A model generated the notes under the pieces. That model did no database searches and was not told the origin of the DNA. It was given only the letters and a program-made list of their open reading frames with translations. Positions 1-49,539 of a DNA stretch of 49,539 nucleotides are shown piece by piece (position 1 is the stretch's first letter; each line of letters starts with the position of its first letter). Source of the stretch: a virus; the IMG/VR virus record IMGVR_UViG_3300037264_004360, positions 1 to 49,539 of that record; one strand, written 5' to 3'. The translations under genes and the position numbers were made by a program.

Positions 1-2
1 TC

Positions 3-1805
3 TTTGAGCGCTATCATTTCGCACAGCGGGCGGGTATGAATGGCGGGGCGCACCCGCTCTGGCTCCCCGATTCGACGCTGACGACGCTGGCGGAGGAAGC
101 TGCGGAGCTGCTAAAGGCTGACGGCGTGTCGCGGCAGGCGCAGAAGGTCCAGCAGAAGCTCGGGTCGCTGTTTTCCATGTACCACGCGCTCTGGAGCAAC
201 ATGATCTCCTGGGGCGCGACGGAAAAGCCGCGGGTGACACCGACGCACAAGTTTCTGCGTGAGGCCGCCAGGCAGTCCCTCGTCGATCGCCTGATCCTGA
301 ATGCCCGCGCCCATCAGGTGCGGCACGTCTCGCGCCGTGTGGTGACGGTGGGCAAGCAGAAGGGCTGGGCCGTGCGGCCGAAGTCCTACGACGATCCGAT
401 GGTGCGGTCGACGCGGGATCAGCTGGAACGCTCGCGTGCCATGGAAGGCATGCTCGTTGGATTCGCCGGCGCCGGTGGCATGCTCAACGCCGAGGTGCAC
501 GGCGGTGGCATTCGCGACGTGTTCCTCAAGGCCCTGCAGGGCGAGCTCATCATCGATCGGAAGGTGATGGTGACGCCGCGCAACAGCGCCGGCATCCCGG
601 TGCAGTACCACCTGCTCCCACCAGACGACATCAAGCCGCGCTTCGAGGTGTTGCTGCGGATGATCCAGAGCCTGAATTTCCCGCCGCAGTGGACGCAGGC
701 GCAGAAGCTGGATCGCGCGACGGGCATGGTCTTCGAGAAGTTTGGCGTCGACGTGAGCACGGCCGCCTACGTGCAGGAGATCGAGGGGCGTGTCATGGGG
801 GCGTGGGCGGCAAGTGAGATCAGTGTCGACGTGACGAGTCCGTCGGACGAGCTGAACCGCTGGGGCTATGGCGTGTCCGACCTTGAGCACTCGCTCGAGG
901 CGACGACCATGCTGCTGCTGGGGTGGAATTACAACAAGCGGCAGTTTACGGTGAATTGGCCCGAGGCGTTCCTCGTTTTCGACGGCCCTGTGGATTCTGA
1001 TGGCCTGGAGGCGTTCAAGCGGCAGATTTACGCCGAGGTCGGACAACAGGGACACCAACAGCTTCCCGTCATCGCCACCGGGGGCGCCGAGTACAAGGCG
1101 CAGCTCCTGCGGCTGCGGGATTCCATGAAGGATATGCAGTTCATGCAGATGATCCGCATGGCGATCGCGCTGAAGTGCGCGGCGTACCGGGCGCACCCGT
1201 CCCTGGTGAACTTCGCCCCGGACGCCGGCGGGCAGCGCCCGATCATCAACAACGAGACGCAGGAGCAGCAGATCGCGCTGGCGCAGGAGGAGGGCCTCCA
1301 CTCCGTCCTCGCCAACCTGTCCGACTGGTTCACGCGCATCCTGATCGAGCCCTGGCAACCGGACCTGGAGATGGTCTTCAACGTCCAGGATCAGCCGACC
1401 GACGTCGAGCGCATCAACATCTGGACGGCGAAGCTGGCGATGGGAGCGACGGTGGATGAGTGGCGGGCGCAGGAAGGTCTGCCCCCGCTGGCGGCGGTGA
1501 CCAATGGGCGCGTGGACGGCGCTTACGCCAACTCGCCATTCTTCTTCCAGCAGGGACAGACGATCATGCAGGAACAGATGCTCGCCGCCGGCATGAACCC
1601 ATTTGGGCAGCAGGGCGCCGGCGGCGGAGGAGGGGGCGGTGGCCAAGGCGAGGGTGGGCAGGGCGGCGGCGACGCGGAAAAGTCGCAGAAGTCTGGCGTG
1701 GCAGGCGCCGCCGAAAAGTCGCTCCGCATCGTATACGTGGACGCGGCGCGCGACGAGGACGAGGAGGGCGGTGACGGTGTCACGCACGGCGACGATGACG
1801 CGTAA
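3..1805 (+). CDS. Portal protein (5' end cut by window)
   Basis: Portal of the HK97/SPP1-type dodecameric ring: the DNA gate at the capsid vertex and docking site for terminase and connector. The frame is open back to base 3, and the first ATG (36) has no ribosome binding site, so the true start probably lies upstream. Seen: long helical segments, the central stretch around residues 190-330 (counting from ATG 36) ending in the tail typical of portals, where 'TVDEWRAQEGLPPL' precedes a Gly-rich linker (about residues 523-546). After that linker come three Lys-Ser pairs (residues 549/550, 552/553, 561/562) and an acidic end. The Lys-Ser pairs match a motif shared with scaffold, capsid and cargo proteins. 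Portal identity is by recognition of pattern and position; terminase should be just upstream. Confidence 0.85.
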   Translation, partial: FERYHFAQRAGMNGGAHPLWLPDSTLTTLAEEAAELLKADGVSRQAQKVQQKLGSLFSMYHALWSNMISWGATEKPRVTPTHKFLREAARQSLVDRLILNARAHQVRHVSRRVVTVGKQKGWAVRPKSYDDPMVRSTRDQLERSRAMEGMLVGFAGAGGMLNAEVHGGGIRDVFLKALQGELIIDRKVMVTPRNSAGIPVQYHLLPPDDIKPRFEVLLRMIQSLNFPPQWTQAQKLDRATGMVFEKFGVDVSTAAYVQEIEGRVMGAWAASEISVDVTSPSDELNRWGYGVSDLEHSLEATTMLLLGWNYNKRQFTVNWPEAFLVFDGPVDSDGLEAFKRQIYAEVGQQGHQQLPVIATGGAEYKAQLLRLRDSMKDMQFMQMIRMAIALKCAAYRAHPSLVNFAPDAGGQRPIINNETQEQQIALAQEEGLHSVLANLSDWFTRILIEPWQPDLEMVFNVQDQPTDVERINIWTAKLAMGATVDEWRAQEGLPPLAAVTNGRVDGAYANSPFFFQQGQTIMQEQMLAAGMNPFGQQGAGGGGGGGGQGEGGQGGGDAEKSQKSGVAGAAEKSLRIVYVDAARDEDEEGGDGVTHGDDDA

Positions 1806-2187
1806 GCGAGCCCGGCATGATCCGCACACCCGCATGGCGCGCTGCGTCGTGCTGTTCGCCGACGGGGTGCCGGATGCAGAGGGGCAGGCGCATCACCGGC
1901 GTAACGTATCCCTCCCCACGCCGGCGACCGTGTCCGTGTGGGATTGTCGTCAGGGCAGCGAGACGCCCGTGGGCGAGGCGGAACTCGCCTGGGAGGGGGA
2001 CGCCCTGATGGCGCTCTGTTCCTTCGTGCCCCTGTACGTGCCTGAGAAGGGGTGCGTCCCGAGCATCGAGGGCATCGTGCTGACACGCGTGGCCGACGGC
2101 GGGCTGCGGTCGGTGGCGGTGACGGGCATCCAGTTGACCGACAGCAACGTCGATCCGCGTGTGCCGCCCCTGCGAGGGGTAGTGTGA
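1795..2187 (+). CDS. Small protein of unknown function downstream of portal
   Basis: 130 residues. The ATG at 1795 overlaps the end of the portal gene; a second in-frame ATG at 1834 would give 117 residues, and neither has a clear ribosome binding site. I do not recognise the family. After a basic N-terminus the protein is soluble and apparently beta-rich (ADGVPDAEG, then a block around residues 57-110 containing 'WEGDALMALCSFVPLY'). It has no membrane segment. Its place directly after the portal suggests a virion or assembly role, but nothing in the sequence proves it. Confidence 0.6.
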   Translation: MTRKRARHDPHTRMARCVVLFADGVPDAEGQAHHRRNVSLPTPATVSVWDCRQGSETPVGEAELAWEGDALMALCSFVPLYVPEKGCVPSIEGIVLTRVADGGLRSVAVTGIQLTDSNVDPRVPPLRGVV

Positions 2188-2531
2188 TGGCGTCGGACGT
2201 GGTTGGCCGTACGCAGAAGCGCGTACGCCGGGCGTGGTGCACGCATATATGGACGATGGGGACGGTGACGGGGCTGGCGCTCGCCACGCTGTCGTGGCAG
2301 GGCTTCGTCGTCTCCGTCCTATGGGGGTGGTTTCTGGTCCCGCTGCAGGTGCCTGTTATTGGTGTACCGCATGCCATCGGCCTGCTGCTCCTGCTGCGCC
2401 TCGTGCGCGGCCGGCATGGGTCGGCGACGGACTGGGTGGTGCATGACCTGGACCGTGTCGCCTTTGAGCTCGGGATCGGCTGCACGGCACTCGCGCTCGG
2501 CGTGAGTCTACACTGGCTCATGGGCGGGTGA
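2187..2531 (+). CDS. Small integral membrane protein, three predicted helices
   Basis: 114 residues. ATG 2187 overlaps the upstream stop (TGATG). A positively charged N-terminus (residues 8-15 rich in Arg/Lys) precedes hydrophobic stretches at about residues 24-50, 55-73 and 92-111. The topology would allow a holin or another late membrane protein, but there is no endolysin next to it and the position beside the portal is not typical for holins. Function therefore left open. Confidence 0.65.
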   Translation: MASDVVGRTQKRVRRAWCTHIWTMGTVTGLALATLSWQGFVVSVLWGWFLVPLQVPVIGVPHAIGLLLLLRLVRGRHGSATDWVVHDLDRVAFELGIGCTALALGVSLHWLMGG

Positions 2532-2534
2532 TTC

Positions 2535-2816
2535 GTGCGTTTCCTGGAGCTCGTGACGCCGCGCTCCGTCATGGTGACGCTCGACGACCCGGCGTCAGTG
2601 GAACATCATTTCGTCGAGATGCTGCTGCCGTTTATCCACCCCGAAGAGCGCGACCTCTTCGTCGCCGCGGTGCGCGAAGGGCGGGATGTCCTGCTGCGTA
2701 GTGTCATTGCGCGGTACCGCATCACCGTCGACGTGCAGGGCACCTGGGGCATTGGCAGGCCGTGGCCGTCGTGCGCGGTGTGGGGCGCGCGCGGAGCACG
2801 TGACGACGATGCCTGA
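2535..2816 (+). CDS. Hypothetical protein
   Basis: 93 residues from a GTG start four bases after the previous stop. The first two thirds look like a compact helical protein (EHHFVEMLLPFIHPEERDLF); the tail is low-complexity and Arg/Ala-rich. No family recognised. It is the last gene before an 84-base gap that contains a possible promoter for the cargo cluster. Confidence 0.5.
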   Translation: MRFLELVTPRSVMVTLDDPASVEHHFVEMLLPFIHPEERDLFVAAVREGRDVLLRSVIARYRITVDVQGTWGIGRPWPSCAVWGARGARDDDA

Positions 2817-2869
2817 CGTGTCCCGCTCCGGCACCCTGGTGTGGATACGAGCGTGGGGTGTGAACGGTG

Positions 2870-2875
2870 TACAAT
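2870..2875 (+). promoter_or_regulatory. Possible -10 box in the gap before the cargo cluster
   Basis: TACAAT matches five of six bases of the sigma-70 -10 box and lies in the 84-base gap between 2816 and 2901, one of the few gaps in the left half. No good -35 hexamer is found 16-18 bases upstream, so this is weak. If real, transcripts would start near 2882, just before the Shine-Dalgarno of the first cargo gene. Confidence 0.22.
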
Positions 2876-2900
2876 GCGGACATTTACGAGGAGACAATTG

Positions 2901-3836
2901 ATGATAGTGCGTAAAGCGAGGCGGCAGAGGAAGAGTGGGGAAGAGCTGGTGTCCGGTGGGAAGTCCGTCCACTTCCCATTCGGCTCATATAGCTCCGGGC
3001 ACGACATCATGCGCAATCGAGCGACGGGAAAGCACCGCCTACGAGTGATGAACGGTCCACTGGAGATTTTCTCCGGTCCGGAACACGACAGCGCCAGCGA
3101 CGCGGAACGGTACGGCATCGAAGCGATGCGGACGCAGAATCCCGGCCTGTACGCGAACATGGGATTCCAGAAGTCGTCTGCGCCGCGTGGCACGGGGGCG
3201 CCGCGACACACGCACGGCGCGAAGAAGTCGCGCGCTGCATCTGGACGCCTGGCGATCTTGCGCCGGTACGGGTACCGCTCGCTCGGCATGGACGAGTACC
3301 GGCATCCGTCAGGGGCGCGCGTGGCGTTCGATGAGGGCGACGCCTGGCGGCATGGGTTGCCGCCGTCTCGAAAAGAGACGCAGACTCGCGAGCGCCGGGC
3401 GGATGAGTACCACGAACTTGAGACCGGCGACACGTTAGCCGAGCTCGAGCGGTATCTCGCAAAGTATCACAAGAGCGTCGAGGGGCTGGGTGACCCGCTA
3501 CTCAAGGCGCGTGTCCGTGACAGGTTCCAAGGCGTGCCGCACCTATCGCTCCCGCGGGAGCACGGAGAGCTGTCGCGGCGCGGCTGGGTGTTCCGCGGAG
3601 CTTCGCAGGATATCAGTGCGCACCGCGCGGGTGCGCCGCCGCGCCGGACGCCGCGTTCGAGGTCCTATCACTACGCGCATCCGGAGCACGGGCGTCTCAA
3701 TCTCCGGTACTACAGGGAACGGTATGCGTCGTCCTGGGAGCACACGGGCGGCGTCGCGTACGCAACGTCGAGCTCGACGGGCAAGCGCCTGTCGGCATAC
3801 CTCGCCGAGCTGCACGGGCAGAGAGGGACGCGATGA
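2901..3836 (+). CDS. Modular cargo-type protein with two GY-WxH modules and GDPLL motif
   Basis: 311 residues. ATG 2901 is chosen over earlier in-frame starts because ACGAGGAGA lies 7-15 bases upstream. Two copies of a recurring module are visible. Copy 1 (about 3240-3480): helix, YGYR, EYRHPSG, a W-R-H strand, then a helix ending YLAKYHKSV. Copy 2 (about 3556-3836): helix, RRGWVF, YHYAHPEHG, SWEHTGG, then LSAYLAELHG. Between them lies GLGDPLLKARV, a peptide shared by five proteins here. Several Lys-Ser pairs (FQKS, YHKS) sit at module borders. No enzyme motif. Most likely a virion-packaged structural or cargo protein; function unknown. Confidence 0.7.
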   Translation: MIVRKARRQRKSGEELVSGGKSVHFPFGSYSSGHDIMRNRATGKHRLRVMNGPLEIFSGPEHDSASDAERYGIEAMRTQNPGLYANMGFQKSSAPRGTGAPRHTHGAKKSRAASGRLAILRRYGYRSLGMDEYRHPSGARVAFDEGDAWRHGLPPSRKETQTRERRADEYHELETGDTLAELERYLAKYHKSVEGLGDPLLKARVRDRFQGVPHLSLPREHGELSRRGWVFRGASQDISAHRAGAPPRRTPRSRSYHYAHPEHGRLNLRYYRERYASSWEHTGGVAYATSSSTGKRLSAYLAELHGQRGTR

Positions 3837-5128
3837 CACCGGCGGCGGCGAAGAAGAAAGGCATGACCCAGGGTGCCGTGAGCATTGTCAATGGGAAGAT
3901 CACGTATCGTGGCACGAAGGTGGGTGAGGTGTTCCACGAGCTCGAGAACGGATACCACCCTGTGGTTCGCCTGCGCATGGGTGCAAGGCCAGATCGCGGG
4001 GCACCTTACGACCACCACTGGGAGCTGGACCATCCCGACCTCCTGGGGAGTATCTTTCACCGCGTGCGCGCGCATCTCGGGTTGCCACAGCGTGGAGATG
4101 GTGGACACGCCAAGTGCAGTCTGTGTCACGGACGAAAGCCCGCTGGTGTCGGCAAGTCGTATGGTGGCGTCGTACGGCGCCGCCGGAATGCCGCGCATGC
4201 GCCGCGCCGTGCCGCGGACAGTGGTGATCCGCGTGTCAGTCACGATGCCAGGGAGCTGGCGTTTCCGGACGTCGATGTGGCAGAGCTGTACGGCGCGTCG
4301 AGTCCGCGCTCCGGCTCACGCCCGCACCGCGGGCGGTATCGCAACCTTGGGACCAGGCGCCGTGCGCTACTTCGGAGCGTGGAGAAGTTGCCACGGCACA
4401 CGCATGCGGTGATAGTGGGCGGTGGGAACGTCTACGAGCGTTCCTTCCGCCTGGGCATTCGACGCCGCCGGCCTGGTGGTGCGGCCGGTGTGCCCGAGCA
4501 CCCACCGGACGCGCCCGTGCACGCCTCCATGCACGCACAGCTCCTCGCCGCCGGGATGCAGATGGTCGGTGGGAACGCCTGGTCGAGCGACTATCGGCAT
4601 CCGGCGCGTCCCGATGCCATGACGTCGGTGTCGGCGAAGGGTGACGTCACGCACTGGCGCAGGACGACGGTGCGTGGGCAGTGGGGGCGTGTGAGCAAGG
4701 GGCAAGCTGGTGGAGTGAGTGCAGCGAATCACCGGACGCTCCTCCGCGCCGGATTTGTTCACGCGGGCTCTGGCCCATCGGGGCCCATATACACGCGTGG
4801 GGCGCACAGCATTCACACGGGGTATCAGGAGGAGCGTGCTGGACTGGGGAACCCCGACTGGCGGCACACGTCTGACTACTCTGTCGTACGTGCCGACACT
4901 GTACGGCGTGGGTCGGGTGCACGATCGCTCGCGCGTTACGTCCGTGGACTGCGGAGTTACGAGGCCTCGCGTGCCGTGTTTGCCGGAGACCCGCTTTTCA
5001 AGGCGAAGTTGAAGAAAGCGAAGCGATTGGGCGTCGCGGTTCCACAGGCGCGCGTGTCGCTCACGCCGGCGCGGCACGCGCGGATGCGACGGCGGTTTGA
5101 AGACTTTCCCAGAGACAGGAGGGGGTGA
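3833..5128 (+). CDS. Modular cargo-type protein, Arg-rich, with GY-WxH-like modules
   Basis: 431 residues, ATGA overlap with the gene before. The protein is very basic, consistent with riding on packaged DNA. An N-terminal region contains a CSLC pair (about 4111-4122). Two segments resemble the repeated module: about 4528-4700 (LLAAGM, DYRHP, VTHWRR) and about 4720-4960 (TLLRAGFVHAG, IYTRG, PDWRHTSDY, then SLARYVRGL). The C-terminal part carries AGDPLFKAKL, a variant of the shared GDPLL peptide. No catalytic motif recognised. The middle part (about 4200-4500) is Arg/Ser/Gly-rich and could be disordered. Confidence 0.65.
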   Translation: MTPAAAKKKGMTQGAVSIVNGKITYRGTKVGEVFHELENGYHPVVRLRMGARPDRGAPYDHHWELDHPDLLGSIFHRVRAHLGLPQRGDGGHAKCSLCHGRKPAGVGKSYGGVVRRRRNAAHAPRRAADSGDPRVSHDARELAFPDVDVAELYGASSPRSGSRPHRGRYRNLGTRRRALLRSVEKLPRHTHAVIVGGGNVYERSFRLGIRRRRPGGAAGVPEHPPDAPVHASMHAQLLAAGMQMVGGNAWSSDYRHPARPDAMTSVSAKGDVTHWRRTTVRGQWGRVSKGQAGGVSAANHRTLLRAGFVHAGSGPSGPIYTRGAHSIHTGYQEERAGLGNPDWRHTSDYSVVRADTVRRGSGARSLARYVRGLRSYEASRAVFAGDPLFKAKLKKAKRLGVAVPQARVSLTPARHARMRRRFEDFPRDRRG

Positions 5129-5991
5129 TGTCTGTGACGACGTACGGCGATCCGTTGCTCAAGGCGCGTCTCGGTGCAGGCGACGCCTATAGCTGTCCGC
5201 AGTGCGGGGGGAAGGCGGTCGCCGACTCCCTCGGGTGGCGCGACTGCACGAACCGTCGCTGTGGGTGGAAGGAGACACAGCCGAGAGACTTGCGTGAGTT
5301 GCCGCGGCGGAAGGTGTCCAAGGCGATGGTTAGGCGACGTCGTCCCGGCGCCGCCTATGACATAGTGCGGCACCTGGAGCGGATCGGCTTCCGGCGTGAT
5401 GCGTACGAACGACAGCCGGGGGCCGCCGTTTACTGGTTGCGGCACGACAGGCTCCAGGGGACGGCAGTCTTGGCGCACCTGCGGAAGCTCGCCCCGAGCA
5501 CGAGTGCATCCTCGCTCTTCGACTCGCCGGCGCTTTCCATTCGCGGGCGCAGTCCGGGCGGTACGTTCTCGCTCATCCACCACCCGGCAGGGTCGGCCGT
5601 CCTGCGTCTCCACCGGCGCGGCGACGCGGGTGCGCAGGATCGCGCCGGGCGCGACGTCGAGAAGTCGCGCCGCGATCCCGAGCTTGACGCGACGCGACAG
5701 CGAGCGGATAGGAGTCATTTTCTCGATCCGTCGGTCACGAAGGCGTGGCCGTCGAAGGTCGGTGGGGCGTCGCTGCCAAAGCCGGGTGGCGTCCCGGCCG
5801 TGACGTCGGGTGCCACGATGCCATTCGGCGCCAAGAAGAAAAAGATCAAGGGGCTCGGGACGCCGGCGCGCCCGGCACGCCCGCCGGCGCCGCGTGCCGC
5901 ATCGGCGCCGCGCAGCCCGACGGCGTCGAGCGCGAAGGTCGGCGGTGGTGGGGCCGCGGGGTCGTCGGTGACACTCAAGGCGCGGGCGTGA
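5128..5991 (+). CDS. Cargo-type protein with N-terminal GDPLL peptide and zinc ribbon
   Basis: 287 residues. ATG 5128 is preferred to GTG 5125 because AGGAGG ends about five bases before it. Right after the start comes YGDPLLKARL, so here the shared peptide is N-terminal. A zinc ribbon follows, with CPQCGGK and, about 20 residues later, CTNRRCGW (four Cys). A degenerate GY-WxH module spans about 5356-5490 (HLERIGFR, VYWLRHD, VLAHLRKL). RDVEKS occurs mid-protein, and the last third is low-complexity Pro/Ala/Gly/Ser with a Lys cluster (GAKKKKIKG). Function unknown; nucleic-acid contact is plausible from the zinc ribbon and charge. Confidence 0.65.
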   Translation: MSVTTYGDPLLKARLGAGDAYSCPQCGGKAVADSLGWRDCTNRRCGWKETQPRDLRELPRRKVSKAMVRRRRPGAAYDIVRHLERIGFRRDAYERQPGAAVYWLRHDRLQGTAVLAHLRKLAPSTSASSLFDSPALSIRGRSPGGTFSLIHHPAGSAVLRLHRRGDAGAQDRAGRDVEKSRRDPELDATRQRADRSHFLDPSVTKAWPSKVGGASLPKPGGVPAVTSGATMPFGAKKKKIKGLGTPARPARPPAPRAASAPRSPTASSAKVGGGGAAGSSVTLKARA

Positions 5992-7631
5992 GCGACCAGA
6001 CGCGCGGCGACTACGCCCTGGCCTGGGACGCGGCGCGCCGCGCCTGGGTGATCCGCGCCACGGTGGGCGGGGCGTTGTCGTTTGTCACGGAAGATCACGC
6101 CACTGCCGAGCGGATGTTTGCCCTGCTGGCCCCGTTTGAGAAGAGTGGGAAGACGGCGGCCGACGCGCACCCAGCCTACCGGAAGCGCGTGGGCCTGTTC
6201 CGGCGCCTCCTTCTGCGGACGCGCGGCGCGGCGGCGAAGGCCAAGGTCGCCGAGGGCGAGGCGCGGCGGCACGAGCTCACGGTGCACCGGGCGAAGCTCC
6301 GGATCGAGCTGGCCAAGGTCAGGCAGGCGGAACTGATGACCGGAGGGTCGACGCGGATGCGCAAGGGGCGGCGTGTCAAGGTGCGGCAACGCGTGCTCGG
6401 GCGGCGCAAGTCGCGCCTGGTCTTGCTGGCGCAGCGCGGCGAACGCGCGCAGCGGCGGGACGAGGGCGGGAGCGACAGTCGCCTGATCGAGCGTTTCACG
6501 GAGCGCCCGGACGCCCGTGCGGCGCGGGTGGCGCGCCTGCGGCCAGATCAGCACGTGGCCGCCGCGCTGCAGAAGCTGTGGGCGCTCCGGACCAAGGCCG
6601 CCGAGCGCGGCGAGGCGCTGACGGGCAAGTCGATGGCGAAGAGCCATGCTGGGCGCGAGGCGCTCTCGGCGGCCCGTGCGGCGGGCTACGAGGGGCGCGG
6701 CCCGGCGCTCGACCTGACCGGGCTCGACCAGGGAGCCACGCTCTGGCACCGGGCGGGGTCGCGCGTCCACCTGCGGCCCTCGGGGCGCTGGGCGCATCGC
6801 GGGGCTGACGGCCAGCGGACGGCAACGGGGGCTGGCGGGGCGTCGCTGGCGGCGCACCTGGCGCGGCTGCACGGGGGCGGTGCCGTGACCAAGGCTGCTG
6901 CGTCTGGCGCTCTGCCACTCGTGGAGCGTCTTCGCGATGAGGTGGCGAGCGCGCTCGGCGTGCGCGCGGCGCATGTTGGTATTGGGCAGACGCGCTCCGG
7001 TAGCCGTGGCGAGACGGACATAGCTGGGCGGATCACCCTAGATCACGAGGGGCGGTTCGAGGATCTTGACGACATTCGCGGCGTGCTCGCACACGAGCTT
7101 GCGCAAGTGCATCACGGGCGGATGGGCCGTCGCCTTGGTCCTTACGCCGATGAAGTGTCTGGACGTCTCGCGACGCGGTTCGGTGGGACTGCCTCGCGCT
7201 GGCGAGAAGCCGTTGCCGTCACGCGCGCGCCGCGTTCCATCGGGCGGCTCTTGCGCGAGCACGCCGCGACCGTGACCAAGTCCGTCGCCCTCGACTTCGA
7301 CGGCGTGCTGGCGACCTACGACGGCTGGAAGGGAGAGGACCACTTCGGCCTGCCGATGGCGGGCAGCCGGGCACTGGTCGAGGCGCTGCGGGACAAGGGG
7401 CAGGAGGTCGTCGTCTTCACGGCGCGTCCGCCGGCGAAGGTGACGCGCTGGCTCACCGAGCACCACTTCCCCGAGGGGCTCCAGGTCACGAACGTCAAGG
7501 ACAGCGCGATGACGGTGTTCCTCGACGACCGAGTAGTGCACTTCTACCCACAGATGCTCCGCACGCCGGAAGGGGTCGGTCGCTTGGCCGGCGCCCTCGC
7601 CGGGTTCCGGGCGCACTGGCAGGAGGACTGA
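5988..7631 (+). CDS. Multidomain cargo protein: GY-WxH module, degenerate zincin, HAD phosphatase
   Basis: 547 residues from GTG 5988 (GTGA overlap). Domains in order: an N-terminal domain ending at FEKSGKT (near residue 51); a basic, probably helical region; a GY-WxH module (about residues 223-304) ending GGAVTKA; an ImmA/IrrE-like zincin region (about 310-420) whose motif reads HELAQVHH, with Gln373 where the second zinc His is expected; then VTKS followed at once by a HAD phosphatase. The HAD domain has all four motifs: DFDGVL (Asp436, Asp438), FTAR (Thr478), NVK (Lys504) and LDDR (Asp513, Asp514). It looks active; the substrate is unknown. The VTKS linker at the domain border is a candidate proteolytic site. 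Probably packaged and processed (inference). Confidence 0.75.
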   Translation: MSDQTRGDYALAWDAARRAWVIRATVGGALSFVTEDHATAERMFALLAPFEKSGKTAADAHPAYRKRVGLFRRLLLRTRGAAAKAKVAEGEARRHELTVHRAKLRIELAKVRQAELMTGGSTRMRKGRRVKVRQRVLGRRKSRLVLLAQRGERAQRRDEGGSDSRLIERFTERPDARAARVARLRPDQHVAAALQKLWALRTKAAERGEALTGKSMAKSHAGREALSAARAAGYEGRGPALDLTGLDQGATLWHRAGSRVHLRPSGRWAHRGADGQRTATGAGGASLAAHLARLHGGGAVTKAAASGALPLVERLRDEVASALGVRAAHVGIGQTRSGSRGETDIAGRITLDHEGRFEDLDDIRGVLAHELAQVHHGRMGRRLGPYADEVSGRLATRFGGTASRWREAVAVTRAPRSIGRLLREHAATVTKSVALDFDGVLATYDGWKGEDHFGLPMAGSRALVEALRDKGQEVVVFTARPPAKVTRWLTEHHFPEGLQVTNVKDSAMTVFLDDRVVHFYPQMLRTPEGVGRLAGALAGFRAHWQED

Positions 7632-7634
7632 ACA

Positions 7635-8213
7635 ATGGCGAAGTCGAGTGGACGTAGAAAATCTCCTGGTGACAGGCTCAGGCCATCACGTGACGAACAG
7701 CAGACGCTCTACGACGAGTGGAAGACGCAGGGTGCGAGGGGTATAGACGAGACGTCAGCGCCGCGCACGTACGTCACGCGCGCGGAGCGGGAGCAGGATG
7801 CCTACGACAATCAAAAGTATCGCGCGGCGATGGGTGATGGTGCCATATTCACATCGCGCACGCAGACGCCGATGACACTGGCGGAGGCAAATCGGCGGGC
7901 CGGCAAGTCTGGGCACACCATCAAGCACCTGGGCGGTGGGCAGTACAGCGTGGGACCGATCGGCTTTCGCGATGTCAGGTCGACGGACTTCTACGAGACG
8001 GACGATCTGCACGCGGCGGTGCGGTTCGGCGTGAAGCAGGATGCCAGGCACAAGAAGTTCGAGGCGCGGCACGAGCTGCGCACGTCAGGACGGTTGCAAT
8101 ACCTGGCACCGCGGCGCGGCGTGCGCAAGGCGTTCGGCGACCCGCTCTTGTCCGTGCGGCTGCAGAAGGCGGGTGGTGGCGTGCGGGCGAAGTCGCGCGG
8201 GGCGGCCGACTAG
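7635..8213 (+). CDS. Small cargo-type protein with C-terminal GDPLL motif
   Basis: 192 residues, starting three bases after the previous stop. Basic N-terminus (KSSGRRKS), then a polar helical region (TRAEREQDAYDNQKYRAAMGDG). Near the C-terminus VRKAFGDPLLSVRLQKAG combines a Lys-Ala pair with the shared GDPLL peptide, followed by RAKSRG. No catalytic motif. The arrangement suggests a short passenger with a targeting or processing tail; function unknown. Confidence 0.6.
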   Translation: MAKSSGRRKSPGDRLRPSRDEQQTLYDEWKTQGARGIDETSAPRTYVTRAEREQDAYDNQKYRAAMGDGAIFTSRTQTPMTLAEANRRAGKSGHTIKHLGGGQYSVGPIGFRDVRSTDFYETDDLHAAVRFGVKQDARHKKFEARHELRTSGRLQYLAPRRGVRKAFGDPLLSVRLQKAGGGVRAKSRGAAD

Positions 8214-8248
8214 GTGCCCAGCGTGGGTGCCCGAGACCTTCTGGGAGT

Positions 8249-8271
8249 GCCTGCCTGAAGTTCAGGCTGGC
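8249..8271. promoter_or_regulatory. Inverted repeat in a 163-base gap
   Basis: The gap 8214-8376 holds no convincing gene. Within it, GCCTGAA-G-TTCAGGC (8253-8267) is a perfect palindrome around one central base, and the arms extend to 8249 and 8271 with a single mismatch. The centre is too short for a normal RNA loop, so a dimeric protein operator is the better guess. No promoter boxes are clear nearby. Confidence 0.3.
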
Positions 8272-8376
8272 AAACGAGGCCACTTTGAGTCCCAGGGTGG
8301 GGAAAACCTACATGCACGGGAAGGGCGTGATGCAGTGTATCGGGTGTGTGTGGTGTCGACGTATGGAGGCGTCGGT

Positions 8377-8652
8377 ATGACGCACGTACAGATTGTGACA
8401 TTCATCGACTCCCTGCCAGCGCACTTGCGTGCGGCGCTCCACCCGCAGGGGCGCTGGGCGCTGGTGGTGCCGGTGAGCCGGTCGGCGCCCTATGTCACTC
8501 TCGCGTCGACGTCGGGCGTGGTGACGACCGTGGTGGTGGCGCGTTCGCCCGCCCGCGCGGCGGTGGAAGAGGTGTTCGGGCAGGCGACGGACGAGTGGCG
8601 CGCGCTGCTGCACGAGGCGAACGTGGTGGATATGTGGCAGGTGGCGGCGTGA
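8377..8652 (+). CDS. Hypothetical protein
   Basis: 91 residues. ATG 8377 has GGAGGC about 8 bases upstream. The sequence opens MTHVQIVTFIDSLPAHLRAAL and ends with a helix-rich part (AAVEEVFGQATDEWRALLHEA). Soluble, no motif recognised. It overlaps the next large gene by four bases (GTGA), so the two are probably translated together. Confidence 0.5.
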   Translation: MTHVQIVTFIDSLPAHLRAALHPQGRWALVVPVSRSAPYVTLASTSGVVTTVVVARSPARAAVEEVFGQATDEWRALLHEANVVDMWQVAA

Positions 8653-10424
8653 CGATCGATGCGGCGCTGGCGGGCGCGGGGGTGGAGAAGAGCCTGAGCG
8701 GCGAGACCTTCGGCTGGCTGCTTCCAGACGGCAGCACGATTGCGGGAGATCGAGACTGGCGCGCCCACGTTATGCAATTCAAGACACACGAGTCGCTGGC
8801 GAGAGAACATGGCGTGCATGATGCCTACAAGCGAGGGTGGACACGGTGGTCTCTCGCGCACGGGTCGGATACGCTGTTGGTGGAAGCGGCCTTCCCGAAG
8901 GATATGGCGGCGAGAAAACGCATCGCGCAATGGATCGGCACCATGAAGCCTACCGGTGGCGTCATTGGCGATAGCGGCACCTTTGAGCGGTACGGGGATG
9001 CCGTGCGCCACTTGCTGTCGGATGATACGGTTCCGTCTCCAGCGATGCACAAGTCCATCCGCGGCATCGTCCTCAAGGCCCGCACGCTTCCGATCACGGT
9101 GTCCGAGGAAGCCCTGCCTGCCATCGAGGCGGCGCAGAAGGCGGGCTACCGCCTCCAGCCGCACAGGACAGACGGCCACGGCGAGGTGCATTGCCTCGTG
9201 GCGGCTGACACGGGGGACGAACTCCACGTACACGGCTCGACGGGCTCCTGGGAGCACCACCGCGGCGGGCGGCCAGTCGGCGGCGGGGCGCACGGGGCGG
9301 GGCTGGATACCTACCTCCGGCGGCTTGGGAAGTGCACGGTGCTCAAGGCGCGACGGTACGTCGAACCGAAGGTGCGCGGGTTTGCGCGCTTCCCACCGGA
9401 ACGGCTCGGTGAGATTGAGACCGCGCTGGCGCAGTTGCCTGAGCACCTGCGTGCGGGCGTCACCATTCAGCCCATGTCCGCGCGACAGCAGGCGGGGCAT
9501 GGCGATAGGGCGTACTACCAGCCGCGCGCGCGCAGGGGGAAGGGGCGCGTGTTGCTGGCGCGAAACCCAGGGCCGCGCGCGACGGGCAATGCCATCGTGC
9601 GGATGCAGACCCTGCTGCATGAGTTGGGACACCACACTGAGCATCGGAGTAATGCGACGGGTATAGATCCGCCATACCCGGCGCGCCGCGCCGCCTTCAC
9701 GTTCGTGTTTGGGGAAGACACGAGGCGACGCCCGGGCTCAGGAGGCGCGCATCGTGGAAAGGTGGTCACGCCTGGTATGTATCGGTATGAACACGCGCAC
9801 GACGAAGGTAAAGAAACGAACGTGGATTTGAGTCATGAGCGCTGGGCTGAGGCGGCGCGTCTCAAGGTGCAGTCCCCGGCGCGCTACGCTACACTGCCCG
9901 AGGACGTGCGCGGGTTTATCGATCAGGCATGGCGGTCGCCGCGGTTCCCGAAGAAGGGGCTCCCGTTGCACGGGAAGAGCGGTTACGCAGAGGTGGGGGA
10001 GCTTCTCGCCAAGGCCGCGTCCGCCGAGGCGGCAGGTGTCGATGAGCAGGCACAGGTGGGCCTGCATGACCTCGTGGCCGAAGCCGAGGCGCACGGGTAC
10101 CGACCGAAGCACGCCGGCTCGCCGCTGTCGACGGCGTTCGGCGCCCACCTGTACGCGGGCGACCCCGACCACACGCTGATGCTGACCGCCGGCGGCGCAT
10201 GGCGGCACTGGGCGGGCGACGTGGTGACGGGGAGCGGGGTCGGCGCGGTGCCGCTCCGGCACTTCCTCGACCTGGAAGCGGGCGCGGTCGAGAAGAGCAG
10301 CCGGCGCGAGTGGCTCACGGTCAAGGATGGGAAAGTCGAGCAGGAACATGGCACGCGCGCGGCAGCGATATTGTGGGCGCAGGGGACGCACGATACCGCG
10401 GCCGAACGGGCGCGGAAGCCATGA
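8649..10424 (+). CDS. Multidomain cargo protein with HExxH metallopeptidase and two GY-WxH modules
   Basis: 591 residues from GTG 8649. Order: a short leader ending VEKS (residues 12-15); domain A (about 16-130); MHKS and VLKA (133-144); GY-WxH module (about 154-234; AAQKAGYR, SWEHHRGG, TYLRRLGK) ending TVLKA; a zinc metallopeptidase with intact HELGHH (His324, Glu325, His328), a likely third ligand lying downstream; a second module (about 471-551; EAHGYRP, AWRHWAGD, RHFLDLEAG) ending VEKS; and a short tail. Every domain border carries a hydrophobic-x-Lys-Ser/Ala tetrapeptide. The peptidase could act on host proteins after injection or on virion proteins; no substrate can be read from the sequence. 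Confidence 0.75.
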   Translation: MTIDAALAGAGVEKSLSGETFGWLLPDGSTIAGDRDWRAHVMQFKTHESLAREHGVHDAYKRGWTRWSLAHGSDTLLVEAAFPKDMAARKRIAQWIGTMKPTGGVIGDSGTFERYGDAVRHLLSDDTVPSPAMHKSIRGIVLKARTLPITVSEEALPAIEAAQKAGYRLQPHRTDGHGEVHCLVAADTGDELHVHGSTGSWEHHRGGRPVGGGAHGAGLDTYLRRLGKCTVLKARRYVEPKVRGFARFPPERLGEIETALAQLPEHLRAGVTIQPMSARQQAGHGDRAYYQPRARRGKGRVLLARNPGPRATGNAIVRMQTLLHELGHHTEHRSNATGIDPPYPARRAAFTFVFGEDTRRRPGSGGAHRGKVVTPGMYRYEHAHDEGKETNVDLSHERWAEAARLKVQSPARYATLPEDVRGFIDQAWRSPRFPKKGLPLHGKSGYAEVGELLAKAASAEAAGVDEQAQVGLHDLVAEAEAHGYRPKHAGSPLSTAFGAHLYAGDPDHTLMLTAGGAWRHWAGDVVTGSGVGAVPLRHFLDLEAGAVEKSSRREWLTVKDGKVEQEHGTRAAAILWAQGTHDTAAERARKP

Positions 10425-10699
10425 GAATTCCCAAGAGTGACTACGACAGCGACGTCAAGCCAGCGTGGCTGCCCGTCGTCGGGAAGGACGGCACGCCGCT
10501 CAAGCCGATCATCCGCTGCAAGTGCGGGGAGCTGGCTGGTATTGGCCTCCACCACGTGCATGCCGACGGGCGAGTCACGGCGAGCTTTTTCCATCCCGTT
10601 GAGGGATGGGCGAAGCATGACACGCCGGGGTGTGGATTCCACGAGTACCTCGAACTGGACGACTACGGCGGTGGCGAGCATCGGCCGGGGCAACCATGA
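10421..10699 (+). CDS. Small zinc-binding-type phage protein
   Basis: 92 residues, ATGA overlap with the cargo gene. Potential metal ligands run through the sequence: CKCG, then LHHVH, FFHP, GCGFHEY and a late His. This spacing of Cys and His resembles small conserved proteins of unknown role often seen in phages of high-GC hosts. No enzyme motif. Confidence 0.55.
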   Translation: MRIPKSDYDSDVKPAWLPVVGKDGTPLKPIIRCKCGELAGIGLHHVHADGRVTASFFHPVEGWAKHDTPGCGFHEYLELDDYGGGEHRPGQP

Positions 10700-10872
10700 G
10701 CCCACGGGCGAAAGCCTCGCATCTCAAAAGCCGCCACCATGCCGTGACCTTCAAGGACGGTACGATGTACGTCAAGCACGGGACGCGCGGGACGGCGTTC
10801 CTTGTGAAGGATCGCCGCGCGCATGTCTGCCCGGTGTGCAAGCGGACGTTCAACCTTGTGGCCCAGCGATGA
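10696..10872 (+). CDS. Very small basic protein with one CxxC
   Basis: 58 residues, four-base overlap with its neighbour. It is Lys/Arg/His-rich with VCPVCKRTF near the C-terminus, half of a zinc finger. Could dimerise around a metal or bind nucleic acid; no family recognised. Confidence 0.5.
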   Translation: MSPRAKASHLKSRHHAVTFKDGTMYVKHGTRGTAFLVKDRRAHVCPVCKRTFNLVAQR

Positions 10873-11099
10873 CCCGCCGCCCCGCCACGGTCACGCTCCC
10901 CTGCCCCGCCGACGAGTGCGAGGGCACGATCACCGTGACGCTCTCGCCGTACCTCCGCGGGACGCACCTCGACCCGCCAGAGTATCCCGAGATCGAGGAG
11001 GTGCGGGGCGCGTGCGGGCACAACGCGGAGTGGGAGGCGCAGCATGAGGCGCTCATTGAGCAGGCGGAGGCGCGGCTGGCCGAGGAGGAGGAGGCGTGA
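10869..11099 (+). CDS. Small acidic protein with Cys pairs
   Basis: 76 residues, ATGA overlap. LPCPADECEG and ACGH provide four possible metal ligands; the C-terminal third is a Glu/Ala-rich helix (HEALIEQAEARLAEEEEA). Unknown function. Part of a chain of six small overlapping genes inserted between two cargo proteins. Confidence 0.5.
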   Translation: MTRRPATVTLPCPADECEGTITVTLSPYLRGTHLDPPEYPEIEEVRGACGHNAEWEAQHEALIEQAEARLAEEEEA

Positions 11100-11440
11100 T
11101 GGACGACCTCGAACGCGAGTTGCGGGTCTGGCTCAAGGCCGGGATGCCCGATTACCCGTCCCTAGCGGCGATCTTCCGCGTCAAGTTCGCGGAAAAGGAC
11201 GCCGAACTCGCCAACCGGCACGCCGAAGTCGAGCGGCTCCGGGGGCTCCTCACGGCGGCGCACGCCAGCTATCACGCGCTGCAAACAGACACAGGGAACG
11301 CGCTCGCGGTGAACGGTGCGGAGTTGGCCGAGGTCAAGGCCGCGCTCCACAAGAGCCACGAACGGCGCGACGCAGCGGCGGCGGAGATCGCTGACCTGAC
11401 CGCCGAACTCACCCTTCTCCGCGCCGAGCATGCGCCATGA
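11099..11440 (+). CDS. Coiled-coil protein
   Basis: 113 residues. ATG 11099 preferred over GTG 11096 because of the AGGAGGAGG run upstream. An N-terminal helix is followed by long heptad-like stretches (AEKDAELANRHAEVERLRGLL and ADLTAELTLLRAEH), so an elongated coiled coil is likely. No enzymatic motif. Confidence 0.5.
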   Translation: MDDLERELRVWLKAGMPDYPSLAAIFRVKFAEKDAELANRHAEVERLRGLLTAAHASYHALQTDTGNALAVNGAELAEVKAALHKSHERRDAAAAEIADLTAELTLLRAEHAP

Positions 11441-11721
11441 CCACCCTCACCCCCGAGGCGCTGGCAGAAGACCTCTTGATGGGGTGGACGATAGCTCAGC
11501 GAGCACGCGACGGCATGACAAAGCATTTCATACGGGCGCTCACCGGCTACACGCGGGAGATCGAGAGCGCGACGTGGGCGGCGGCGGCGGGAGACCTTGA
11601 TGCGAAGGCAGACCGGCTCGACGATCCCTTGATGGCCGCGTACCTTCACGCTCTCGCTGATGGGTTCCGTGCCCGCGCCGCGTCTGCTCGTTTTCTCGTG
11701 CAGCACGGCACGAACGAATGA
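11437..11721 (+). CDS. Small helical protein with ATWxAAA signature
   Basis: 94 residues, ATGA overlap. Mainly Ala-rich helices. Its segment IESATWAAAAGDL followed later by FRARAASA closely resembles the C-terminal part of the next gene product (EAATWEAAATLAAEM, then FRARAAAQ). The two neighbours are therefore probably related by a partial duplication. Function unknown. Confidence 0.5.
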   Translation: MTTLTPEALAEDLLMGWTIAQRARDGMTKHFIRALTGYTREIESATWAAAAGDLDAKADRLDDPLMAAYLHALADGFRARAASARFLVQHGTNE

Positions 11722-12281
11722 AAGAGCGCGACGCCCTCACCGCCCACGCGGACTGCCACCCCGCCGCGCTGTGCGACGGGCCGGAGCAGGCGCGGGTCCA
11801 CACGCGGCACCTCGCCCTGTGCGGTGAGGCGCAGAGCAAGCAGTACCGCGAGCGCCACGACCTCGAAGATCGGATAGAGCGGCAGGTGCAGGAGATCGCG
11901 CGGCTCAACGCGGAGCGGCTGGCGGATATCCGCACGGTGCGCGGCCACGAGCGCGAGCTGCGCATGGGCGTGGAACTGCGCCTGGAGGCGGCGCGGGAGC
12001 GGTGTGACGCGCAAGAGCAGGAGATTGAACGCCTCCGCTCCGAGGCGGGCTACCACGACGCCGCAGACGTCATCAAGCAGTTGACCGAGCAGGTGCGGAC
12101 GATAGAGGCGGCGACGTGGGAGGCGGCGACGTGGGAGGCGGCGGCGACGCTGGCCGCCGAGATGCGAAGCATTCCTCAGGGCACAACCACCAGCACACGA
12201 GAACTCTGGCGAAACGAGATGGCGGGCGACCTTGAGCAGATATTCCGCGCCCGCGCCGCCGCGCAGCAGGGATCGACATGA
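11718..12281 (+). CDS. Coiled-coil protein with ATWEA repeat
   Basis: 187 residues, ATGA overlap. The N-terminal part has several Cys/His (HADCHP, ALCDGP, LALCGE). A long charged coiled coil follows (about residues 40-120). Near the C-terminus the six-residue unit ATWEAA occurs twice in tandem (about 12112-12141), the only obvious internal repeat. Shares its C-terminal signature with the upstream gene. Function unknown. Confidence 0.5.
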   Translation: MKERDALTAHADCHPAALCDGPEQARVHTRHLALCGEAQSKQYRERHDLEDRIERQVQEIARLNAERLADIRTVRGHERELRMGVELRLEAARERCDAQEQEIERLRSEAGYHDAADVIKQLTEQVRTIEAATWEAATWEAAATLAAEMRSIPQGTTTSTRELWRNEMAGDLEQIFRARAAAQQGST

Positions 12282-12988
12282 GAGCCAATATGGAGGGACG
12301 GGATGAAGATTCCGTGGACGCCGCATCCGCCCGACTGCTGGTGCCACCTCTGCCGGCGGCGGCCGTGAACGCCCTGCCCATGCTGGGCCGATGTTTCAAC
12401 GCCCAATGGCGGGGGCTCTCCGAGGCCGAGCGGGCGATCCGGCGCGTGAGCGCCCATCCGGGCTACATCACGCTCGGCCCGCCGCTCGGTGAGGGTGTGA
12501 AGAAGGCGCTCGGAGACCCCCTCCTCTCAGCGCGGCTGGGGCACATGCAACTGGTGAAGGCGATCGTGGTGGCGACGCCGGACACGCCGCTGACGGCGCG
12601 CTCGCTGCGGGCGCATCACGACGCCATCATTGACCACGAGGGGCGGCGCGCCGGTGTGGCGCCTGGGATGCCGGCGTATCGGCGCTACGTCTACGCGCTA
12701 GGGCAATTTCACGACAGGGTGGGCGCGCATGTCAAAAAACTGTGCGGGGCCGCATGCGAGGTGGGGGACGTGCGAGGGCACAGAGACAACCCGGCACACA
12801 TGCGCGACATGACTGATCTGTCGCCGCACACGCTGCTTGAGGGGGCGCACTACGCGATGTTAGACGCTCCGGAGAGCGTGGAGCAAGCGGACTCGGCTCT
12901 GTCTATGCTGCACACGCTGATGACACACCTCGATCACAGGCATGGCCTGCGGCGGTCGCGCCAGGCTCTGCCGGAGCTCGGGCGATGA
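12278..12988 (+). CDS. Cargo-type protein with central GDPLL motif
   Basis: 236 residues, ATGA overlap at both ends. The first 75 residues look poorly structured. Then VKKALGDPLLSARLGHMQLVKA gives the shared peptide flanked by Lys-Ala pairs. The remainder is helical, His/Asp-rich (HHDAIIDHEGRR, HRDNPAHMRDM, THLDHRHG) and could bind metal, but no known active site is recognised. It lies immediately before MuF, the position where capsid-packaged toxins or effectors are often fused or placed in other phages. Confidence 0.6.
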   Translation: MRANMEGRDEDSVDAASARLLVPPLPAAAVNALPMLGRCFNAQWRGLSEAERAIRRVSAHPGYITLGPPLGEGVKKALGDPLLSARLGHMQLVKAIVVATPDTPLTARSLRAHHDAIIDHEGRRAGVAPGMPAYRRYVYALGQFHDRVGAHVKKLCGAACEVGDVRGHRDNPAHMRDMTDLSPHTLLEGAHYAMLDAPESVEQADSALSMLHTLMTHLDHRHGLRRSRQALPELGR

Positions 12989-14196
12989 GTGCGCATTGCG
13001 GCGTCCTGCGTATTGAAGCAACCGGGCTGGGCGCCGCCGACCTCGTGCGCGGCCTCGAAGGGACCGTCATCGTCGAGGACCTGGAACTGCCGGTGATCGA
13101 GACGCTCCAGAAAGCGTGGAAGGCGAAGCGGGAACTGCACCTCCCGACCGAGCGGTGGCTGCTGGACCTGGTCCGTCGGCTGGAGCGGCGCTACAAGGAC
13201 CACGCGACCCACACCCACGCGCAGATCGAGCGGTGGCTCGACGGCGCCGCCGACACCCCGCTGGTGCGTGGCTGGGGCGAGGCGATCACCAAGGCGCAGG
13301 GGCGGGGGCTCCGGCTGACGGCTGCGCAGGTCCACGAACTCCTGACCCTTATTCGGGCGCACTTCTCCGGCCCTCCCGGCGGGCCGCACTGGACCATCCC
13401 CGCCGACGTGTGGGTGCGCTGGCAGCGCCAGGGGCTCGTGGTGCGCGGCCTGCCGTTGCCCGAGATCGCCGACGCCTATGTCGGGGGTCGGTTGTATCAG
13501 GTCCTTGAAGCCGGGCACTCGTGGGAGGAGATGAAACGGCTTGCCGCGTCGCTGCCATTGAGCCGCCTGCAGACCCTCGGTGCACAGTGGGCACAAGAGC
13601 ACGCTGGGACTGTGCTCGCCGGGTTTGGAGAGGGCCTGGCGGCGAAGACGGCGCGTACGGTGCGGGCGTCGTCGCAGCGCGACGTCGGTGCGCTCGTGAC
13701 GCGCTACCTGCGCGGCGACCTCCGGCACACAGGCCCGATGCCGGCCGACGGTGGGCTCACCCTAGTGGAGCGGGATGCACTGGAAACCGCGCGGCGCGTG
13801 GACTCGCCCAAGGCGTTGGCGGGTGAACTGCGGAGCCTGCTGTACGGGCGCGGCCCTGAACGCGACTGGCTGCGGGTCGCGGTCTCAGAGACGCGCCTTG
13901 CGACGAACGTCGGGCGCGTGACGCAGATGGCGGAGGACGGGGTCGACGCCATGTATTGGCTGGTGCAGGTGGACGCATGCCGGGAGTGCAAGCGGCTCCT
14001 GTTGCACCCGGACGGGACGCCGCGGCGGTTTCCCGTAGGGGCGTATCTCGCCCGCATCCACGCCACCGGTGGGCTGAACATCGGGCGCAAGGCGTCGCTG
14101 ATCGGCGACCCGAAGCGCGGCTGGGTGGCGACGGCGCTCCTTCATCCTTGGTGTCGCTGTGTCCCGCTTCCAGTCCTGAAAGGTTACGACCCATGA
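12985..14196 (+). CDS. MuF-like phage head morphogenesis protein
   Basis: 403 residues, ATGA overlap. The C-terminal third has the hallmarks of the Phage_Mu_F / SPP1 gp7 family: 'VAVSETRLATNVGR', a Trp strand followed by DACRECK, and the terminal HPWCRC Cys pattern. These proteins sit at the portal in a few copies, take part in head assembly and are often delivered with DNA. The N-terminal 270 residues are helical and of no recognised fold. Usually MuF follows the portal directly; here about 11 kb of cargo-type genes lies between. Confidence 0.85.
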   Translation: MSAHCGVLRIEATGLGAADLVRGLEGTVIVEDLELPVIETLQKAWKAKRELHLPTERWLLDLVRRLERRYKDHATHTHAQIERWLDGAADTPLVRGWGEAITKAQGRGLRLTAAQVHELLTLIRAHFSGPPGGPHWTIPADVWVRWQRQGLVVRGLPLPEIADAYVGGRLYQVLEAGHSWEEMKRLAASLPLSRLQTLGAQWAQEHAGTVLAGFGEGLAAKTARTVRASSQRDVGALVTRYLRGDLRHTGPMPADGGLTLVERDALETARRVDSPKALAGELRSLLYGRGPERDWLRVAVSETRLATNVGRVTQMAEDGVDAMYWLVQVDACRECKRLLLHPDGTPRRFPVGAYLARIHATGGLNIGRKASLIGDPKRGWVATALLHPWCRCVPLPVLKGYDP

Positions 14197-14262
14197 TCAC
14201 GCCGGGCGGGCGAGCGGATCACGTTCCTGCATCTCGTGCGGTACACATTCTGGAGGTGACCC

Positions 14263-14577
14263 GTGCCCACCACGCCTGACCAACTCGGCCAACTGGCGCT
14301 GACCGCCACGAACCAGACGGTCTACACCGCCGCCGTGCGCACGACCATCCGGTGCATCGACGTCTGTAACACCACGCCCGGCACCACGCGGCTGCTGACC
14401 TGCTACCTGGTGCCTCCGGCGACGTCGCCGACGGACGCGCACGCCATCGCCAAGGACCTCGAAGTGGAGCGCAACGCCGCGAAGGGCCTGCTGACGCTCC
14501 CCATCGGCTGGTCCATCGTCGCCAAGGGCGACGCGCCTGGCCTCACCATGACCATCAGCGGCGCCAAGGTCACCTGA
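14263..14577 (+). CDS. Small beta-rich structural protein
   Basis: 104 residues. GTG 14263 with GGAGGT about six bases upstream. Alternating hydrophobic and Thr/Val-rich strands (LALTATNQTVYTAAV, LLTCYLVPP, LTMTISGAKVT) suggest a beta sandwich. It precedes the collagen-like fibre gene by one base and is likely part of the same fibre module. No family named. Confidence 0.5.
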   Translation: MPTTPDQLGQLALTATNQTVYTAAVRTTIRCIDVCNTTPGTTRLLTCYLVPPATSPTDAHAIAKDLEVERNAAKGLLTLPIGWSIVAKGDAPGLTMTISGAKVT

Positions 14578-14578
14578 G

Positions 14579-15853
14579 ATGCCGGACGGCTGGTCGTCAC
14601 CGGGCTTCGATCAGGGCGGCGAGGGCTGGGCGCTCACGCCGACGCCGAACACCATCGGCCTGACCGGGGACACAGGCGTCGGCGGCGGGCAGGGTGACAC
14701 GGGCGTCGCCGGCGATACGGGCACAGGCGGCGCGAAGGGCGATACCGGAACCCGCGGGGATACGGGGAGCACGGGGAGCCAAGGCGTCGACGGCGCGGAT
14801 GGGGATACCGGCATCCGCGGTGACACAGGCGCGGGTGGCGCGAAAGGGGACACCGGGACCGGCGGCGCAAAAGGCGACACGGGCACACGGGGCGATACCG
14901 GCGCTGGGGTGCAGGGCGACACCGGCAGCCAAGGCGTCGACGGCGACACCGGGAGCGGCCTGACGGGTGACACTGGCGTTGGTGGCGCGAAGGGCGACAC
15001 CGGCACCACCGGCGCAAAGGGCGATACCGGCACCACCGGCGCGAAGGGGGACACCGGCTCGACGGGGTCGCAGGGCAATGCCGGAGTGCAGGGTGACACG
15101 GGGGTGGGCGTCCAGGGCGACACCGGCGAGGACAGCACCGTGGAAGGCCCGCCCGGCGATACCGGCGTGGCCGGCGGGGCGGGGGCGAAGGGCGACACGG
15201 GGACGGCGGGGCTCAAGGGGGACACGGGCACCACGGGGCTCAAGGGCGATACCGGCACGCAGGGCGACACGGGCGTCGGGGTGCAAGGCGACACGGGCGC
15301 CGACAGTACGGTGGCGGGACCGCAGGGCGATGCTGGCGATACCGGCACGACGGGCCTAAAGGGCGATACCGGAACCGCTGGGGCGAAGGGCGACACCGGG
15401 GCCGGGGGGGCGAAAGGCGACACCGGCACGACGGGGACGACGGGTGACACTGGTACTGCTGGCGCCAAGGGCGACACGGGCGCGACGGGCTCGCCGACGC
15501 TGGACATCGCGTTCGTTATCGACGGGCTTGGCTCTGTAATCGCCACCGGGATGAAAGGGTACCTGGAGATCCCCTTCGCCTGCACCATCGTCGCGGCGAC
15601 GCTCCTGGCCGACGTGTCCGGGTCCATCGTGGTGAACATTTACAAGGACACCTACGCCAACTTCCCTCCCGTGGTGGGGGACAAGATCACCGCCTCCGCG
15701 CCACCGACGATCAGCGGTGCGCTCAAGAGTCAGGACACGGCCCTCACGGGCTGGACGACGAGTATAGCGGCGGGCGACGTGCTGGCGTTCAACGTCGATA
15801 GCTGCGCGACGATCACGCTCGTGACGCTGTCGCTCAAGGTGACGAGGACCTGA
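14579..15853 (+). CDS. Collagen-like fibre protein
   Basis: 424 residues. After about 26 residues an uninterrupted-looking Gly-X-Y collagen region runs to about residue 305, dominated by GDTG and GAKGDTG units and almost free of proline; Thr and Asp fill the Y and X positions. Two short breaks (ADSTV, EDSTV) interrupt it. The last 118 residues form a globular C-terminal domain (IVVNIYKDTYANFPP, TGWTTSIAAGDVLAFNV) common at the ends of phage fibres. Collagen-like phage proteins form trimeric stalks. Here it could be a tail or head fibre; position after MuF does not decide. Very repetitive DNA makes length variation likely. Confidence 0.8.
   Translation: MPDGWSSPGFDQGGEGWALTPTPNTIGLTGDTGVGGGQGDTGVAGDTGTGGAKGDTGTRGDTGSTGSQGVDGADGDTGIRGDTGAGGAKGDTGTGGAKGDTGTRGDTGAGVQGDTGSQGVDGDTGSGLTGDTGVGGAKGDTGTTGAKGDTGTTGAKGDTGSTGSQGNAGVQGDTGVGVQGDTGEDSTVEGPPGDTGVAGGAGAKGDTGTAGLKGDTGTTGLKGDTGTQGDTGVGVQGDTGADSTVAGPQGDAGDTGTTGLKGDTGTAGAKGDTGAGGAKGDTGTTGTTGDTGTAGAKGDTGATGSPTLDIAFVIDGLGSVIATGMKGYLEIPFACTIVAATLLADVSGSIVVNIYKDTYANFPPVVGDKITASAPPTISGALKSQDTALTGWTTSIAAGDVLAFNVDSCATITLVTLSLKVTRT
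14657..15495 (+). repeat. Collagen-type Gly-X-Y coding repeat
   Basis: Short degenerate repeats, mostly GGCGA(C/T)AC(C/G)GG and GGCGCGAAGGGCGACACC, code for GDTG / GAKGDTG triplets. Such DNA is prone to slippage and to recombination between copies, so length may differ between relatives. Confidence 0.85.
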
Positions 15854-16194
15854 TGCCCTGGCACTACCTCTACGACACGGCGTCCGGGCGGTTGCGCGGT
15901 GAGAGCCTCACTCCGCCCGACGCAGCGGTCGTCGCGGCGCTCAACGGCACGGTCCTGGTGCTCGACGCGCGGGCGCTCGACGCGCAGATGTGGGACACGG
16001 CGACGCGGGCGTTTGTAGCGCGCCCCGCGAAGGTGCTGGTGGACCGGATGGACGACATCGCGGCCGATGCGCGGTGGGACGGCATCCGCACGCGCCTGAC
16101 GGCGCCGCAGCGCGACACACTGGTCGCGCTCATCACCGAACTGCTCGGCACGCGGCGCTTTCGTCGCACCGATGATCCGGCGGTGATCGCGTGA
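15853..16194 (+). CDS. Small fibre-module protein
   Basis: 113 residues, TGATG overlap with the collagen-like gene. It begins MPWHYLYDTASGRL, a pattern seen in short phage tail-associated proteins that carry 'Y-D-x-x-SGRL/ G-x-L' hairpins, and ends in a helical part. Its role (small fibre tip, chaperone or connector) is uncertain. Confidence 0.5.
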   Translation: MPWHYLYDTASGRLRGESLTPPDAAVVAALNGTVLVLDARALDAQMWDTATRAFVARPAKVLVDRMDDIAADARWDGIRTRLTAPQRDTLVALITELLGTRRFRRTDDPAVIA

Positions 16195-16973
16195 GGCGCT
16201 TCCTGTCCGCCGGTGGGGTCGCGGGGGTGGTGGTGACGGCGCACGCGAGCGTCGCGCACACCGTCGGCCCGGCCGTCGAGCTGCTGGCCGCCGCCGACAA
16301 CACGTTCGCCGCCGAGGGGTGCCGCGTGACGCTGTGCGCGCCGTCTGCCGTCGGGACGTACCTCGTGGAGATCGTCCAGGGACCGGCGCTCGATCAGGTG
16401 CTCGTGCCGGGCCTGCTGTTCCAGGCGGCTGCGGCGCGGCGTGGGTGGCTGAGCGTGCCGCTCCCGCTGGGGCCGCCGATGGGCGCGCGGCTTGGCGTCC
16501 GGGTGCAATCGAGCGCGCTTGGCGGGCAGGTGGTCTGCGGCGTCGAGTTGATGGCGGGGAAGGTGTCGTCCGAGCCGCTCTGTCGCACGGTGGATGCGTA
16601 TGGCGCGGACGCCGCCGACTCGACCGGCTTGCAGGTTGATCCCGGCCCTGTGGTCGGGCAGGACGGGGCGTGGACCGAACTGACGGCGGCGTTGGTACGT
16701 CCCGCCCGCTATGCGGTCCTCCTCGTGGGCGATCAGGCCAACGCCACGCCTGCGGCGCAACGGTGGGCGTTCGATCTCGGTGTCGGCCCGCCGGGGGCGG
16801 AAGCGGTGATCGTGCCGGACGTGCGCGTGGATGCCTTGGCCCCGTCCACGATGGCCCACGGCGTGCAGTATCCCTTCGCCGCGTCCACGCGGCTCGTCGT
16901 GCGGGCGCGGTCCACCGCCGCGCATCCCGTAGACCGTCTGCGCGACGTGACGTTACTCTGCTGCGGAGGATAG
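16191..16973 (+). CDS. Probable fibre or virion surface protein
   Basis: 260 residues from GTG 16191 (GTGA overlap). The composition is Ala/Val/Gly/Leu with repeated beta-strand patterns and few charged residues, as in receptor-binding or decoration proteins. No family recognised. It ends two bases before the first of three tandem paralogous genes. Confidence 0.5.
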   Translation: MRRFLSAGGVAGVVVTAHASVAHTVGPAVELLAAADNTFAAEGCRVTLCAPSAVGTYLVEIVQGPALDQVLVPGLLFQAAAARRGWLSVPLPLGPPMGARLGVRVQSSALGGQVVCGVELMAGKVSSEPLCRTVDAYGADAADSTGLQVDPGPVVGQDGAWTELTAALVRPARYAVLLVGDQANATPAAQRWAFDLGVGPPGAEAVIVPDVRVDALAPSTMAHGVQYPFAASTRLVVRARSTAAHPVDRLRDVTLLCCGG

Positions 16974-16975
16974 CG

Positions 16976-17824
16976 ATGCTCCTACTGGTCAGCACGTCGG
17001 ACAAACTTCAGGTCATCACGTCGGCGGCGGCGACGGTCGACGTCCACGCGAGCTACATGGACTACAACGGGTCTACTGTCACGCCCGGCCGTCTCAATAA
17101 GGCGATCAGTACCGCCACGACGACCGACGTGGTGGAATCGCCGGGCTCCGGTGTGCAGCGGAACGTGCGGCAACTCGCCATCCGCAACAAACACGCCTCC
17201 CTGTCTACCGATGTGACCGTGCGGCACACGGACGGGACGACGGCGCTGGACGTCTATAAGGTCGCGCTCGCCTCGGGGGACGTGCTCCAGTACGTCGAGG
17301 GCGTCGGGTTCTTCATCACGCGCATGGGCGTGCCGGGGCTGATTACCAAGGCGCTGGCGAGTGACCAGAGTAACAGCACGGTGACGCTCACGGAGGTCAC
17401 GGGTCTGACGCAAGCGACGCTGGTGGGCACCTACGTGTTCCGGTACGACATTGTGTACCGCTCCTCTGCCACGGGGACGGGGGTTGCCTTCTCCGTGAAT
17501 CACGATGGCACCGTGACGACGATGGTGTGGAACTGGGGCTTCGTGGACAATACGGCGGCTGGAGCCACCGCCGCCGCCGATCAGGACGCCATCGGTGCGA
17601 CAGGGCAGGTCAAGACATGGTTTTCCTCGCGGCTGCCATTCACCACGCAGCGCGGCGTGGGCGTGTCGGTCGATACGGCGGACGCCGACATGTACGCGAC
17701 GATTGAGGGGATGTTCGTGTGTACCGTCGCGGGGAACCTGGAGCTGTGGCACGGGTCGGAAACGGCTGCGGCGACCACGATCAAGGCCAACTCGGCCCTC
17801 CGCCTCTGGCTTATGGGACAGTAG
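16976..17824 (+). CDS. Fibre-type paralogue 1 of 3
   Basis: 282 residues. The N-terminal half opens LLLVSTSDKLQVITS, then ASYMDYNG and VTPGRLNKAISTATTTDVV, ending about residue 120; the C-terminal half is a separate beta-rich domain finishing with CTVAGNLELWHGSE. The same two-domain plan is found in the next two genes, and this copy is the most divergent. The N-terminal domain resembles a widespread phage virion domain of unknown role. Probably a fibre or surface spike subunit. Confidence 0.65.
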   Translation: MLLLVSTSDKLQVITSAAATVDVHASYMDYNGSTVTPGRLNKAISTATTTDVVESPGSGVQRNVRQLAIRNKHASLSTDVTVRHTDGTTALDVYKVALASGDVLQYVEGVGFFITRMGVPGLITKALASDQSNSTVTLTEVTGLTQATLVGTYVFRYDIVYRSSATGTGVAFSVNHDGTVTTMVWNWGFVDNTAAGATAAADQDAIGATGQVKTWFSSRLPFTTQRGVGVSVDTADADMYATIEGMFVCTVAGNLELWHGSETAAATTIKANSALRLWLMGQ

Positions 17825-17826
17825 GT

Positions 17827-18660
17827 GTGCTCCTCCTCGTCAGCACGTCCGATGTTCTCAGTCTCGTCACGGATGTCGCCGCGACGATTGACGTGCAGGC
17901 GTCCTACAACGACTACAACGGGACGACCGTGACGCCAGGCCGGTTGAACACCGCGATCAACACCGCCACAACGACGACGATTGTGGCGGCGCCGGGGGCC
18001 AGCGTCCAACGAAGCGTCAGCGGGCTGCGAATCCGCAACACGCACGCGACGCTCAGTTGCCGCGTCACCATCCGGCACACGGACGGGACGACCGCGGTGG
18101 ATGTTTACAGCGCGTGGCTCCCACCCGGCGGGGTTGTGCAATATACGGATCGGGCGGGGTTTCTCGGTGAGGGCGCCCGGGCCGTCGTGAGCAGTGTCCT
18201 GCTGAAAAACGTCCATGACGACACAGCCGTCCTCAAGCTGGCGTGGTCGCTCCCGATGGTGCCCGGCACCTATGTAGTGGACGCGGACATTCTCTACGAG
18301 ACCATTGAGAACTCTGGGCTGGGGGTGCGCATCTCGCTCGCGCACTCCGGCACCGTGACGACGTTTGTGTGGGAGTGGGCTGGCGTGGATAATGCGGCGA
18401 CGTCGACGAATGCGCAATTGGATCAGAGCCGGGTTTCAGCCTCGTTGATGTGCCACTTTTCCAGTCGCGCCGGGTCGGCGACGTCGCGTGGCACCACCGT
18501 CACCGCAGATGAGCAGGGGGCGCCGCTCTATCTCCGTGTTCAGGGGCTCCTCGTCTGTACCGTCGCGGGCGATCTCCAGGTGTGGTTCGGGACCGAGGAT
18601 AACCTCTACAGCGTGCAATTGCGCCACGGATCGGCCATGTCGCTCACGCGGGTGGCGTAG
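17827..18660 (+). CDS. Fibre-type paralogue 2 of 3
   Basis: 277 residues, GTG start two bases after the previous stop. Same architecture as its neighbours: LLLVSTSDVLSLVT, ASYNDYNG, VTPGRLN, SVQRSVSGLRIRN in the first half; SLAHSGTVTTFVWEW and CTVAGDLQVWFGTE in the second. It shares an 85-base perfectly identical block (18020-18104) with paralogue 3. Divergence is concentrated around residues 95-130, after the identical block. Confidence 0.65.
   Translation: MLLLVSTSDVLSLVTDVAATIDVQASYNDYNGTTVTPGRLNTAINTATTTTIVAAPGASVQRSVSGLRIRNTHATLSCRVTIRHTDGTTAVDVYSAWLPPGGVVQYTDRAGFLGEGARAVVSSVLLKNVHDDTAVLKLAWSLPMVPGTYVVDADILYETIENSGLGVRISLAHSGTVTTFVWEWAGVDNAATSTNAQLDQSRVSASLMCHFSSRAGSATSRGTTVTADEQGAPLYLRVQGLLVCTVAGDLQVWFGTEDNLYSVQLRHGSAMSLTRVA
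18020..18104 (+). repeat. Direct repeat copy A between fibre paralogues (copy B 18858-18942)
   Basis: 85 bases identical, including all third codon positions, at a fixed distance of 838 bases. Flanking sequence in the same paired genes differs at many sites, so the block looks like recent duplication or gene conversion. Confidence 0.85.
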
Positions 18661-18664
18661 CGCG

Positions 18665-19513
18665 ATGCTGCTGCTGGCGAGCACGTCCGATGTCCTCAGC
18701 CTCGTCACGGGGGAGGCGGCCACCATTGACGTGCAGGCGTCGTACAACGACCACAACGGGGCGGTGGTGACGCCGGGGCGGCTCAACACCGCCATTGCGT
18801 CGGCGACGACCACGGCAGTGGTGGCGGCACCGGGCGCCAGCGTGCAGCGGAGCCTGCGCGGGCTGCGAATCCGCAACACGCACGCGACGCTCAGTTGCCG
18901 CGTCACCATCCGGCACACGGACGGGACGACCGCGGTGGATGTCTACAGCGCGATGCTTGTGCCGAGCGCGATCCTGCAATACACCGATGCGGCGGGATTT
19001 CTCTGCACGCCGCCGTGTGGCCCGCCTGTCGCCATGCACCTCTTTGCGGGGTTCTTTCCAGTGGATACGGAGGCGCTCAAGCTGGTGCCATGGTCGATCC
19101 CGATGGTGCCCGGCACCTACGTACTGGACGCGGACATTCTTCACCAGACAGTAGAAAATTCCGGGGCAGGGATGCGCCTCTCCTTCGCGCACTCGGGCAC
19201 GGTGACGACGTTTGTGTGGGATGCGGAGTTCGTGGATACCGCCGCCTCCGCCTCAGCGGCGCAACCCGATCAAAACGAGATCCCTCCGGGCGGTACCCTG
19301 ATGTGCCACTTCTCCAGCCGTGCCGGGTCGACAACGGTGCGCGGTATGACGCTCAACGTTGATACCATCGCGGCTGCGTTGTATCTCCGCGTCCATGGGA
19401 TTATCGTCTGTACGGTGGCCGGTGATCTCCAGGTGTGGTTCGGAACAGAAGTCGCCAACTACACCGCACAGCTCCTCCCGGACTCGGTTATCACGCTCAC
19501 GCAGGTGGCGTAA
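18665..19513 (+). CDS. Fibre-type paralogue 3 of 3
   Basis: 282 residues, ATG 18665. Closest to paralogue 2, including the identical block 18858-18942. The segment after that block (LCTPPCGPPVAMHLFAG) is unlike the other copies and carries two Cys. The C-terminal domain again ends CTVAGDLQVWFGTE. Tandem copies with a shared stem and differing middle suggest alternative or heteromeric fibre subunits. Confidence 0.65.
   Translation: MLLLASTSDVLSLVTGEAATIDVQASYNDHNGAVVTPGRLNTAIASATTTAVVAAPGASVQRSLRGLRIRNTHATLSCRVTIRHTDGTTAVDVYSAMLVPSAILQYTDAAGFLCTPPCGPPVAMHLFAGFFPVDTEALKLVPWSIPMVPGTYVLDADILHQTVENSGAGMRLSFAHSGTVTTFVWDAEFVDTAASASAAQPDQNEIPPGGTLMCHFSSRAGSTTVRGMTLNVDTIAAALYLRVHGIIVCTVAGDLQVWFGTEVANYTAQLLPDSVITLTQVA
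18858..18942 (+). repeat. Direct repeat copy B between fibre paralogues
   Basis: Second copy of the 85-base block at 18020-18104. It ends where copy A reads TTTAC and copy B reads TCTAC, after which similarity resumes for only a few bases. Confidence 0.85.
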
Positions 19514-19726
19514 ATGGCGCGGATCGGGGCGTTTGACGCGGAACTCCGGCAGATCGCGCTGTTCGACGCGACGCTGGTGCCCGAAGGCTGGTTTAGCGAT
19601 GATCTGATCGGCGCCCCGGCGGCGGCCAGCGGCGTGCGGCGCTTCGGCCTGATCTTCGGCGGGCTGGCGCTGGTGCTGGCACCGCTCGCGGCGCTGATTG
19701 CGCGAGCATGGAGGGCTATGCTGTGA
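19514..19726 (+). CDS. Small fibre-associated protein with one membrane helix
   Basis: 70 residues, starting on the base after the previous stop. The N-terminal motif FDAELRQIALFDATLVPEGWF is a pattern I associate with small proteins beside phage tail-fibre genes. A hydrophobic stretch at about residues 44-63 is a likely membrane or buried helix. Function unknown. Confidence 0.55.
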   Translation: MARIGAFDAELRQIALFDATLVPEGWFSDDLIGAPAAASGVRRFGLIFGGLALVLAPLAALIARAWRAML

Positions 19727-20340
19727 CCGACGAACGCACCTGGGCGGACGAGAGCGCGTGGGAGGCGGCGTGGTGGGGCGCGTGCGTCAATACGTATGGC
19801 GAGGAGTCGAAGCAACTGGCGTATGCCCGCCGGATGGGTCTGACGCCGTTCCACGATGGGAAGTCGCCGTTCAACTTCGACATGAACAACGCGAAGGTGT
19901 TGGACATCGGCGGCGGGCCGTGCTCGCTCCTCCTCAAGTGTGTCAACGTGCGCGGGACCGTCGTCGACCCGTGCGCGTACCCCGAGTGGGTGGTGGCGAG
20001 GTACGCGGAGGCTGGGATCGCGTACCTGCGGATCAAGGCCGAGGGCGCGAGTGAGTGGGCGGTGCTTCGGACGGGGTTCGATGAGGTGTGGGTGTACAAC
20101 GTCCTCCAGCACACCGAGGACCCGGCGAAGATCCTTGCCAACGCGCGGGCGCTCGGCAAGATCGTGCGCATCTTCGAGTGGGTCGACACCGGCACCGCGC
20201 CGGGGCACCCGCACAACCTGACGGAGGCGTGGCTGAACGAGCACCTGGGCGGCGAGGGCAAGGTGGCGGAGATCAACGACCACACCGCCGTGGGCAAGGC
20301 GTACTGGGGCGTGTTCAAGGGGGACCGCCATGGCACGTAG
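19723..20340 (+). CDS. Class I SAM-dependent methyltransferase
   Basis: 205 residues from GTG 19723, chosen because GAGGG lies about eight bases upstream and GTGA overlaps the upstream stop; ATG 19708 in frame is an alternative. Motif I reads VLDIGGGPCS (from about residue 58), followed by the acidic strand end VVDP, and a later strand VWVYNVLQHTEDP characteristic of small-molecule methyltransferases of the Methyltransf_11/23 type. It is followed, with an 11-base overlap, by a glycosyltransferase, so it probably methylates a sugar or sugar-linked acceptor rather than DNA. The exact substrate is not visible. Confidence 0.8.
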   Translation: MTDERTWADESAWEAAWWGACVNTYGEESKQLAYARRMGLTPFHDGKSPFNFDMNNAKVLDIGGGPCSLLLKCVNVRGTVVDPCAYPEWVVARYAEAGIAYLRIKAEGASEWAVLRTGFDEVWVYNVLQHTEDPAKILANARALGKIVRIFEWVDTGTAPGHPHNLTEAWLNEHLGGEGKVAEINDHTAVGKAYWGVFKGDRHGT

Positions 20341-21523
20341 ATTCACGTTTCACCTCCTCGGCCTGGTGCATCTGCCGTGCTCGCGGGAGTACATGTCCTG
20401 CGCGTTTACGCAGAAGAACTACAAGCTGGCGCAGATGCTCCTGTCGCTCGGGCATGAGGTCATCTACTACGGCGCGGAAGGCTCCACGGTCCCGTGCTCG
20501 CGTTTCGTCCAGACGCACACGCTGCGTGCGATCCGGCAGACGTGGGGCGACGGGGACAACCGCTTTGAGATCGGATACGACTGGCAGAACACCGACTTCC
20601 GCCACGACTTTTCTGGGACGCGCGCGCCCGTGACGCTTGCGTTCTACGCCGCCGCCATCGCGGCGATCCGGGCCGCGCAGCGCCCGGACGACTTCCTCCT
20701 CTGCACGCAGGGCTCGTACCACACGCCCATTGCGAACGCGGTCAAGCTGTTCCTGACGTGCGAGCCGGGGGTCGGGTATCGCGGCTCCGTCACGGGGCGG
20801 TTCCGCGCCTTCGAGTCGAGCTACATCCAGAACTTCACCTACGGGAGCGAGCACCCGTTTGAGAGCATCAATGGCAGCTACTACGACCGCGTCATCCCCA
20901 ACTACTTCGACCCGCACGACGTCGAGTTTTCCGACGAGAAGGACGATTACTACCTCTTCATCGGGCGGATGATAAAGCGGAAGGGCATCCTGTCCGCCGA
21001 CCTCGCGTGCCGGCACCTCGACAAGCGGCTCATCATCGTCGGGCAGGGCGCCGCCGTCACGCGGCAGGGGTGGCTCGTGCCGACGAGCGATCCCGACTTC
21101 AAGCTGGCGCCGGGGACGTGGGAGTATCGCGGGTACGCAAACGTCGAGCAGCGCAAGCAGTTGATGGCGCGCGCCATCGCGACGTTCACGCCGACGGAGT
21201 ACCTGGAGTGCTTTGCCGGCACGCACGTCGAGTCCATGCTGTCGGGCACGCCGCCGATCACGACGAACTTCGGCGTCTTCCCCGGTACGATCCCGGATCA
21301 CCTGAACGGCGTGGTGGGCTTCCGCTGCAACACGCTCGCGGACTTCGTGCAGGCCGCGCGCGATGCGCCCAAGGTGGAGCACGCCGATGTGCGCGCCTAC
21401 GGCGAGCGGTTTCTGATGGACACGGTGAAATGGGAGTTCCAGCGGTGGTTCGAGGATCTGATGGCCGTCTACGAGAGCGCCACGCAACCGGGCGTGCAGG
21501 GCTGGCACCGTGTTACGGGATAA
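20330..21523 (+). CDS. GT4-type (GT-B fold) glycosyltransferase
   Basis: 397 residues. The C-terminal half has the group 1 signature: YYLFIGRMIKRKG (donor domain entry), RLIIVGQG, and the retaining-type E-x7-E motif with Glu293 and Glu301 inside LECFAGTHVESMLSGTPP. The N-terminal acceptor domain starts HLLGLVHLPCS. GT4 enzymes transfer a sugar from a nucleotide-activated donor. Lying inside the fibre module with a methyltransferase, it may decorate a virion fibre or alter the host surface glycan; the DNA cannot decide. Confidence 0.85.
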   Translation: MARRFTFHLLGLVHLPCSREYMSCAFTQKNYKLAQMLLSLGHEVIYYGAEGSTVPCSRFVQTHTLRAIRQTWGDGDNRFEIGYDWQNTDFRHDFSGTRAPVTLAFYAAAIAAIRAAQRPDDFLLCTQGSYHTPIANAVKLFLTCEPGVGYRGSVTGRFRAFESSYIQNFTYGSEHPFESINGSYYDRVIPNYFDPHDVEFSDEKDDYYLFIGRMIKRKGILSADLACRHLDKRLIIVGQGAAVTRQGWLVPTSDPDFKLAPGTWEYRGYANVEQRKQLMARAIATFTPTEYLECFAGTHVESMLSGTPPITTNFGVFPGTIPDHLNGVVGFRCNTLADFVQAARDAPKVEHADVRAYGERFLMDTVKWEFQRWFEDLMAVYESATQPGVQGWHRVTG

Positions 21524-21755
21524 CGCTTTCGACCTCGACGCGCTGGTCCTCGCGGACCTGCCGTTCGACCTGTACTACGACGACGGGCTGCTCGGCGGCG
21601 TGCTGGTGCGGCAGACGACCCGGCGGCGCCGGCCGACGGCGGGGGCGGCGACCCGGCACGTCGGCCTCCCGGTGGCGCTGACGGTGTGGCGGGTGACGGC
21701 GGTGGCGGCGGCGACCCCACGGCGCATGGAGGCGCGTGAACCATGGACGAGCTGA
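21510..21755 (+). CDS. Hypothetical protein
   Basis: 81 residues from a GTG overlapping the glycosyltransferase end. The start, AFDLDALVLADLPFDLYYDDGLLGG, is similar in style to the small fibre-associated protein at 19514 (acidic, 'D-A-x-L' pattern). The C-terminal half is Arg/Ala/Thr-rich and probably disordered. Confidence is limited because the gene overlaps both neighbours (14 and 13 bases). Confidence 0.4.
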   Translation: MLRDNAFDLDALVLADLPFDLYYDDGLLGGVLVRQTTRRRRPTAGAATRHVGLPVALTVWRVTAVAAATPRRMEAREPWTS

Positions 21756-22060
21756 AAGAGATTCGGGCGGGTAATGCGATCCTCCTGGAGTGGGAGGTGC
21801 GCGACTTCACCAAGGAAGTCCCGCCGCTCTACGACCCGCAGACCAGCGTGACGCTCACCCTGGTCCGCCCCGACGGGACGCTGGCGCAGACGCAGGAGCC
21901 AATGACGAAGATCCGCGTGGGCGTCTACCGGCTGATCTATCAGACGGTGACGGGGGACGTACCGGATCACGCGGGGCTGTGGACGATGGAAGTAGAGACC
22001 GACGACGCGGGGCAACTGACCTTGTCCGCGCGTGTCGGCGCATTCACCCTGGTCGCGTAG
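21743..22060 (+). CDS. Immunoglobulin-like small virion protein
   Basis: 105 residues. Strand pattern ILLEWEVRDFT, VTLTLVRPDGT, GVYRLIYQTVTGDVPDHAGLWTMEVE and LTLSARVGAFTL is that of a bacterial Ig/macroglobulin-like beta sandwich, as often found in small phage proteins near fibres or connectors. No catalytic residues. Confidence 0.55.
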   Translation: MDELKEIRAGNAILLEWEVRDFTKEVPPLYDPQTSVTLTLVRPDGTLAQTQEPMTKIRVGVYRLIYQTVTGDVPDHAGLWTMEVETDDAGQLTLSARVGAFTLVA

Positions 22061-22072
22061 GAGGGGCATACG

Positions 22073-22420
22073 ATGACGTCCGTGTTTCAGTGCGAGGCGG
22101 CCGGGCGGCGGTTCGAGGTGGACGGCGACCGGATCAAGCTCGCCCTTCACGCGCTCCCGAGCGGCCCGGTGCGGTTTCAGCAGGTGTACAGCTGGGGCTT
22201 CGCGTACCTGACGAACAGCGAGCGCGCCCTGGTGCGTCGGCTGACCGATGACCTCGCCGGCAAGGCGGGGCCGGGCTTCATCAAGGGCGACTGCGGGATG
22301 GCGCTCGCCGAGTGGATGACGGGGCTGCGCAAGGAGAAGCTGCGCGGGGCGGCGGCGCAGGTGGCGCAGTCGTACGACGCGCTCGTCAAGGAGGCGATCC
22401 ATGCCGTTGTGGTTGCATAA
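22073..22420 (+). CDS. Tail/virion-associated small protein of unknown function
   Basis: 115 residues; GGAGGGG precedes ATG 22073. It opens with two beta strands (VFQCEAAGRRFEVDGDRIKLAL), then helices (TNSERALVRRLTDDLAGKAG, EWMTGLRKEKLRGAA). The gene overlaps the start of the large multi-enzyme gene by 20 bases, so they are translationally linked. No family recognised. Confidence 0.5.
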   Translation: MTSVFQCEAAGRRFEVDGDRIKLALHALPSGPVRFQQVYSWGFAYLTNSERALVRRLTDDLAGKAGPGFIKGDCGMALAEWMTGLRKEKLRGAAAQVAQSYDALVKEAIHAVVVA

Positions 22421-25115
22421 GGCGCTGCAAACGACGGTCAGGTTACTTCCGAGCGCGAAGCTCGCTAGCCCGCGTGATCGCTGGCAGCGCTCGGTGTATA
22501 ACTTGGAGCTCCCGGGGCGCGGAACAGTTGGACACATCTACACACGGCACCTGAAGCGTGGGCCGCGTTTGAAGACCGTGCACATCGATTTCGCGGAGTG
22601 GGAGAGTGGGCACGAAGGGCACAGTGCTATGCGTTCCGCGCTCCGCGGCGTGCTGACTGACATGCGGGAGCGAGGGATTGCCGTGCGGCGATTTACAGGT
22701 TTGCGCACGACCGGCCAGCGGCGCAGGCGCGAAGGCATTGATCATACTACCATACACACAGTCGGCAAGAGCCGCGCGCTCGCGGGCCGCCGCGTGTTCC
22801 AGGGCTTTCCCATCTCCATCGAGTCCCCGGCGGGCAGCACCCGCCACTGGAAGGACCCGCTGACAGGGGAGGAAGGCGATACGCGTGTCCGGTACGATTA
22901 CGGCTACATCCAGCGCACCGAGGGAGCCGACGGGGAGCACGTCGACTGTTACGTCGGCCCCGACGAGGCCGCCACCCACGTGCATATCGTCCGGCAGGTC
23001 AACCTCCAGTCGGGCGCGTACGACGAGGACAAGGTCATGTTGGGGTTCCCCGACGAGGCGGCGGCGCGCCGGGCGTACCTCGCCCACTACGACAAGCCGG
23101 ATTTCCTCGGGCTGGTCATCGCCATGCCAGTGGAGGAGTTTCGCCGGAAGGTCCACGCGACAGCGGATGTACCAGGCATGGTGCGCGTGGGCGTGACGGT
23201 GACGCAGAAGTCGGAGGACGGTTCCGTGCATCGCCTGTATCATGTGGCATTTTCAGACCGCGTCGGTGCGATAGTCAGGCGTGGCATTCGCGCCACACGG
23301 CGTGGCATTTGGCATAACGCGTTCGGTGGGCATGTACCAACGCAGGTGCGCGGGGCCGTCTATGCGTTCACAGAACGGCATCACGCTGTGCTCTGGGCGG
23401 CGAAACAGGCGTTTGACTTTGGTGGACGCCCTACGTCAGTGATTGAATTTGATGGTGCGCGCGACGCGTGGACGCCTGACACAAATCAGCTTATGCGGAG
23501 GAGTGCTGTCATGTCAGGTCACCACGTTGACGCGAGTCAGATACGCGGACACTGGCCGGTTGAACAGGAGCACATCAGAGCCGCCGTGCAGCAGGACCGC
23601 AAAGACTGGACACAGAAGTCCTGCCTCGTGCTCAAGGCTGGTGGCGCCGCGACGCGTGGATCGTACTACTCGCGCGTCCGCGGGGACAAGATGTTCAATA
23701 CGATCGTCACGGGGCGGCGGCGCTCCAGGGCCAGCACCGCGCTGTACCAACGCACGCGGCGGGCGCACCACCGGTGGCAGACCGCCGCCGAAGAGGCGTA
23801 TGTCTCGCTGACGAACAATCAGAAGGCAGTCTTACAGCGCCCACGCTCCGTGTCCACACTGCTCGATCGCCTGGGTGGGTCGTTCGGCGCAGGGCGCACG
23901 AAAGCGGTCAACCTGTGCGACGTCTCAGTCAGTGGGACAAACATTTTCTGCGAACAGAACAAAGGCTTTGCGCGCAAGGATATGCCGCAGCTCAAGGATC
24001 GTCCACGACCAGGGTCGCGTGCCGACGCGCTGCCAAAGGATCACAACGGCGAAGTCGACATCTCCGATCACTTCATCAAGCACCTGACAGACCATGGTGT
24101 GGCGGTGTCACATGAGCTGAGCGAGGCGCGGCACCTCAAGGCCACGCAGAACGAGCTCAATGGCAAGGTAGTGGGCGCAATCATGCACGCCATCGAGACG
24201 AAGACGATGCCGGCGGGGTCTGTGTTCGTGTCCAGCGACGATTACATCTTGGATGGGCACCACCGCTGGGCGGCCAAGGTCGGCGCCGATTTTCGACGCG
24301 GTGACAAGGTGAGCGAGCCGCTGCCCATTGTCCGCATCGGGATGCCGATTCTCAAGTTGATGCACGCCGCGCATGAATTTTCTTCCGGCTGGGGCATGCA
24401 GTCGCAATCGATGGAGACGCGCAAGGATTGGAAACCGCCTGTCCCGTCGGTTGCGCCGGCCACACCGACGGCACCGGCGCTGAAGTCGGCGGCGATGGGG
24501 ACTGGACCTCGGAGAAGGTTCGCCAAGCAAACGTCGCGCGTGTATGTACCGCGCCGTCTTGTCGATGCATCATCTGCGCTCGAGGATGTCATGCCGTGGG
24601 ATCGCCCGAACAAGGCATTGGCTGGTGACAGCGACAGATTTGATCCCAAGACGGCGCTGCGCATCGGTGTCCCAACACGTGTCACGCCGACGCCGGACGA
24701 AGCCTCTGGCGTCGATGGGAAGCTCCACTTTGGATGCTGTTACGACACGGCAGGTCGCTATGTCATGAATCGCCCGGCACACACAGCGCTCACGCTCGTA
24801 CACGGGACGCTAAAAATCGGGCCCGTGACGATGGGGCACGGCTGGGTGGAGATGACGCGCCCCGATGGCACCGAGATCGTGCACGATGGCGTGCAGAGCG
24901 ACTTTTACGACAAGAAGAGCTATTACGAGAAGACGGGCGCGGTGAGCGAACACAGGTACACACCGATGGAGGCGATGAAGATGATGTACAAGTCGAAAAA
25001 CTTTGGACCGTGGGAACACACCGCCGGTATCACGAAGGGTCCTGTCAGGTTCCTCGACGGGACGCCGTCACGAAATATACGTCCGGCGCGGTCGCGCGTG
25101 CGGCGGACGTTATGA
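22401..25115 (+). CDS. Polyvalent multi-enzyme protein: InPase-like, ART-like, ParB-like and Cys/His domains
   Basis: 904 residues, the largest cargo-type protein; GGAGGC precedes ATG 22401. Domains: an N-terminal region of possible GNAT type (about 30-110, weak); an inorganic pyrophosphatase-like domain (about 130-252: GFPISIESPAGSTR, YDYGYI, GADGEHVDCYVGP, EDKVMLGF); TQKS (about 270); an ADP-ribosyltransferase-like domain (about 276-357: HRLYHVAFS, VYAFTERHHAVLWA); TQKS/VLKA (about 402-413); a ParB/sulfiredoxin-like domain (about 500-665: LKATQNELNGK, ILDGHHRWAAKVG); ALKS (about 693); and a C-terminal domain with Cys, His and Asp in papain/NlpC-like order (GCCYDTAGRYV, GHGWVEM, HDGVQSDFY). 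Such collections are known as phage polyvalent proteins, thought to enter the host with the DNA. Activities are inferred from motifs. Confidence 0.75.
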   Translation: MPLWLHKALQTTVRLLPSAKLASPRDRWQRSVYNLELPGRGTVGHIYTRHLKRGPRLKTVHIDFAEWESGHEGHSAMRSALRGVLTDMRERGIAVRRFTGLRTTGQRRRREGIDHTTIHTVGKSRALAGRRVFQGFPISIESPAGSTRHWKDPLTGEEGDTRVRYDYGYIQRTEGADGEHVDCYVGPDEAATHVHIVRQVNLQSGAYDEDKVMLGFPDEAAARRAYLAHYDKPDFLGLVIAMPVEEFRRKVHATADVPGMVRVGVTVTQKSEDGSVHRLYHVAFSDRVGAIVRRGIRATRRGIWHNAFGGHVPTQVRGAVYAFTERHHAVLWAAKQAFDFGGRPTSVIEFDGARDAWTPDTNQLMRRSAVMSGHHVDASQIRGHWPVEQEHIRAAVQQDRKDWTQKSCLVLKAGGAATRGSYYSRVRGDKMFNTIVTGRRRSRASTALYQRTRRAHHRWQTAAEEAYVSLTNNQKAVLQRPRSVSTLLDRLGGSFGAGRTKAVNLCDVSVSGTNIFCEQNKGFARKDMPQLKDRPRPGSRADALPKDHNGEVDISDHFIKHLTDHGVAVSHELSEARHLKATQNELNGKVVGAIMHAIETKTMPAGSVFVSSDDYILDGHHRWAAKVGADFRRGDKVSEPLPIVRIGMPILKLMHAAHEFSSGWGMQSQSMETRKDWKPPVPSVAPATPTAPALKSAAMGTGPRRRFAKQTSRVYVPRRLVDASSALEDVMPWDRPNKALAGDSDRFDPKTALRIGVPTRVTPTPDEASGVDGKLHFGCCYDTAGRYVMNRPAHTALTLVHGTLKIGPVTMGHGWVEMTRPDGTEIVHDGVQSDFYDKKSYYEKTGAVSEHRYTPMEAMKMMYKSKNFGPWEHTAGITKGPVRFLDGTPSRNIRPARSRVRRTL

Positions 25116-25690
25116 ACGCGCCGATGCACACCAGCATGTCGCGGCAGGTCGGGTTGAGCGATACCGAGCTGGTGCACGTCTCCAGACATCAGCGGCGCTC
25201 GTCTCGGCGCGTGTTCAAATCTCGCGCGCTGGTGTTGAAGCCGCGCCCGCCAGCCGATGACATTACCATTGAAGATGACGATGTCCATGGCGCGGGTGGG
25301 ATGGCTCGTGGCATTCGCGTGATGGCGCCGTCTACGCACCTGCTCGCGACAGTGCCCGTTGGCGCTCGGTCCGTGCACGCGCACTACCTTGGTTCCCCAC
25401 TTGTCGACGATGCACGAGGTGTGAATCAAGCGCCAATCCCAATTGGGATGTCACGCCCCGTGCACCCTACAGAGGTCTTGCGTGTAATGCGTCGCTTTGT
25501 CAGGCACATCGCAGAGCAGTATCCGCAGGCGCGTAACATCGTCGTCATGGCGCATCACAAGTCAACCTTGCATCTCATGCGTCGACTTGGTGCGCGACGG
25601 AGGATACGCCTGACCGGCGAAGCCGAGTATCACATTCCCATGCGAGCGGTTATTGGAAAAGGCGTATTGTGGAGCGTGGAACTCGCCTGA
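25112..25690 (+). CDS. Cargo companion protein with possible GNAT-like C-terminus
   Basis: 192 residues, ATGA overlap with the multi-enzyme gene. RVFKSRALVLKP in the first third again holds the Lys-Ser and Lys pairs. The C-terminal part (about residues 115-192: EVLRVMRRFVRHIAEQYPQARNI, then THLMRRLGARRR-like helix and a final strand) is reminiscent of an acetyltransferase half, but no acetyl-CoA pyrophosphate loop (Q/RxxGxG/A) is clear. Function uncertain; the neighbour and motif suggest it too is a packaged protein. Confidence 0.5.
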   Translation: MNAPMHTSMSRQVGLSDTELVHVSRHQRRSSRRVFKSRALVLKPRPPADDITIEDDDVHGAGGMARGIRVMAPSTHLLATVPVGARSVHAHYLGSPLVDDARGVNQAPIPIGMSRPVHPTEVLRVMRRFVRHIAEQYPQARNIVVMAHHKSTLHLMRRLGARRRIRLTGEAEYHIPMRAVIGKGVLWSVELA

Positions 25691-25986
25691 TGCGCTGCGC
25701 GACCTGTCAGTATAAACTGCTCCGGCACCGCGAGGATCACACTGCGCTCCTGACGAAGCGCCTGATCCTGTACAAATCGGGGCGGCTCGAGGTGATCTGC
25801 CCGCGGTGCAATGGCGTCATCGCCGTCGACGGACCGCTCGTCAAAGCGATGGGGCGGCGTCAGACGGTGCTCAAAGTGACTACAGTGCCGCAAAGTGTGA
25901 TACAAAAGACGTGGGAGAGTAGAATAGAACGAAAGGAGGGCGGGAGCAATGCCGGGACCGACGACGCTCAGCGTTTCACTCGATAG
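25690..25986 (+). CDS. Com-like zinc-ribbon protein
   Basis: 98 residues, TGATG overlap. MRCATCQYKLL and, after about 35 residues, VICPRCNGVI form two CxxC knuckles in the arrangement of Mu Com, a small zinc protein that activates translation of the mom mRNA. No mom-like gene is seen here. The last 12 codons overlap the next gene, whose promoter and ribosome binding site lie inside this one. The role could be translational control or simply structural zinc binding. Confidence 0.5.
   Translation: MRCATCQYKLLRHREDHTALLTKRLILYKSGRLEVICPRCNGVIAVDGPLVKAMGRRQTVLKVTTVPQSVIQKTWESRIERKEGGSNAGTDDAQRFTR
25897..25925 (+). promoter_or_regulatory. Possible sigma-70-type promoter inside the Com-like gene
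   Basis: GTGATA (25897-25902) and TAGAAT (25920-25925) match four and five of six consensus bases with a 17-base spacer, in an AT-richer patch. A start near 25932 would leave a very short leader that begins at the AAAGGAGG ribosome binding site of the gene at 25949. Confidence 0.33.
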
Positions 25987-27397
25987 AACGCACTACTCGC
26001 GCTACGATCCCGCCGTCGCGGTTATTCATGCGACGGTGACGCCGGACCCGACAACCGGACTGACGGGCAACCTCGTGGTGGACCTGCGCCGGCAGGTGGA
26101 GTCCGGTGCCGATGCCATCCTGGAAGACGTGACCATCGCGCTCCAGTCGGGTTCCAACTACGCGGCGGGTATCGCGGTGGGATTTGACCTGTCCGCCATC
26201 GTGGACGCGCAGGGGTTTTCGACTGTCCGCCGGAGTGCGGAGGTGGGCGACTATCACGTAGTGGCGACCGTGGGCGCGGTGAGCGGCAGCGCATCGCTGA
26301 CCATCACGCCGATCACGGCGGAGGCGATGCGCACGCGCTGGTTGCTTGGCTTGCCCCTCTCCACCGCAGAGAGCCTGCGCGTCAGGCTCCAGCCGCAACT
26401 GGTCACGGGGGTTGTGGTGCTCGACGTCGCCCGTGAACACCTCCTCGGCGCCTATGCCTTGGTCTACGTGCCAGAGGTGACGAGCCCGCCCGAAGACGTG
26501 GCGCCCGCGTCGCTGGCGTGGAACGGGGGCGCGGCGGTGCCGCTCCCGGCCTCTGGCTCCTACGTGCTGGCCGACCTGACCGGCATGTACCTCGTCGTGA
26601 GCGTGGAGCTCCCGAGCCTCCCGGTCGGCGCGGTCACGGAGCCACTGGTGGTGGACTATGGCGCGATGTCGGACGAGACCATCCTGCGCGAGGTCCTCGG
26701 CGCGTGCGCGACGCTGGAGGATCAGCTTCAGGGGCTCCGGCTGGAGCCCACGGTCGTCGTCTCGCCAGTGTACGGGGACGCAGACATGGCGCCGCAGATT
26801 CAGGTGATGCCACCGTACTGGGATGCGGTGGGCGCCGCACCGTCGTATTACAAGCCCGCCGATCTGATGAGCTGGATCAGTGTCAAGCTCCCGTGGCGCG
26901 GCTTGCTCAAGCTCCACACGCTTTCGGGGTGGTTCAACCGGACGAAGACGGTGGACATCGGCAAGGACTGGATCGTGAGCGACGAGAAGTCCGGTCTCGT
27001 GCAGCTTGTCCCGTCCAACCTCGCCGCCATCAACTGGATCTTCTACGGCGCCGGGTTCTACACCTTCTTCGTCAACTACCAGCACGTGCCGAATTTCTGG
27101 CAGTACCACGCAACGGTCGGGCTGCGTGCCATGCCGTTGGGCATCCGCGAACACATCGCCCGGCGTGCCGCTATGACGCTCCTCGCCCAAGCCGGGCAGG
27201 CGCGGTGGCCGGGTGGGATCACGAGCCTGTCGATCGGTCGCGACGGGGTGTCCGAAGGGCGCGGGCTCAACGCGCAGGGCGTCTATGCGGCGACCATCAT
27301 GCGGTACGCGGAAGAGAGCGGGCTCGTGGGCGGACAGGATCTCGGGGTGGCGAAACTCCGGGCGAAATATGTAGGTATCGTCTTCATAACTTTGTAG
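25949..27397 (+). CDS. Neck / head-tail adaptor-type structural protein with N-terminal Ig-like domain
   Basis: 482 residues; AAAGGAGGG about 10 bases before ATG. Residues 1-120 look like an Ig-like beta sandwich (SVSLDRTHYSRYDPAVAVIHATV). From about residue 235 on (SDETILREVLGACATLEDQL, TVVV, KDWIVSDEKSGLVQLVP, IARRAAMTLLAQAG, SIGRDGVSEGRGLN) the pattern matches large myovirus neck/connector proteins, which have a helical bundle, a strand pair with 'DWI', and a late 'S-x-DG-x-S' segment before a C-terminal helix. Placement before other connector-type genes supports this. The call is from pattern memory. Confidence 0.5.
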   Translation: MPGPTTLSVSLDRTHYSRYDPAVAVIHATVTPDPTTGLTGNLVVDLRRQVESGADAILEDVTIALQSGSNYAAGIAVGFDLSAIVDAQGFSTVRRSAEVGDYHVVATVGAVSGSASLTITPITAEAMRTRWLLGLPLSTAESLRVRLQPQLVTGVVVLDVAREHLLGAYALVYVPEVTSPPEDVAPASLAWNGGAAVPLPASGSYVLADLTGMYLVVSVELPSLPVGAVTEPLVVDYGAMSDETILREVLGACATLEDQLQGLRLEPTVVVSPVYGDADMAPQIQVMPPYWDAVGAAPSYYKPADLMSWISVKLPWRGLLKLHTLSGWFNRTKTVDIGKDWIVSDEKSGLVQLVPSNLAAINWIFYGAGFYTFFVNYQHVPNFWQYHATVGLRAMPLGIREHIARRAAMTLLAQAGQARWPGGITSLSIGRDGVSEGRGLNAQGVYAATIMRYAEESGLVGGQDLGVAKLRAKYVGIVFITL

Positions 27398-27409
27398 TAT
27401 GGTCACTCT

Positions 27410-28099
27410 ATGACTTCAAAAGAGTTCTGGTCCAGAAAGCGTGTAGCCCGGCGTTGGTATCGAAGCGCGTGCTGGGAGTGGAGTGGGCGGCGACCTGGAA
27501 CGCGCCCCTCGACTCGCGTGATTGTCGACGGCATGACCGACAGCCCCGCGAGAGTCGCGTGGCGGCTCACGCACGGGCCGATTGTGCCCGCCAAGCCATT
27601 CGTCTGTCACCGCTGCGACAACCCGACCTGCTATCGCCCGACGCACCTGTTCACCGGCACGCAGAAAGACAACCTTCAGGATGCAGCGAAGAAAGGTCGG
27701 ATGCCGCGCGGTGACGCCAATGCGGCCAGCAGGCCAGAGGTGCGAGAGAAGATTCGTCGGTGGCACGCCGGTCGGCCGTTGAGCGGAGCCCATCGGCGGT
27801 CCCTCGGTAAAGCGGGGATTCGTCGGTGGCAATCTCCACAGGCGCGGAAGGTGCAGAGCGAGAAGCTGCTTCGGTGGTATGCGGCACCTGCCGCACGTGC
27901 CGCGCTGAGTGCCGTGCGGCAGGCGCAATGGGACCGCATACCACCAGCCGAGCGCCGGTGGTCAGCGACAGCGCGACGACACATGAAACAGGGCGCGGTG
28001 CGACGCTGGACGCGGCCAGGTGCCCGAGACATTGCAAGCCAAGCCCAGCAACGCCGGTGGGCCAAAGTGCGACAGCAGGCCGCGCTCGTGACGCTGTGA
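27410..28099 (+). CDS. HNH homing endonuclease with repeated RRW DNA-binding helices
   Basis: 229 residues. HNH_3-type core: CWEWSG, ARVAWRLTHGPI, then VCHRCDNPTCYRPTHLFTGT and KDN (His67, Cys69, Cys74, His79, Asn88), and the AxxGRxPRG tail after it. The C-terminal half has several short basic units of the NUMOD3 kind around 'RRW' or 'LRW' (KIRRWHAGRP, GIRRWQSPQ, KLLRWYAAP, AVRRWTRPG, QQRRWAKV), which would read DNA in tandem. It stands alone between virion genes, has no clear ribosome binding site, and is a mobile element in its own right. The endonuclease site and any resistant allele cannot be seen. Confidence 0.9.
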   Translation: MTSKEFWSRKRVARRWYRSACWEWSGRRPGTRPSTRVIVDGMTDSPARVAWRLTHGPIVPAKPFVCHRCDNPTCYRPTHLFTGTQKDNLQDAAKKGRMPRGDANAASRPEVREKIRRWHAGRPLSGAHRRSLGKAGIRRWQSPQARKVQSEKLLRWYAAPAARAALSAVRQAQWDRIPPAERRWSATARRHMKQGAVRRWTRPGARDIASQAQQRRWAKVRQQAALVTL

Positions 28100-28275
28100 G
28101 CGCGTGGCGTAGGCATCACGCGCGGTTCTGTGCATTGGTGACCGGCTGGCACATGGCGGTGTGGATGGGGCTGACGCTCCTCGGGCTCGCGGGCGTGCTG
28201 GTGATCGTGGCCTGTGTCATCCTGCACCCGCGCGACATCCGGCACTGCGTGGAGATCGTGGCGTGGCTCAAGTGA
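28096..28275 (+). CDS. Small single-pass membrane protein
   Basis: 59 residues from GTG 28096 (GTGA overlap with the endonuclease gene). One hydrophobic helix at about residues 21-43 (MAVWMGLTLLGLAGVLVIVACVI), preceded by basic residues (WRRHHAR). Could be a holin-like or spanin-like late membrane protein, but no lysis partner is next to it. Confidence 0.5.
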   Translation: MSAWRRHHARFCALVTGWHMAVWMGLTLLGLAGVLVIVACVILHPRDIRHCVEIVAWLK

Positions 28276-28592
28276 CCCGGCCGTTGCTCGAGCTGGACCC
28301 GGGCTGGATGGACGCGGGCGGCGCGGGCATCATGGATCGAGACGGCCGACCGGCGCCGCCGCGGCACGGGATCGGGCTCTCGTTCACGTGCCCATGCTGC
28401 GGCGCGTGGCGCTACGTGCCGTTCTCCAACCCGCTGGACGGCGGGCCGCCGCACCAGCCAGACCACGCCCTGTGGCACCGAACGGGCGAGACCTTCGAGA
28501 CGCTGACGCTCACGCCGTCCGTCCTCTCGGCCGTCGAGAAAGGCGGCTGCGGGTGGCACGGCTTCATTACGAACGGCGAGGTGCATACATGA
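28272..28592 (+). CDS. DUF6527-like small metal-binding protein
   Basis: 106 residues, GTGA overlap. LSFTCPCCGAW, a Trp-containing middle, TLTLTPSVLSAV and GGCGWHGFITNGEV follow the order of ligands and strands in the DUF6527-type small phage proteins, sometimes misnamed ammonia monooxygenase in databases. Relatives also occur beside bacterial ubiquitin-like conjugation genes. Three Cys plus a C-x-x-H suggest zinc binding. Biochemical role in phages is unknown to me. Confidence 0.55.
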   Translation: MTRPLLELDPGWMDAGGAGIMDRDGRPAPPRHGIGLSFTCPCCGAWRYVPFSNPLDGGPPHQPDHALWHRTGETFETLTLTPSVLSAVEKGGCGWHGFITNGEVHT

Positions 28593-28867
28593 CGTTACCC
28601 GAGAGCGTCCGCCGACGGTGTCTCCAGGACGGACACGCCTGCGACGAGGGCTGGGTGTGCGAGCGGCATCCCGACCAGCCGTTCCCGCACGACGACTGCG
28701 CCGGGCCTGGCATGCCGTGTTCGGAACTCAGCATCCGGCAACAGGTAGAGGCTGCCCTGGCGGAGGCGCGTTTCAATGTGGTGGACGTCGTCAGGGCTGA
28801 ACGCGATGGTGAGCGGGTGCCCGCCGAAGTGCGGGGGCTCCGGCTCGACGGGGCGGAGCGGCGATGA
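28589..28867 (+). CDS. Small Cys/His-rich protein
   Basis: 92 residues, ATGA overlap. The pattern ACDEGWVCERHPDQPFPHDD followed by CAGPGMPC is a compact metal-binding signature found in small phage and bacterial proteins of unknown function. The rest is a single amphipathic helix and a basic tail. Confidence 0.55.
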   Translation: MTLPESVRRRCLQDGHACDEGWVCERHPDQPFPHDDCAGPGMPCSELSIRQQVEAALAEARFNVVDVVRAERDGERVPAEVRGLRLDGAERR

Positions 28868-29544
28868 GTCCCGCCAACGCCTCGACGTTCAACCTGCGGG
28901 ATCACCACCTGTTCGTGACCAGGCACGGCGATACGGTGCAGCATCGTCAGGCCATGAAATGCCCCTGCGGGGCAACGCCGGACGCGAACCGGGCGCGCTT
29001 CTCCTGCCCCGTCTGTCTCGGGCTGGGCTTCCGTTACAGCGCGCCGGTGTCCCTGATCGGGCTGGTGACGGGCGTGCGGCACGAGCGCGACCTGGTCATC
29101 GCGGGCGTAGCGGCGCCGGGCGACTGCATGCTGGGCCTGAGCCCGTACGAGACGCGGGTGCTCGGGGATTGGGACTGCATCCGGCTCAGTTGGGCGGACG
29201 GGGAGCCCTACGACGGCGACGTGCTGACGCGCGGCATCGACACGATGGCCGACGCGCTGACCTACGACGTCAAGGCGGTGACGGCGGTCTTCTCCGTGGA
29301 CCCTAACACCGGGGCGATCACCACCTACGTGAGCGGGACGGACTTCGTGATCGCCGGGCGGACGCTGACGTGGCAGGCGGGCGAGGCGATGCCCACGCCG
29401 GGCACGGCGTACACGGCGGCGTACCGGGCGATCTTCGAGTGGGTGTGCTTCGTCGCCCCGCTGCAACGCTACGAGCGGGGGACGAAGCTAGGGCAGCGGG
29501 CGCTGCTCCGCAAGCGCCACCTCGCCTTGGCGGCACGGCCGTGA
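28864..29544 (+). CDS. Virion protein with zinc knuckle and beta domain
   Basis: 226 residues, ATGA overlap. MKCPCGATPDANRARF then SCPVCLGLGF gives a four-Cys zinc site (about residues 32-53). It is followed by a beta-rich domain with 'Y-D-V-K-AVTAVF' and 'GTDFVIAGRTLTW', the layout of connector or baseplate proteins that carry a strand-turn-strand 'DY-x-x-G-x-x-I-x-W' motif. It sits among neck-type genes. Role probably structural. Confidence 0.5.
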   Translation: MSPANASTFNLRDHHLFVTRHGDTVQHRQAMKCPCGATPDANRARFSCPVCLGLGFRYSAPVSLIGLVTGVRHERDLVIAGVAAPGDCMLGLSPYETRVLGDWDCIRLSWADGEPYDGDVLTRGIDTMADALTYDVKAVTAVFSVDPNTGAITTYVSGTDFVIAGRTLTWQAGEAMPTPGTAYTAAYRAIFEWVCFVAPLQRYERGTKLGQRALLRKRHLALAARP

Positions 29545-29786
29545 GCGTCGACCTCGCGCTGCATCACGCTCTGGGGCTGCTCTCGGGCGAGCGGCAGATT
29601 TACGCGGTGCCGCTGCGCCTGACGCAGTGGGTTCACCTTACGGCTGGACACCTGCGCATCGCGAAGGATGTGCCAGAAAGTGCTGTACCGGCGTCTATCG
29701 CCATCGCCCGCTGCGCATCACAGCGCGGACAACTCGTCTGTAGCTGCGGGCGCTACGCGCTCGTGTGGCCGGACCCGGCATGCTGA
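29541..29786 (+). CDS. Hypothetical small protein
   Basis: 81 residues, GTG 29541 (GTGA overlap). Two thirds beta/helix mix, then ARCASQRGQLVCSCGRYALVW with three Cys. No family known. Tight overlaps on both sides support that it is real. Confidence 0.45.
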   Translation: MSVDLALHHALGLLSGERQIYAVPLRLTQWVHLTAGHLRIAKDVPESAVPASIAIARCASQRGQLVCSCGRYALVWPDPAC

Positions 29787-30601
29787 CGCTGCATGTTGAC
29801 GTCAGTCACCTGCACGCGATGACGCCGCTGTCAGAGACGCTCCAGGTGCGCCTGGCGGTGGCCGTTCACGAGGCGTGCCAGTACATCCAGCGCACCTGGC
29901 ACGCCGCCGTGCTCGGCGTGACGCTCCCTGGCATGACGCGCCAACTCTACGACGAGGTGTACGCGGCGCAGGTTGCCGCGCCGGAGAGCCTGGACTACCC
30001 GTTCAACGGCGACCCGTTCTGGGGGCGCGTCATCGTGACCAATCCGGCGCATGCGGAGCGTGTGGAAGTGGGGTATCCGCCGTACGACATGAAGCCGGGC
30101 TTGTTGGCGTCGCCCAAGGCGCATACGGGCGCACACGGGCAACGCTACATCACGGTGCCCTTCCGTCACGGGACGCCGACATCGCTCGGGCAGGCCGGCC
30201 CGTCGATGCCGCAGGGTGTGTACGCCAAGGCGAAGCGGCTCGCGCCGTTTATGGGCGGCCCGTGGGGGATGGAGATACCAGGGAAGGCGCTGAAGCTCAC
30301 AGGGGAAGCCGCCGATTGGGGTCGCCGCTCCAAACTGCCGACGGGTACCATGACTGGTCCATATACCTGGAAGGCGTCGCCGTATCAGGGGATGCGGCGC
30401 GTGGGCGGGACGCCCTTGGGGACATCGTACATGACGTTCCGGCGGGTGTCCTCGCCGTGGGTGGACGCGAAAGGTAAGGCCCACGGGTCCGATCCGAATG
30501 CGTGGATGCACCCTGGCATGCCACCCAATCCAGTGCTTCAGGCGGTCTACAATGCGGTGGAGCCGGCCGTATCCGCGGCACTCGCCAACGTGTTCACATG
30601 A
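29780..30601 (+). CDS. Putative neck / tail completion protein (HK97 gp10-like position)
   Basis: 273 residues; ATG 29780 overlaps the upstream stop and is preferred to GTG 29765. It begins with a strand, then a helix (LQVRLAVAVHEACQYIQRTWH) such as opens gp10/gpZ-like minor proteins that join head and tail. The rest is Gly/Pro/Tyr-rich with loops, including RYITVPFRHGTP. Assignment rests on the N-terminal helix and gene order, so it is tentative. Confidence 0.4.
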   Translation: MLTLHVDVSHLHAMTPLSETLQVRLAVAVHEACQYIQRTWHAAVLGVTLPGMTRQLYDEVYAAQVAAPESLDYPFNGDPFWGRVIVTNPAHAERVEVGYPPYDMKPGLLASPKAHTGAHGQRYITVPFRHGTPTSLGQAGPSMPQGVYAKAKRLAPFMGGPWGMEIPGKALKLTGEAADWGRRSKLPTGTMTGPYTWKASPYQGMRRVGGTPLGTSYMTFRRVSSPWVDAKGKAHGSDPNAWMHPGMPPNPVLQAVYNAVEPAVSAALANVFT

Positions 30602-31014
30602 TCACTGGCGTCCTTGCGACCTGGGATGCATTGCTCGCTGCTGTGGGTGCGGACGCGGCACGGCGTGCCATTGAAGTTGCCGGAGGGTTGAAGCTCCCGC
30701 GCGGGCACCGCGAAGGCATCGCTGCAAGCTCGCGCGAGAGCCTGCGTCGCCTGCGCGAGGTCCTGGGTGACGACGACGCAATCCGCGTCGTCACGGCGGC
30801 GCGCGCCACCGGTGCCGGCGTGCTTCCGGCGCTCAAGACTGTGGAAAGTCACCTTCGTATTCGTACCGTATTGCGCGCGCTCCCACCCGATGCTCCGGCG
30901 AAGGTACTTGCCATTGACGCCGGCATTGCCATTTCGCACGCGTACGACATCCTGTCTGGGGCAAATGGAGGAAATCTCTCTGTGCTACAGCGAGGCCGAT
31001 CTATCGTACAGTAG
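30598..31014 (+). CDS. Possible Mor-like / helix-turn-helix regulator
   Basis: 138 residues, ATGA overlap. The N-terminal part (ALLAAVGADAARRAIEVAGGLKLPRG) resembles the start of Mor/C middle activators, where a helix pair is followed by 'GG-x-x-x-x-IP'. The C-terminal part (KVLAIDAGIAISHAYDILSG) has the spacing of a helix-turn-helix. It is the last gene before the intergenic terminator and capsid operon, a fitting place for a late regulator. Similarity is weak and could be chance; a structural role is not excluded. Confidence 0.4.
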   Translation: MITGVLATWDALLAAVGADAARRAIEVAGGLKLPRGHREGIAASSRESLRRLREVLGDDDAIRVVTAARATGAGVLPALKTVESHLRIRTVLRALPPDAPAKVLAIDAGIAISHAYDILSGANGGNLSVLQRGRSIVQ

Positions 31015-31037
31015 CAATACTTGCAGGACACGATAGG

Positions 31038-31067
31038 CTGATAGGTCCCAGATTGCCTGGTTGTAAT
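31038..31067 (+). promoter_or_regulatory. Possible promoter upstream of capsid unit
   Basis: CTGATA (31038-31043) and TGTAAT (31062-31067) match four and five of six sigma-70 consensus bases with an 18-base spacer. The 143-base gap 31015-31157 is the longest in the right half. A start near 31074 would place the hairpin at 31082-31126 in the leader of the capsid mRNA. Confidence 0.3.
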
Positions 31068-31081
31068 TCGGGCACAGGGGA

Positions 31082-31132
31082 CAAAAGGGCCAAGGGGTGT
31101 AGTTGATTGTCCCCTTGGTCCTTTTGCTTTTT
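31082..31132 (+). terminator. Rho-independent terminator or attenuator
   Basis: Arms 31082-31097 and 31111-31126 form a 16-pair stem with one G-U pair, a 13-base loop and a following CTTTTT. It separates the neck-gene transcript from the capsid unit. A competing hairpin is possible: GGGGACAA at 31077-31084 pairs with TTGTCCCC at 31107-31114 and would break the terminator stem. Confidence 0.8.
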
Positions 31133-31157
31133 GACCGCATGATAGGAGGAGCGGACG

Positions 31158-31742
31158 ATGCCAACCAAGTCTGACGTTGTGAAACTCGACAATGAGGCCC
31201 CAGTATTTCGTCGGCTCACGGCCGGGGAGATCGGCCTCGGCACCCTCCTCGACACCATGATCGCCAAGCTCAACGGCCTGATGGACGTCTTCCGTACGGA
31301 CGGGTACGTCTTCAACGCGGCGGGGCTCGCCATCGGCACGGTGTCGAAGGCGAAGGTCAAGGTGGTCAACGACGTGTACTTCTTCCTCGCCGGCGCCTCG
31401 ATGCACGTGACGGCAGCGGAAGTGGCGTTCACGGCGACGACCCACGACATCGCCGGCCACGCGACGCTGGACAAGGAGGCGTTCTACCTCCTGTCGGCGG
31501 ACAGCGCAGGGGCGGTGACCGTCACCAAGGGTACGACCGCGACGGCGCCTAACGCCGTCATGCCCGCGACGCCGGCGAACGAGATCGCATTCGCCTCGGT
31601 GCGCATCCTGGTCGAGCTCAACGCGACGCCCGCCGTCTTCGACGCGACCACGGACGAACTGGACGAGGCGCACCTGACCGTGACCTACGCCGACATTCAC
31701 GGGACAGTCCTGACCGATCCCGCGGTGCCTGTGCTGGTCTGA
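31158..31742 (+). CDS. Capsid-unit accessory protein (possible decoration protein)
   Basis: 194 residues; AGGAGG seven bases before ATG 31158. A helical N-terminus (GLGTLLDTMIAKLNGLMDVF) is followed by Thr/Ala/Val-rich strands (VYFFLAGASMHVTAAEVAFTATT). First gene of the capsid operon and directly ahead of the protease. Position and composition suit a capsid decoration or stabilising protein, but the family is not recognised. Confidence 0.5.
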   Translation: MPTKSDVVKLDNEAPVFRRLTAGEIGLGTLLDTMIAKLNGLMDVFRTDGYVFNAAGLAIGTVSKAKVKVVNDVYFFLAGASMHVTAAEVAFTATTHDIAGHATLDKEAFYLLSADSAGAVTVTKGTTATAPNAVMPATPANEIAFASVRILVELNATPAVFDATTDELDEAHLTVTYADIHGTVLTDPAVPVLV

Positions 31743-31744
31743 GC

Positions 31745-32515
31745 ATGCTACACGTCATCCAGCGCAGTCAGGGCGCCGAGGGGGTCGAGTACGACTTCGC
31801 CTTCGACGCGCACTTCGCCAAGGCCGAGGACGCCACCGACGACCGCCGGCTGGTCTGCGGGATGGCGTCGGCGGACCTCCGCGACTCGCAGGGTGAGACC
31901 GTCATTCAGAACGGCATCGACTTCAAGTATCTCCTGGAGCGCGGCGTCATCAACTGGGACCACGGGAAAGACCCTGGGTCGATCATCGGCGAACCCATCG
32001 AGGCTTCTGTGGTGCCCATCGACAGCCATCCGGTCATGTCGAAGAGCGGGCTCCACGGGCACCTGGGGTTCTGGGTCAAGGCGTTTCTGTACAAGGGCAA
32101 GCGGATGGCGGACGAAGCCTGGGAATGGCTCCAAGTCTCCGCGGCGCAGGGGACGCGCAAGCCTGGGTGGTCGATCCAGGGGCGCGTCGTCGAGCGCAAC
32201 GGCCCGCGGATCGTCAAGTCCGAGATCCTCCACCTCGCGCTCACCCACCAGCCGATCCTGACCGTGTCGTTCGCGGAAATCGTGAAGAGCATGACGACTG
32301 GGAGCGCCGGACCTGCGCTGCTCGAGGCGCTCAACGGCCGCGTCACGTCAGTCCTGTGGGGCGAGCCGTGCCGGAAGGGCTGCTTCGACGCGACGGCGCG
32401 ATTCCGCAAGGGGCGAAGCGGGGCGCTGGAACACCTGACGGGGTGCAAGGGCTACACCCTCAACGAGAGCGCCGAGTTTCTCAAGGCGCTCATCACCAGC
32501 CGCTTGGCTATCTAA
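31745..32515 (+). CDS. Prohead maturation serine protease, XkdF-like
   Basis: 256 residues. XkdF-type herpes-fold protease features: GMASADLRDSQGETV (strand and turn), INWDHGKDPGSIIG with His73, GWSIQG with Ser143, and ILHLALTHQPI with His163/His168 as the possible third member. After residue 180 a separate C-terminal part has Cys/His ligands (EPCRKGCF, HLTGCKGY), perhaps a small zinc domain that binds scaffold. Lys-Ser occurs at 100/101, 158/159 and 181/182; the last divides the protease from the C-terminal part and could be a self-cleavage site. It sits before scaffold and capsid genes, as usual for such proteases. Confidence 0.85.
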   Translation: MLHVIQRSQGAEGVEYDFAFDAHFAKAEDATDDRRLVCGMASADLRDSQGETVIQNGIDFKYLLERGVINWDHGKDPGSIIGEPIEASVVPIDSHPVMSKSGLHGHLGFWVKAFLYKGKRMADEAWEWLQVSAAQGTRKPGWSIQGRVVERNGPRIVKSEILHLALTHQPILTVSFAEIVKSMTTGSAGPALLEALNGRVTSVLWGEPCRKGCFDATARFRKGRSGALEHLTGCKGYTLNESAEFLKALITSRLAI

Positions 32516-32536
32516 CACCGAGGGAGGCGTACGACT

Positions 32537-33403
32537 ATGGCACCTGTGGCAATGAAGGATCTCAAGCGGTCGGCAGACGAGCTGGATGCGTTGCTGCACC
32601 CAGACGACGAACGCAAGCAGGGCGACGAGGGCGCCAAGGCGACGCTGCGCGAGCGGCTCCTGAAGTCGGCGTCCGATCTCTCGTCCGGGCTCAAGGCGAT
32701 GTTCAGGGCCGACGAGCTCAAGAAGGCAGAAGACGAGGAGATGGTGGCGGACGAGGGCGAGGAGGGTGACGAGGAGGAGGAGGACGAGGACGGCGACGAG
32801 GGCGAGCAGACGGAAGAGGGTGGGACGATCGGCCGCACGACCGTCAAGGACCCGGTGAAGTCCGCCGCGAATATGGCGATCGAGGAAGACATGGAGCAGC
32901 GTGGCGGCGATGGCCTGTCGCAGAAGTCGGCGGCAGCGCGCGGGGCGCTCTACGACGACCTGCTGAACGACGAGGACTTCGGCGATGCGGTCGAAGCCTC
33001 GGCAGCCCTGGAGCACCTCGCCGGCACGCTCGGCAAGGCGTTCGGGGATCTTCTCGCGGAGGTCCAGACGCTCCGGCGCGCGCAGGGCGAGATGGCGAAG
33101 TCCGTCGCGCTGGTCTGCGAGGCGCAGGCGTCGCTCATCAAGTCGGCCGGGATGCACCCGGTGCGGTCGGTGGCGCCGGGGATCATGGGGCAGTTCGGTG
33201 ACGTCGTCAGCGAGGCGTCCAACGGCGCGCTGTCGAAGACCGACATCATGGTGCGGCTGGAGAAGGCGATGCACGACGGCAAGGTTTCGGCCAACGACAT
33301 GGCGAAGTTCCAGACGCGGCCCCTGGAGGTCCTGGGACGGCTCCCGGCCGACGTGCTGAAGGCGTATGACATCCCGGCTACCTGGGGCAAGGACAAGAAG
33401 TAA
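32537..33403 (+). CDS. Scaffold protein with repeated Lys-Ser sites
   Basis: 288 residues; GAGGGAGG upstream of ATG 32537. Acidic centre (residues 65-95 almost all Glu/Asp/Gly), helical coiled coil around 150-195, and basic C-terminus, as in capsid scaffolds. The motif hydrophobic-x-Lys-Ser or close variants occurs at 43/44, 108/109, 130/131, 188/189 and 202/203, and Lys-Ala at 53/54. Cutting at those points would turn it into small peptides that can leave the head. Sits between protease and major capsid protein. Confidence 0.8.
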   Translation: MAPVAMKDLKRSADELDALLHPDDERKQGDEGAKATLRERLLKSASDLSSGLKAMFRADELKKAEDEEMVADEGEEGDEEEEDEDGDEGEQTEEGGTIGRTTVKDPVKSAANMAIEEDMEQRGGDGLSQKSAAARGALYDDLLNDEDFGDAVEASAALEHLAGTLGKAFGDLLAEVQTLRRAQGEMAKSVALVCEAQASLIKSAGMHPVRSVAPGIMGQFGDVVSEASNGALSKTDIMVRLEKAMHDGKVSANDMAKFQTRPLEVLGRLPADVLKAYDIPATWGKDKK

Positions 33404-33476
33404 CCGCGCACCGCGCGCATCACTGGACTCACACGCTCCACGGCGCGAGCCGGGAGCAAGGAGGCGGAGGACGCAC

Positions 33477-34928
33477 ATGGGACCGACGACGGAACTGACG
33501 GGTAGCTTCATGGCGCAGGCACCCCCGCGGCTCATCGGGAAGTCGTTCGAGACGCTGGGGCGTGAAGTGTACGGTCCCTCGTTCTCCGGTGACCGGGTGA
33601 TCGAGGACATGCAGAAGGCGCTCGCCACGGGCGACATCGCCGGCTTCGGTGACGCCACGGCGCTGCGGCTGGAGAACCTGGATTCGATGATGACCTCGGT
33701 ACTGTTCACCGAGGCGCACCTCAAGCTATTCAATTCGATCCCGAGGACGCCGAGCGCCCAGCCTCTGTTCCAGTGGATCAGGCGCGACCGCTACGGCAAC
33801 ACGCGCGGGGCCGTGGGATTCCGCGAGGGCGGCGCCCCGACGGGTGGGACGTCGAAGTGGACCCGGAAGAGCATCATGAACAAGTACATGGGCGTCCGGC
33901 GCGGCTACACGCACCAGATGCTCACGACCGGCATGATGGGCGGCGCGTTCGTCGACCCCGTGACGGAGGAGACGCGGAACGGCACGCTGGAGTTGCTGGA
34001 AAAGATCGAGCGCGGCGTGCTGTGGGGCAACCACCTCATCGAGGACGCCAACGGCAACGAGGTCCACTACGACGGCATCTACAAGCAGTTGACCGACGCC
34101 GCCGTGGGCTCCGTCATCAACCTCAACGGTCGGCCGCTCGACTTCGAGGACCTGGAGAACGCGGCTGAGCGGCTGGTGACCACCGGCCGACTGCTGAATT
34201 TCTCCCGCGTGCGGACCTTCTGGAAGCCGCGCGTCCTGACCGACCTCGCGAAGCTGAAGGTGCAGTCGGAGCGCCGCATCCTCGGGCAGGACAACGTGCC
34301 AGGGTACCGGCCCGGCGTGCCGCTCCTCGGCTACCGGACGCAGCACGGCGAGTTCCCCTTCGACGACTCCATCCTGATGGAAGCGGTCGACGGCAGCGCG
34401 CCGCTCGGCACCGGTGACACCGGCGCGCCCGTGGCCCCGGCCACCTGCGTCGGCACGCCCTCGACCCCCGGGATCGCGACCAACATGGTGGCGGGCACCT
34501 ACTACTACTTCGCCGCGTCGATCAACGACGCGGGCGAGTCGGCGCCTGTGGCCTCCAGCGGCGTCGTAGTCGCTGCTAACGGCGATCAGGTCTCCGTCGC
34601 CATCGCGGATGCCGCCACCGCGACCGGCTACCGGCTGTACCGCGGCATCACCACCGTCGCCGCCGACGCGGGCTGGATCGCCACCGTGCCGGAAGCGTCG
34701 GGTGCGACGTACGTGGACACCAACCAGATCATCCCGGGGGCGGGCGTGGGCCTGATTCTCAACCTCGCGGAAGAGGACATCGTCATCCCGCAGATGGCGC
34801 CGCTCACGAAGTTCCCGCTGGCCATCACGAGCACGACAATCGAATTCCTGCTCATCCTGTATCACGTGTTGGCGATCAAGGCCGCCGAGCGGCAGATAAT
34901 GTTCGTAAATATCGGCACGCGCGCGTAG
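33477..34928 (+). CDS. Major capsid protein, HK97 fold, with Ig/FnIII-like insert
   Basis: 483 residues. ATG 33477 with AAGGAGG about 14 bases upstream. The core resembles SPO1-type myovirus capsid proteins: an N-terminal stretch ALRLENLDSMMTSVLFTEAH, RYGNTRGAVGFREGGAP, YMGVRRGYTHQ, and a late VIPQMAPLTKFPLA. Residues about 324-420 form an inserted Ig/FnIII-like domain (TYYYFAASINDAGESAP, GYRLYRG, TYVDTNQ), probably exposed on the capsid surface. Ile20-Gly21-Lys22-Ser23 fits the Lys-Ser motif and would remove a 22-residue N-terminal piece on maturation (inference). Confidence 0.85.
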   Translation: MGPTTELTGSFMAQAPPRLIGKSFETLGREVYGPSFSGDRVIEDMQKALATGDIAGFGDATALRLENLDSMMTSVLFTEAHLKLFNSIPRTPSAQPLFQWIRRDRYGNTRGAVGFREGGAPTGGTSKWTRKSIMNKYMGVRRGYTHQMLTTGMMGGAFVDPVTEETRNGTLELLEKIERGVLWGNHLIEDANGNEVHYDGIYKQLTDAAVGSVINLNGRPLDFEDLENAAERLVTTGRLLNFSRVRTFWKPRVLTDLAKLKVQSERRILGQDNVPGYRPGVPLLGYRTQHGEFPFDDSILMEAVDGSAPLGTGDTGAPVAPATCVGTPSTPGIATNMVAGTYYYFAASINDAGESAPVASSGVVVAANGDQVSVAIADAATATGYRLYRGITTVAADAGWIATVPEASGATYVDTNQIIPGAGVGLILNLAEEDIVIPQMAPLTKFPLAITSTTIEFLLILYHVLAIKAAERQIMFVNIGTRA

Positions 34929-34963
34929 GGAGGCACTGACCACCACCGCGCAGGAGCGTTGAC

Positions 34964-35251
34964 ATGAAGATACGGACGAGTCACAAGGCCATCAACACCG
35001 AGCATGGTGCGTATCAGTTCACGCCCGTGCCCGGGGCTGATGGTCGGTTCTTCGAGGGCGACGTGCCCGATGCCCTGGGCACCGTCCTCCTGCGCATCAG
35101 CCAGTCCGGCGAGTATGTAGAGATCAAACCCGCCGTTGAGCCCGCCGTCGAGCCTGCCGTTGAGCCCGGCACGACGGACCTCGACTCGGCCGACAGCGAT
35201 AACATGGCGCCACGTGAGCGTGGCAGTGCGCGCCGGCGCGGGAGCAGGTAG
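34964..35251 (+). CDS. Hypothetical protein with AVEP repeat
   Basis: 95 residues. The first 50 residues look like a small beta domain (GAYQFTPVPGADGRFFEGD, TVLLRISQSGEYVEI). Then the tetrapeptide AVEP is repeated three times and the tail becomes Arg/Ser-rich. Its place after the capsid gene suits a head or connector accessory protein. Confidence 0.5.
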   Translation: MKIRTSHKAINTEHGAYQFTPVPGADGRFFEGDVPDALGTVLLRISQSGEYVEIKPAVEPAVEPAVEPGTTDLDSADSDNMAPRERGSARRRGSR

Positions 35252-35254
35252 ACA

Positions 35255-35863
35255 ATGGCCGACCGACGCGGCGGGCGTGACCAAGCGACGCTCTGGTACG
35301 CAGCGCTGCTCCGGAGCAACCCGACCATCTTCGCCACCGAAGAGGACGGGATCACGCCGAAAGAGATGGGCTTCGATTCAGCTCCGACGTACCTGATGCT
35401 CAAAGGGGTACCGCCCGCACACGCACTCAATATCGTCGGGCGCTACTTCCACGCCGTGCAGGTCGACGCCGTGGCCACGGGCACGGTGCTCATCGAGGTG
35501 TCCTTCGACGGCGTGACGTTCTACACGCTCGCGACGATCACGACGGCCGGGGTGACGCAGTTGACCTCCGGCCTGTACCGGCTCATCCGTGCCCGCTACA
35601 CCGGGGCGGTGGACCTGCTGACCGCCGCGTTTGAGTTCGACCCACTTGATACAGTGCTCACCACCGGCGCGAACCCGGTGGGCCTGTCGCCCGCGTTCGC
35701 GGCGTCGGGGTCGGCGTTTCTCGATGGCGATCCGTTCGACTACACTGGCGTCAGCGGTACCGGATTTACCGGCGTCACCGGGCTCGTGAAAGATTACCCC
35801 ATCGGCGCGACCGTGCAGCGTACCATTCCCAAGGTGACGATCATGTCGGGAAATCGCGCATGA
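35255..35863 (+). CDS. Virion structural protein of unknown type
   Basis: 202 residues, beginning three bases after the previous stop. Beta-rich middle (GRYFHAVQVDAVATGTVLIEV, SFDGVTFYTLATITTAG, GLYRLIRARYTG) that looks like a jelly-roll or fibre head domain. The C-terminal part is Gly/Thr-rich. Possibly a capsid fibre or decoration protein. Confidence 0.5.
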   Translation: MADRRGGRDQATLWYAALLRSNPTIFATEEDGITPKEMGFDSAPTYLMLKGVPPAHALNIVGRYFHAVQVDAVATGTVLIEVSFDGVTFYTLATITTAGVTQLTSGLYRLIRARYTGAVDLLTAAFEFDPLDTVLTTGANPVGLSPAFAASGSAFLDGDPFDYTGVSGTGFTGVTGLVKDYPIGATVQRTIPKVTIMSGNRA

Positions 35864-36498
35864 TCCTGCAACCCGATCTCATGGTACGCGACGTCCTGCG
35901 CGAGGCATTCGTCGCCTATCGCGGGGAGGCCGTCGACGCGGTGCGGGACTGCTTCGCCGGGCGTCCCGAGGTCGAGGTCAACGATCTCATCACGTACCTG
36001 ACAGGCCGCGCGCCCATCTCGGTCAAGCTGGGTTACCCGCGCGCCGCGGCTGAACTGCCGGGCCTGTACATCCTGCTGGGGTCGTCGCGGGAGCAGTACC
36101 AGGTGATCGGGAGCGCGCTGCTGCCGGACGTGAAGATCGACGACCTGCGCGTCCTGGAGACGCGCGGCAGCCTGATGAGCACGACCATCCACGCGATGTG
36201 CTGGACGGCGGACAACGCGGACCTGACGGTCGCGCTCCAGTCGCTCGCGCAGTACGCGCTCCTCAGCGCCCGCTCGCACCTGCTGGACGAAGGGCTCGAA
36301 GAACAGGCGCTCTCGATCTCCGACTTCGAGCCGCTCCCGCAGTGGTTCCCGGACTTCGCATTCCGGCGTGACGTGGCGCTGACCGGCACGCACGAAGCCT
36401 CCGTGACCGCGCCATGGTCGCTCATCAAGCACATCACCCTCCGGGCGCGCTCGGAACACGCGCCGGATGAACTGCCGACTACCGTCACCATTCCGTAA
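35860..36498 (+). CDS. Putative tail terminator or neck protein
   Basis: 212 residues, ATGA overlap. Sits where myoviruses keep the tail terminator, between capsid accessory genes and sheath. An alpha/beta pattern is visible: VRDVLREAFVAYRGEAVDAVRDCF, then LYILLGSSREQYQVIGSAL, then STTIHAMCWTADN, with a long helix (ALQSLAQYALLSARSHLLD). This alternation suits the terminator fold, but no diagnostic motif is present. Confidence 0.4.
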   Translation: MILQPDLMVRDVLREAFVAYRGEAVDAVRDCFAGRPEVEVNDLITYLTGRAPISVKLGYPRAAAELPGLYILLGSSREQYQVIGSALLPDVKIDDLRVLETRGSLMSTTIHAMCWTADNADLTVALQSLAQYALLSARSHLLDEGLEEQALSISDFEPLPQWFPDFAFRRDVALTGTHEASVTAPWSLIKHITLRARSEHAPDELPTTVTIP

Positions 36499-36512
36499 CA
36501 AGGAGCCGAGCG

Positions 36513-36770
36513 ATGGCCAAGAAGACAGGAGACCCGCAGCCGATGTCGCCCGACGAGCCCCAGCAGGCCGTCGAGACGATGGGCGGGGTATTGGACCTGC
36601 AGCCCATGTCGCTCGACGAGTTCGCACAGACGGAGATCTGGGCGACCAAGCGGGGCATCGAGACGATGGGCGGCTTTATGCACTGGATGCGACGGCAGGG
36701 CATGGCGACGGTGCGCCCTGCGGCTCAGTGGCGCGAGCAGCTTCTCGCATTCCGGCAGCGCCCAGCGTGA
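36513..36770 (+). CDS. Small hypothetical protein before tail sheath
   Basis: 85 residues, AAGGAG ahead of ATG 36513. Two related segments, PMSPDEPQQAVETMGG and PMSLDEFAQTEIW...IETMGG, suggest an internal duplication. The C-terminal third is a basic helix. No family known. Confidence 0.5.
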   Translation: MAKKTGDPQPMSPDEPQQAVETMGGVLDLQPMSLDEFAQTEIWATKRGIETMGGFMHWMRRQGMATVRPAAQWREQLLAFRQRPA

Positions 36771-36808
36771 ACAGCACAACGCCCTCGCGGGCATAGGGAG
36801 AGACGACC

Positions 36809-38770
36809 ATGGCCTCCGGCTTCTTTTGGGGCGGCGCATTCACACGTAGGCCGACGGTTCGGGCCGTCCTCGACGACGCCGGGCTCCTGCCGATCTCGGC
36901 AGGCGCACCGCTCACCGTGGCCCTGATCGGCGTAGGGCAGGGCGGCGCACCCGGCGAGCCCATCCTGTTGTCCTCGGCGACCGAAGCCGCGCAGATCATT
37001 CGCGGTGGCGAACTCCTGACGGCGGCGCAGCGGTGCTTCAACCCGTCAGCGGAGAGCAACGGAGCCTCCCTGGTCTACGCGGTGCGTGTCAATCCGGCAA
37101 CGCGGGCGGTCCTGACCCTGCTGGACGACGCCGCCGCGAACGCCATCGACCTCTCGGCGGTCGGCGTCGGGTCGCTCGACAACCAGATCCAGGTCAAGGT
37201 TGAGACGGGCACCGCGGCGAACTCCAAGAAGATCACGCTGAAGGACGCGCGCACCAGCGCCCTGTACGTGAAGGACAGTCTGTACGGGGCGGCGCTGTCG
37301 CTGCTCTATACCAACGCGGCGGCGGCCAGTGCGACAATCACGATCAGCGGCACGCAACTCGCCACGACGGTCGTGCCCATCTCCACCACCACGGACGCAG
37401 GTCTGTCGGGCGGCGAGACGTCGGTGTCGGTGGTGAGCACGGCGAACTTTCCGTCTGCCGGGCGCGCCCACATCGCCGGGACGGACACCTTCACCTACAC
37501 GGGCAAGACGGGCACTACCTTCACCGGCGTCCCGGCGACGGGGGCTGACGCCGTCGGCGCGCACCTCACGGGGGCGGTCGTCACCTCCGACGCGGCAGCG
37601 GACAACCTCACGCTGCTCTTCGCCACCTACCCGACCGTGGGGGCGCTGGTCGCGTACCTCGCCACGCGGCCTCGGTACACGGCGGCGCTGCTGGCCCCGG
37701 ACAAGCCGAACGCGCCGACCGCGAACGGCCTGGACTTCGCCACCGCGCAGTCCATCGTGAGCGTCGCGTACGCGGTCACGCGCACGCTGCAAGTCATCGT
37801 CGACTGGTTCAATGCGAGCCAGCAGGACCTCGTGACCGCCGTGCGGGCGACCGGGGCGGGCAAGGTGCCGGCCAATCTCGCGTACACGTACCTCGCGGGC
37901 GGGACCGAAGGGACCGCCATCACCGACGACTGGCAGGCGGCGTTCGACGCGCTCCAGCTACTCGAAGTGGCCTTCATCGTGCCCGTGACGGCCGACGACG
38001 CGATCCACGCGATGGGTGATACGCACTGCCAGTACGTGTCGAGTGACGGGCGGCACCCGCGCCGCCAGTTCGTCGGGGCCGACCTCGGCGAGAACGACAC
38101 CGACCACAGCGCGTACATCGTGCGCGCGGCAGACCTCAACTCCGACCGCACCGTCATGGTGGCGCACGGCGTCGGCGGCTTCGATGCCGCTGGGGAGCCG
38201 ACCACCTTCCCGCCCTACATCACGGCGGCGCAGCTTGCGGGACTCCAGTCCGGGGTCGTGGAGATCGGCACCCCGATCACGAATAAGTCGGTCAAGGCCA
38301 CGGGCCTGGAGTGGGTGCCGACGCTGGGCGACCTAGAGTTGCTCATCCAGGGCGGCATCTGCGCGCTGGAACTCGACCCGCGTCGCGGCGGGTGCCGGGT
38401 GACGCGCGGCATCACCACCTGGCTCAAGGACGACAACTTCCACCGGGTCGAGATTTCGGTCGGGATCGCGCTCGACGAGGTGGTCCGGCGGGTCATCAGC
38501 AGCCTCGACCCGTTCCTCGGGGGCAAGGCGTCGCCGATCATCCTGCACCGGGTCGCGTCGCGCACGCAGTCCACGCTGATGACGTTGAAGCGGGACGCCA
38601 TCATCGTCGGCGACAGCAGCAGTCCGGCGTTCAAGAACATCCAGGTGTCGCTGACGGGCGACACGATCATCGTCGAGTTCACGTGCTCGCCGGTCCTGCC
38701 GGTGAACTTCATCGGCGTCAAGATTCACGCGGAAGCATACACCGGCAGCATTACGTTGGCCGTCGCCTAG
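36809..38770 (+). CDS. Tail sheath protein
   Basis: 653 residues. The C-terminal 250 residues carry the conserved sheath core: VTRGITTWLKDDNFHRVEI, ALDEVVRRVISSLDPFLG, and the final strand pair with SLTGDTIIVEFTCSPVLPVNFIGVKI. The N-terminus (PTVRAVLDDAGLLPISAGAPLTVALIGV) forms the sheath's linking strands. A middle insert at about residues 190-270 (TTDAGLSGGETSVSVVSTANF, TFTYTGKTGTTF) is beta-rich and probably lies on the outside of the tail. The protein contracts around the tube on infection. This is the main evidence that the virus is a myovirus. Confidence 0.9.
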   Translation: MASGFFWGGAFTRRPTVRAVLDDAGLLPISAGAPLTVALIGVGQGGAPGEPILLSSATEAAQIIRGGELLTAAQRCFNPSAESNGASLVYAVRVNPATRAVLTLLDDAAANAIDLSAVGVGSLDNQIQVKVETGTAANSKKITLKDARTSALYVKDSLYGAALSLLYTNAAAASATITISGTQLATTVVPISTTTDAGLSGGETSVSVVSTANFPSAGRAHIAGTDTFTYTGKTGTTFTGVPATGADAVGAHLTGAVVTSDAAADNLTLLFATYPTVGALVAYLATRPRYTAALLAPDKPNAPTANGLDFATAQSIVSVAYAVTRTLQVIVDWFNASQQDLVTAVRATGAGKVPANLAYTYLAGGTEGTAITDDWQAAFDALQLLEVAFIVPVTADDAIHAMGDTHCQYVSSDGRHPRRQFVGADLGENDTDHSAYIVRAADLNSDRTVMVAHGVGGFDAAGEPTTFPPYITAAQLAGLQSGVVEIGTPITNKSVKATGLEWVPTLGDLELLIQGGICALELDPRRGGCRVTRGITTWLKDDNFHRVEISVGIALDEVVRRVISSLDPFLGGKASPIILHRVASRTQSTLMTLKRDAIIVGDSSSPAFKNIQVSLTGDTIIVEFTCSPVLPVNFIGVKIHAEAYTGSITLAVA

Positions 38771-38797
38771 CGGCGGCGCGAGCGAGGAGGAACGGGT

Positions 38798-39220
38798 ATG
38801 TCGCGCATCACCTACACCGGCAACCAGGTCGATGCCTTCATCAACGGCATCAAGATGGACCTGCTCCAGACGATCCGGGGCGCCGACGACTACGGGCTCG
38901 AACCGGCGTCTGGCGTGGGCGACATCCACGTGCAGGAGTACGTGCCGACCGTGGCGCGGCACACCATCTCCATCTCCGCCTTCGCACTCAAGAACGAGCC
39001 CACGATCCAGAACCGGATCATATGGGAGAACGGTGACGCGGCGCTGGCCGGCGGGGAGTTCGACATCGAAATCTTTGCCAAGGAGACCGGCGCGCTGCTG
39101 CGGAAGTGGACGCAGGCGATGTGTACCAATGCGGACGTGGTCGTGACCGCGCACCGCATCCTGGTGAAGGACGCGACCTTCGTGGCCCTCGACGTCGTGG
39201 GCAAGCTGATCCACGGCTAG
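38798..39220 (+). CDS. Tail tube protein
   Basis: 140 residues; GAGGAGG precedes ATG 38798. Directly follows the sheath and has the size and beta strand pattern of short myovirus tube proteins: SRITYTGNQVDAFINGIKM, a central IHVQEYVPTVARHTISISAFAL, and a last strand TFVALDVVGKLIHG. It forms the hexameric inner tube for DNA passage. Confidence 0.75.
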   Translation: MSRITYTGNQVDAFINGIKMDLLQTIRGADDYGLEPASGVGDIHVQEYVPTVARHTISISAFALKNEPTIQNRIIWENGDAALAGGEFDIEIFAKETGALLRKWTQAMCTNADVVVTAHRILVKDATFVALDVVGKLIHG

Positions 39221-39232
39221 GCTAGTCGCAGC

Positions 39233-39460
39233 ATGGCAGGCAACGGTACTGGTACGGCGCACGGAGAGGCACGCGGGGAGGCAGGGTATGACGCCTACTT
39301 CGGGCAACTCGAAAAGGACGGTGTGTGGGGGACGGTGACCTTTACGCTCAAGCGCGGGCGCGTCACGGCGATTCGCTATGAGCAGTCCTACGCCACCATC
39401 ACCGATGCCCTCGCCGGACACGCCATCAGCGAGGCAGAGGAAGCAGCGCAGCGCACCTAA
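39233..39460 (+). CDS. Small tail-module protein
   Basis: 75 residues between tube and chaperone genes. A Gly-rich start, then a compact strand-turn-strand part (VWGTVTFTLKRGRVTAIRYE) and a helical tail. Function unknown. Confidence 0.5.
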   Translation: MAGNGTGTAHGEARGEAGYDAYFGQLEKDGVWGTVTFTLKRGRVTAIRYEQSYATITDALAGHAISEAEEAAQRT

Positions 39461-39503
39461 GCGACGTTCACCCTCTTCGGCGGACGACCCCAGGAGGCCA
39501 ACC

Positions 39504-39884
39504 ATGGCAGACCCGCAGACCGATAACACGTTCACGTGCGAAGTGCGCCGCCACGTCTACGACGAGAGCGGCAAGCAGCAATTCAACGCCGATGGGACGC
39601 CGCTGCTCGGCGACCTCGTCGGCACCTTCGTCTTCAAGGTCCCGACGCTGTGGGATATTCAGGAGCAGGGGGTGCGGAGAGCCGCGCTCCTCATGGACCA
39701 GCGGAGCGTGGATACTGTGACCACCATGCTGGCCGAGGTCCGCGCCTGCCTGCCCCACGCGACGCTGAAGAAACCCGATAGTTGGGACTGGAACGCCCTC
39801 ACCCTGGAGGACATGGAATCTGTGTCGGCCGTGTATCGGGAGTACACGGCCGGACTGCAAGCCTTTCGACGCAAGCGCCCATAG
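39504..39884 (+). CDS. Tail assembly chaperone, short (G-type) frame
   Basis: 126 residues; CAGGAGG before ATG 39504. Small acidic/helical protein between tube and tape measure, the universal position for the G chaperone: FTCEVRRHVYDESGKQQF, TLWDIQEQGVRRAALL, then SWDWNALTLEDMESVSAVYREY. The gene ends TTT CGA CGC AAG CGC CCA TAG. Translating +1 from TTT lets the reading frame run into the next ORF, which lacks a good start of its own (see frameshift site at 39861). Chaperones of this kind bind the tape measure during tail assembly. Confidence 0.75.
   Translation: MADPQTDNTFTCEVRRHVYDESGKQQFNADGTPLLGDLVGTFVFKVPTLWDIQEQGVRRAALLMDQRSVDTVTTMLAEVRACLPHATLKKPDSWDWNALTLEDMESVSAVYREYTAGLQAFRRKRP
39861..39869 (+). 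promoter_or_regulatory. Candidate +1 ribosomal frameshift site (GCC TTT CGA)
   Basis: In the upstream frame this reads GCC TTT CGA. A Phe tRNA on TTT can slide one base onto TTC, and CGA is usually a slow codon. The new frame reads GAC GCA AGC and continues to 40242. The predicted fusion is about 245 residues. Confidence 0.45.
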
Positions 39885-40242
39885 CACGATCAAGGAGCGC
39901 GCCTTTGCGCAGTTGTCCAATGGCACGTACGCCCTGTGGGTCCGGCAGAAGTACACGCTCCTGCCGACCGATCCGCGCTTTCTCGCGCTGCGGACGTGGG
40001 AGTGCGAACTGGAGTTCTGGGTTGACACGCTCTGGCAGCGGCTCCTCAAGCGCATCCAGGACGGCGACGACATGAAAGCCGTGACCCTCGACGTCTTGAC
40101 CGCCAAGGAGCAGTTCGAGGAGAAGCTCGCCGCCTTCGACGCGCAACTGGAGCAAGAGGCCAGCGAGCGCGAGGCAGCGGCACCGCCACCCCCGCCGCTC
40201 CCCGCCCCCACCGTGCCGGTCATCACCTTCCGGGCGCCCTAG
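39868..40242 (+). CDS. Tail assembly chaperone, frameshift extension (T-type)
   Basis: About 124 codons after the proposed +1 shift. The frame is open well upstream (at least from 39781) without any ATG, GTG or TTG before a TTG at 39913; AAGGAG at 39892-39897 is too far from that TTG for good initiation. The peptide around the join, STIKERAFAQLSNGTYALWVRQKYTLLP-DPRF, is the type of sequence found in the second part of chaperone fusions. It continues as a helical domain (FEEKLAAFDAQLEQEAS) and a Pro-rich end. Alternative: an independent 109-residue protein from TTG 39913. Confidence 0.65.
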   Translation, partial: DASAHSTIKERAFAQLSNGTYALWVRQKYTLLPTDPRFLALRTWECELEFWVDTLWQRLLKRIQDGDDMKAVTLDVLTAKEQFEEKLAAFDAQLEQEASEREAAAPPPPPLPAPTVPVITFRAP

Positions 40243-43200
40243 ATGGCGGGGCCGTTCGGCATCGAAGTCAAGGGCAAGGTCGACATCTCGCAGTTCGACC
40301 TGCTCAAGAAGCAAGCCCCGGAGATAGAGCGCGTCTTCGGGCAGGCGTTCAGCAGCCTCAAGCGACAGTCGGGTGAACTCAACGCGGCGATCAGCGAGAC
40401 ACTGTCCAAGCTCAAGGCGACCTCGGGCTGGCGCGGGGGGCCGTCCGGATCGGCTGGCGGTGTACCGCCGCTGGCCGCGACGCAGGGAGCGCAGGTAGCC
40501 GCAGAGGCCACCGCGCGGGCGAAGCAAGACGCCGACGCGACTCGCAGGGTCATGTTGGGCCTCGTCCCCGGTGCGCCATTGCCGCCTGAAGGTGCCAGTG
40601 TCAGGGGCGGATTCGCTGGCCGCTATACACCGCCGCCAACAGCCGCAGAGAATGCCGCCTACCAGGCTCGGCAGGCCGCTGCGCATCCAGACCAGCAACA
40701 AATAGGTGAATCGTGGGCAGCATTCATTGCGCGCACTGCGGCATCGCAGGGTGTCACGATGACGCCGACCGGGTTCGCGCAGGCCGGTATCGTGCCGCCT
40801 GACGGGCCGCCAGGTGGTGGGATCGGTGGAGCCATGGCATCGGCGGCATCGGCCGCCGGTGCGGCGGGCATGGGGTTCCTGCGCGGGTTCTCGGGCCTGG
40901 CGCTGGGCGCCGGCGCGGGCTACCTCGGTGCCATGGCGGCCAATCGCGTCCTTCGCGGTATCGAGTCGGGTCCCGCTGCGCTGGACCTGTTCCGGTTGGG
41001 GGGATCAAAGGAGGAGTGGCGCGATACCTCCAGGGACCCGCTGAAGGAAGCCCTCGACAAGGTGTATTCGGTCCCCATGGTAGCGCCTGCACAAGCATTC
41101 CACTCGGCGATAGAGTTTGTCTCGCGCGGTGGCGCTGGCCCCAAGGGGATACGAGAGTTGTCCCCGGCGATGCGGGAGGCCGCCAGCCTCGGTGTCGGCC
41201 TGGGCCTCGGCCCGGAAGTCACGTCGGGCCTCTTCGGGGCGGCGTCGCGGCACGGACGACTTGACCTCGACCAACCGGGGAAGGCTGAGCAGCAGATGCG
41301 GCACTTCGCGCTCCTCATCGGCGAGTCGGTGGCGAGCACCGGGCTGCGTGGGCTCCAGGGAGAGATCGTGCAAGGCGTCGACGCCCTGGTCAACATCTCC
41401 AGCCGGACGATGCTGCAACCGATTGGGCCGGAGCGGGCGCTGGGCATTCTGACGCAGTTGGGGCAGGGGAGCCCGTTCCTGGGCGGCACGATGGGCCTCG
41501 ACACCTTCGCGACCGCGCATGAACGCATGATCGCGGGGACGAAGTCGATGTTGCCAAACATCGACGACATGCTGGGCGGCTTCGTCCTCACGGCTATGCG
41601 CCGAGGGGGGATGAACACGAAGGAAATGATGCGGGCGGGGCCGCAGGGCATATTCGGGATGAATCCGCATACCAACACGGCGATCATCACCGACACGATC
41701 CGCCTGATGGATCGCATGAACGTGCAAGATGAGCTTCAGGCGGGGATGCTTGGCGTGTTTCCGGACAAGTACCCGGCCTTCAAGGCCGGGATGCTCAGTG
41801 TGCCGATGCAACACCTCACGCCAGATTTTCGCAAAGAACTTATCGAGATGATGAAGACGGCTCCCAAGAGCCGGTACGGCGAACTGGCAAAGCTGTGGAG
41901 CGAGGCCATCCAGCCCGCCGAGTTGTTGCCGGGCGGCGGCTACCGTGTATCCGGCTTTCGGAAAGGGTGGGACCAAGAGAGTTTGGAGAAGGAGTCACGC
42001 AAAATCTTCTCGCGTCCTGATATTCCTGAGGAGCACCAGGTGAAGAAGGACGCGGAGTTGCAGGTCAAGCTGGATAAGGCGGCGCGTGAGTTCACGGAGG
42101 CCAGGGCGAAGCTCACCGGGGCGCTTGTGACGCTGACTGAACTCTTCACGTCCCTCGGGGAGGGCCTCTCCAATATGATGAAGAAGTTGGGCGTCTCAGA
42201 GGGCGCGTCCGACGCGGGAGGCCAGCTTGGCGCGATAGCCACTGGGGCCGTTCTCCTTTACGGTGGGTGGAAGGCACTGAGGTATGGGACGCCGTGGCTG
42301 ATGAAGAAGGGATGGCACAAGCTCGTGTCTCCCGCCGCTGGCACGGCGGGCGCGGCGGCGGGCGCGGCGGTGCGCGGCGGCGGGCTCATAAGCAGGCTGG
42401 CGCGTCTAGCCGGAGCGTTTGGCGTCGCTGGCCCTGTCATCGGCGCACTCGGAGATATGGGATCGGAAGACAGAGGGCTGTTCATGTATCGTAACGCCAT
42501 GACGGCCTGGGAAGCGGGCGGGCGCGTCGGGCCTCCGCCGAACCCTGAGGAGTTCCGCCGCGCGGCGGAGGACGACAGTGCCGAGGAGGAGCACGGTGGT
42601 AGCGGCAGCGATGGCCCCTCGCTCCCCTTCGGCAGCCTCTTCTACCCCGATTGGCTTCGCAACTGGGGCAGCGGTGGCAGTGGCTCTGAGGTGTACGGGC
42701 CGCCGTCGCCGACAGACTCGGCTCGGCGCGGTGGCGGCAGTGGCTCTGAGGTGTACGGGCCGCCGTCGCCGACAGACTCGGCTCGGCGCGGTGGCGGTTT
42801 GGGCGGCTTGCGGGTGCCGCCGCGGTTTCAGGTGATGATCGCCGAAGAAGCTGCGCGGGCTGGTCTGCCGCTCGACTTGGCCCGCGCCACCCTGATGTCG
42901 GAATCGAGTGGCGACCCCAACGCGAAGGGGGATAAGGGCGAGCGCGGCCTGATGCAACTGATGCCGAGCCACTGGGTGCCCGGACAGGACCCGACGGACC
43001 CTCGGTGGAATGTGCGTACCGGGTTCACGTTGCTCGCGAGCCACCTTCAGAATCGCGGCGGCGACATGCGAGCCGCGCTGTACGACTACAAACGCGGCCC
43101 GAACGCCAAAGGGGAGCCGCCGCCGGGAACCGTAGCGTTGGTCGACAAGGTGTTCAAGCTGATGGAGCAAGACCGTCTCGTGGGGCCTGGGGTTGAGGCG

Positions 43201-43395
43201 GGGATCGGCGGCATGATCGACTGGAGGGCATTTGCCGACGCGATGCGCCAGCAGATCCAGGTCAGCATCGCGCCGCTGACCGTCATCCACCGCGACGAGA
43301 GCGGGGCCGTCATTCAGACGGATCAAGTGCAGCCGCGCCTGGAATCGGCCTATCCGTTTGCCGGGCCATCGCGGTCTGAGAATGACATGCCATGA
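40243..43395 (+). CDS. Tape measure protein with C-terminal lytic transglycosylase domain
   Basis: 1050 residues. Starts at the base after the chaperone extension. Long helical N-terminal part (DISQFDLLKKQAPEIERVFG), Ala/Gly-rich transmembrane-like segments (about residues 195-235 and 660-725), and a low-complexity linker with an exact tandem duplication (42676-42797). An SLT-type domain lies at about 865-985: LARATLMSESSGDPNA with catalytic Glu887, GLMQLMP, and ALYDYKRGPNAKG. The tape measure sets tail length and can open the cell wall during DNA entry. It contains no cluster of hydrophobic-x-Lys-Ser linkers like the head proteins. Confidence 0.9.
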   Translation: MAGPFGIEVKGKVDISQFDLLKKQAPEIERVFGQAFSSLKRQSGELNAAISETLSKLKATSGWRGGPSGSAGGVPPLAATQGAQVAAEATARAKQDADATRRVMLGLVPGAPLPPEGASVRGGFAGRYTPPPTAAENAAYQARQAAAHPDQQQIGESWAAFIARTAASQGVTMTPTGFAQAGIVPPDGPPGGGIGGAMASAASAAGAAGMGFLRGFSGLALGAGAGYLGAMAANRVLRGIESGPAALDLFRLGGSKEEWRDTSRDPLKEALDKVYSVPMVAPAQAFHSAIEFVSRGGAGPKGIRELSPAMREAASLGVGLGLGPEVTSGLFGAASRHGRLDLDQPGKAEQQMRHFALLIGESVASTGLRGLQGEIVQGVDALVNISSRTMLQPIGPERALGILTQLGQGSPFLGGTMGLDTFATAHERMIAGTKSMLPNIDDMLGGFVLTAMRRGGMNTKEMMRAGPQGIFGMNPHTNTAIITDTIRLMDRMNVQDELQAGMLGVFPDKYPAFKAGMLSVPMQHLTPDFRKELIEMMKTAPKSRYGELAKLWSEAIQPAELLPGGGYRVSGFRKGWDQESLEKESRKIFSRPDIPEEHQVKKDAELQVKLDKAAREFTEARAKLTGALVTLTELFTSLGEGLSNMMKKLGVSEGASDAGGQLGAIATGAVLLYGGWKALRYGTPWLMKKGWHKLVSPAAGTAGAAAGAAVRGGGLISRLARLAGAFGVAGPVIGALGDMGSEDRGLFMYRNAMTAWEAGGRVGPPPNPEEFRRAAEDDSAEEEHGGSGSDGPSLPFGSLFYPDWLRNWGSGGSGSEVYGPPSPTDSARRGGGSGSEVYGPPSPTDSARRGGGLGGLRVPPRFQVMIAEEAARAGLPLDLARATLMSESSGDPNAKGDKGERGLMQLMPSHWVPGQDPTDPRWNVRTGFTLLASHLQNRGGDMRAALYDYKRGPNAKGEPPPGTVALVDKVFKLMEQDRLVGPGVEAGIGGMIDWRAFADAMRQQIQVSIAPLTVIHRDESGAVIQTDQVQPRLESAYPFAGPSRSENDMP
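42676..42797 (+). repeat. Tandem 60-base duplication inside the tape measure gene
   Basis: Bases 42676-42737 and 42736-42797 are identical (62 bases, period 60), coding twice for a 20-residue linker SGSEVYGPPSPTDSARRGGG. Perfect identity shows it is recent. Confidence 0.9.
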
Positions 43396-45029
43396 CCAGC
43401 CCCATCACCACGGAGATCAGGGAGCCGCAGTTCCGCGTCCGGCTCTACACGAAGCACCTGGGCCGGATGGACGAGACACAAACCGGGCAGGCGCAAGCGA
43501 ACTTTGTCGCCTTGCAGGCGAGCGTCCTGGGCATCACTGTCGACCGTCGCCTCGGGCAACCGGCGGGCGTCTTCAGCCTGACGCTCCTCCCAAAACGTCT
43601 GCCCGCCCCATGGAATACGCGCTCGTGGGATGACGTCATCGCGGCGATGGACTTCATCGAAATCCTCATCGGCGTCCCGCCCCGCAACCTCCGGCTGGTC
43701 ATGCGCGGGTTCGTTGATACCGTCAACCGGGCGCGGGATCTCAGCAGCGGCAAGCCGCGCCACGTCATCCATGTGGCAGGGCGTGATTACGGGAAGCTGT
43801 TGCTCGTGACGAAGCTGTACTTCTTCGACAGCCTCAATCCGCGCTTCTCGCTGTTCGAGCGGTTCGAGGCAGCGGCGTCGGCACTGTTCGGGTGGTCCGG
43901 GAATCCGACACCGCCCGTGACGCAGACGCCGAAGCAGAACGCCAGCCGCTTCACGCCCGAACAGGTCATGGGGCTGCTCTTCCACGGTGCCAACCCCACG
44001 CCGCCGACCACGCCGCCAGCCGCGCCGCCCCCGACCGGCTCTCTGACAGAGGGCTTCTACCGTCCAGGGGAACGTGAGATCCTTGCCGCGATGGCTGTGC
44101 TCAACAATGCGGGCATCCCGCCCATGACGCTCAACAGCGACGCCGCGTCGCAGGACCCGTGGGAGCAGAATCTCGGCACGTGGAATCCCGTGCTGTTCCA
44201 GCAAGGCTTCGCGCCGCTGACGGACCTGTGGTCGCTCCTGCGCGTGTACCAGCACGCGCCGTGGCGGGAACTGTACGTTCGCGACACCTGGACGGGGCCT
44301 GAACTCGTGTACCGCCCGGCACCGTGGCTCGACTTTGATGGCAACCCAGTGCAGGACGTCCCGAACGATCCAACGCTGTCGGGCACCCTGGAAACATGGG
44401 ACATGGACGAGCACGACATTGTATCGACGTCGCTGTCGCGCAGCGAGTCGGACGTGCGTAACTTCTTCTTCTGCTACCCGAACGGGTTTCAGCAGTTTGC
44501 GCAACACGTGCAGCGCGCCCCGGCCCTGACGGAAGGCTTCACGGATAGCCCGTTCCAGGGCAATCCGTACCTCGTCGGCGTACCGGGGGCTACGGACCTC
44601 GCGCCGTTGAATGACGCCTACTCCTTCAGCGATTGGCGGCTGTATGGGTTCCGGCCATTCGAGGTCCCAACCCCGTACTTCGATTGGGATACGGGCATCT
44701 TGCTGAAGGAACTGTACCCCATGCTCCGCGCCATCAGTGCGCAGGGGGCTGAAGGCGCAAGGCGGCTGGCCCAAGCGTTCGGGCACGGCGATACCTTGGA
44801 GAGCGGCCACGTGTCCCTGAAGGGTGACGAGCGCGTGGAGATCGGCCATTACGTGCGACTGTGGGACCCGGTGGTGCTCGGCGCACGCTACTACATCGAG
44901 GGGTGCCGTCAGACGTTCCATCGTGGCACCACGCAGGATGGCAGTCCAACCGAAGGGCGGTTTCTCACCGACCTCTTGGTCACGCGCGGGCGCGGGTGGC
45001 TCGTACGCAACGGGCGGGCGGTCGGCTGA
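43392..45029 (+). CDS. Baseplate hub protein
   Basis: 545 residues, ATGA overlap with the tape measure. Hub-type beginning: VLGITVDRRLGQPAGVFSLTLLPKR, WDDVIAAMDFIEILIG, and LVMRGFVDTVNRARD, as in XkdQ/gp27-like and gpD-like hubs. A Pro/Thr-rich loop (about 200-220) is followed by a large domain with TLETWDMDEHDIVSTSLSRSE and a C-terminal strand-rich part. Hubs carry the spike and join it to the tube. Downstream order (spike, PAAR, wedge, J-like) agrees. Confidence 0.75.
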   Translation: MTSPITTEIREPQFRVRLYTKHLGRMDETQTGQAQANFVALQASVLGITVDRRLGQPAGVFSLTLLPKRLPAPWNTRSWDDVIAAMDFIEILIGVPPRNLRLVMRGFVDTVNRARDLSSGKPRHVIHVAGRDYGKLLLVTKLYFFDSLNPRFSLFERFEAAASALFGWSGNPTPPVTQTPKQNASRFTPEQVMGLLFHGANPTPPTTPPAAPPPTGSLTEGFYRPGEREILAAMAVLNNAGIPPMTLNSDAASQDPWEQNLGTWNPVLFQQGFAPLTDLWSLLRVYQHAPWRELYVRDTWTGPELVYRPAPWLDFDGNPVQDVPNDPTLSGTLETWDMDEHDIVSTSLSRSESDVRNFFFCYPNGFQQFAQHVQRAPALTEGFTDSPFQGNPYLVGVPGATDLAPLNDAYSFSDWRLYGFRPFEVPTPYFDWDTGILLKELYPMLRAISAQGAEGARRLAQAFGHGDTLESGHVSLKGDERVEIGHYVRLWDPVVLGARYYIEGCRQTFHRGTTQDGSPTEGRFLTDLLVTRGRGWLVRNGRAVG

Positions 45030-46444
45030 TGGAACGCCAGGACGCGCTCGCGGCGCAACTCCGGCCGCCGAAGTTCCCCTACGCCAAGGTGGGGCGGGTC
45101 ATCTCCGTCACCCCGGCCGACCAGACGGTGGACCTAGCGTTCGAGGACTCAGGCATCCTGCGCCAAGTGCCTATCTGCTCCGGCTGGGCGGGTTCCACGA
45201 TGGGCTTCGCGCACCTGTCCGTGCCAGCGGCGTGGAAGGATCGGGACAAGCTGTCGTGGAAGACCTACCCGGAGCCAGAGAACAAGAAGGGCATCGCGTA
45301 CCCGCCGGCCGACGTCGGGCACATCGGGCGGGATATGTACGCGGTGGTCGTGCAGATCGAAGGCGCCATGCTGGGCACGTCCGGCTACGTGGCCGTGGGT
45401 TTCTTCTACGCCCAAGTCTCCGAGATGCTCTTCCCGCGCAAGGGCCTGGAAGAGGAGTTCGCCGAGTTCATGCTTGTCCGGCACCCGGCGGACGTCCAGA
45501 CGACCATGGACCGCTACGGCGTCACGAGCGTGCAGCACCCCGCCGAGGCGCGGCTGACCATCGACCACCGCGAACCGGGCGGCGATACTGCGCCGACGTG
45601 GCCCGATGCGGTGGACTTGAAGAAGAAGGACTTCGACGAACTCTACGAGCTGCGGAACAACCTCATCCACCCGACCAAGAAGGACGACCCCATCGAGGAC
45701 GATGGGCGTCGCCCGCAACTGCTCACGCGCGTCGCCCGCTGGCTCCTCGACGAAGAGGAGGAGATTCAGCGCGTCGCGGGCCACGTCTACCACTGGCTGG
45801 CGCACACCTGCGCGGCGTATCTCCTCGCGGTGTGGACTGACGCGGACGGCCTCTGGCGGGGCAAGATCAAGAGCCTCGCAGGCGAGTACCACGCGACGCG
45901 GGTGCTCCAGGGCGACATCGTGGCGTGGACCGACCAGGGGGACATCCTGGAGTCGGCGCGGGGCGCCAACCGGCGGCACGCGACTGAGGACATCACGGAG
46001 GACGCGGACGGCGACATCGTGGAGAAGGCAGGCGGCGACCTGTCGGAAGACGTCGGCGGCAGCGCGTCCCGCCGCGCGGCGATGAACATGACCTTCACGG
46101 CCGGGGCGATGCTCGACGCGCAGGGCGAGGTCTCCGCCATCGTGCGCAACGACGCGGGGTGCTTCGTACAAATGACGCCCGCTGGCAACGTGGAAATCTT
46201 TGCCCCCGTCTCCATCGTCCTGATGGCCATGGAATCCATCGTGCTCAAGGCCCCACTCATCTCGGAGAACCCGGTCACCCCGCCGGTCATCATTCCCCTG
46301 TTCGCCCTCGGGACGTTCGGGTCGGTGGGGTCGGTGGACAAGCCGGATGATGAAGGGTGGCTCTACGGCCCGGCGACGCAGTACAGTGGGGCGAACTTGG
46401 CGCTCACCGACGAGGTTCCACAGATGCCGCTCGTGGGCGTGTAG
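45029..46444 (+). CDS. Baseplate spike protein (gp5/gpV-like)
   Basis: 471 residues, TGATG overlap. N-terminal OB-fold-type strand set (FPYAKVGRVISVTPADQTVDLAFE, RQVPICSGW). A middle, charged helical insert covers about residues 140-290. Near 300-390 there are repeated short strands typical of a trimeric beta-prism (ITEDADGDIVEKAGGDLSEDVGG), then IEIFAPVSIVLMAMESIVLKAP. The insert makes it larger than simple gpV proteins. It should form the membrane-piercing needle that is tipped by the PAAR protein two genes on. Confidence 0.7.
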   Translation: MERQDALAAQLRPPKFPYAKVGRVISVTPADQTVDLAFEDSGILRQVPICSGWAGSTMGFAHLSVPAAWKDRDKLSWKTYPEPENKKGIAYPPADVGHIGRDMYAVVVQIEGAMLGTSGYVAVGFFYAQVSEMLFPRKGLEEEFAEFMLVRHPADVQTTMDRYGVTSVQHPAEARLTIDHREPGGDTAPTWPDAVDLKKKDFDELYELRNNLIHPTKKDDPIEDDGRRPQLLTRVARWLLDEEEEIQRVAGHVYHWLAHTCAAYLLAVWTDADGLWRGKIKSLAGEYHATRVLQGDIVAWTDQGDILESARGANRRHATEDITEDADGDIVEKAGGDLSEDVGGSASRRAAMNMTFTAGAMLDAQGEVSAIVRNDAGCFVQMTPAGNVEIFAPVSIVLMAMESIVLKAPLISENPVTPPVIIPLFALGTFGSVGSVDKPDDEGWLYGPATQYSGANLALTDEVPQMPLVGV

Positions 46445-46458
46445 AAGAGGAGTCGACG

Positions 46459-46647
46459 ATGCCAGATGCGCTGTACTGGGTTACGGTCACGAAGATCATC
46501 CAGGTAGCCACGATGGCGGCCACCGCCGAAGAGGCGCAGGCGCAGGCGCTGGCGTTCGCGGCCGGCACCGCGCAGGCAAAGGCGACGATGGTCTACAGCA
46601 TTCAGTCGTCGGCACCTGTCGGCATGCCGTTGGTGGTGGAGGCGTAG
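46459..46647 (+). CDS. Very small baseplate-module protein
   Basis: 62 residues, AAGAGGAG ahead of ATG 46459. Simple strand-helix-strand pattern (YWVTVTKIIQVATMAATAEEAQAQALAFAAG, then VYSIQSSAPVG). No family recognised. Lies between spike and spike tip. Confidence 0.5.
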   Translation: MPDALYWVTVTKIIQVATMAATAEEAQAQALAFAAGTAQAKATMVYSIQSSAPVGMPLVVEA

Positions 46648-46651
46648 CGCG

Positions 46652-46918
46652 ATGCCCGCCAAGGCGCGTGTCGGCGATGCTATCAGTCACGGTGGCAACA
46701 TCGTCGCCGGGAGCCCGGACACCCTCGTCAACCTGATCCCGGCGGCGCGGCTGGGCGACGCGGTCATGTGCGACCAGCACGACGAGCAGACGATCACGTC
46801 CGCGTCCATCGACACCTTCGTCAATGATCTCGGTGCTGCGCGCGTCGGGGACAGCATTTCGTGCGGCGCGACGATTACGAGCGGCAGTCCAGACACCGTC
46901 GTGAACGATCCGGTCTGA
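46652..46918 (+). CDS. PAAR-domain spike tip protein
   Basis: 88 residues. Typical PAAR set of short repeats: ARVGDAISHGGNIVAGSPDT, ARLGDAVMCDQHDE and ARVGDSISCGATITSGSPDT, with His and Cys residues (HGG, CDQHD, SCGA) that would bind the metal ion in the cone. PAAR proteins sharpen the end of spikes in phage tails and type VI secretion. It is small and complete, without fused effector. Confidence 0.9.
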   Translation: MPAKARVGDAISHGGNIVAGSPDTLVNLIPAARLGDAVMCDQHDEQTITSASIDTFVNDLGAARVGDSISCGATITSGSPDTVVNDPV

Positions 46919-46920
46919 CC

Positions 46921-47484
46921 ATGGCCATCACAGACCAGAAGTACCGGCCCATCGCGCTCCTCCTGATGCTCAACGGGTTCCCGGTGTTCGCGGTCCTGTT
47001 CAACGTGCCGTGGCTTGGGACCATCCGGCCGGAGCAGATTCACCTGACGCGCCCGGCGCGCGGGACCGTGACCCACACGACCGGGGCCGCGTTCATCGAC
47101 GACTATGGCGAGGGCATGGGCACCCTGACGATTATGGGACACACTGGCTGGAACGCCGGATTGCTGCCCGGTATCCTGAAGTTCAAGGCCATCGAGCAAC
47201 TGTTCATCCAGTACCTTGCGCTCCGGCAGACGAGGGCCGCCGGCGGGCTGGACCCCGACGCGGTGCAGCTATGGTGGCTCGACACGCTCGACCTGGAGGC
47301 GCTGGCAGTCTACCCGCACGAGTTCGTCCTGGAGAAGACGAAGTCGCGTCCACTGCTCTACTTCTACCGGATGCGGTTTAGCGTGACCGAGGACCTCCTG
47401 CAAGGCGCGATCACCCGCGCGGTCGCGGCCCTCTCGCCGGTCCTGGGCACCGCGTTCGCGGCCGTCCGGGGGCTGTTCCCATGA
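46921..47484 (+). CDS. Baseplate protein
   Basis: 187 residues. PWLGTIRPEQIHLTRPARGTVTHTTG, FIDDYGEGMGTLTIMGHTGW and EFVLEKTKSRPLLYFYRMRFSV follow the signature of baseplate proteins of contractile tails which start with 'P-x-x-I-T-x-x-R-P-x-R' and contain a 'G-x-I-x-I-x-GHTGW' strand. Probably connects spike/hub to wedge. Name uncertain. Confidence 0.6.
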   Translation: MAITDQKYRPIALLLMLNGFPVFAVLFNVPWLGTIRPEQIHLTRPARGTVTHTTGAAFIDDYGEGMGTLTIMGHTGWNAGLLPGILKFKAIEQLFIQYLALRQTRAAGGLDPDAVQLWWLDTLDLEALAVYPHEFVLEKTKSRPLLYFYRMRFSVTEDLLQGAITRAVAALSPVLGTAFAAVRGLFP

Positions 47485-49028
47485 CCGTGCCCATCTCTGC
47501 GCATAGCGTGGACCGGCTGAGCGCCCTGTGGCGGCTACGTGGGCACACCATCGCGTCAATGGGCGAGACGCTGGTGGCGCTCGCGGCGGTGGCGCCGCTG
47601 GACTTGCGCGCGCTCCTGACCGTCGTGACGCTCCTCGCGCAGGCGTACGTGCGCGCGCAGGCCAACGCGGCGGCGTGGCTGGCGCGGACAGGCGACGTGG
47701 CGGCGCTGGATCTCCCGCGACAGGAGGCGCTCGGCGCGGCGCTGGTGGCCTGGCGGCGGCTGGGCGGCCTGTTCGGCCTGTTCGCGTACACGCACCGCTT
47801 CGAGCACCTCGACACCGTGCTCGGGCAGGTCCCGCTCGTGGCGGGCGGGGCGAACGCGCGCGGGGTCGCCACCGGCATGACGCTCGAAGCCCTCCTCTCG
47901 CCGCCAACGGTGAGCAGCGTGAGCGTCGAGTCGTTCTGGCTGGCGACGACGGCGGGGCGGGCCAGCCTGGGCCGTCTCCTGGCGATGGATGTGGCACTGG
48001 AAACGGAGTACGACTTCTCGCCGGTAGAGGAGGCGGAACTGATCCTGGCCGATGCGCTCATCCCGCTCGCGCCACCGCCCGAGCCGATCCTCGCGGCGCT
48101 GGCGGCGTCCTCCACCTCGCGCATAGCCCAGCAAGTGCCAGCGGTGCGTGCGGTCGAAGTCACCCAGGGCGCGACGCTCGCCATGATCGCACTGGCGGCG
48201 CTGGGCGATGCCGGGGCGTGGCCGGTCATCGCGCAGTACAACAACCTCGCGTACCCGTACCTGTCGGGCGATCCCGCCGCGAAGCTCGGGCCGCTCCAGG
48301 CGACGCGCATCCTGGTGGCACCCGTCGCGCAGGGCGCGACCAGCGTGACGCTGCTCAACACGCAGGGCTTGTACCGCGACCAGCGCCTCTGGCTTTCCGA
48401 CCCGGTCACGGGGTCGGACGCCCTGACGATCACATCGGTGGATACCGAGACCGGGATCGTGAGCACGGCGGACGCCACTACGCGGGCGTATGACGTGAGC
48501 ACGCCGGTGGCGATCTACCCGCCCGTGTACGATGTGGTCGGGACCGTGCTAGCACCGGGCGAGACCATCCTCGTGCCGCTCCCCGCCGACGCGCATCGCG
48601 ATTCGGTGACGCGCCCGCCCGGCACCCGTGTCTCGGCGGTGGCCATCTATGGCGTCGACCTCGCGGTGATGCAGGGGCGGCTCACGGTCACGGCGGCCGG
48701 GGCACTGGAGACGGTGGCGGGCACGGCGAACCTCAAGCAGGCCATCGCCCACAAGTTCATGGTGGATCGCGGCGCGCTGCCCTATTGGCCGCTGTACGGC
48801 ACCGGCCTCCGCGCCTTCCTGACCCACAAAAATGAGCCGTTCTTCGGCTTCCTCGCCACGGTGGATGCGCGACAGACCATCCTGCGCGACCCGCGCATCG
48901 AGCGGGTGGAGAATCCCCAGGCGGCCCTGACCGGCGACACGGTCACGCTCGACGCGACCGCGATCACGACGCTCAACGAAACCTTCCCGGCAACGCGGGT
49001 GCTGATCCCGCTGCGGAGCGGTGTATGA
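47481..49028 (+). CDS. Baseplate wedge protein with C-terminal gp25-like domain
   Basis: 515 residues, ATGA overlap. The last 125 residues have the gp25/W-like wedge signature: NLKQAIAHKFMVDRGALPYWPLYGTGL, TILRDPRIERVENPQ, and the closing strands. In most phages this is a separate protein of about 110-150 residues. Here it is joined to a 390-residue N-terminal part: an Ala/Leu-rich helical region (about 1-90), a mixed domain, and a beta domain with TSVTLLNTQGLYRDQRLWLSD. The fusion could build the inner wedge as a single chain. Confidence 0.7.
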   Translation: MTVPISAHSVDRLSALWRLRGHTIASMGETLVALAAVAPLDLRALLTVVTLLAQAYVRAQANAAAWLARTGDVAALDLPRQEALGAALVAWRRLGGLFGLFAYTHRFEHLDTVLGQVPLVAGGANARGVATGMTLEALLSPPTVSSVSVESFWLATTAGRASLGRLLAMDVALETEYDFSPVEEAELILADALIPLAPPPEPILAALAASSTSRIAQQVPAVRAVEVTQGATLAMIALAALGDAGAWPVIAQYNNLAYPYLSGDPAAKLGPLQATRILVAPVAQGATSVTLLNTQGLYRDQRLWLSDPVTGSDALTITSVDTETGIVSTADATTRAYDVSTPVAIYPPVYDVVGTVLAPGETILVPLPADAHRDSVTRPPGTRVSAVAIYGVDLAVMQGRLTVTAAGALETVAGTANLKQAIAHKFMVDRGALPYWPLYGTGLRAFLTHKNEPFFGFLATVDARQTILRDPRIERVENPQAALTGDTVTLDATAITTLNETFPATRVLIPLRSGV

Positions 49029-49539
49029 CGACCCCCACCAGCGAGTTCGGCCTGCGTGACTTCGCGTCTATTGAGAGCGAGATGATCGCGGAGGTGATCG
49101 CGGGCTCGCCACTCCTGACCGACTTCACCGAAGGCGCGGTCCTGCGGGCGCTCCTCGCGTCGGTGGCGATGGAACTCCAGCGCGAGGATTTCGCGTGCTG
49201 GCAGGGCGTCCGCGACGGCATCGAGACCGGAACGTATAAGAACTTCGACTTCTTCCGCCTCTCGGCGGTGTCGGCCTCGGGAACCGTGCGCTTTACACGC
49301 GTCTTCGCAGACGGGCCGTACATCGTGCCCATCGGCACGCTGGTCAGTGTGCCGGGGAGTGCGGCGCGCGTGTACGAGACCCTGGCGGCCGTGACCTTTG
49401 TGGACGGGGTCTTCACCGTCACGGTCGGCGTGCGCTGCCTGACCCCTGGCACGACGGGCAACACGGGGGCGCAGACCATCGTGACCGTGAACGACGTTGG
49501 CCTTGCCACGGTCCTGACCGTGACCAACCTCCGTGCGCT
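49025..49539 (+). CDS. Baseplate J-like wedge protein (3' end cut by window)
   Basis: First about 171 codons, ATGA overlap. Characteristic beginning: IESEMIAEVIAGSPLLTDFTEGAVLRALLASVAMELQRED and, later, PYIVPIGTLVSVPGSAARVYETLAAVTF and LTPGTTGNTGAQTIV, the 'G-T-x-x-x-x-x-x-g-x-x-F-x-T' pattern of baseplate J/gp6-type proteins. It continues beyond the window. Confidence 0.8.
   Translation, partial: MTTPTSEFGLRDFASIESEMIAEVIAGSPLLTDFTEGAVLRALLASVAMELQREDFACWQGVRDGIETGTYKNFDFFRLSAVSASGTVRFTRVFADGPYIVPIGTLVSVPGSAARVYETLAAVTFVDGVFTVTVGVRCLTPGTTGNTGAQTIVTVNDVGLATVLTVTNLRA

What the first reader, a model, noticed from the sequence alone, without database searches (positions are those of the whole stretch)
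22401..25115. Polyvalent protein joining pyrophosphatase-like, ADP-ribosyltransferase-like, ParB-like and Cys/His domains
Four recognisable domain types follow each other, divided by Lys-Ser/Ala linkers. Such mixtures are known from phage polyvalent proteins thought to act in the host at entry. The combination here with a separate cargo cluster 10 kb away, and lack of fusion to MuF, is uncommon. A pyrophosphatase-like unit could act on nucleotides or on alarmone-like signals, an ART unit could modify host proteins or nucleic acid; both would fit counter-defence.
Basis: partly seen in the sequence, partly recalled or inferred. Interest (0 to 1): 0.75.

Follow-up and report, generated by a model that had tools for sequence, protein, structure and literature searches.

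The report
Phage four-enzyme cargo with cut sites
This virus gene encodes one long protein that strings together four different enzyme-like units, and the short linkers between them carry what looks like the cutting signal of the virus's own head-assembly protease, suggesting that a package of separate enzymes is made inside the virus head and carried into the host.

Summary
The ORF is real: 22401-25115 (+), 904 aa. The four-domain reading holds. (1) InPase, PF18823, aa 129-251, E=3.5e-36. (2) ADP-ribosyltransferase (ART) fold, aa 276-386: no Pfam match, but an AlphaFold2 model whose best PDB matches are essentially all ART superfamily. (3) A ParB/SerK-like DGHHR domain, aa 461-675, of a phage family (phrog_2859) elsewhere fused to capsid protease, capsid, portal and anti-defence domains; its fold was not modelled. 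(4) A C-terminal Cys-His-Asp domain, aa 777-873, of an unnamed phage family with a papain-like core. It is a polyvalent protein (Iyer et al. 2017) in a combination found nowhere else in the collections searched. The 'Lys-Ser linkers' are the notable part. In nine phages with SPO1-type prohead proteases, [LIVM]-x-K-S occurs 89 times against 6.7 expected in scaffold and protease genes; the same test on T4 recovers its known x-x-E rule. In the window the motif marks head and cargo genes, not tail genes, and Lys-Ser falls in all four linkers of this protein (p about 0.002). Best reading: head-packaged cargo, probably cut by the prohead protease into single enzymes. Packaging, cutting and targets are inferred; counter-defence is plausible but unproven.

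The parts
22401..25115 (+). 904-aa multidomain protein (P0001)
   Evidence: ribosome site 22388-22394
22401..22769 (+). N-terminal region aa 1-123, very basic (pI 11.7), no assignment
   Evidence: no Pfam, PHROG or phage tblastn match; pI
22785..23153 (+). InPase (phage-type inorganic pyrophosphatase) domain, aa 129-251
   Evidence: PF18823 E=3.5e-36; alignment of 15 members; PDB 9b41 portal C-terminus E=2.6e-15
23226..23558 (+). ADP-ribosyltransferase-fold domain, aa 276-386; invariant Y280, H281, W304, V320, Y321, W332, D360
   Evidence: alignment A6, AF2 model, Foldseek PDB, PDB profile search with KptA first at E 0.001 and DarT1 at 0.26
23781..24425 (+). ParB/SerK-like domain with SSDDYILDGHHRWAA at aa 611-625, aa 461-675
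   Evidence: phrog_2859, relatives L014-L079, alignment A5; fold not modelled
24729..25019 (+). C-terminal papain-like-core domain, aa 777-873; C780, H813, E817, D829, GPW motif
   Evidence: AF2 pLDDT 90-95 over the core; Foldseek
22767..22772 (+). Predicted prohead-protease site V-G-K|S, aa 123/124 (N-term / InPase linker)
   Evidence: fits strict motif [LIVM]-x-K-S
23208..23213 (+). Possible site T-Q-K|S, aa 270/271 (InPase / ART linker)
   Evidence: KS in linker; P3 is Thr, relaxed motif only
23616..23639 (+). Possible sites T-Q-K|S (aa 406/407) and V-L-K|A (aa 412/413) (ART / ParB linker)
   Evidence: VLKA fits the strict motif
24483..24488 (+). Possible site A-L-K|S, aa 695/696 (ParB / Cys-His linker)
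   Evidence: relaxed motif
25112..25690 (+). Adjacent 192-aa gene; with the next gene it carries the same motif (4 vs 0.6 expected); likely co-cargo
25669..25986 (+). Adjacent 105-aa gene with weak zinc-ribbon-like match, scored for the motif together with 25112-25690
31745..32515 (+). Prohead (head maturation) protease of the SPO1 gp3.2 type; presumed cutter
   Evidence: phrog_1028 E=1.4e-24; SPO1 gp3.2 E=2e-20
32537..33403 (+). Scaffold-like acidic protein, 5 KS against 1.3 expected
   Evidence: position between protease and MCP as in SPO1 gp3.3
33510..34928 (+). Major capsid protein, with I-G-K|S at residue 11 of this start
   Evidence: phrog_752 E=1.6e-49
3..1805 (+). Portal protein (5' end cut by the contig); KS-rich Gly-rich C-terminal tail
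   Evidence: phrog_2662 E=9e-12
2841..10424 (+). Second cargo cluster: [LIVM]-x-K-[SAG] 23 vs 5.3 expected; HELGHH zincin motif in 8346-10424

Best explanation
A head cargo (polyvalent) protein of an SPO1-type contractile-tailed phage. It is made late, enters the prohead, is cut at Lys-Ser/Ala linkers by the phage's prohead protease into single-enzyme pieces (predicted about 14, 16, 15, 32 and 23 kDa), and is delivered into the host with the DNA. There the InPase would hydrolyse pyrophosphate or a nucleotide, the ART would use NAD+ to modify a host macromolecule, the ParB/SerK-like unit would act as an NTP-dependent enzyme, and the papain-like unit would act as a peptidase, amidase or deamidase. 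Shown: the gene; InPase family, ART fold, papain-like core and ParB-like family membership; the motif statistics; that the contig encodes an SPO1-type prohead protease. Inferred: packaging, cutting, injection, every catalytic activity and every target.
For: Domains. The protease and capsid are most like those of SPO1-group phages. In nine such phages [LIVM]-x-K-S is 13-fold enriched in scaffold plus protease (89 vs 6.7); it is the top motif in eight of nine, and second to [LIVM]-x-K-A in PHB04. The same scan on T4 gives Glu at P1, its known specificity. Within the window the motif marks protease/scaffold and the cargo cluster but not the tail. KS lies in all four linkers of this protein (p=0.0018 given six sites; 0.00035 by shuffling). 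InPase domains of this family are fused to portals: Pa193 gp19, L153, BcepF1 (PMC5512222). Portal residues 529-765 of Pa193, which include its InPase, have no density (PMC11042391). In Bordetella phage PHB04 a solo InPase sits with RelA/SpoT and phosphatase genes between portal and capsid. ParB-like relatives are fused to capsid protease, capsid and portal. Precedent for a prohead protease cutting packaged head proteins: SPN3US gp245 (PMC10052503).
Against: No virion data exist. Enrichment in this protein alone is modest: strict motif 5 vs 2.0 (p=0.056); the relaxed class (7 vs 2.4, p=0.006) was widened after its sites had been seen. Only two of the linker sites (123, 412) fit the strict motif. 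Two KS sites lie inside the last domain. PHB04 cargo genes show no KS enrichment and Mecenats66 cargo does not either. The gene lies among fibre and glycosyltransferase genes rather than next to the portal. In scaffolds the motif might partly reflect helix periodicity.
Confidence: 0.55

Rival explanations
1. Packaged and injected whole; the linkers are only flexible, and any processing is done by the C-terminal papain-like domain itself, in the head or in the host, as proposed for the MPTase domain of phage P1 DdrB.
For: C780/H813/D829 are the family's conserved residues on a papain-like core; autoprocessing of polyvalent proteins is the published idea (PMC5512222).
Against: Does not explain why KS is the single most enriched dipeptide in head and cargo genes but not in tail genes. 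Relatives of the Cys/His domain are often short stand-alone proteins (136-199 aa), which points to an effector rather than a processing role.
Confidence: 0.25
2. Not packaged: an enzyme made in the infected cell that acts on nucleotides and host proteins during late infection.
For: No direct evidence of packaging; motif enrichment in this protein is modest; neighbours include a glycosyltransferase and an HNH endonuclease.
Against: Fusions and neighbourhoods of the InPase and ParB-like families point to virion proteins.
Confidence: 0.15
3. A tail or baseplate accessory protein, given the tail-fibre-like neighbour at 25949-27397.
For: phrog_772 match of the neighbour, E=1.7e-6.
Against: Tail and fibre genes of this window lack the motif (ratio 0.8-1.4); its four domains are enzyme families, not adhesins.
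Confidence: 0.05

Closest known systems
Phage polyvalent proteins (Iyer et al. 2017, PMC5512222)
   Same: Several unrelated enzyme domains in one polypeptide, late-gene phage setting, phage-type InPase and ParB-superfamily domains.
   Different: This combination is not in the collections searched. It carries no HExxH MPTase; instead it ends in a papain-like domain (the words papain and transglutaminase do not occur in that paper's text), and its linkers carry a prohead-protease-like motif.
InPase-tailed portal proteins (Pseudomonas phage Pa193 gp19, PDB 9b41; Burkholderia phage BcepF1)
   Same: Same InPase family (phmmer E=2.6e-15).
   Different: Here InPase is part of a separate multi-enzyme protein and not of the portal.
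T4 and giant-phage head proteins cut by prohead proteases (T4 gp21; SPN3US gp245, PMC10052503)
   Same: Head-internal proteins with a short, repeated protease motif; the T4 rule is recovered by the same scan.
   Different: Predicted rule here is [LIVM]-x-K|S(A/G) rather than x-x-E, and the cuts would separate enzyme domains instead of removing one propeptide. [quoted passage not shown]
Tpt1/KptA, Arr and DarT branches of the ART superfamily
   Same: Fold and the Y-H / V-Y motif layout.
   Different: Separate, Pfam-negative phage family with invariant W304, W332 and D360; activity unknown.

Membership tests
Polyvalent proteins | 2-15 functionally diverse domains in one polypeptide | tested here: met
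   four domain families
Polyvalent proteins | phage late/structural gene context | tested here: met
   portal, protease, scaffold, capsid, sheath and tape measure on the same contig
Polyvalent proteins | packaged and injected at entry | not testable with these tools
   needs virion proteomics
Polyvalent proteins | MPTase (HExxH) domain, frequent but not obligatory | tested here: not met
   no HExxH in the translated sequence; one (HELGHH) is in cargo gene 8346-10424
Phage-type InPase (PF18823) | score above Pfam gathering threshold | tested here: met
   124.5 bits against 26.8
Phage-type InPase (PF18823) | conserved acidic active-site residues | tested here: met
   E141, D177, D182, 208-DEDK-211 conserved across relatives; catalysis untested
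ADP-ribosyltransferase superfamily | ART fold | tested here: met
   AF2 pTM 0.75; Foldseek best E 1.2e-4, probability 1.00
ADP-ribosyltransferase superfamily | match to a curated ART family by sequence | tested here: not met
   no Pfam ART hit for the window domain
ADP-ribosyltransferase superfamily | NAD+-dependent transfer | not testable with these tools
   needs assay
DdrB-like ParB / ParB-Srx-SerK superfamily | ParB/Srx fold with active-site arginine | tested here: inconclusive
   DGHHR motif and phrog_2859 membership; PDB profile hits to SerK/1vk1 only E 0.1-0.33; no model made
Papain-like cysteine hydrolases | Cys on a helix, then His and Asp on the sheet | tested here: inconclusive
   conserved C780/H813/D829 and helix-sheet order; many papain-like hits but only E 0.03-1
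MuF-fused effectors | MuF domain in the same polypeptide | tested here: not met
   no MuF; separate MuF-like gene at 12985-14196
Substrates of an SPO1-type prohead protease | [LIVM]-x-K-S/A/G sites above chance in the protein | tested here: inconclusive
   5 vs 2.0 expected, p=0.056; placement in linkers p=0.0018

The most novel reading that the evidence does not exclude
SPO1-type prohead proteases cut at [LIVM]-x-K|S(A/G), and some of these phages use this maturation protease to release a set of single enzymes from long precursor proteins inside the head: an injected effector polyprotein.
Probability: 0.45. Interest if true: 0.78.

Novelty: new variant of a known kind. Interest (0 to 1): 0.62.

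Why it matters
Polyvalent proteins pose an open question: how can domains with different targets in one chain act apart after entry? A testable answer is offered here, namely cutting by the capsid protease at sites that can be read from sequence. If right, the same motif would flag head-packaged cargo in many phages without proteomics, and it adds an ART family and a papain-like family that Pfam does not recognise. Ordinary trypsin mass spectrometry would hide such cuts, because trypsin also cleaves after Lys.

Tried and rejected
Single-domain tblastn of the ART, N- and C-terminal regions against phages: nothing. Pattern scans by 8-mers for the ART and C-terminal regions: nothing. Genome searches with the C-terminal domain: nothing usable. 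My first ART motif was wrong, since its gap ranges excluded the window itself; it was redone. A joint alignment of fragments from three domains was misaligned and not used for folding. A control against my own ART search: with the searched motif residues masked, the profile score falls to chance (E 0.05), so the ART claim rests on the fold and not on that score; independent support is that ParB-fetched proteins L056 and L067 carry ART and ParB domains in one ORF. Protein A matches of the ParB profile are chance helical matches. PHB04 and Mecenats66 cargo were tested for KS and showed no enrichment, so the cut-cargo idea is not general in this clade. The N-terminal 123 residues remain unassigned. 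One Pfam call failed for a frame error.

Full report
The gene. Window 22401-25115 (+) is one open frame of 904 codons with a good ribosome site. The window is a 49.5-kb linear IMG/VR fragment. It holds portal, MuF-like minor head protein, tail fibre, glycosyltransferase, HNH, prohead protease, scaffold-like, capsid, sheath and tape-measure genes: a contractile-tailed phage whose protease and capsid are most like those of SPO1-group phages.

Domains. InPase is secure: Pfam E=3.5e-36 and conserved acidic residues. The next unit has no Pfam match. A motif scan built from Y-H-V-A...I...G-I...V-Y found a small phage family in long proteins; AlphaFold2 with eight sequences gave pTM 0.75, and Foldseek returned Tpt1/KptA, TreX, Arr, DarT and other ARTs as essentially all of its best 50 PDB matches. 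A profile search of PDB sequences also puts KptA first (E 0.001), with DarT1 at 0.26. The third unit belongs to phrog_2859 and to a family of more than 60 viral relatives with S-x-DDYILDGHHRWAA. In other phages these relatives are fused to prohead protease and capsid, portal, Acb1, zeta-toxin-like and ART domains. It is named ParB/SerK-like from its motif; its fold was not modelled and PDB hits were below significance. The fourth unit belongs to a family with conserved C, H, E, D and a GPW ending. Its model is confident over the core and resembles papain-like cysteine hydrolases, at weak E-values, with one strong viral match (A0A516KY01, E 1.1e-5). One relative, L084, joins it to an ART-PolyVal-like domain (PF18760, 30.6 bits against a cut-off of 31.2); in L129 and L130 it lies in the same gene row as a ParB-like gene.

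Novelty of the combination. In 50,697 phage records no place covers 80% of the protein; the listed matches cover InPase only (746 records). IMG/VR gives InPase-only or ParB-only relatives.

Linkers. The dipeptide KS is the most enriched of all 400 in the head genes of this window, of Touem01 and of SPO1, and in the 2841-10424 cluster, but not in tail genes. In the protease and scaffold genes of nine SPO1-type phages the wider motif [LIVM]-x-K-S occurs 89 times against 6.7 expected; Ala and Gly follow at P1'. T4, run the same way, yields Glu at P1, the known gp21 rule. I therefore read [LIVM]-x-K|S(A/G) as the cleavage rule of this protease clade; HK97 gp5 is also cut between Lys and Ser (own knowledge, not tested here). 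In the window the strict motif is enriched 4.8-fold in protease/scaffold, 4.3-fold in the cluster 2841-10424, 6.4-fold in the two genes after ours, and 0.8-fold in the tail; in our protein it is 2.4-fold (p=0.056). Its six KS sites include one in each of the four linkers (p=0.0018 given six sites).

Mechanism. Best explanation: a packaged precursor cut into single enzymes at head maturation. The gene, the folds and the motif statistics are shown; packaging, cutting and function are inferred. The published idea for polyvalent proteins is autoprocessing by an MPTase domain (PMC5512222), which this protein lacks; the neighbouring cargo gene 8346-10424 has a HELGHH motif. Prohead proteases cutting packaged head proteins are known in SPN3US (PMC10052503).

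Limits. The contig is a metagenomic fragment; no relative with the same architecture was found; two cargo-bearing relatives, PHB04 and Mecenats66, lack the KS signal in cargo; the relaxed motif was defined after seeing this protein.

Noticed in passing
window 2841-10424: Cargo cluster after the portal: 23 [LIVM]-x-K-[SAG] against 5.3 expected; a GDPL[LF]-[KS]-[AV]-[RK] motif recurs in four of its genes (2841, 3833, 5125, 7635); HELGHH in 8346-10424 and a HAD-like DFDGV in 5988-7631.
   Followed up: partly
L130:815-6495: Row of genes sharing an N-terminal tag like MPxFLVPLHExNDCHNPxGxxxGGQFC in front of different bodies (RelA/SpoT-like by eye, ParB-like, Cys/His, P-loop kinase-like, topoisomerase-IB-like by eye): possible packaging tag.
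   Followed up: no
L056:5245-8232: The tag AHDVSDEPRDEGGKWT(G/D)GGG precedes both the ART and the ParB-like module in one ORF; similar tags occur in L168 and L153.
   Followed up: no
L153:1362-3548: Portal protein ending in an InPase domain whose DEDK motif is degenerate (YHQPKVFLGW), suggesting a dead or altered enzyme.
   Followed up: no
L173:13842-35595 (Bordetella phage PHB04): Between portal and capsid: RelA/SpoT-like synthetase, phosphatase, solo InPase, very long methylase and helicase proteins; a probable entry-effector set.
   Followed up: partly
L175:5285-6019 (SPO1 gp3.3): Twelve KS sites against 3.2 expected in the SPO1 scaffold; trypsin-based proteomics would not reveal cuts there.
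   Followed up: yes
L016:2956-6066: One ORF joins the ParB-like domain to a prohead protease and a major capsid protein.
   Followed up: no
window 22500-26000: G+C falls from about 0.68 to 0.59-0.63 over the gene and its two followers, suggesting later acquisition.
   Followed up: partly
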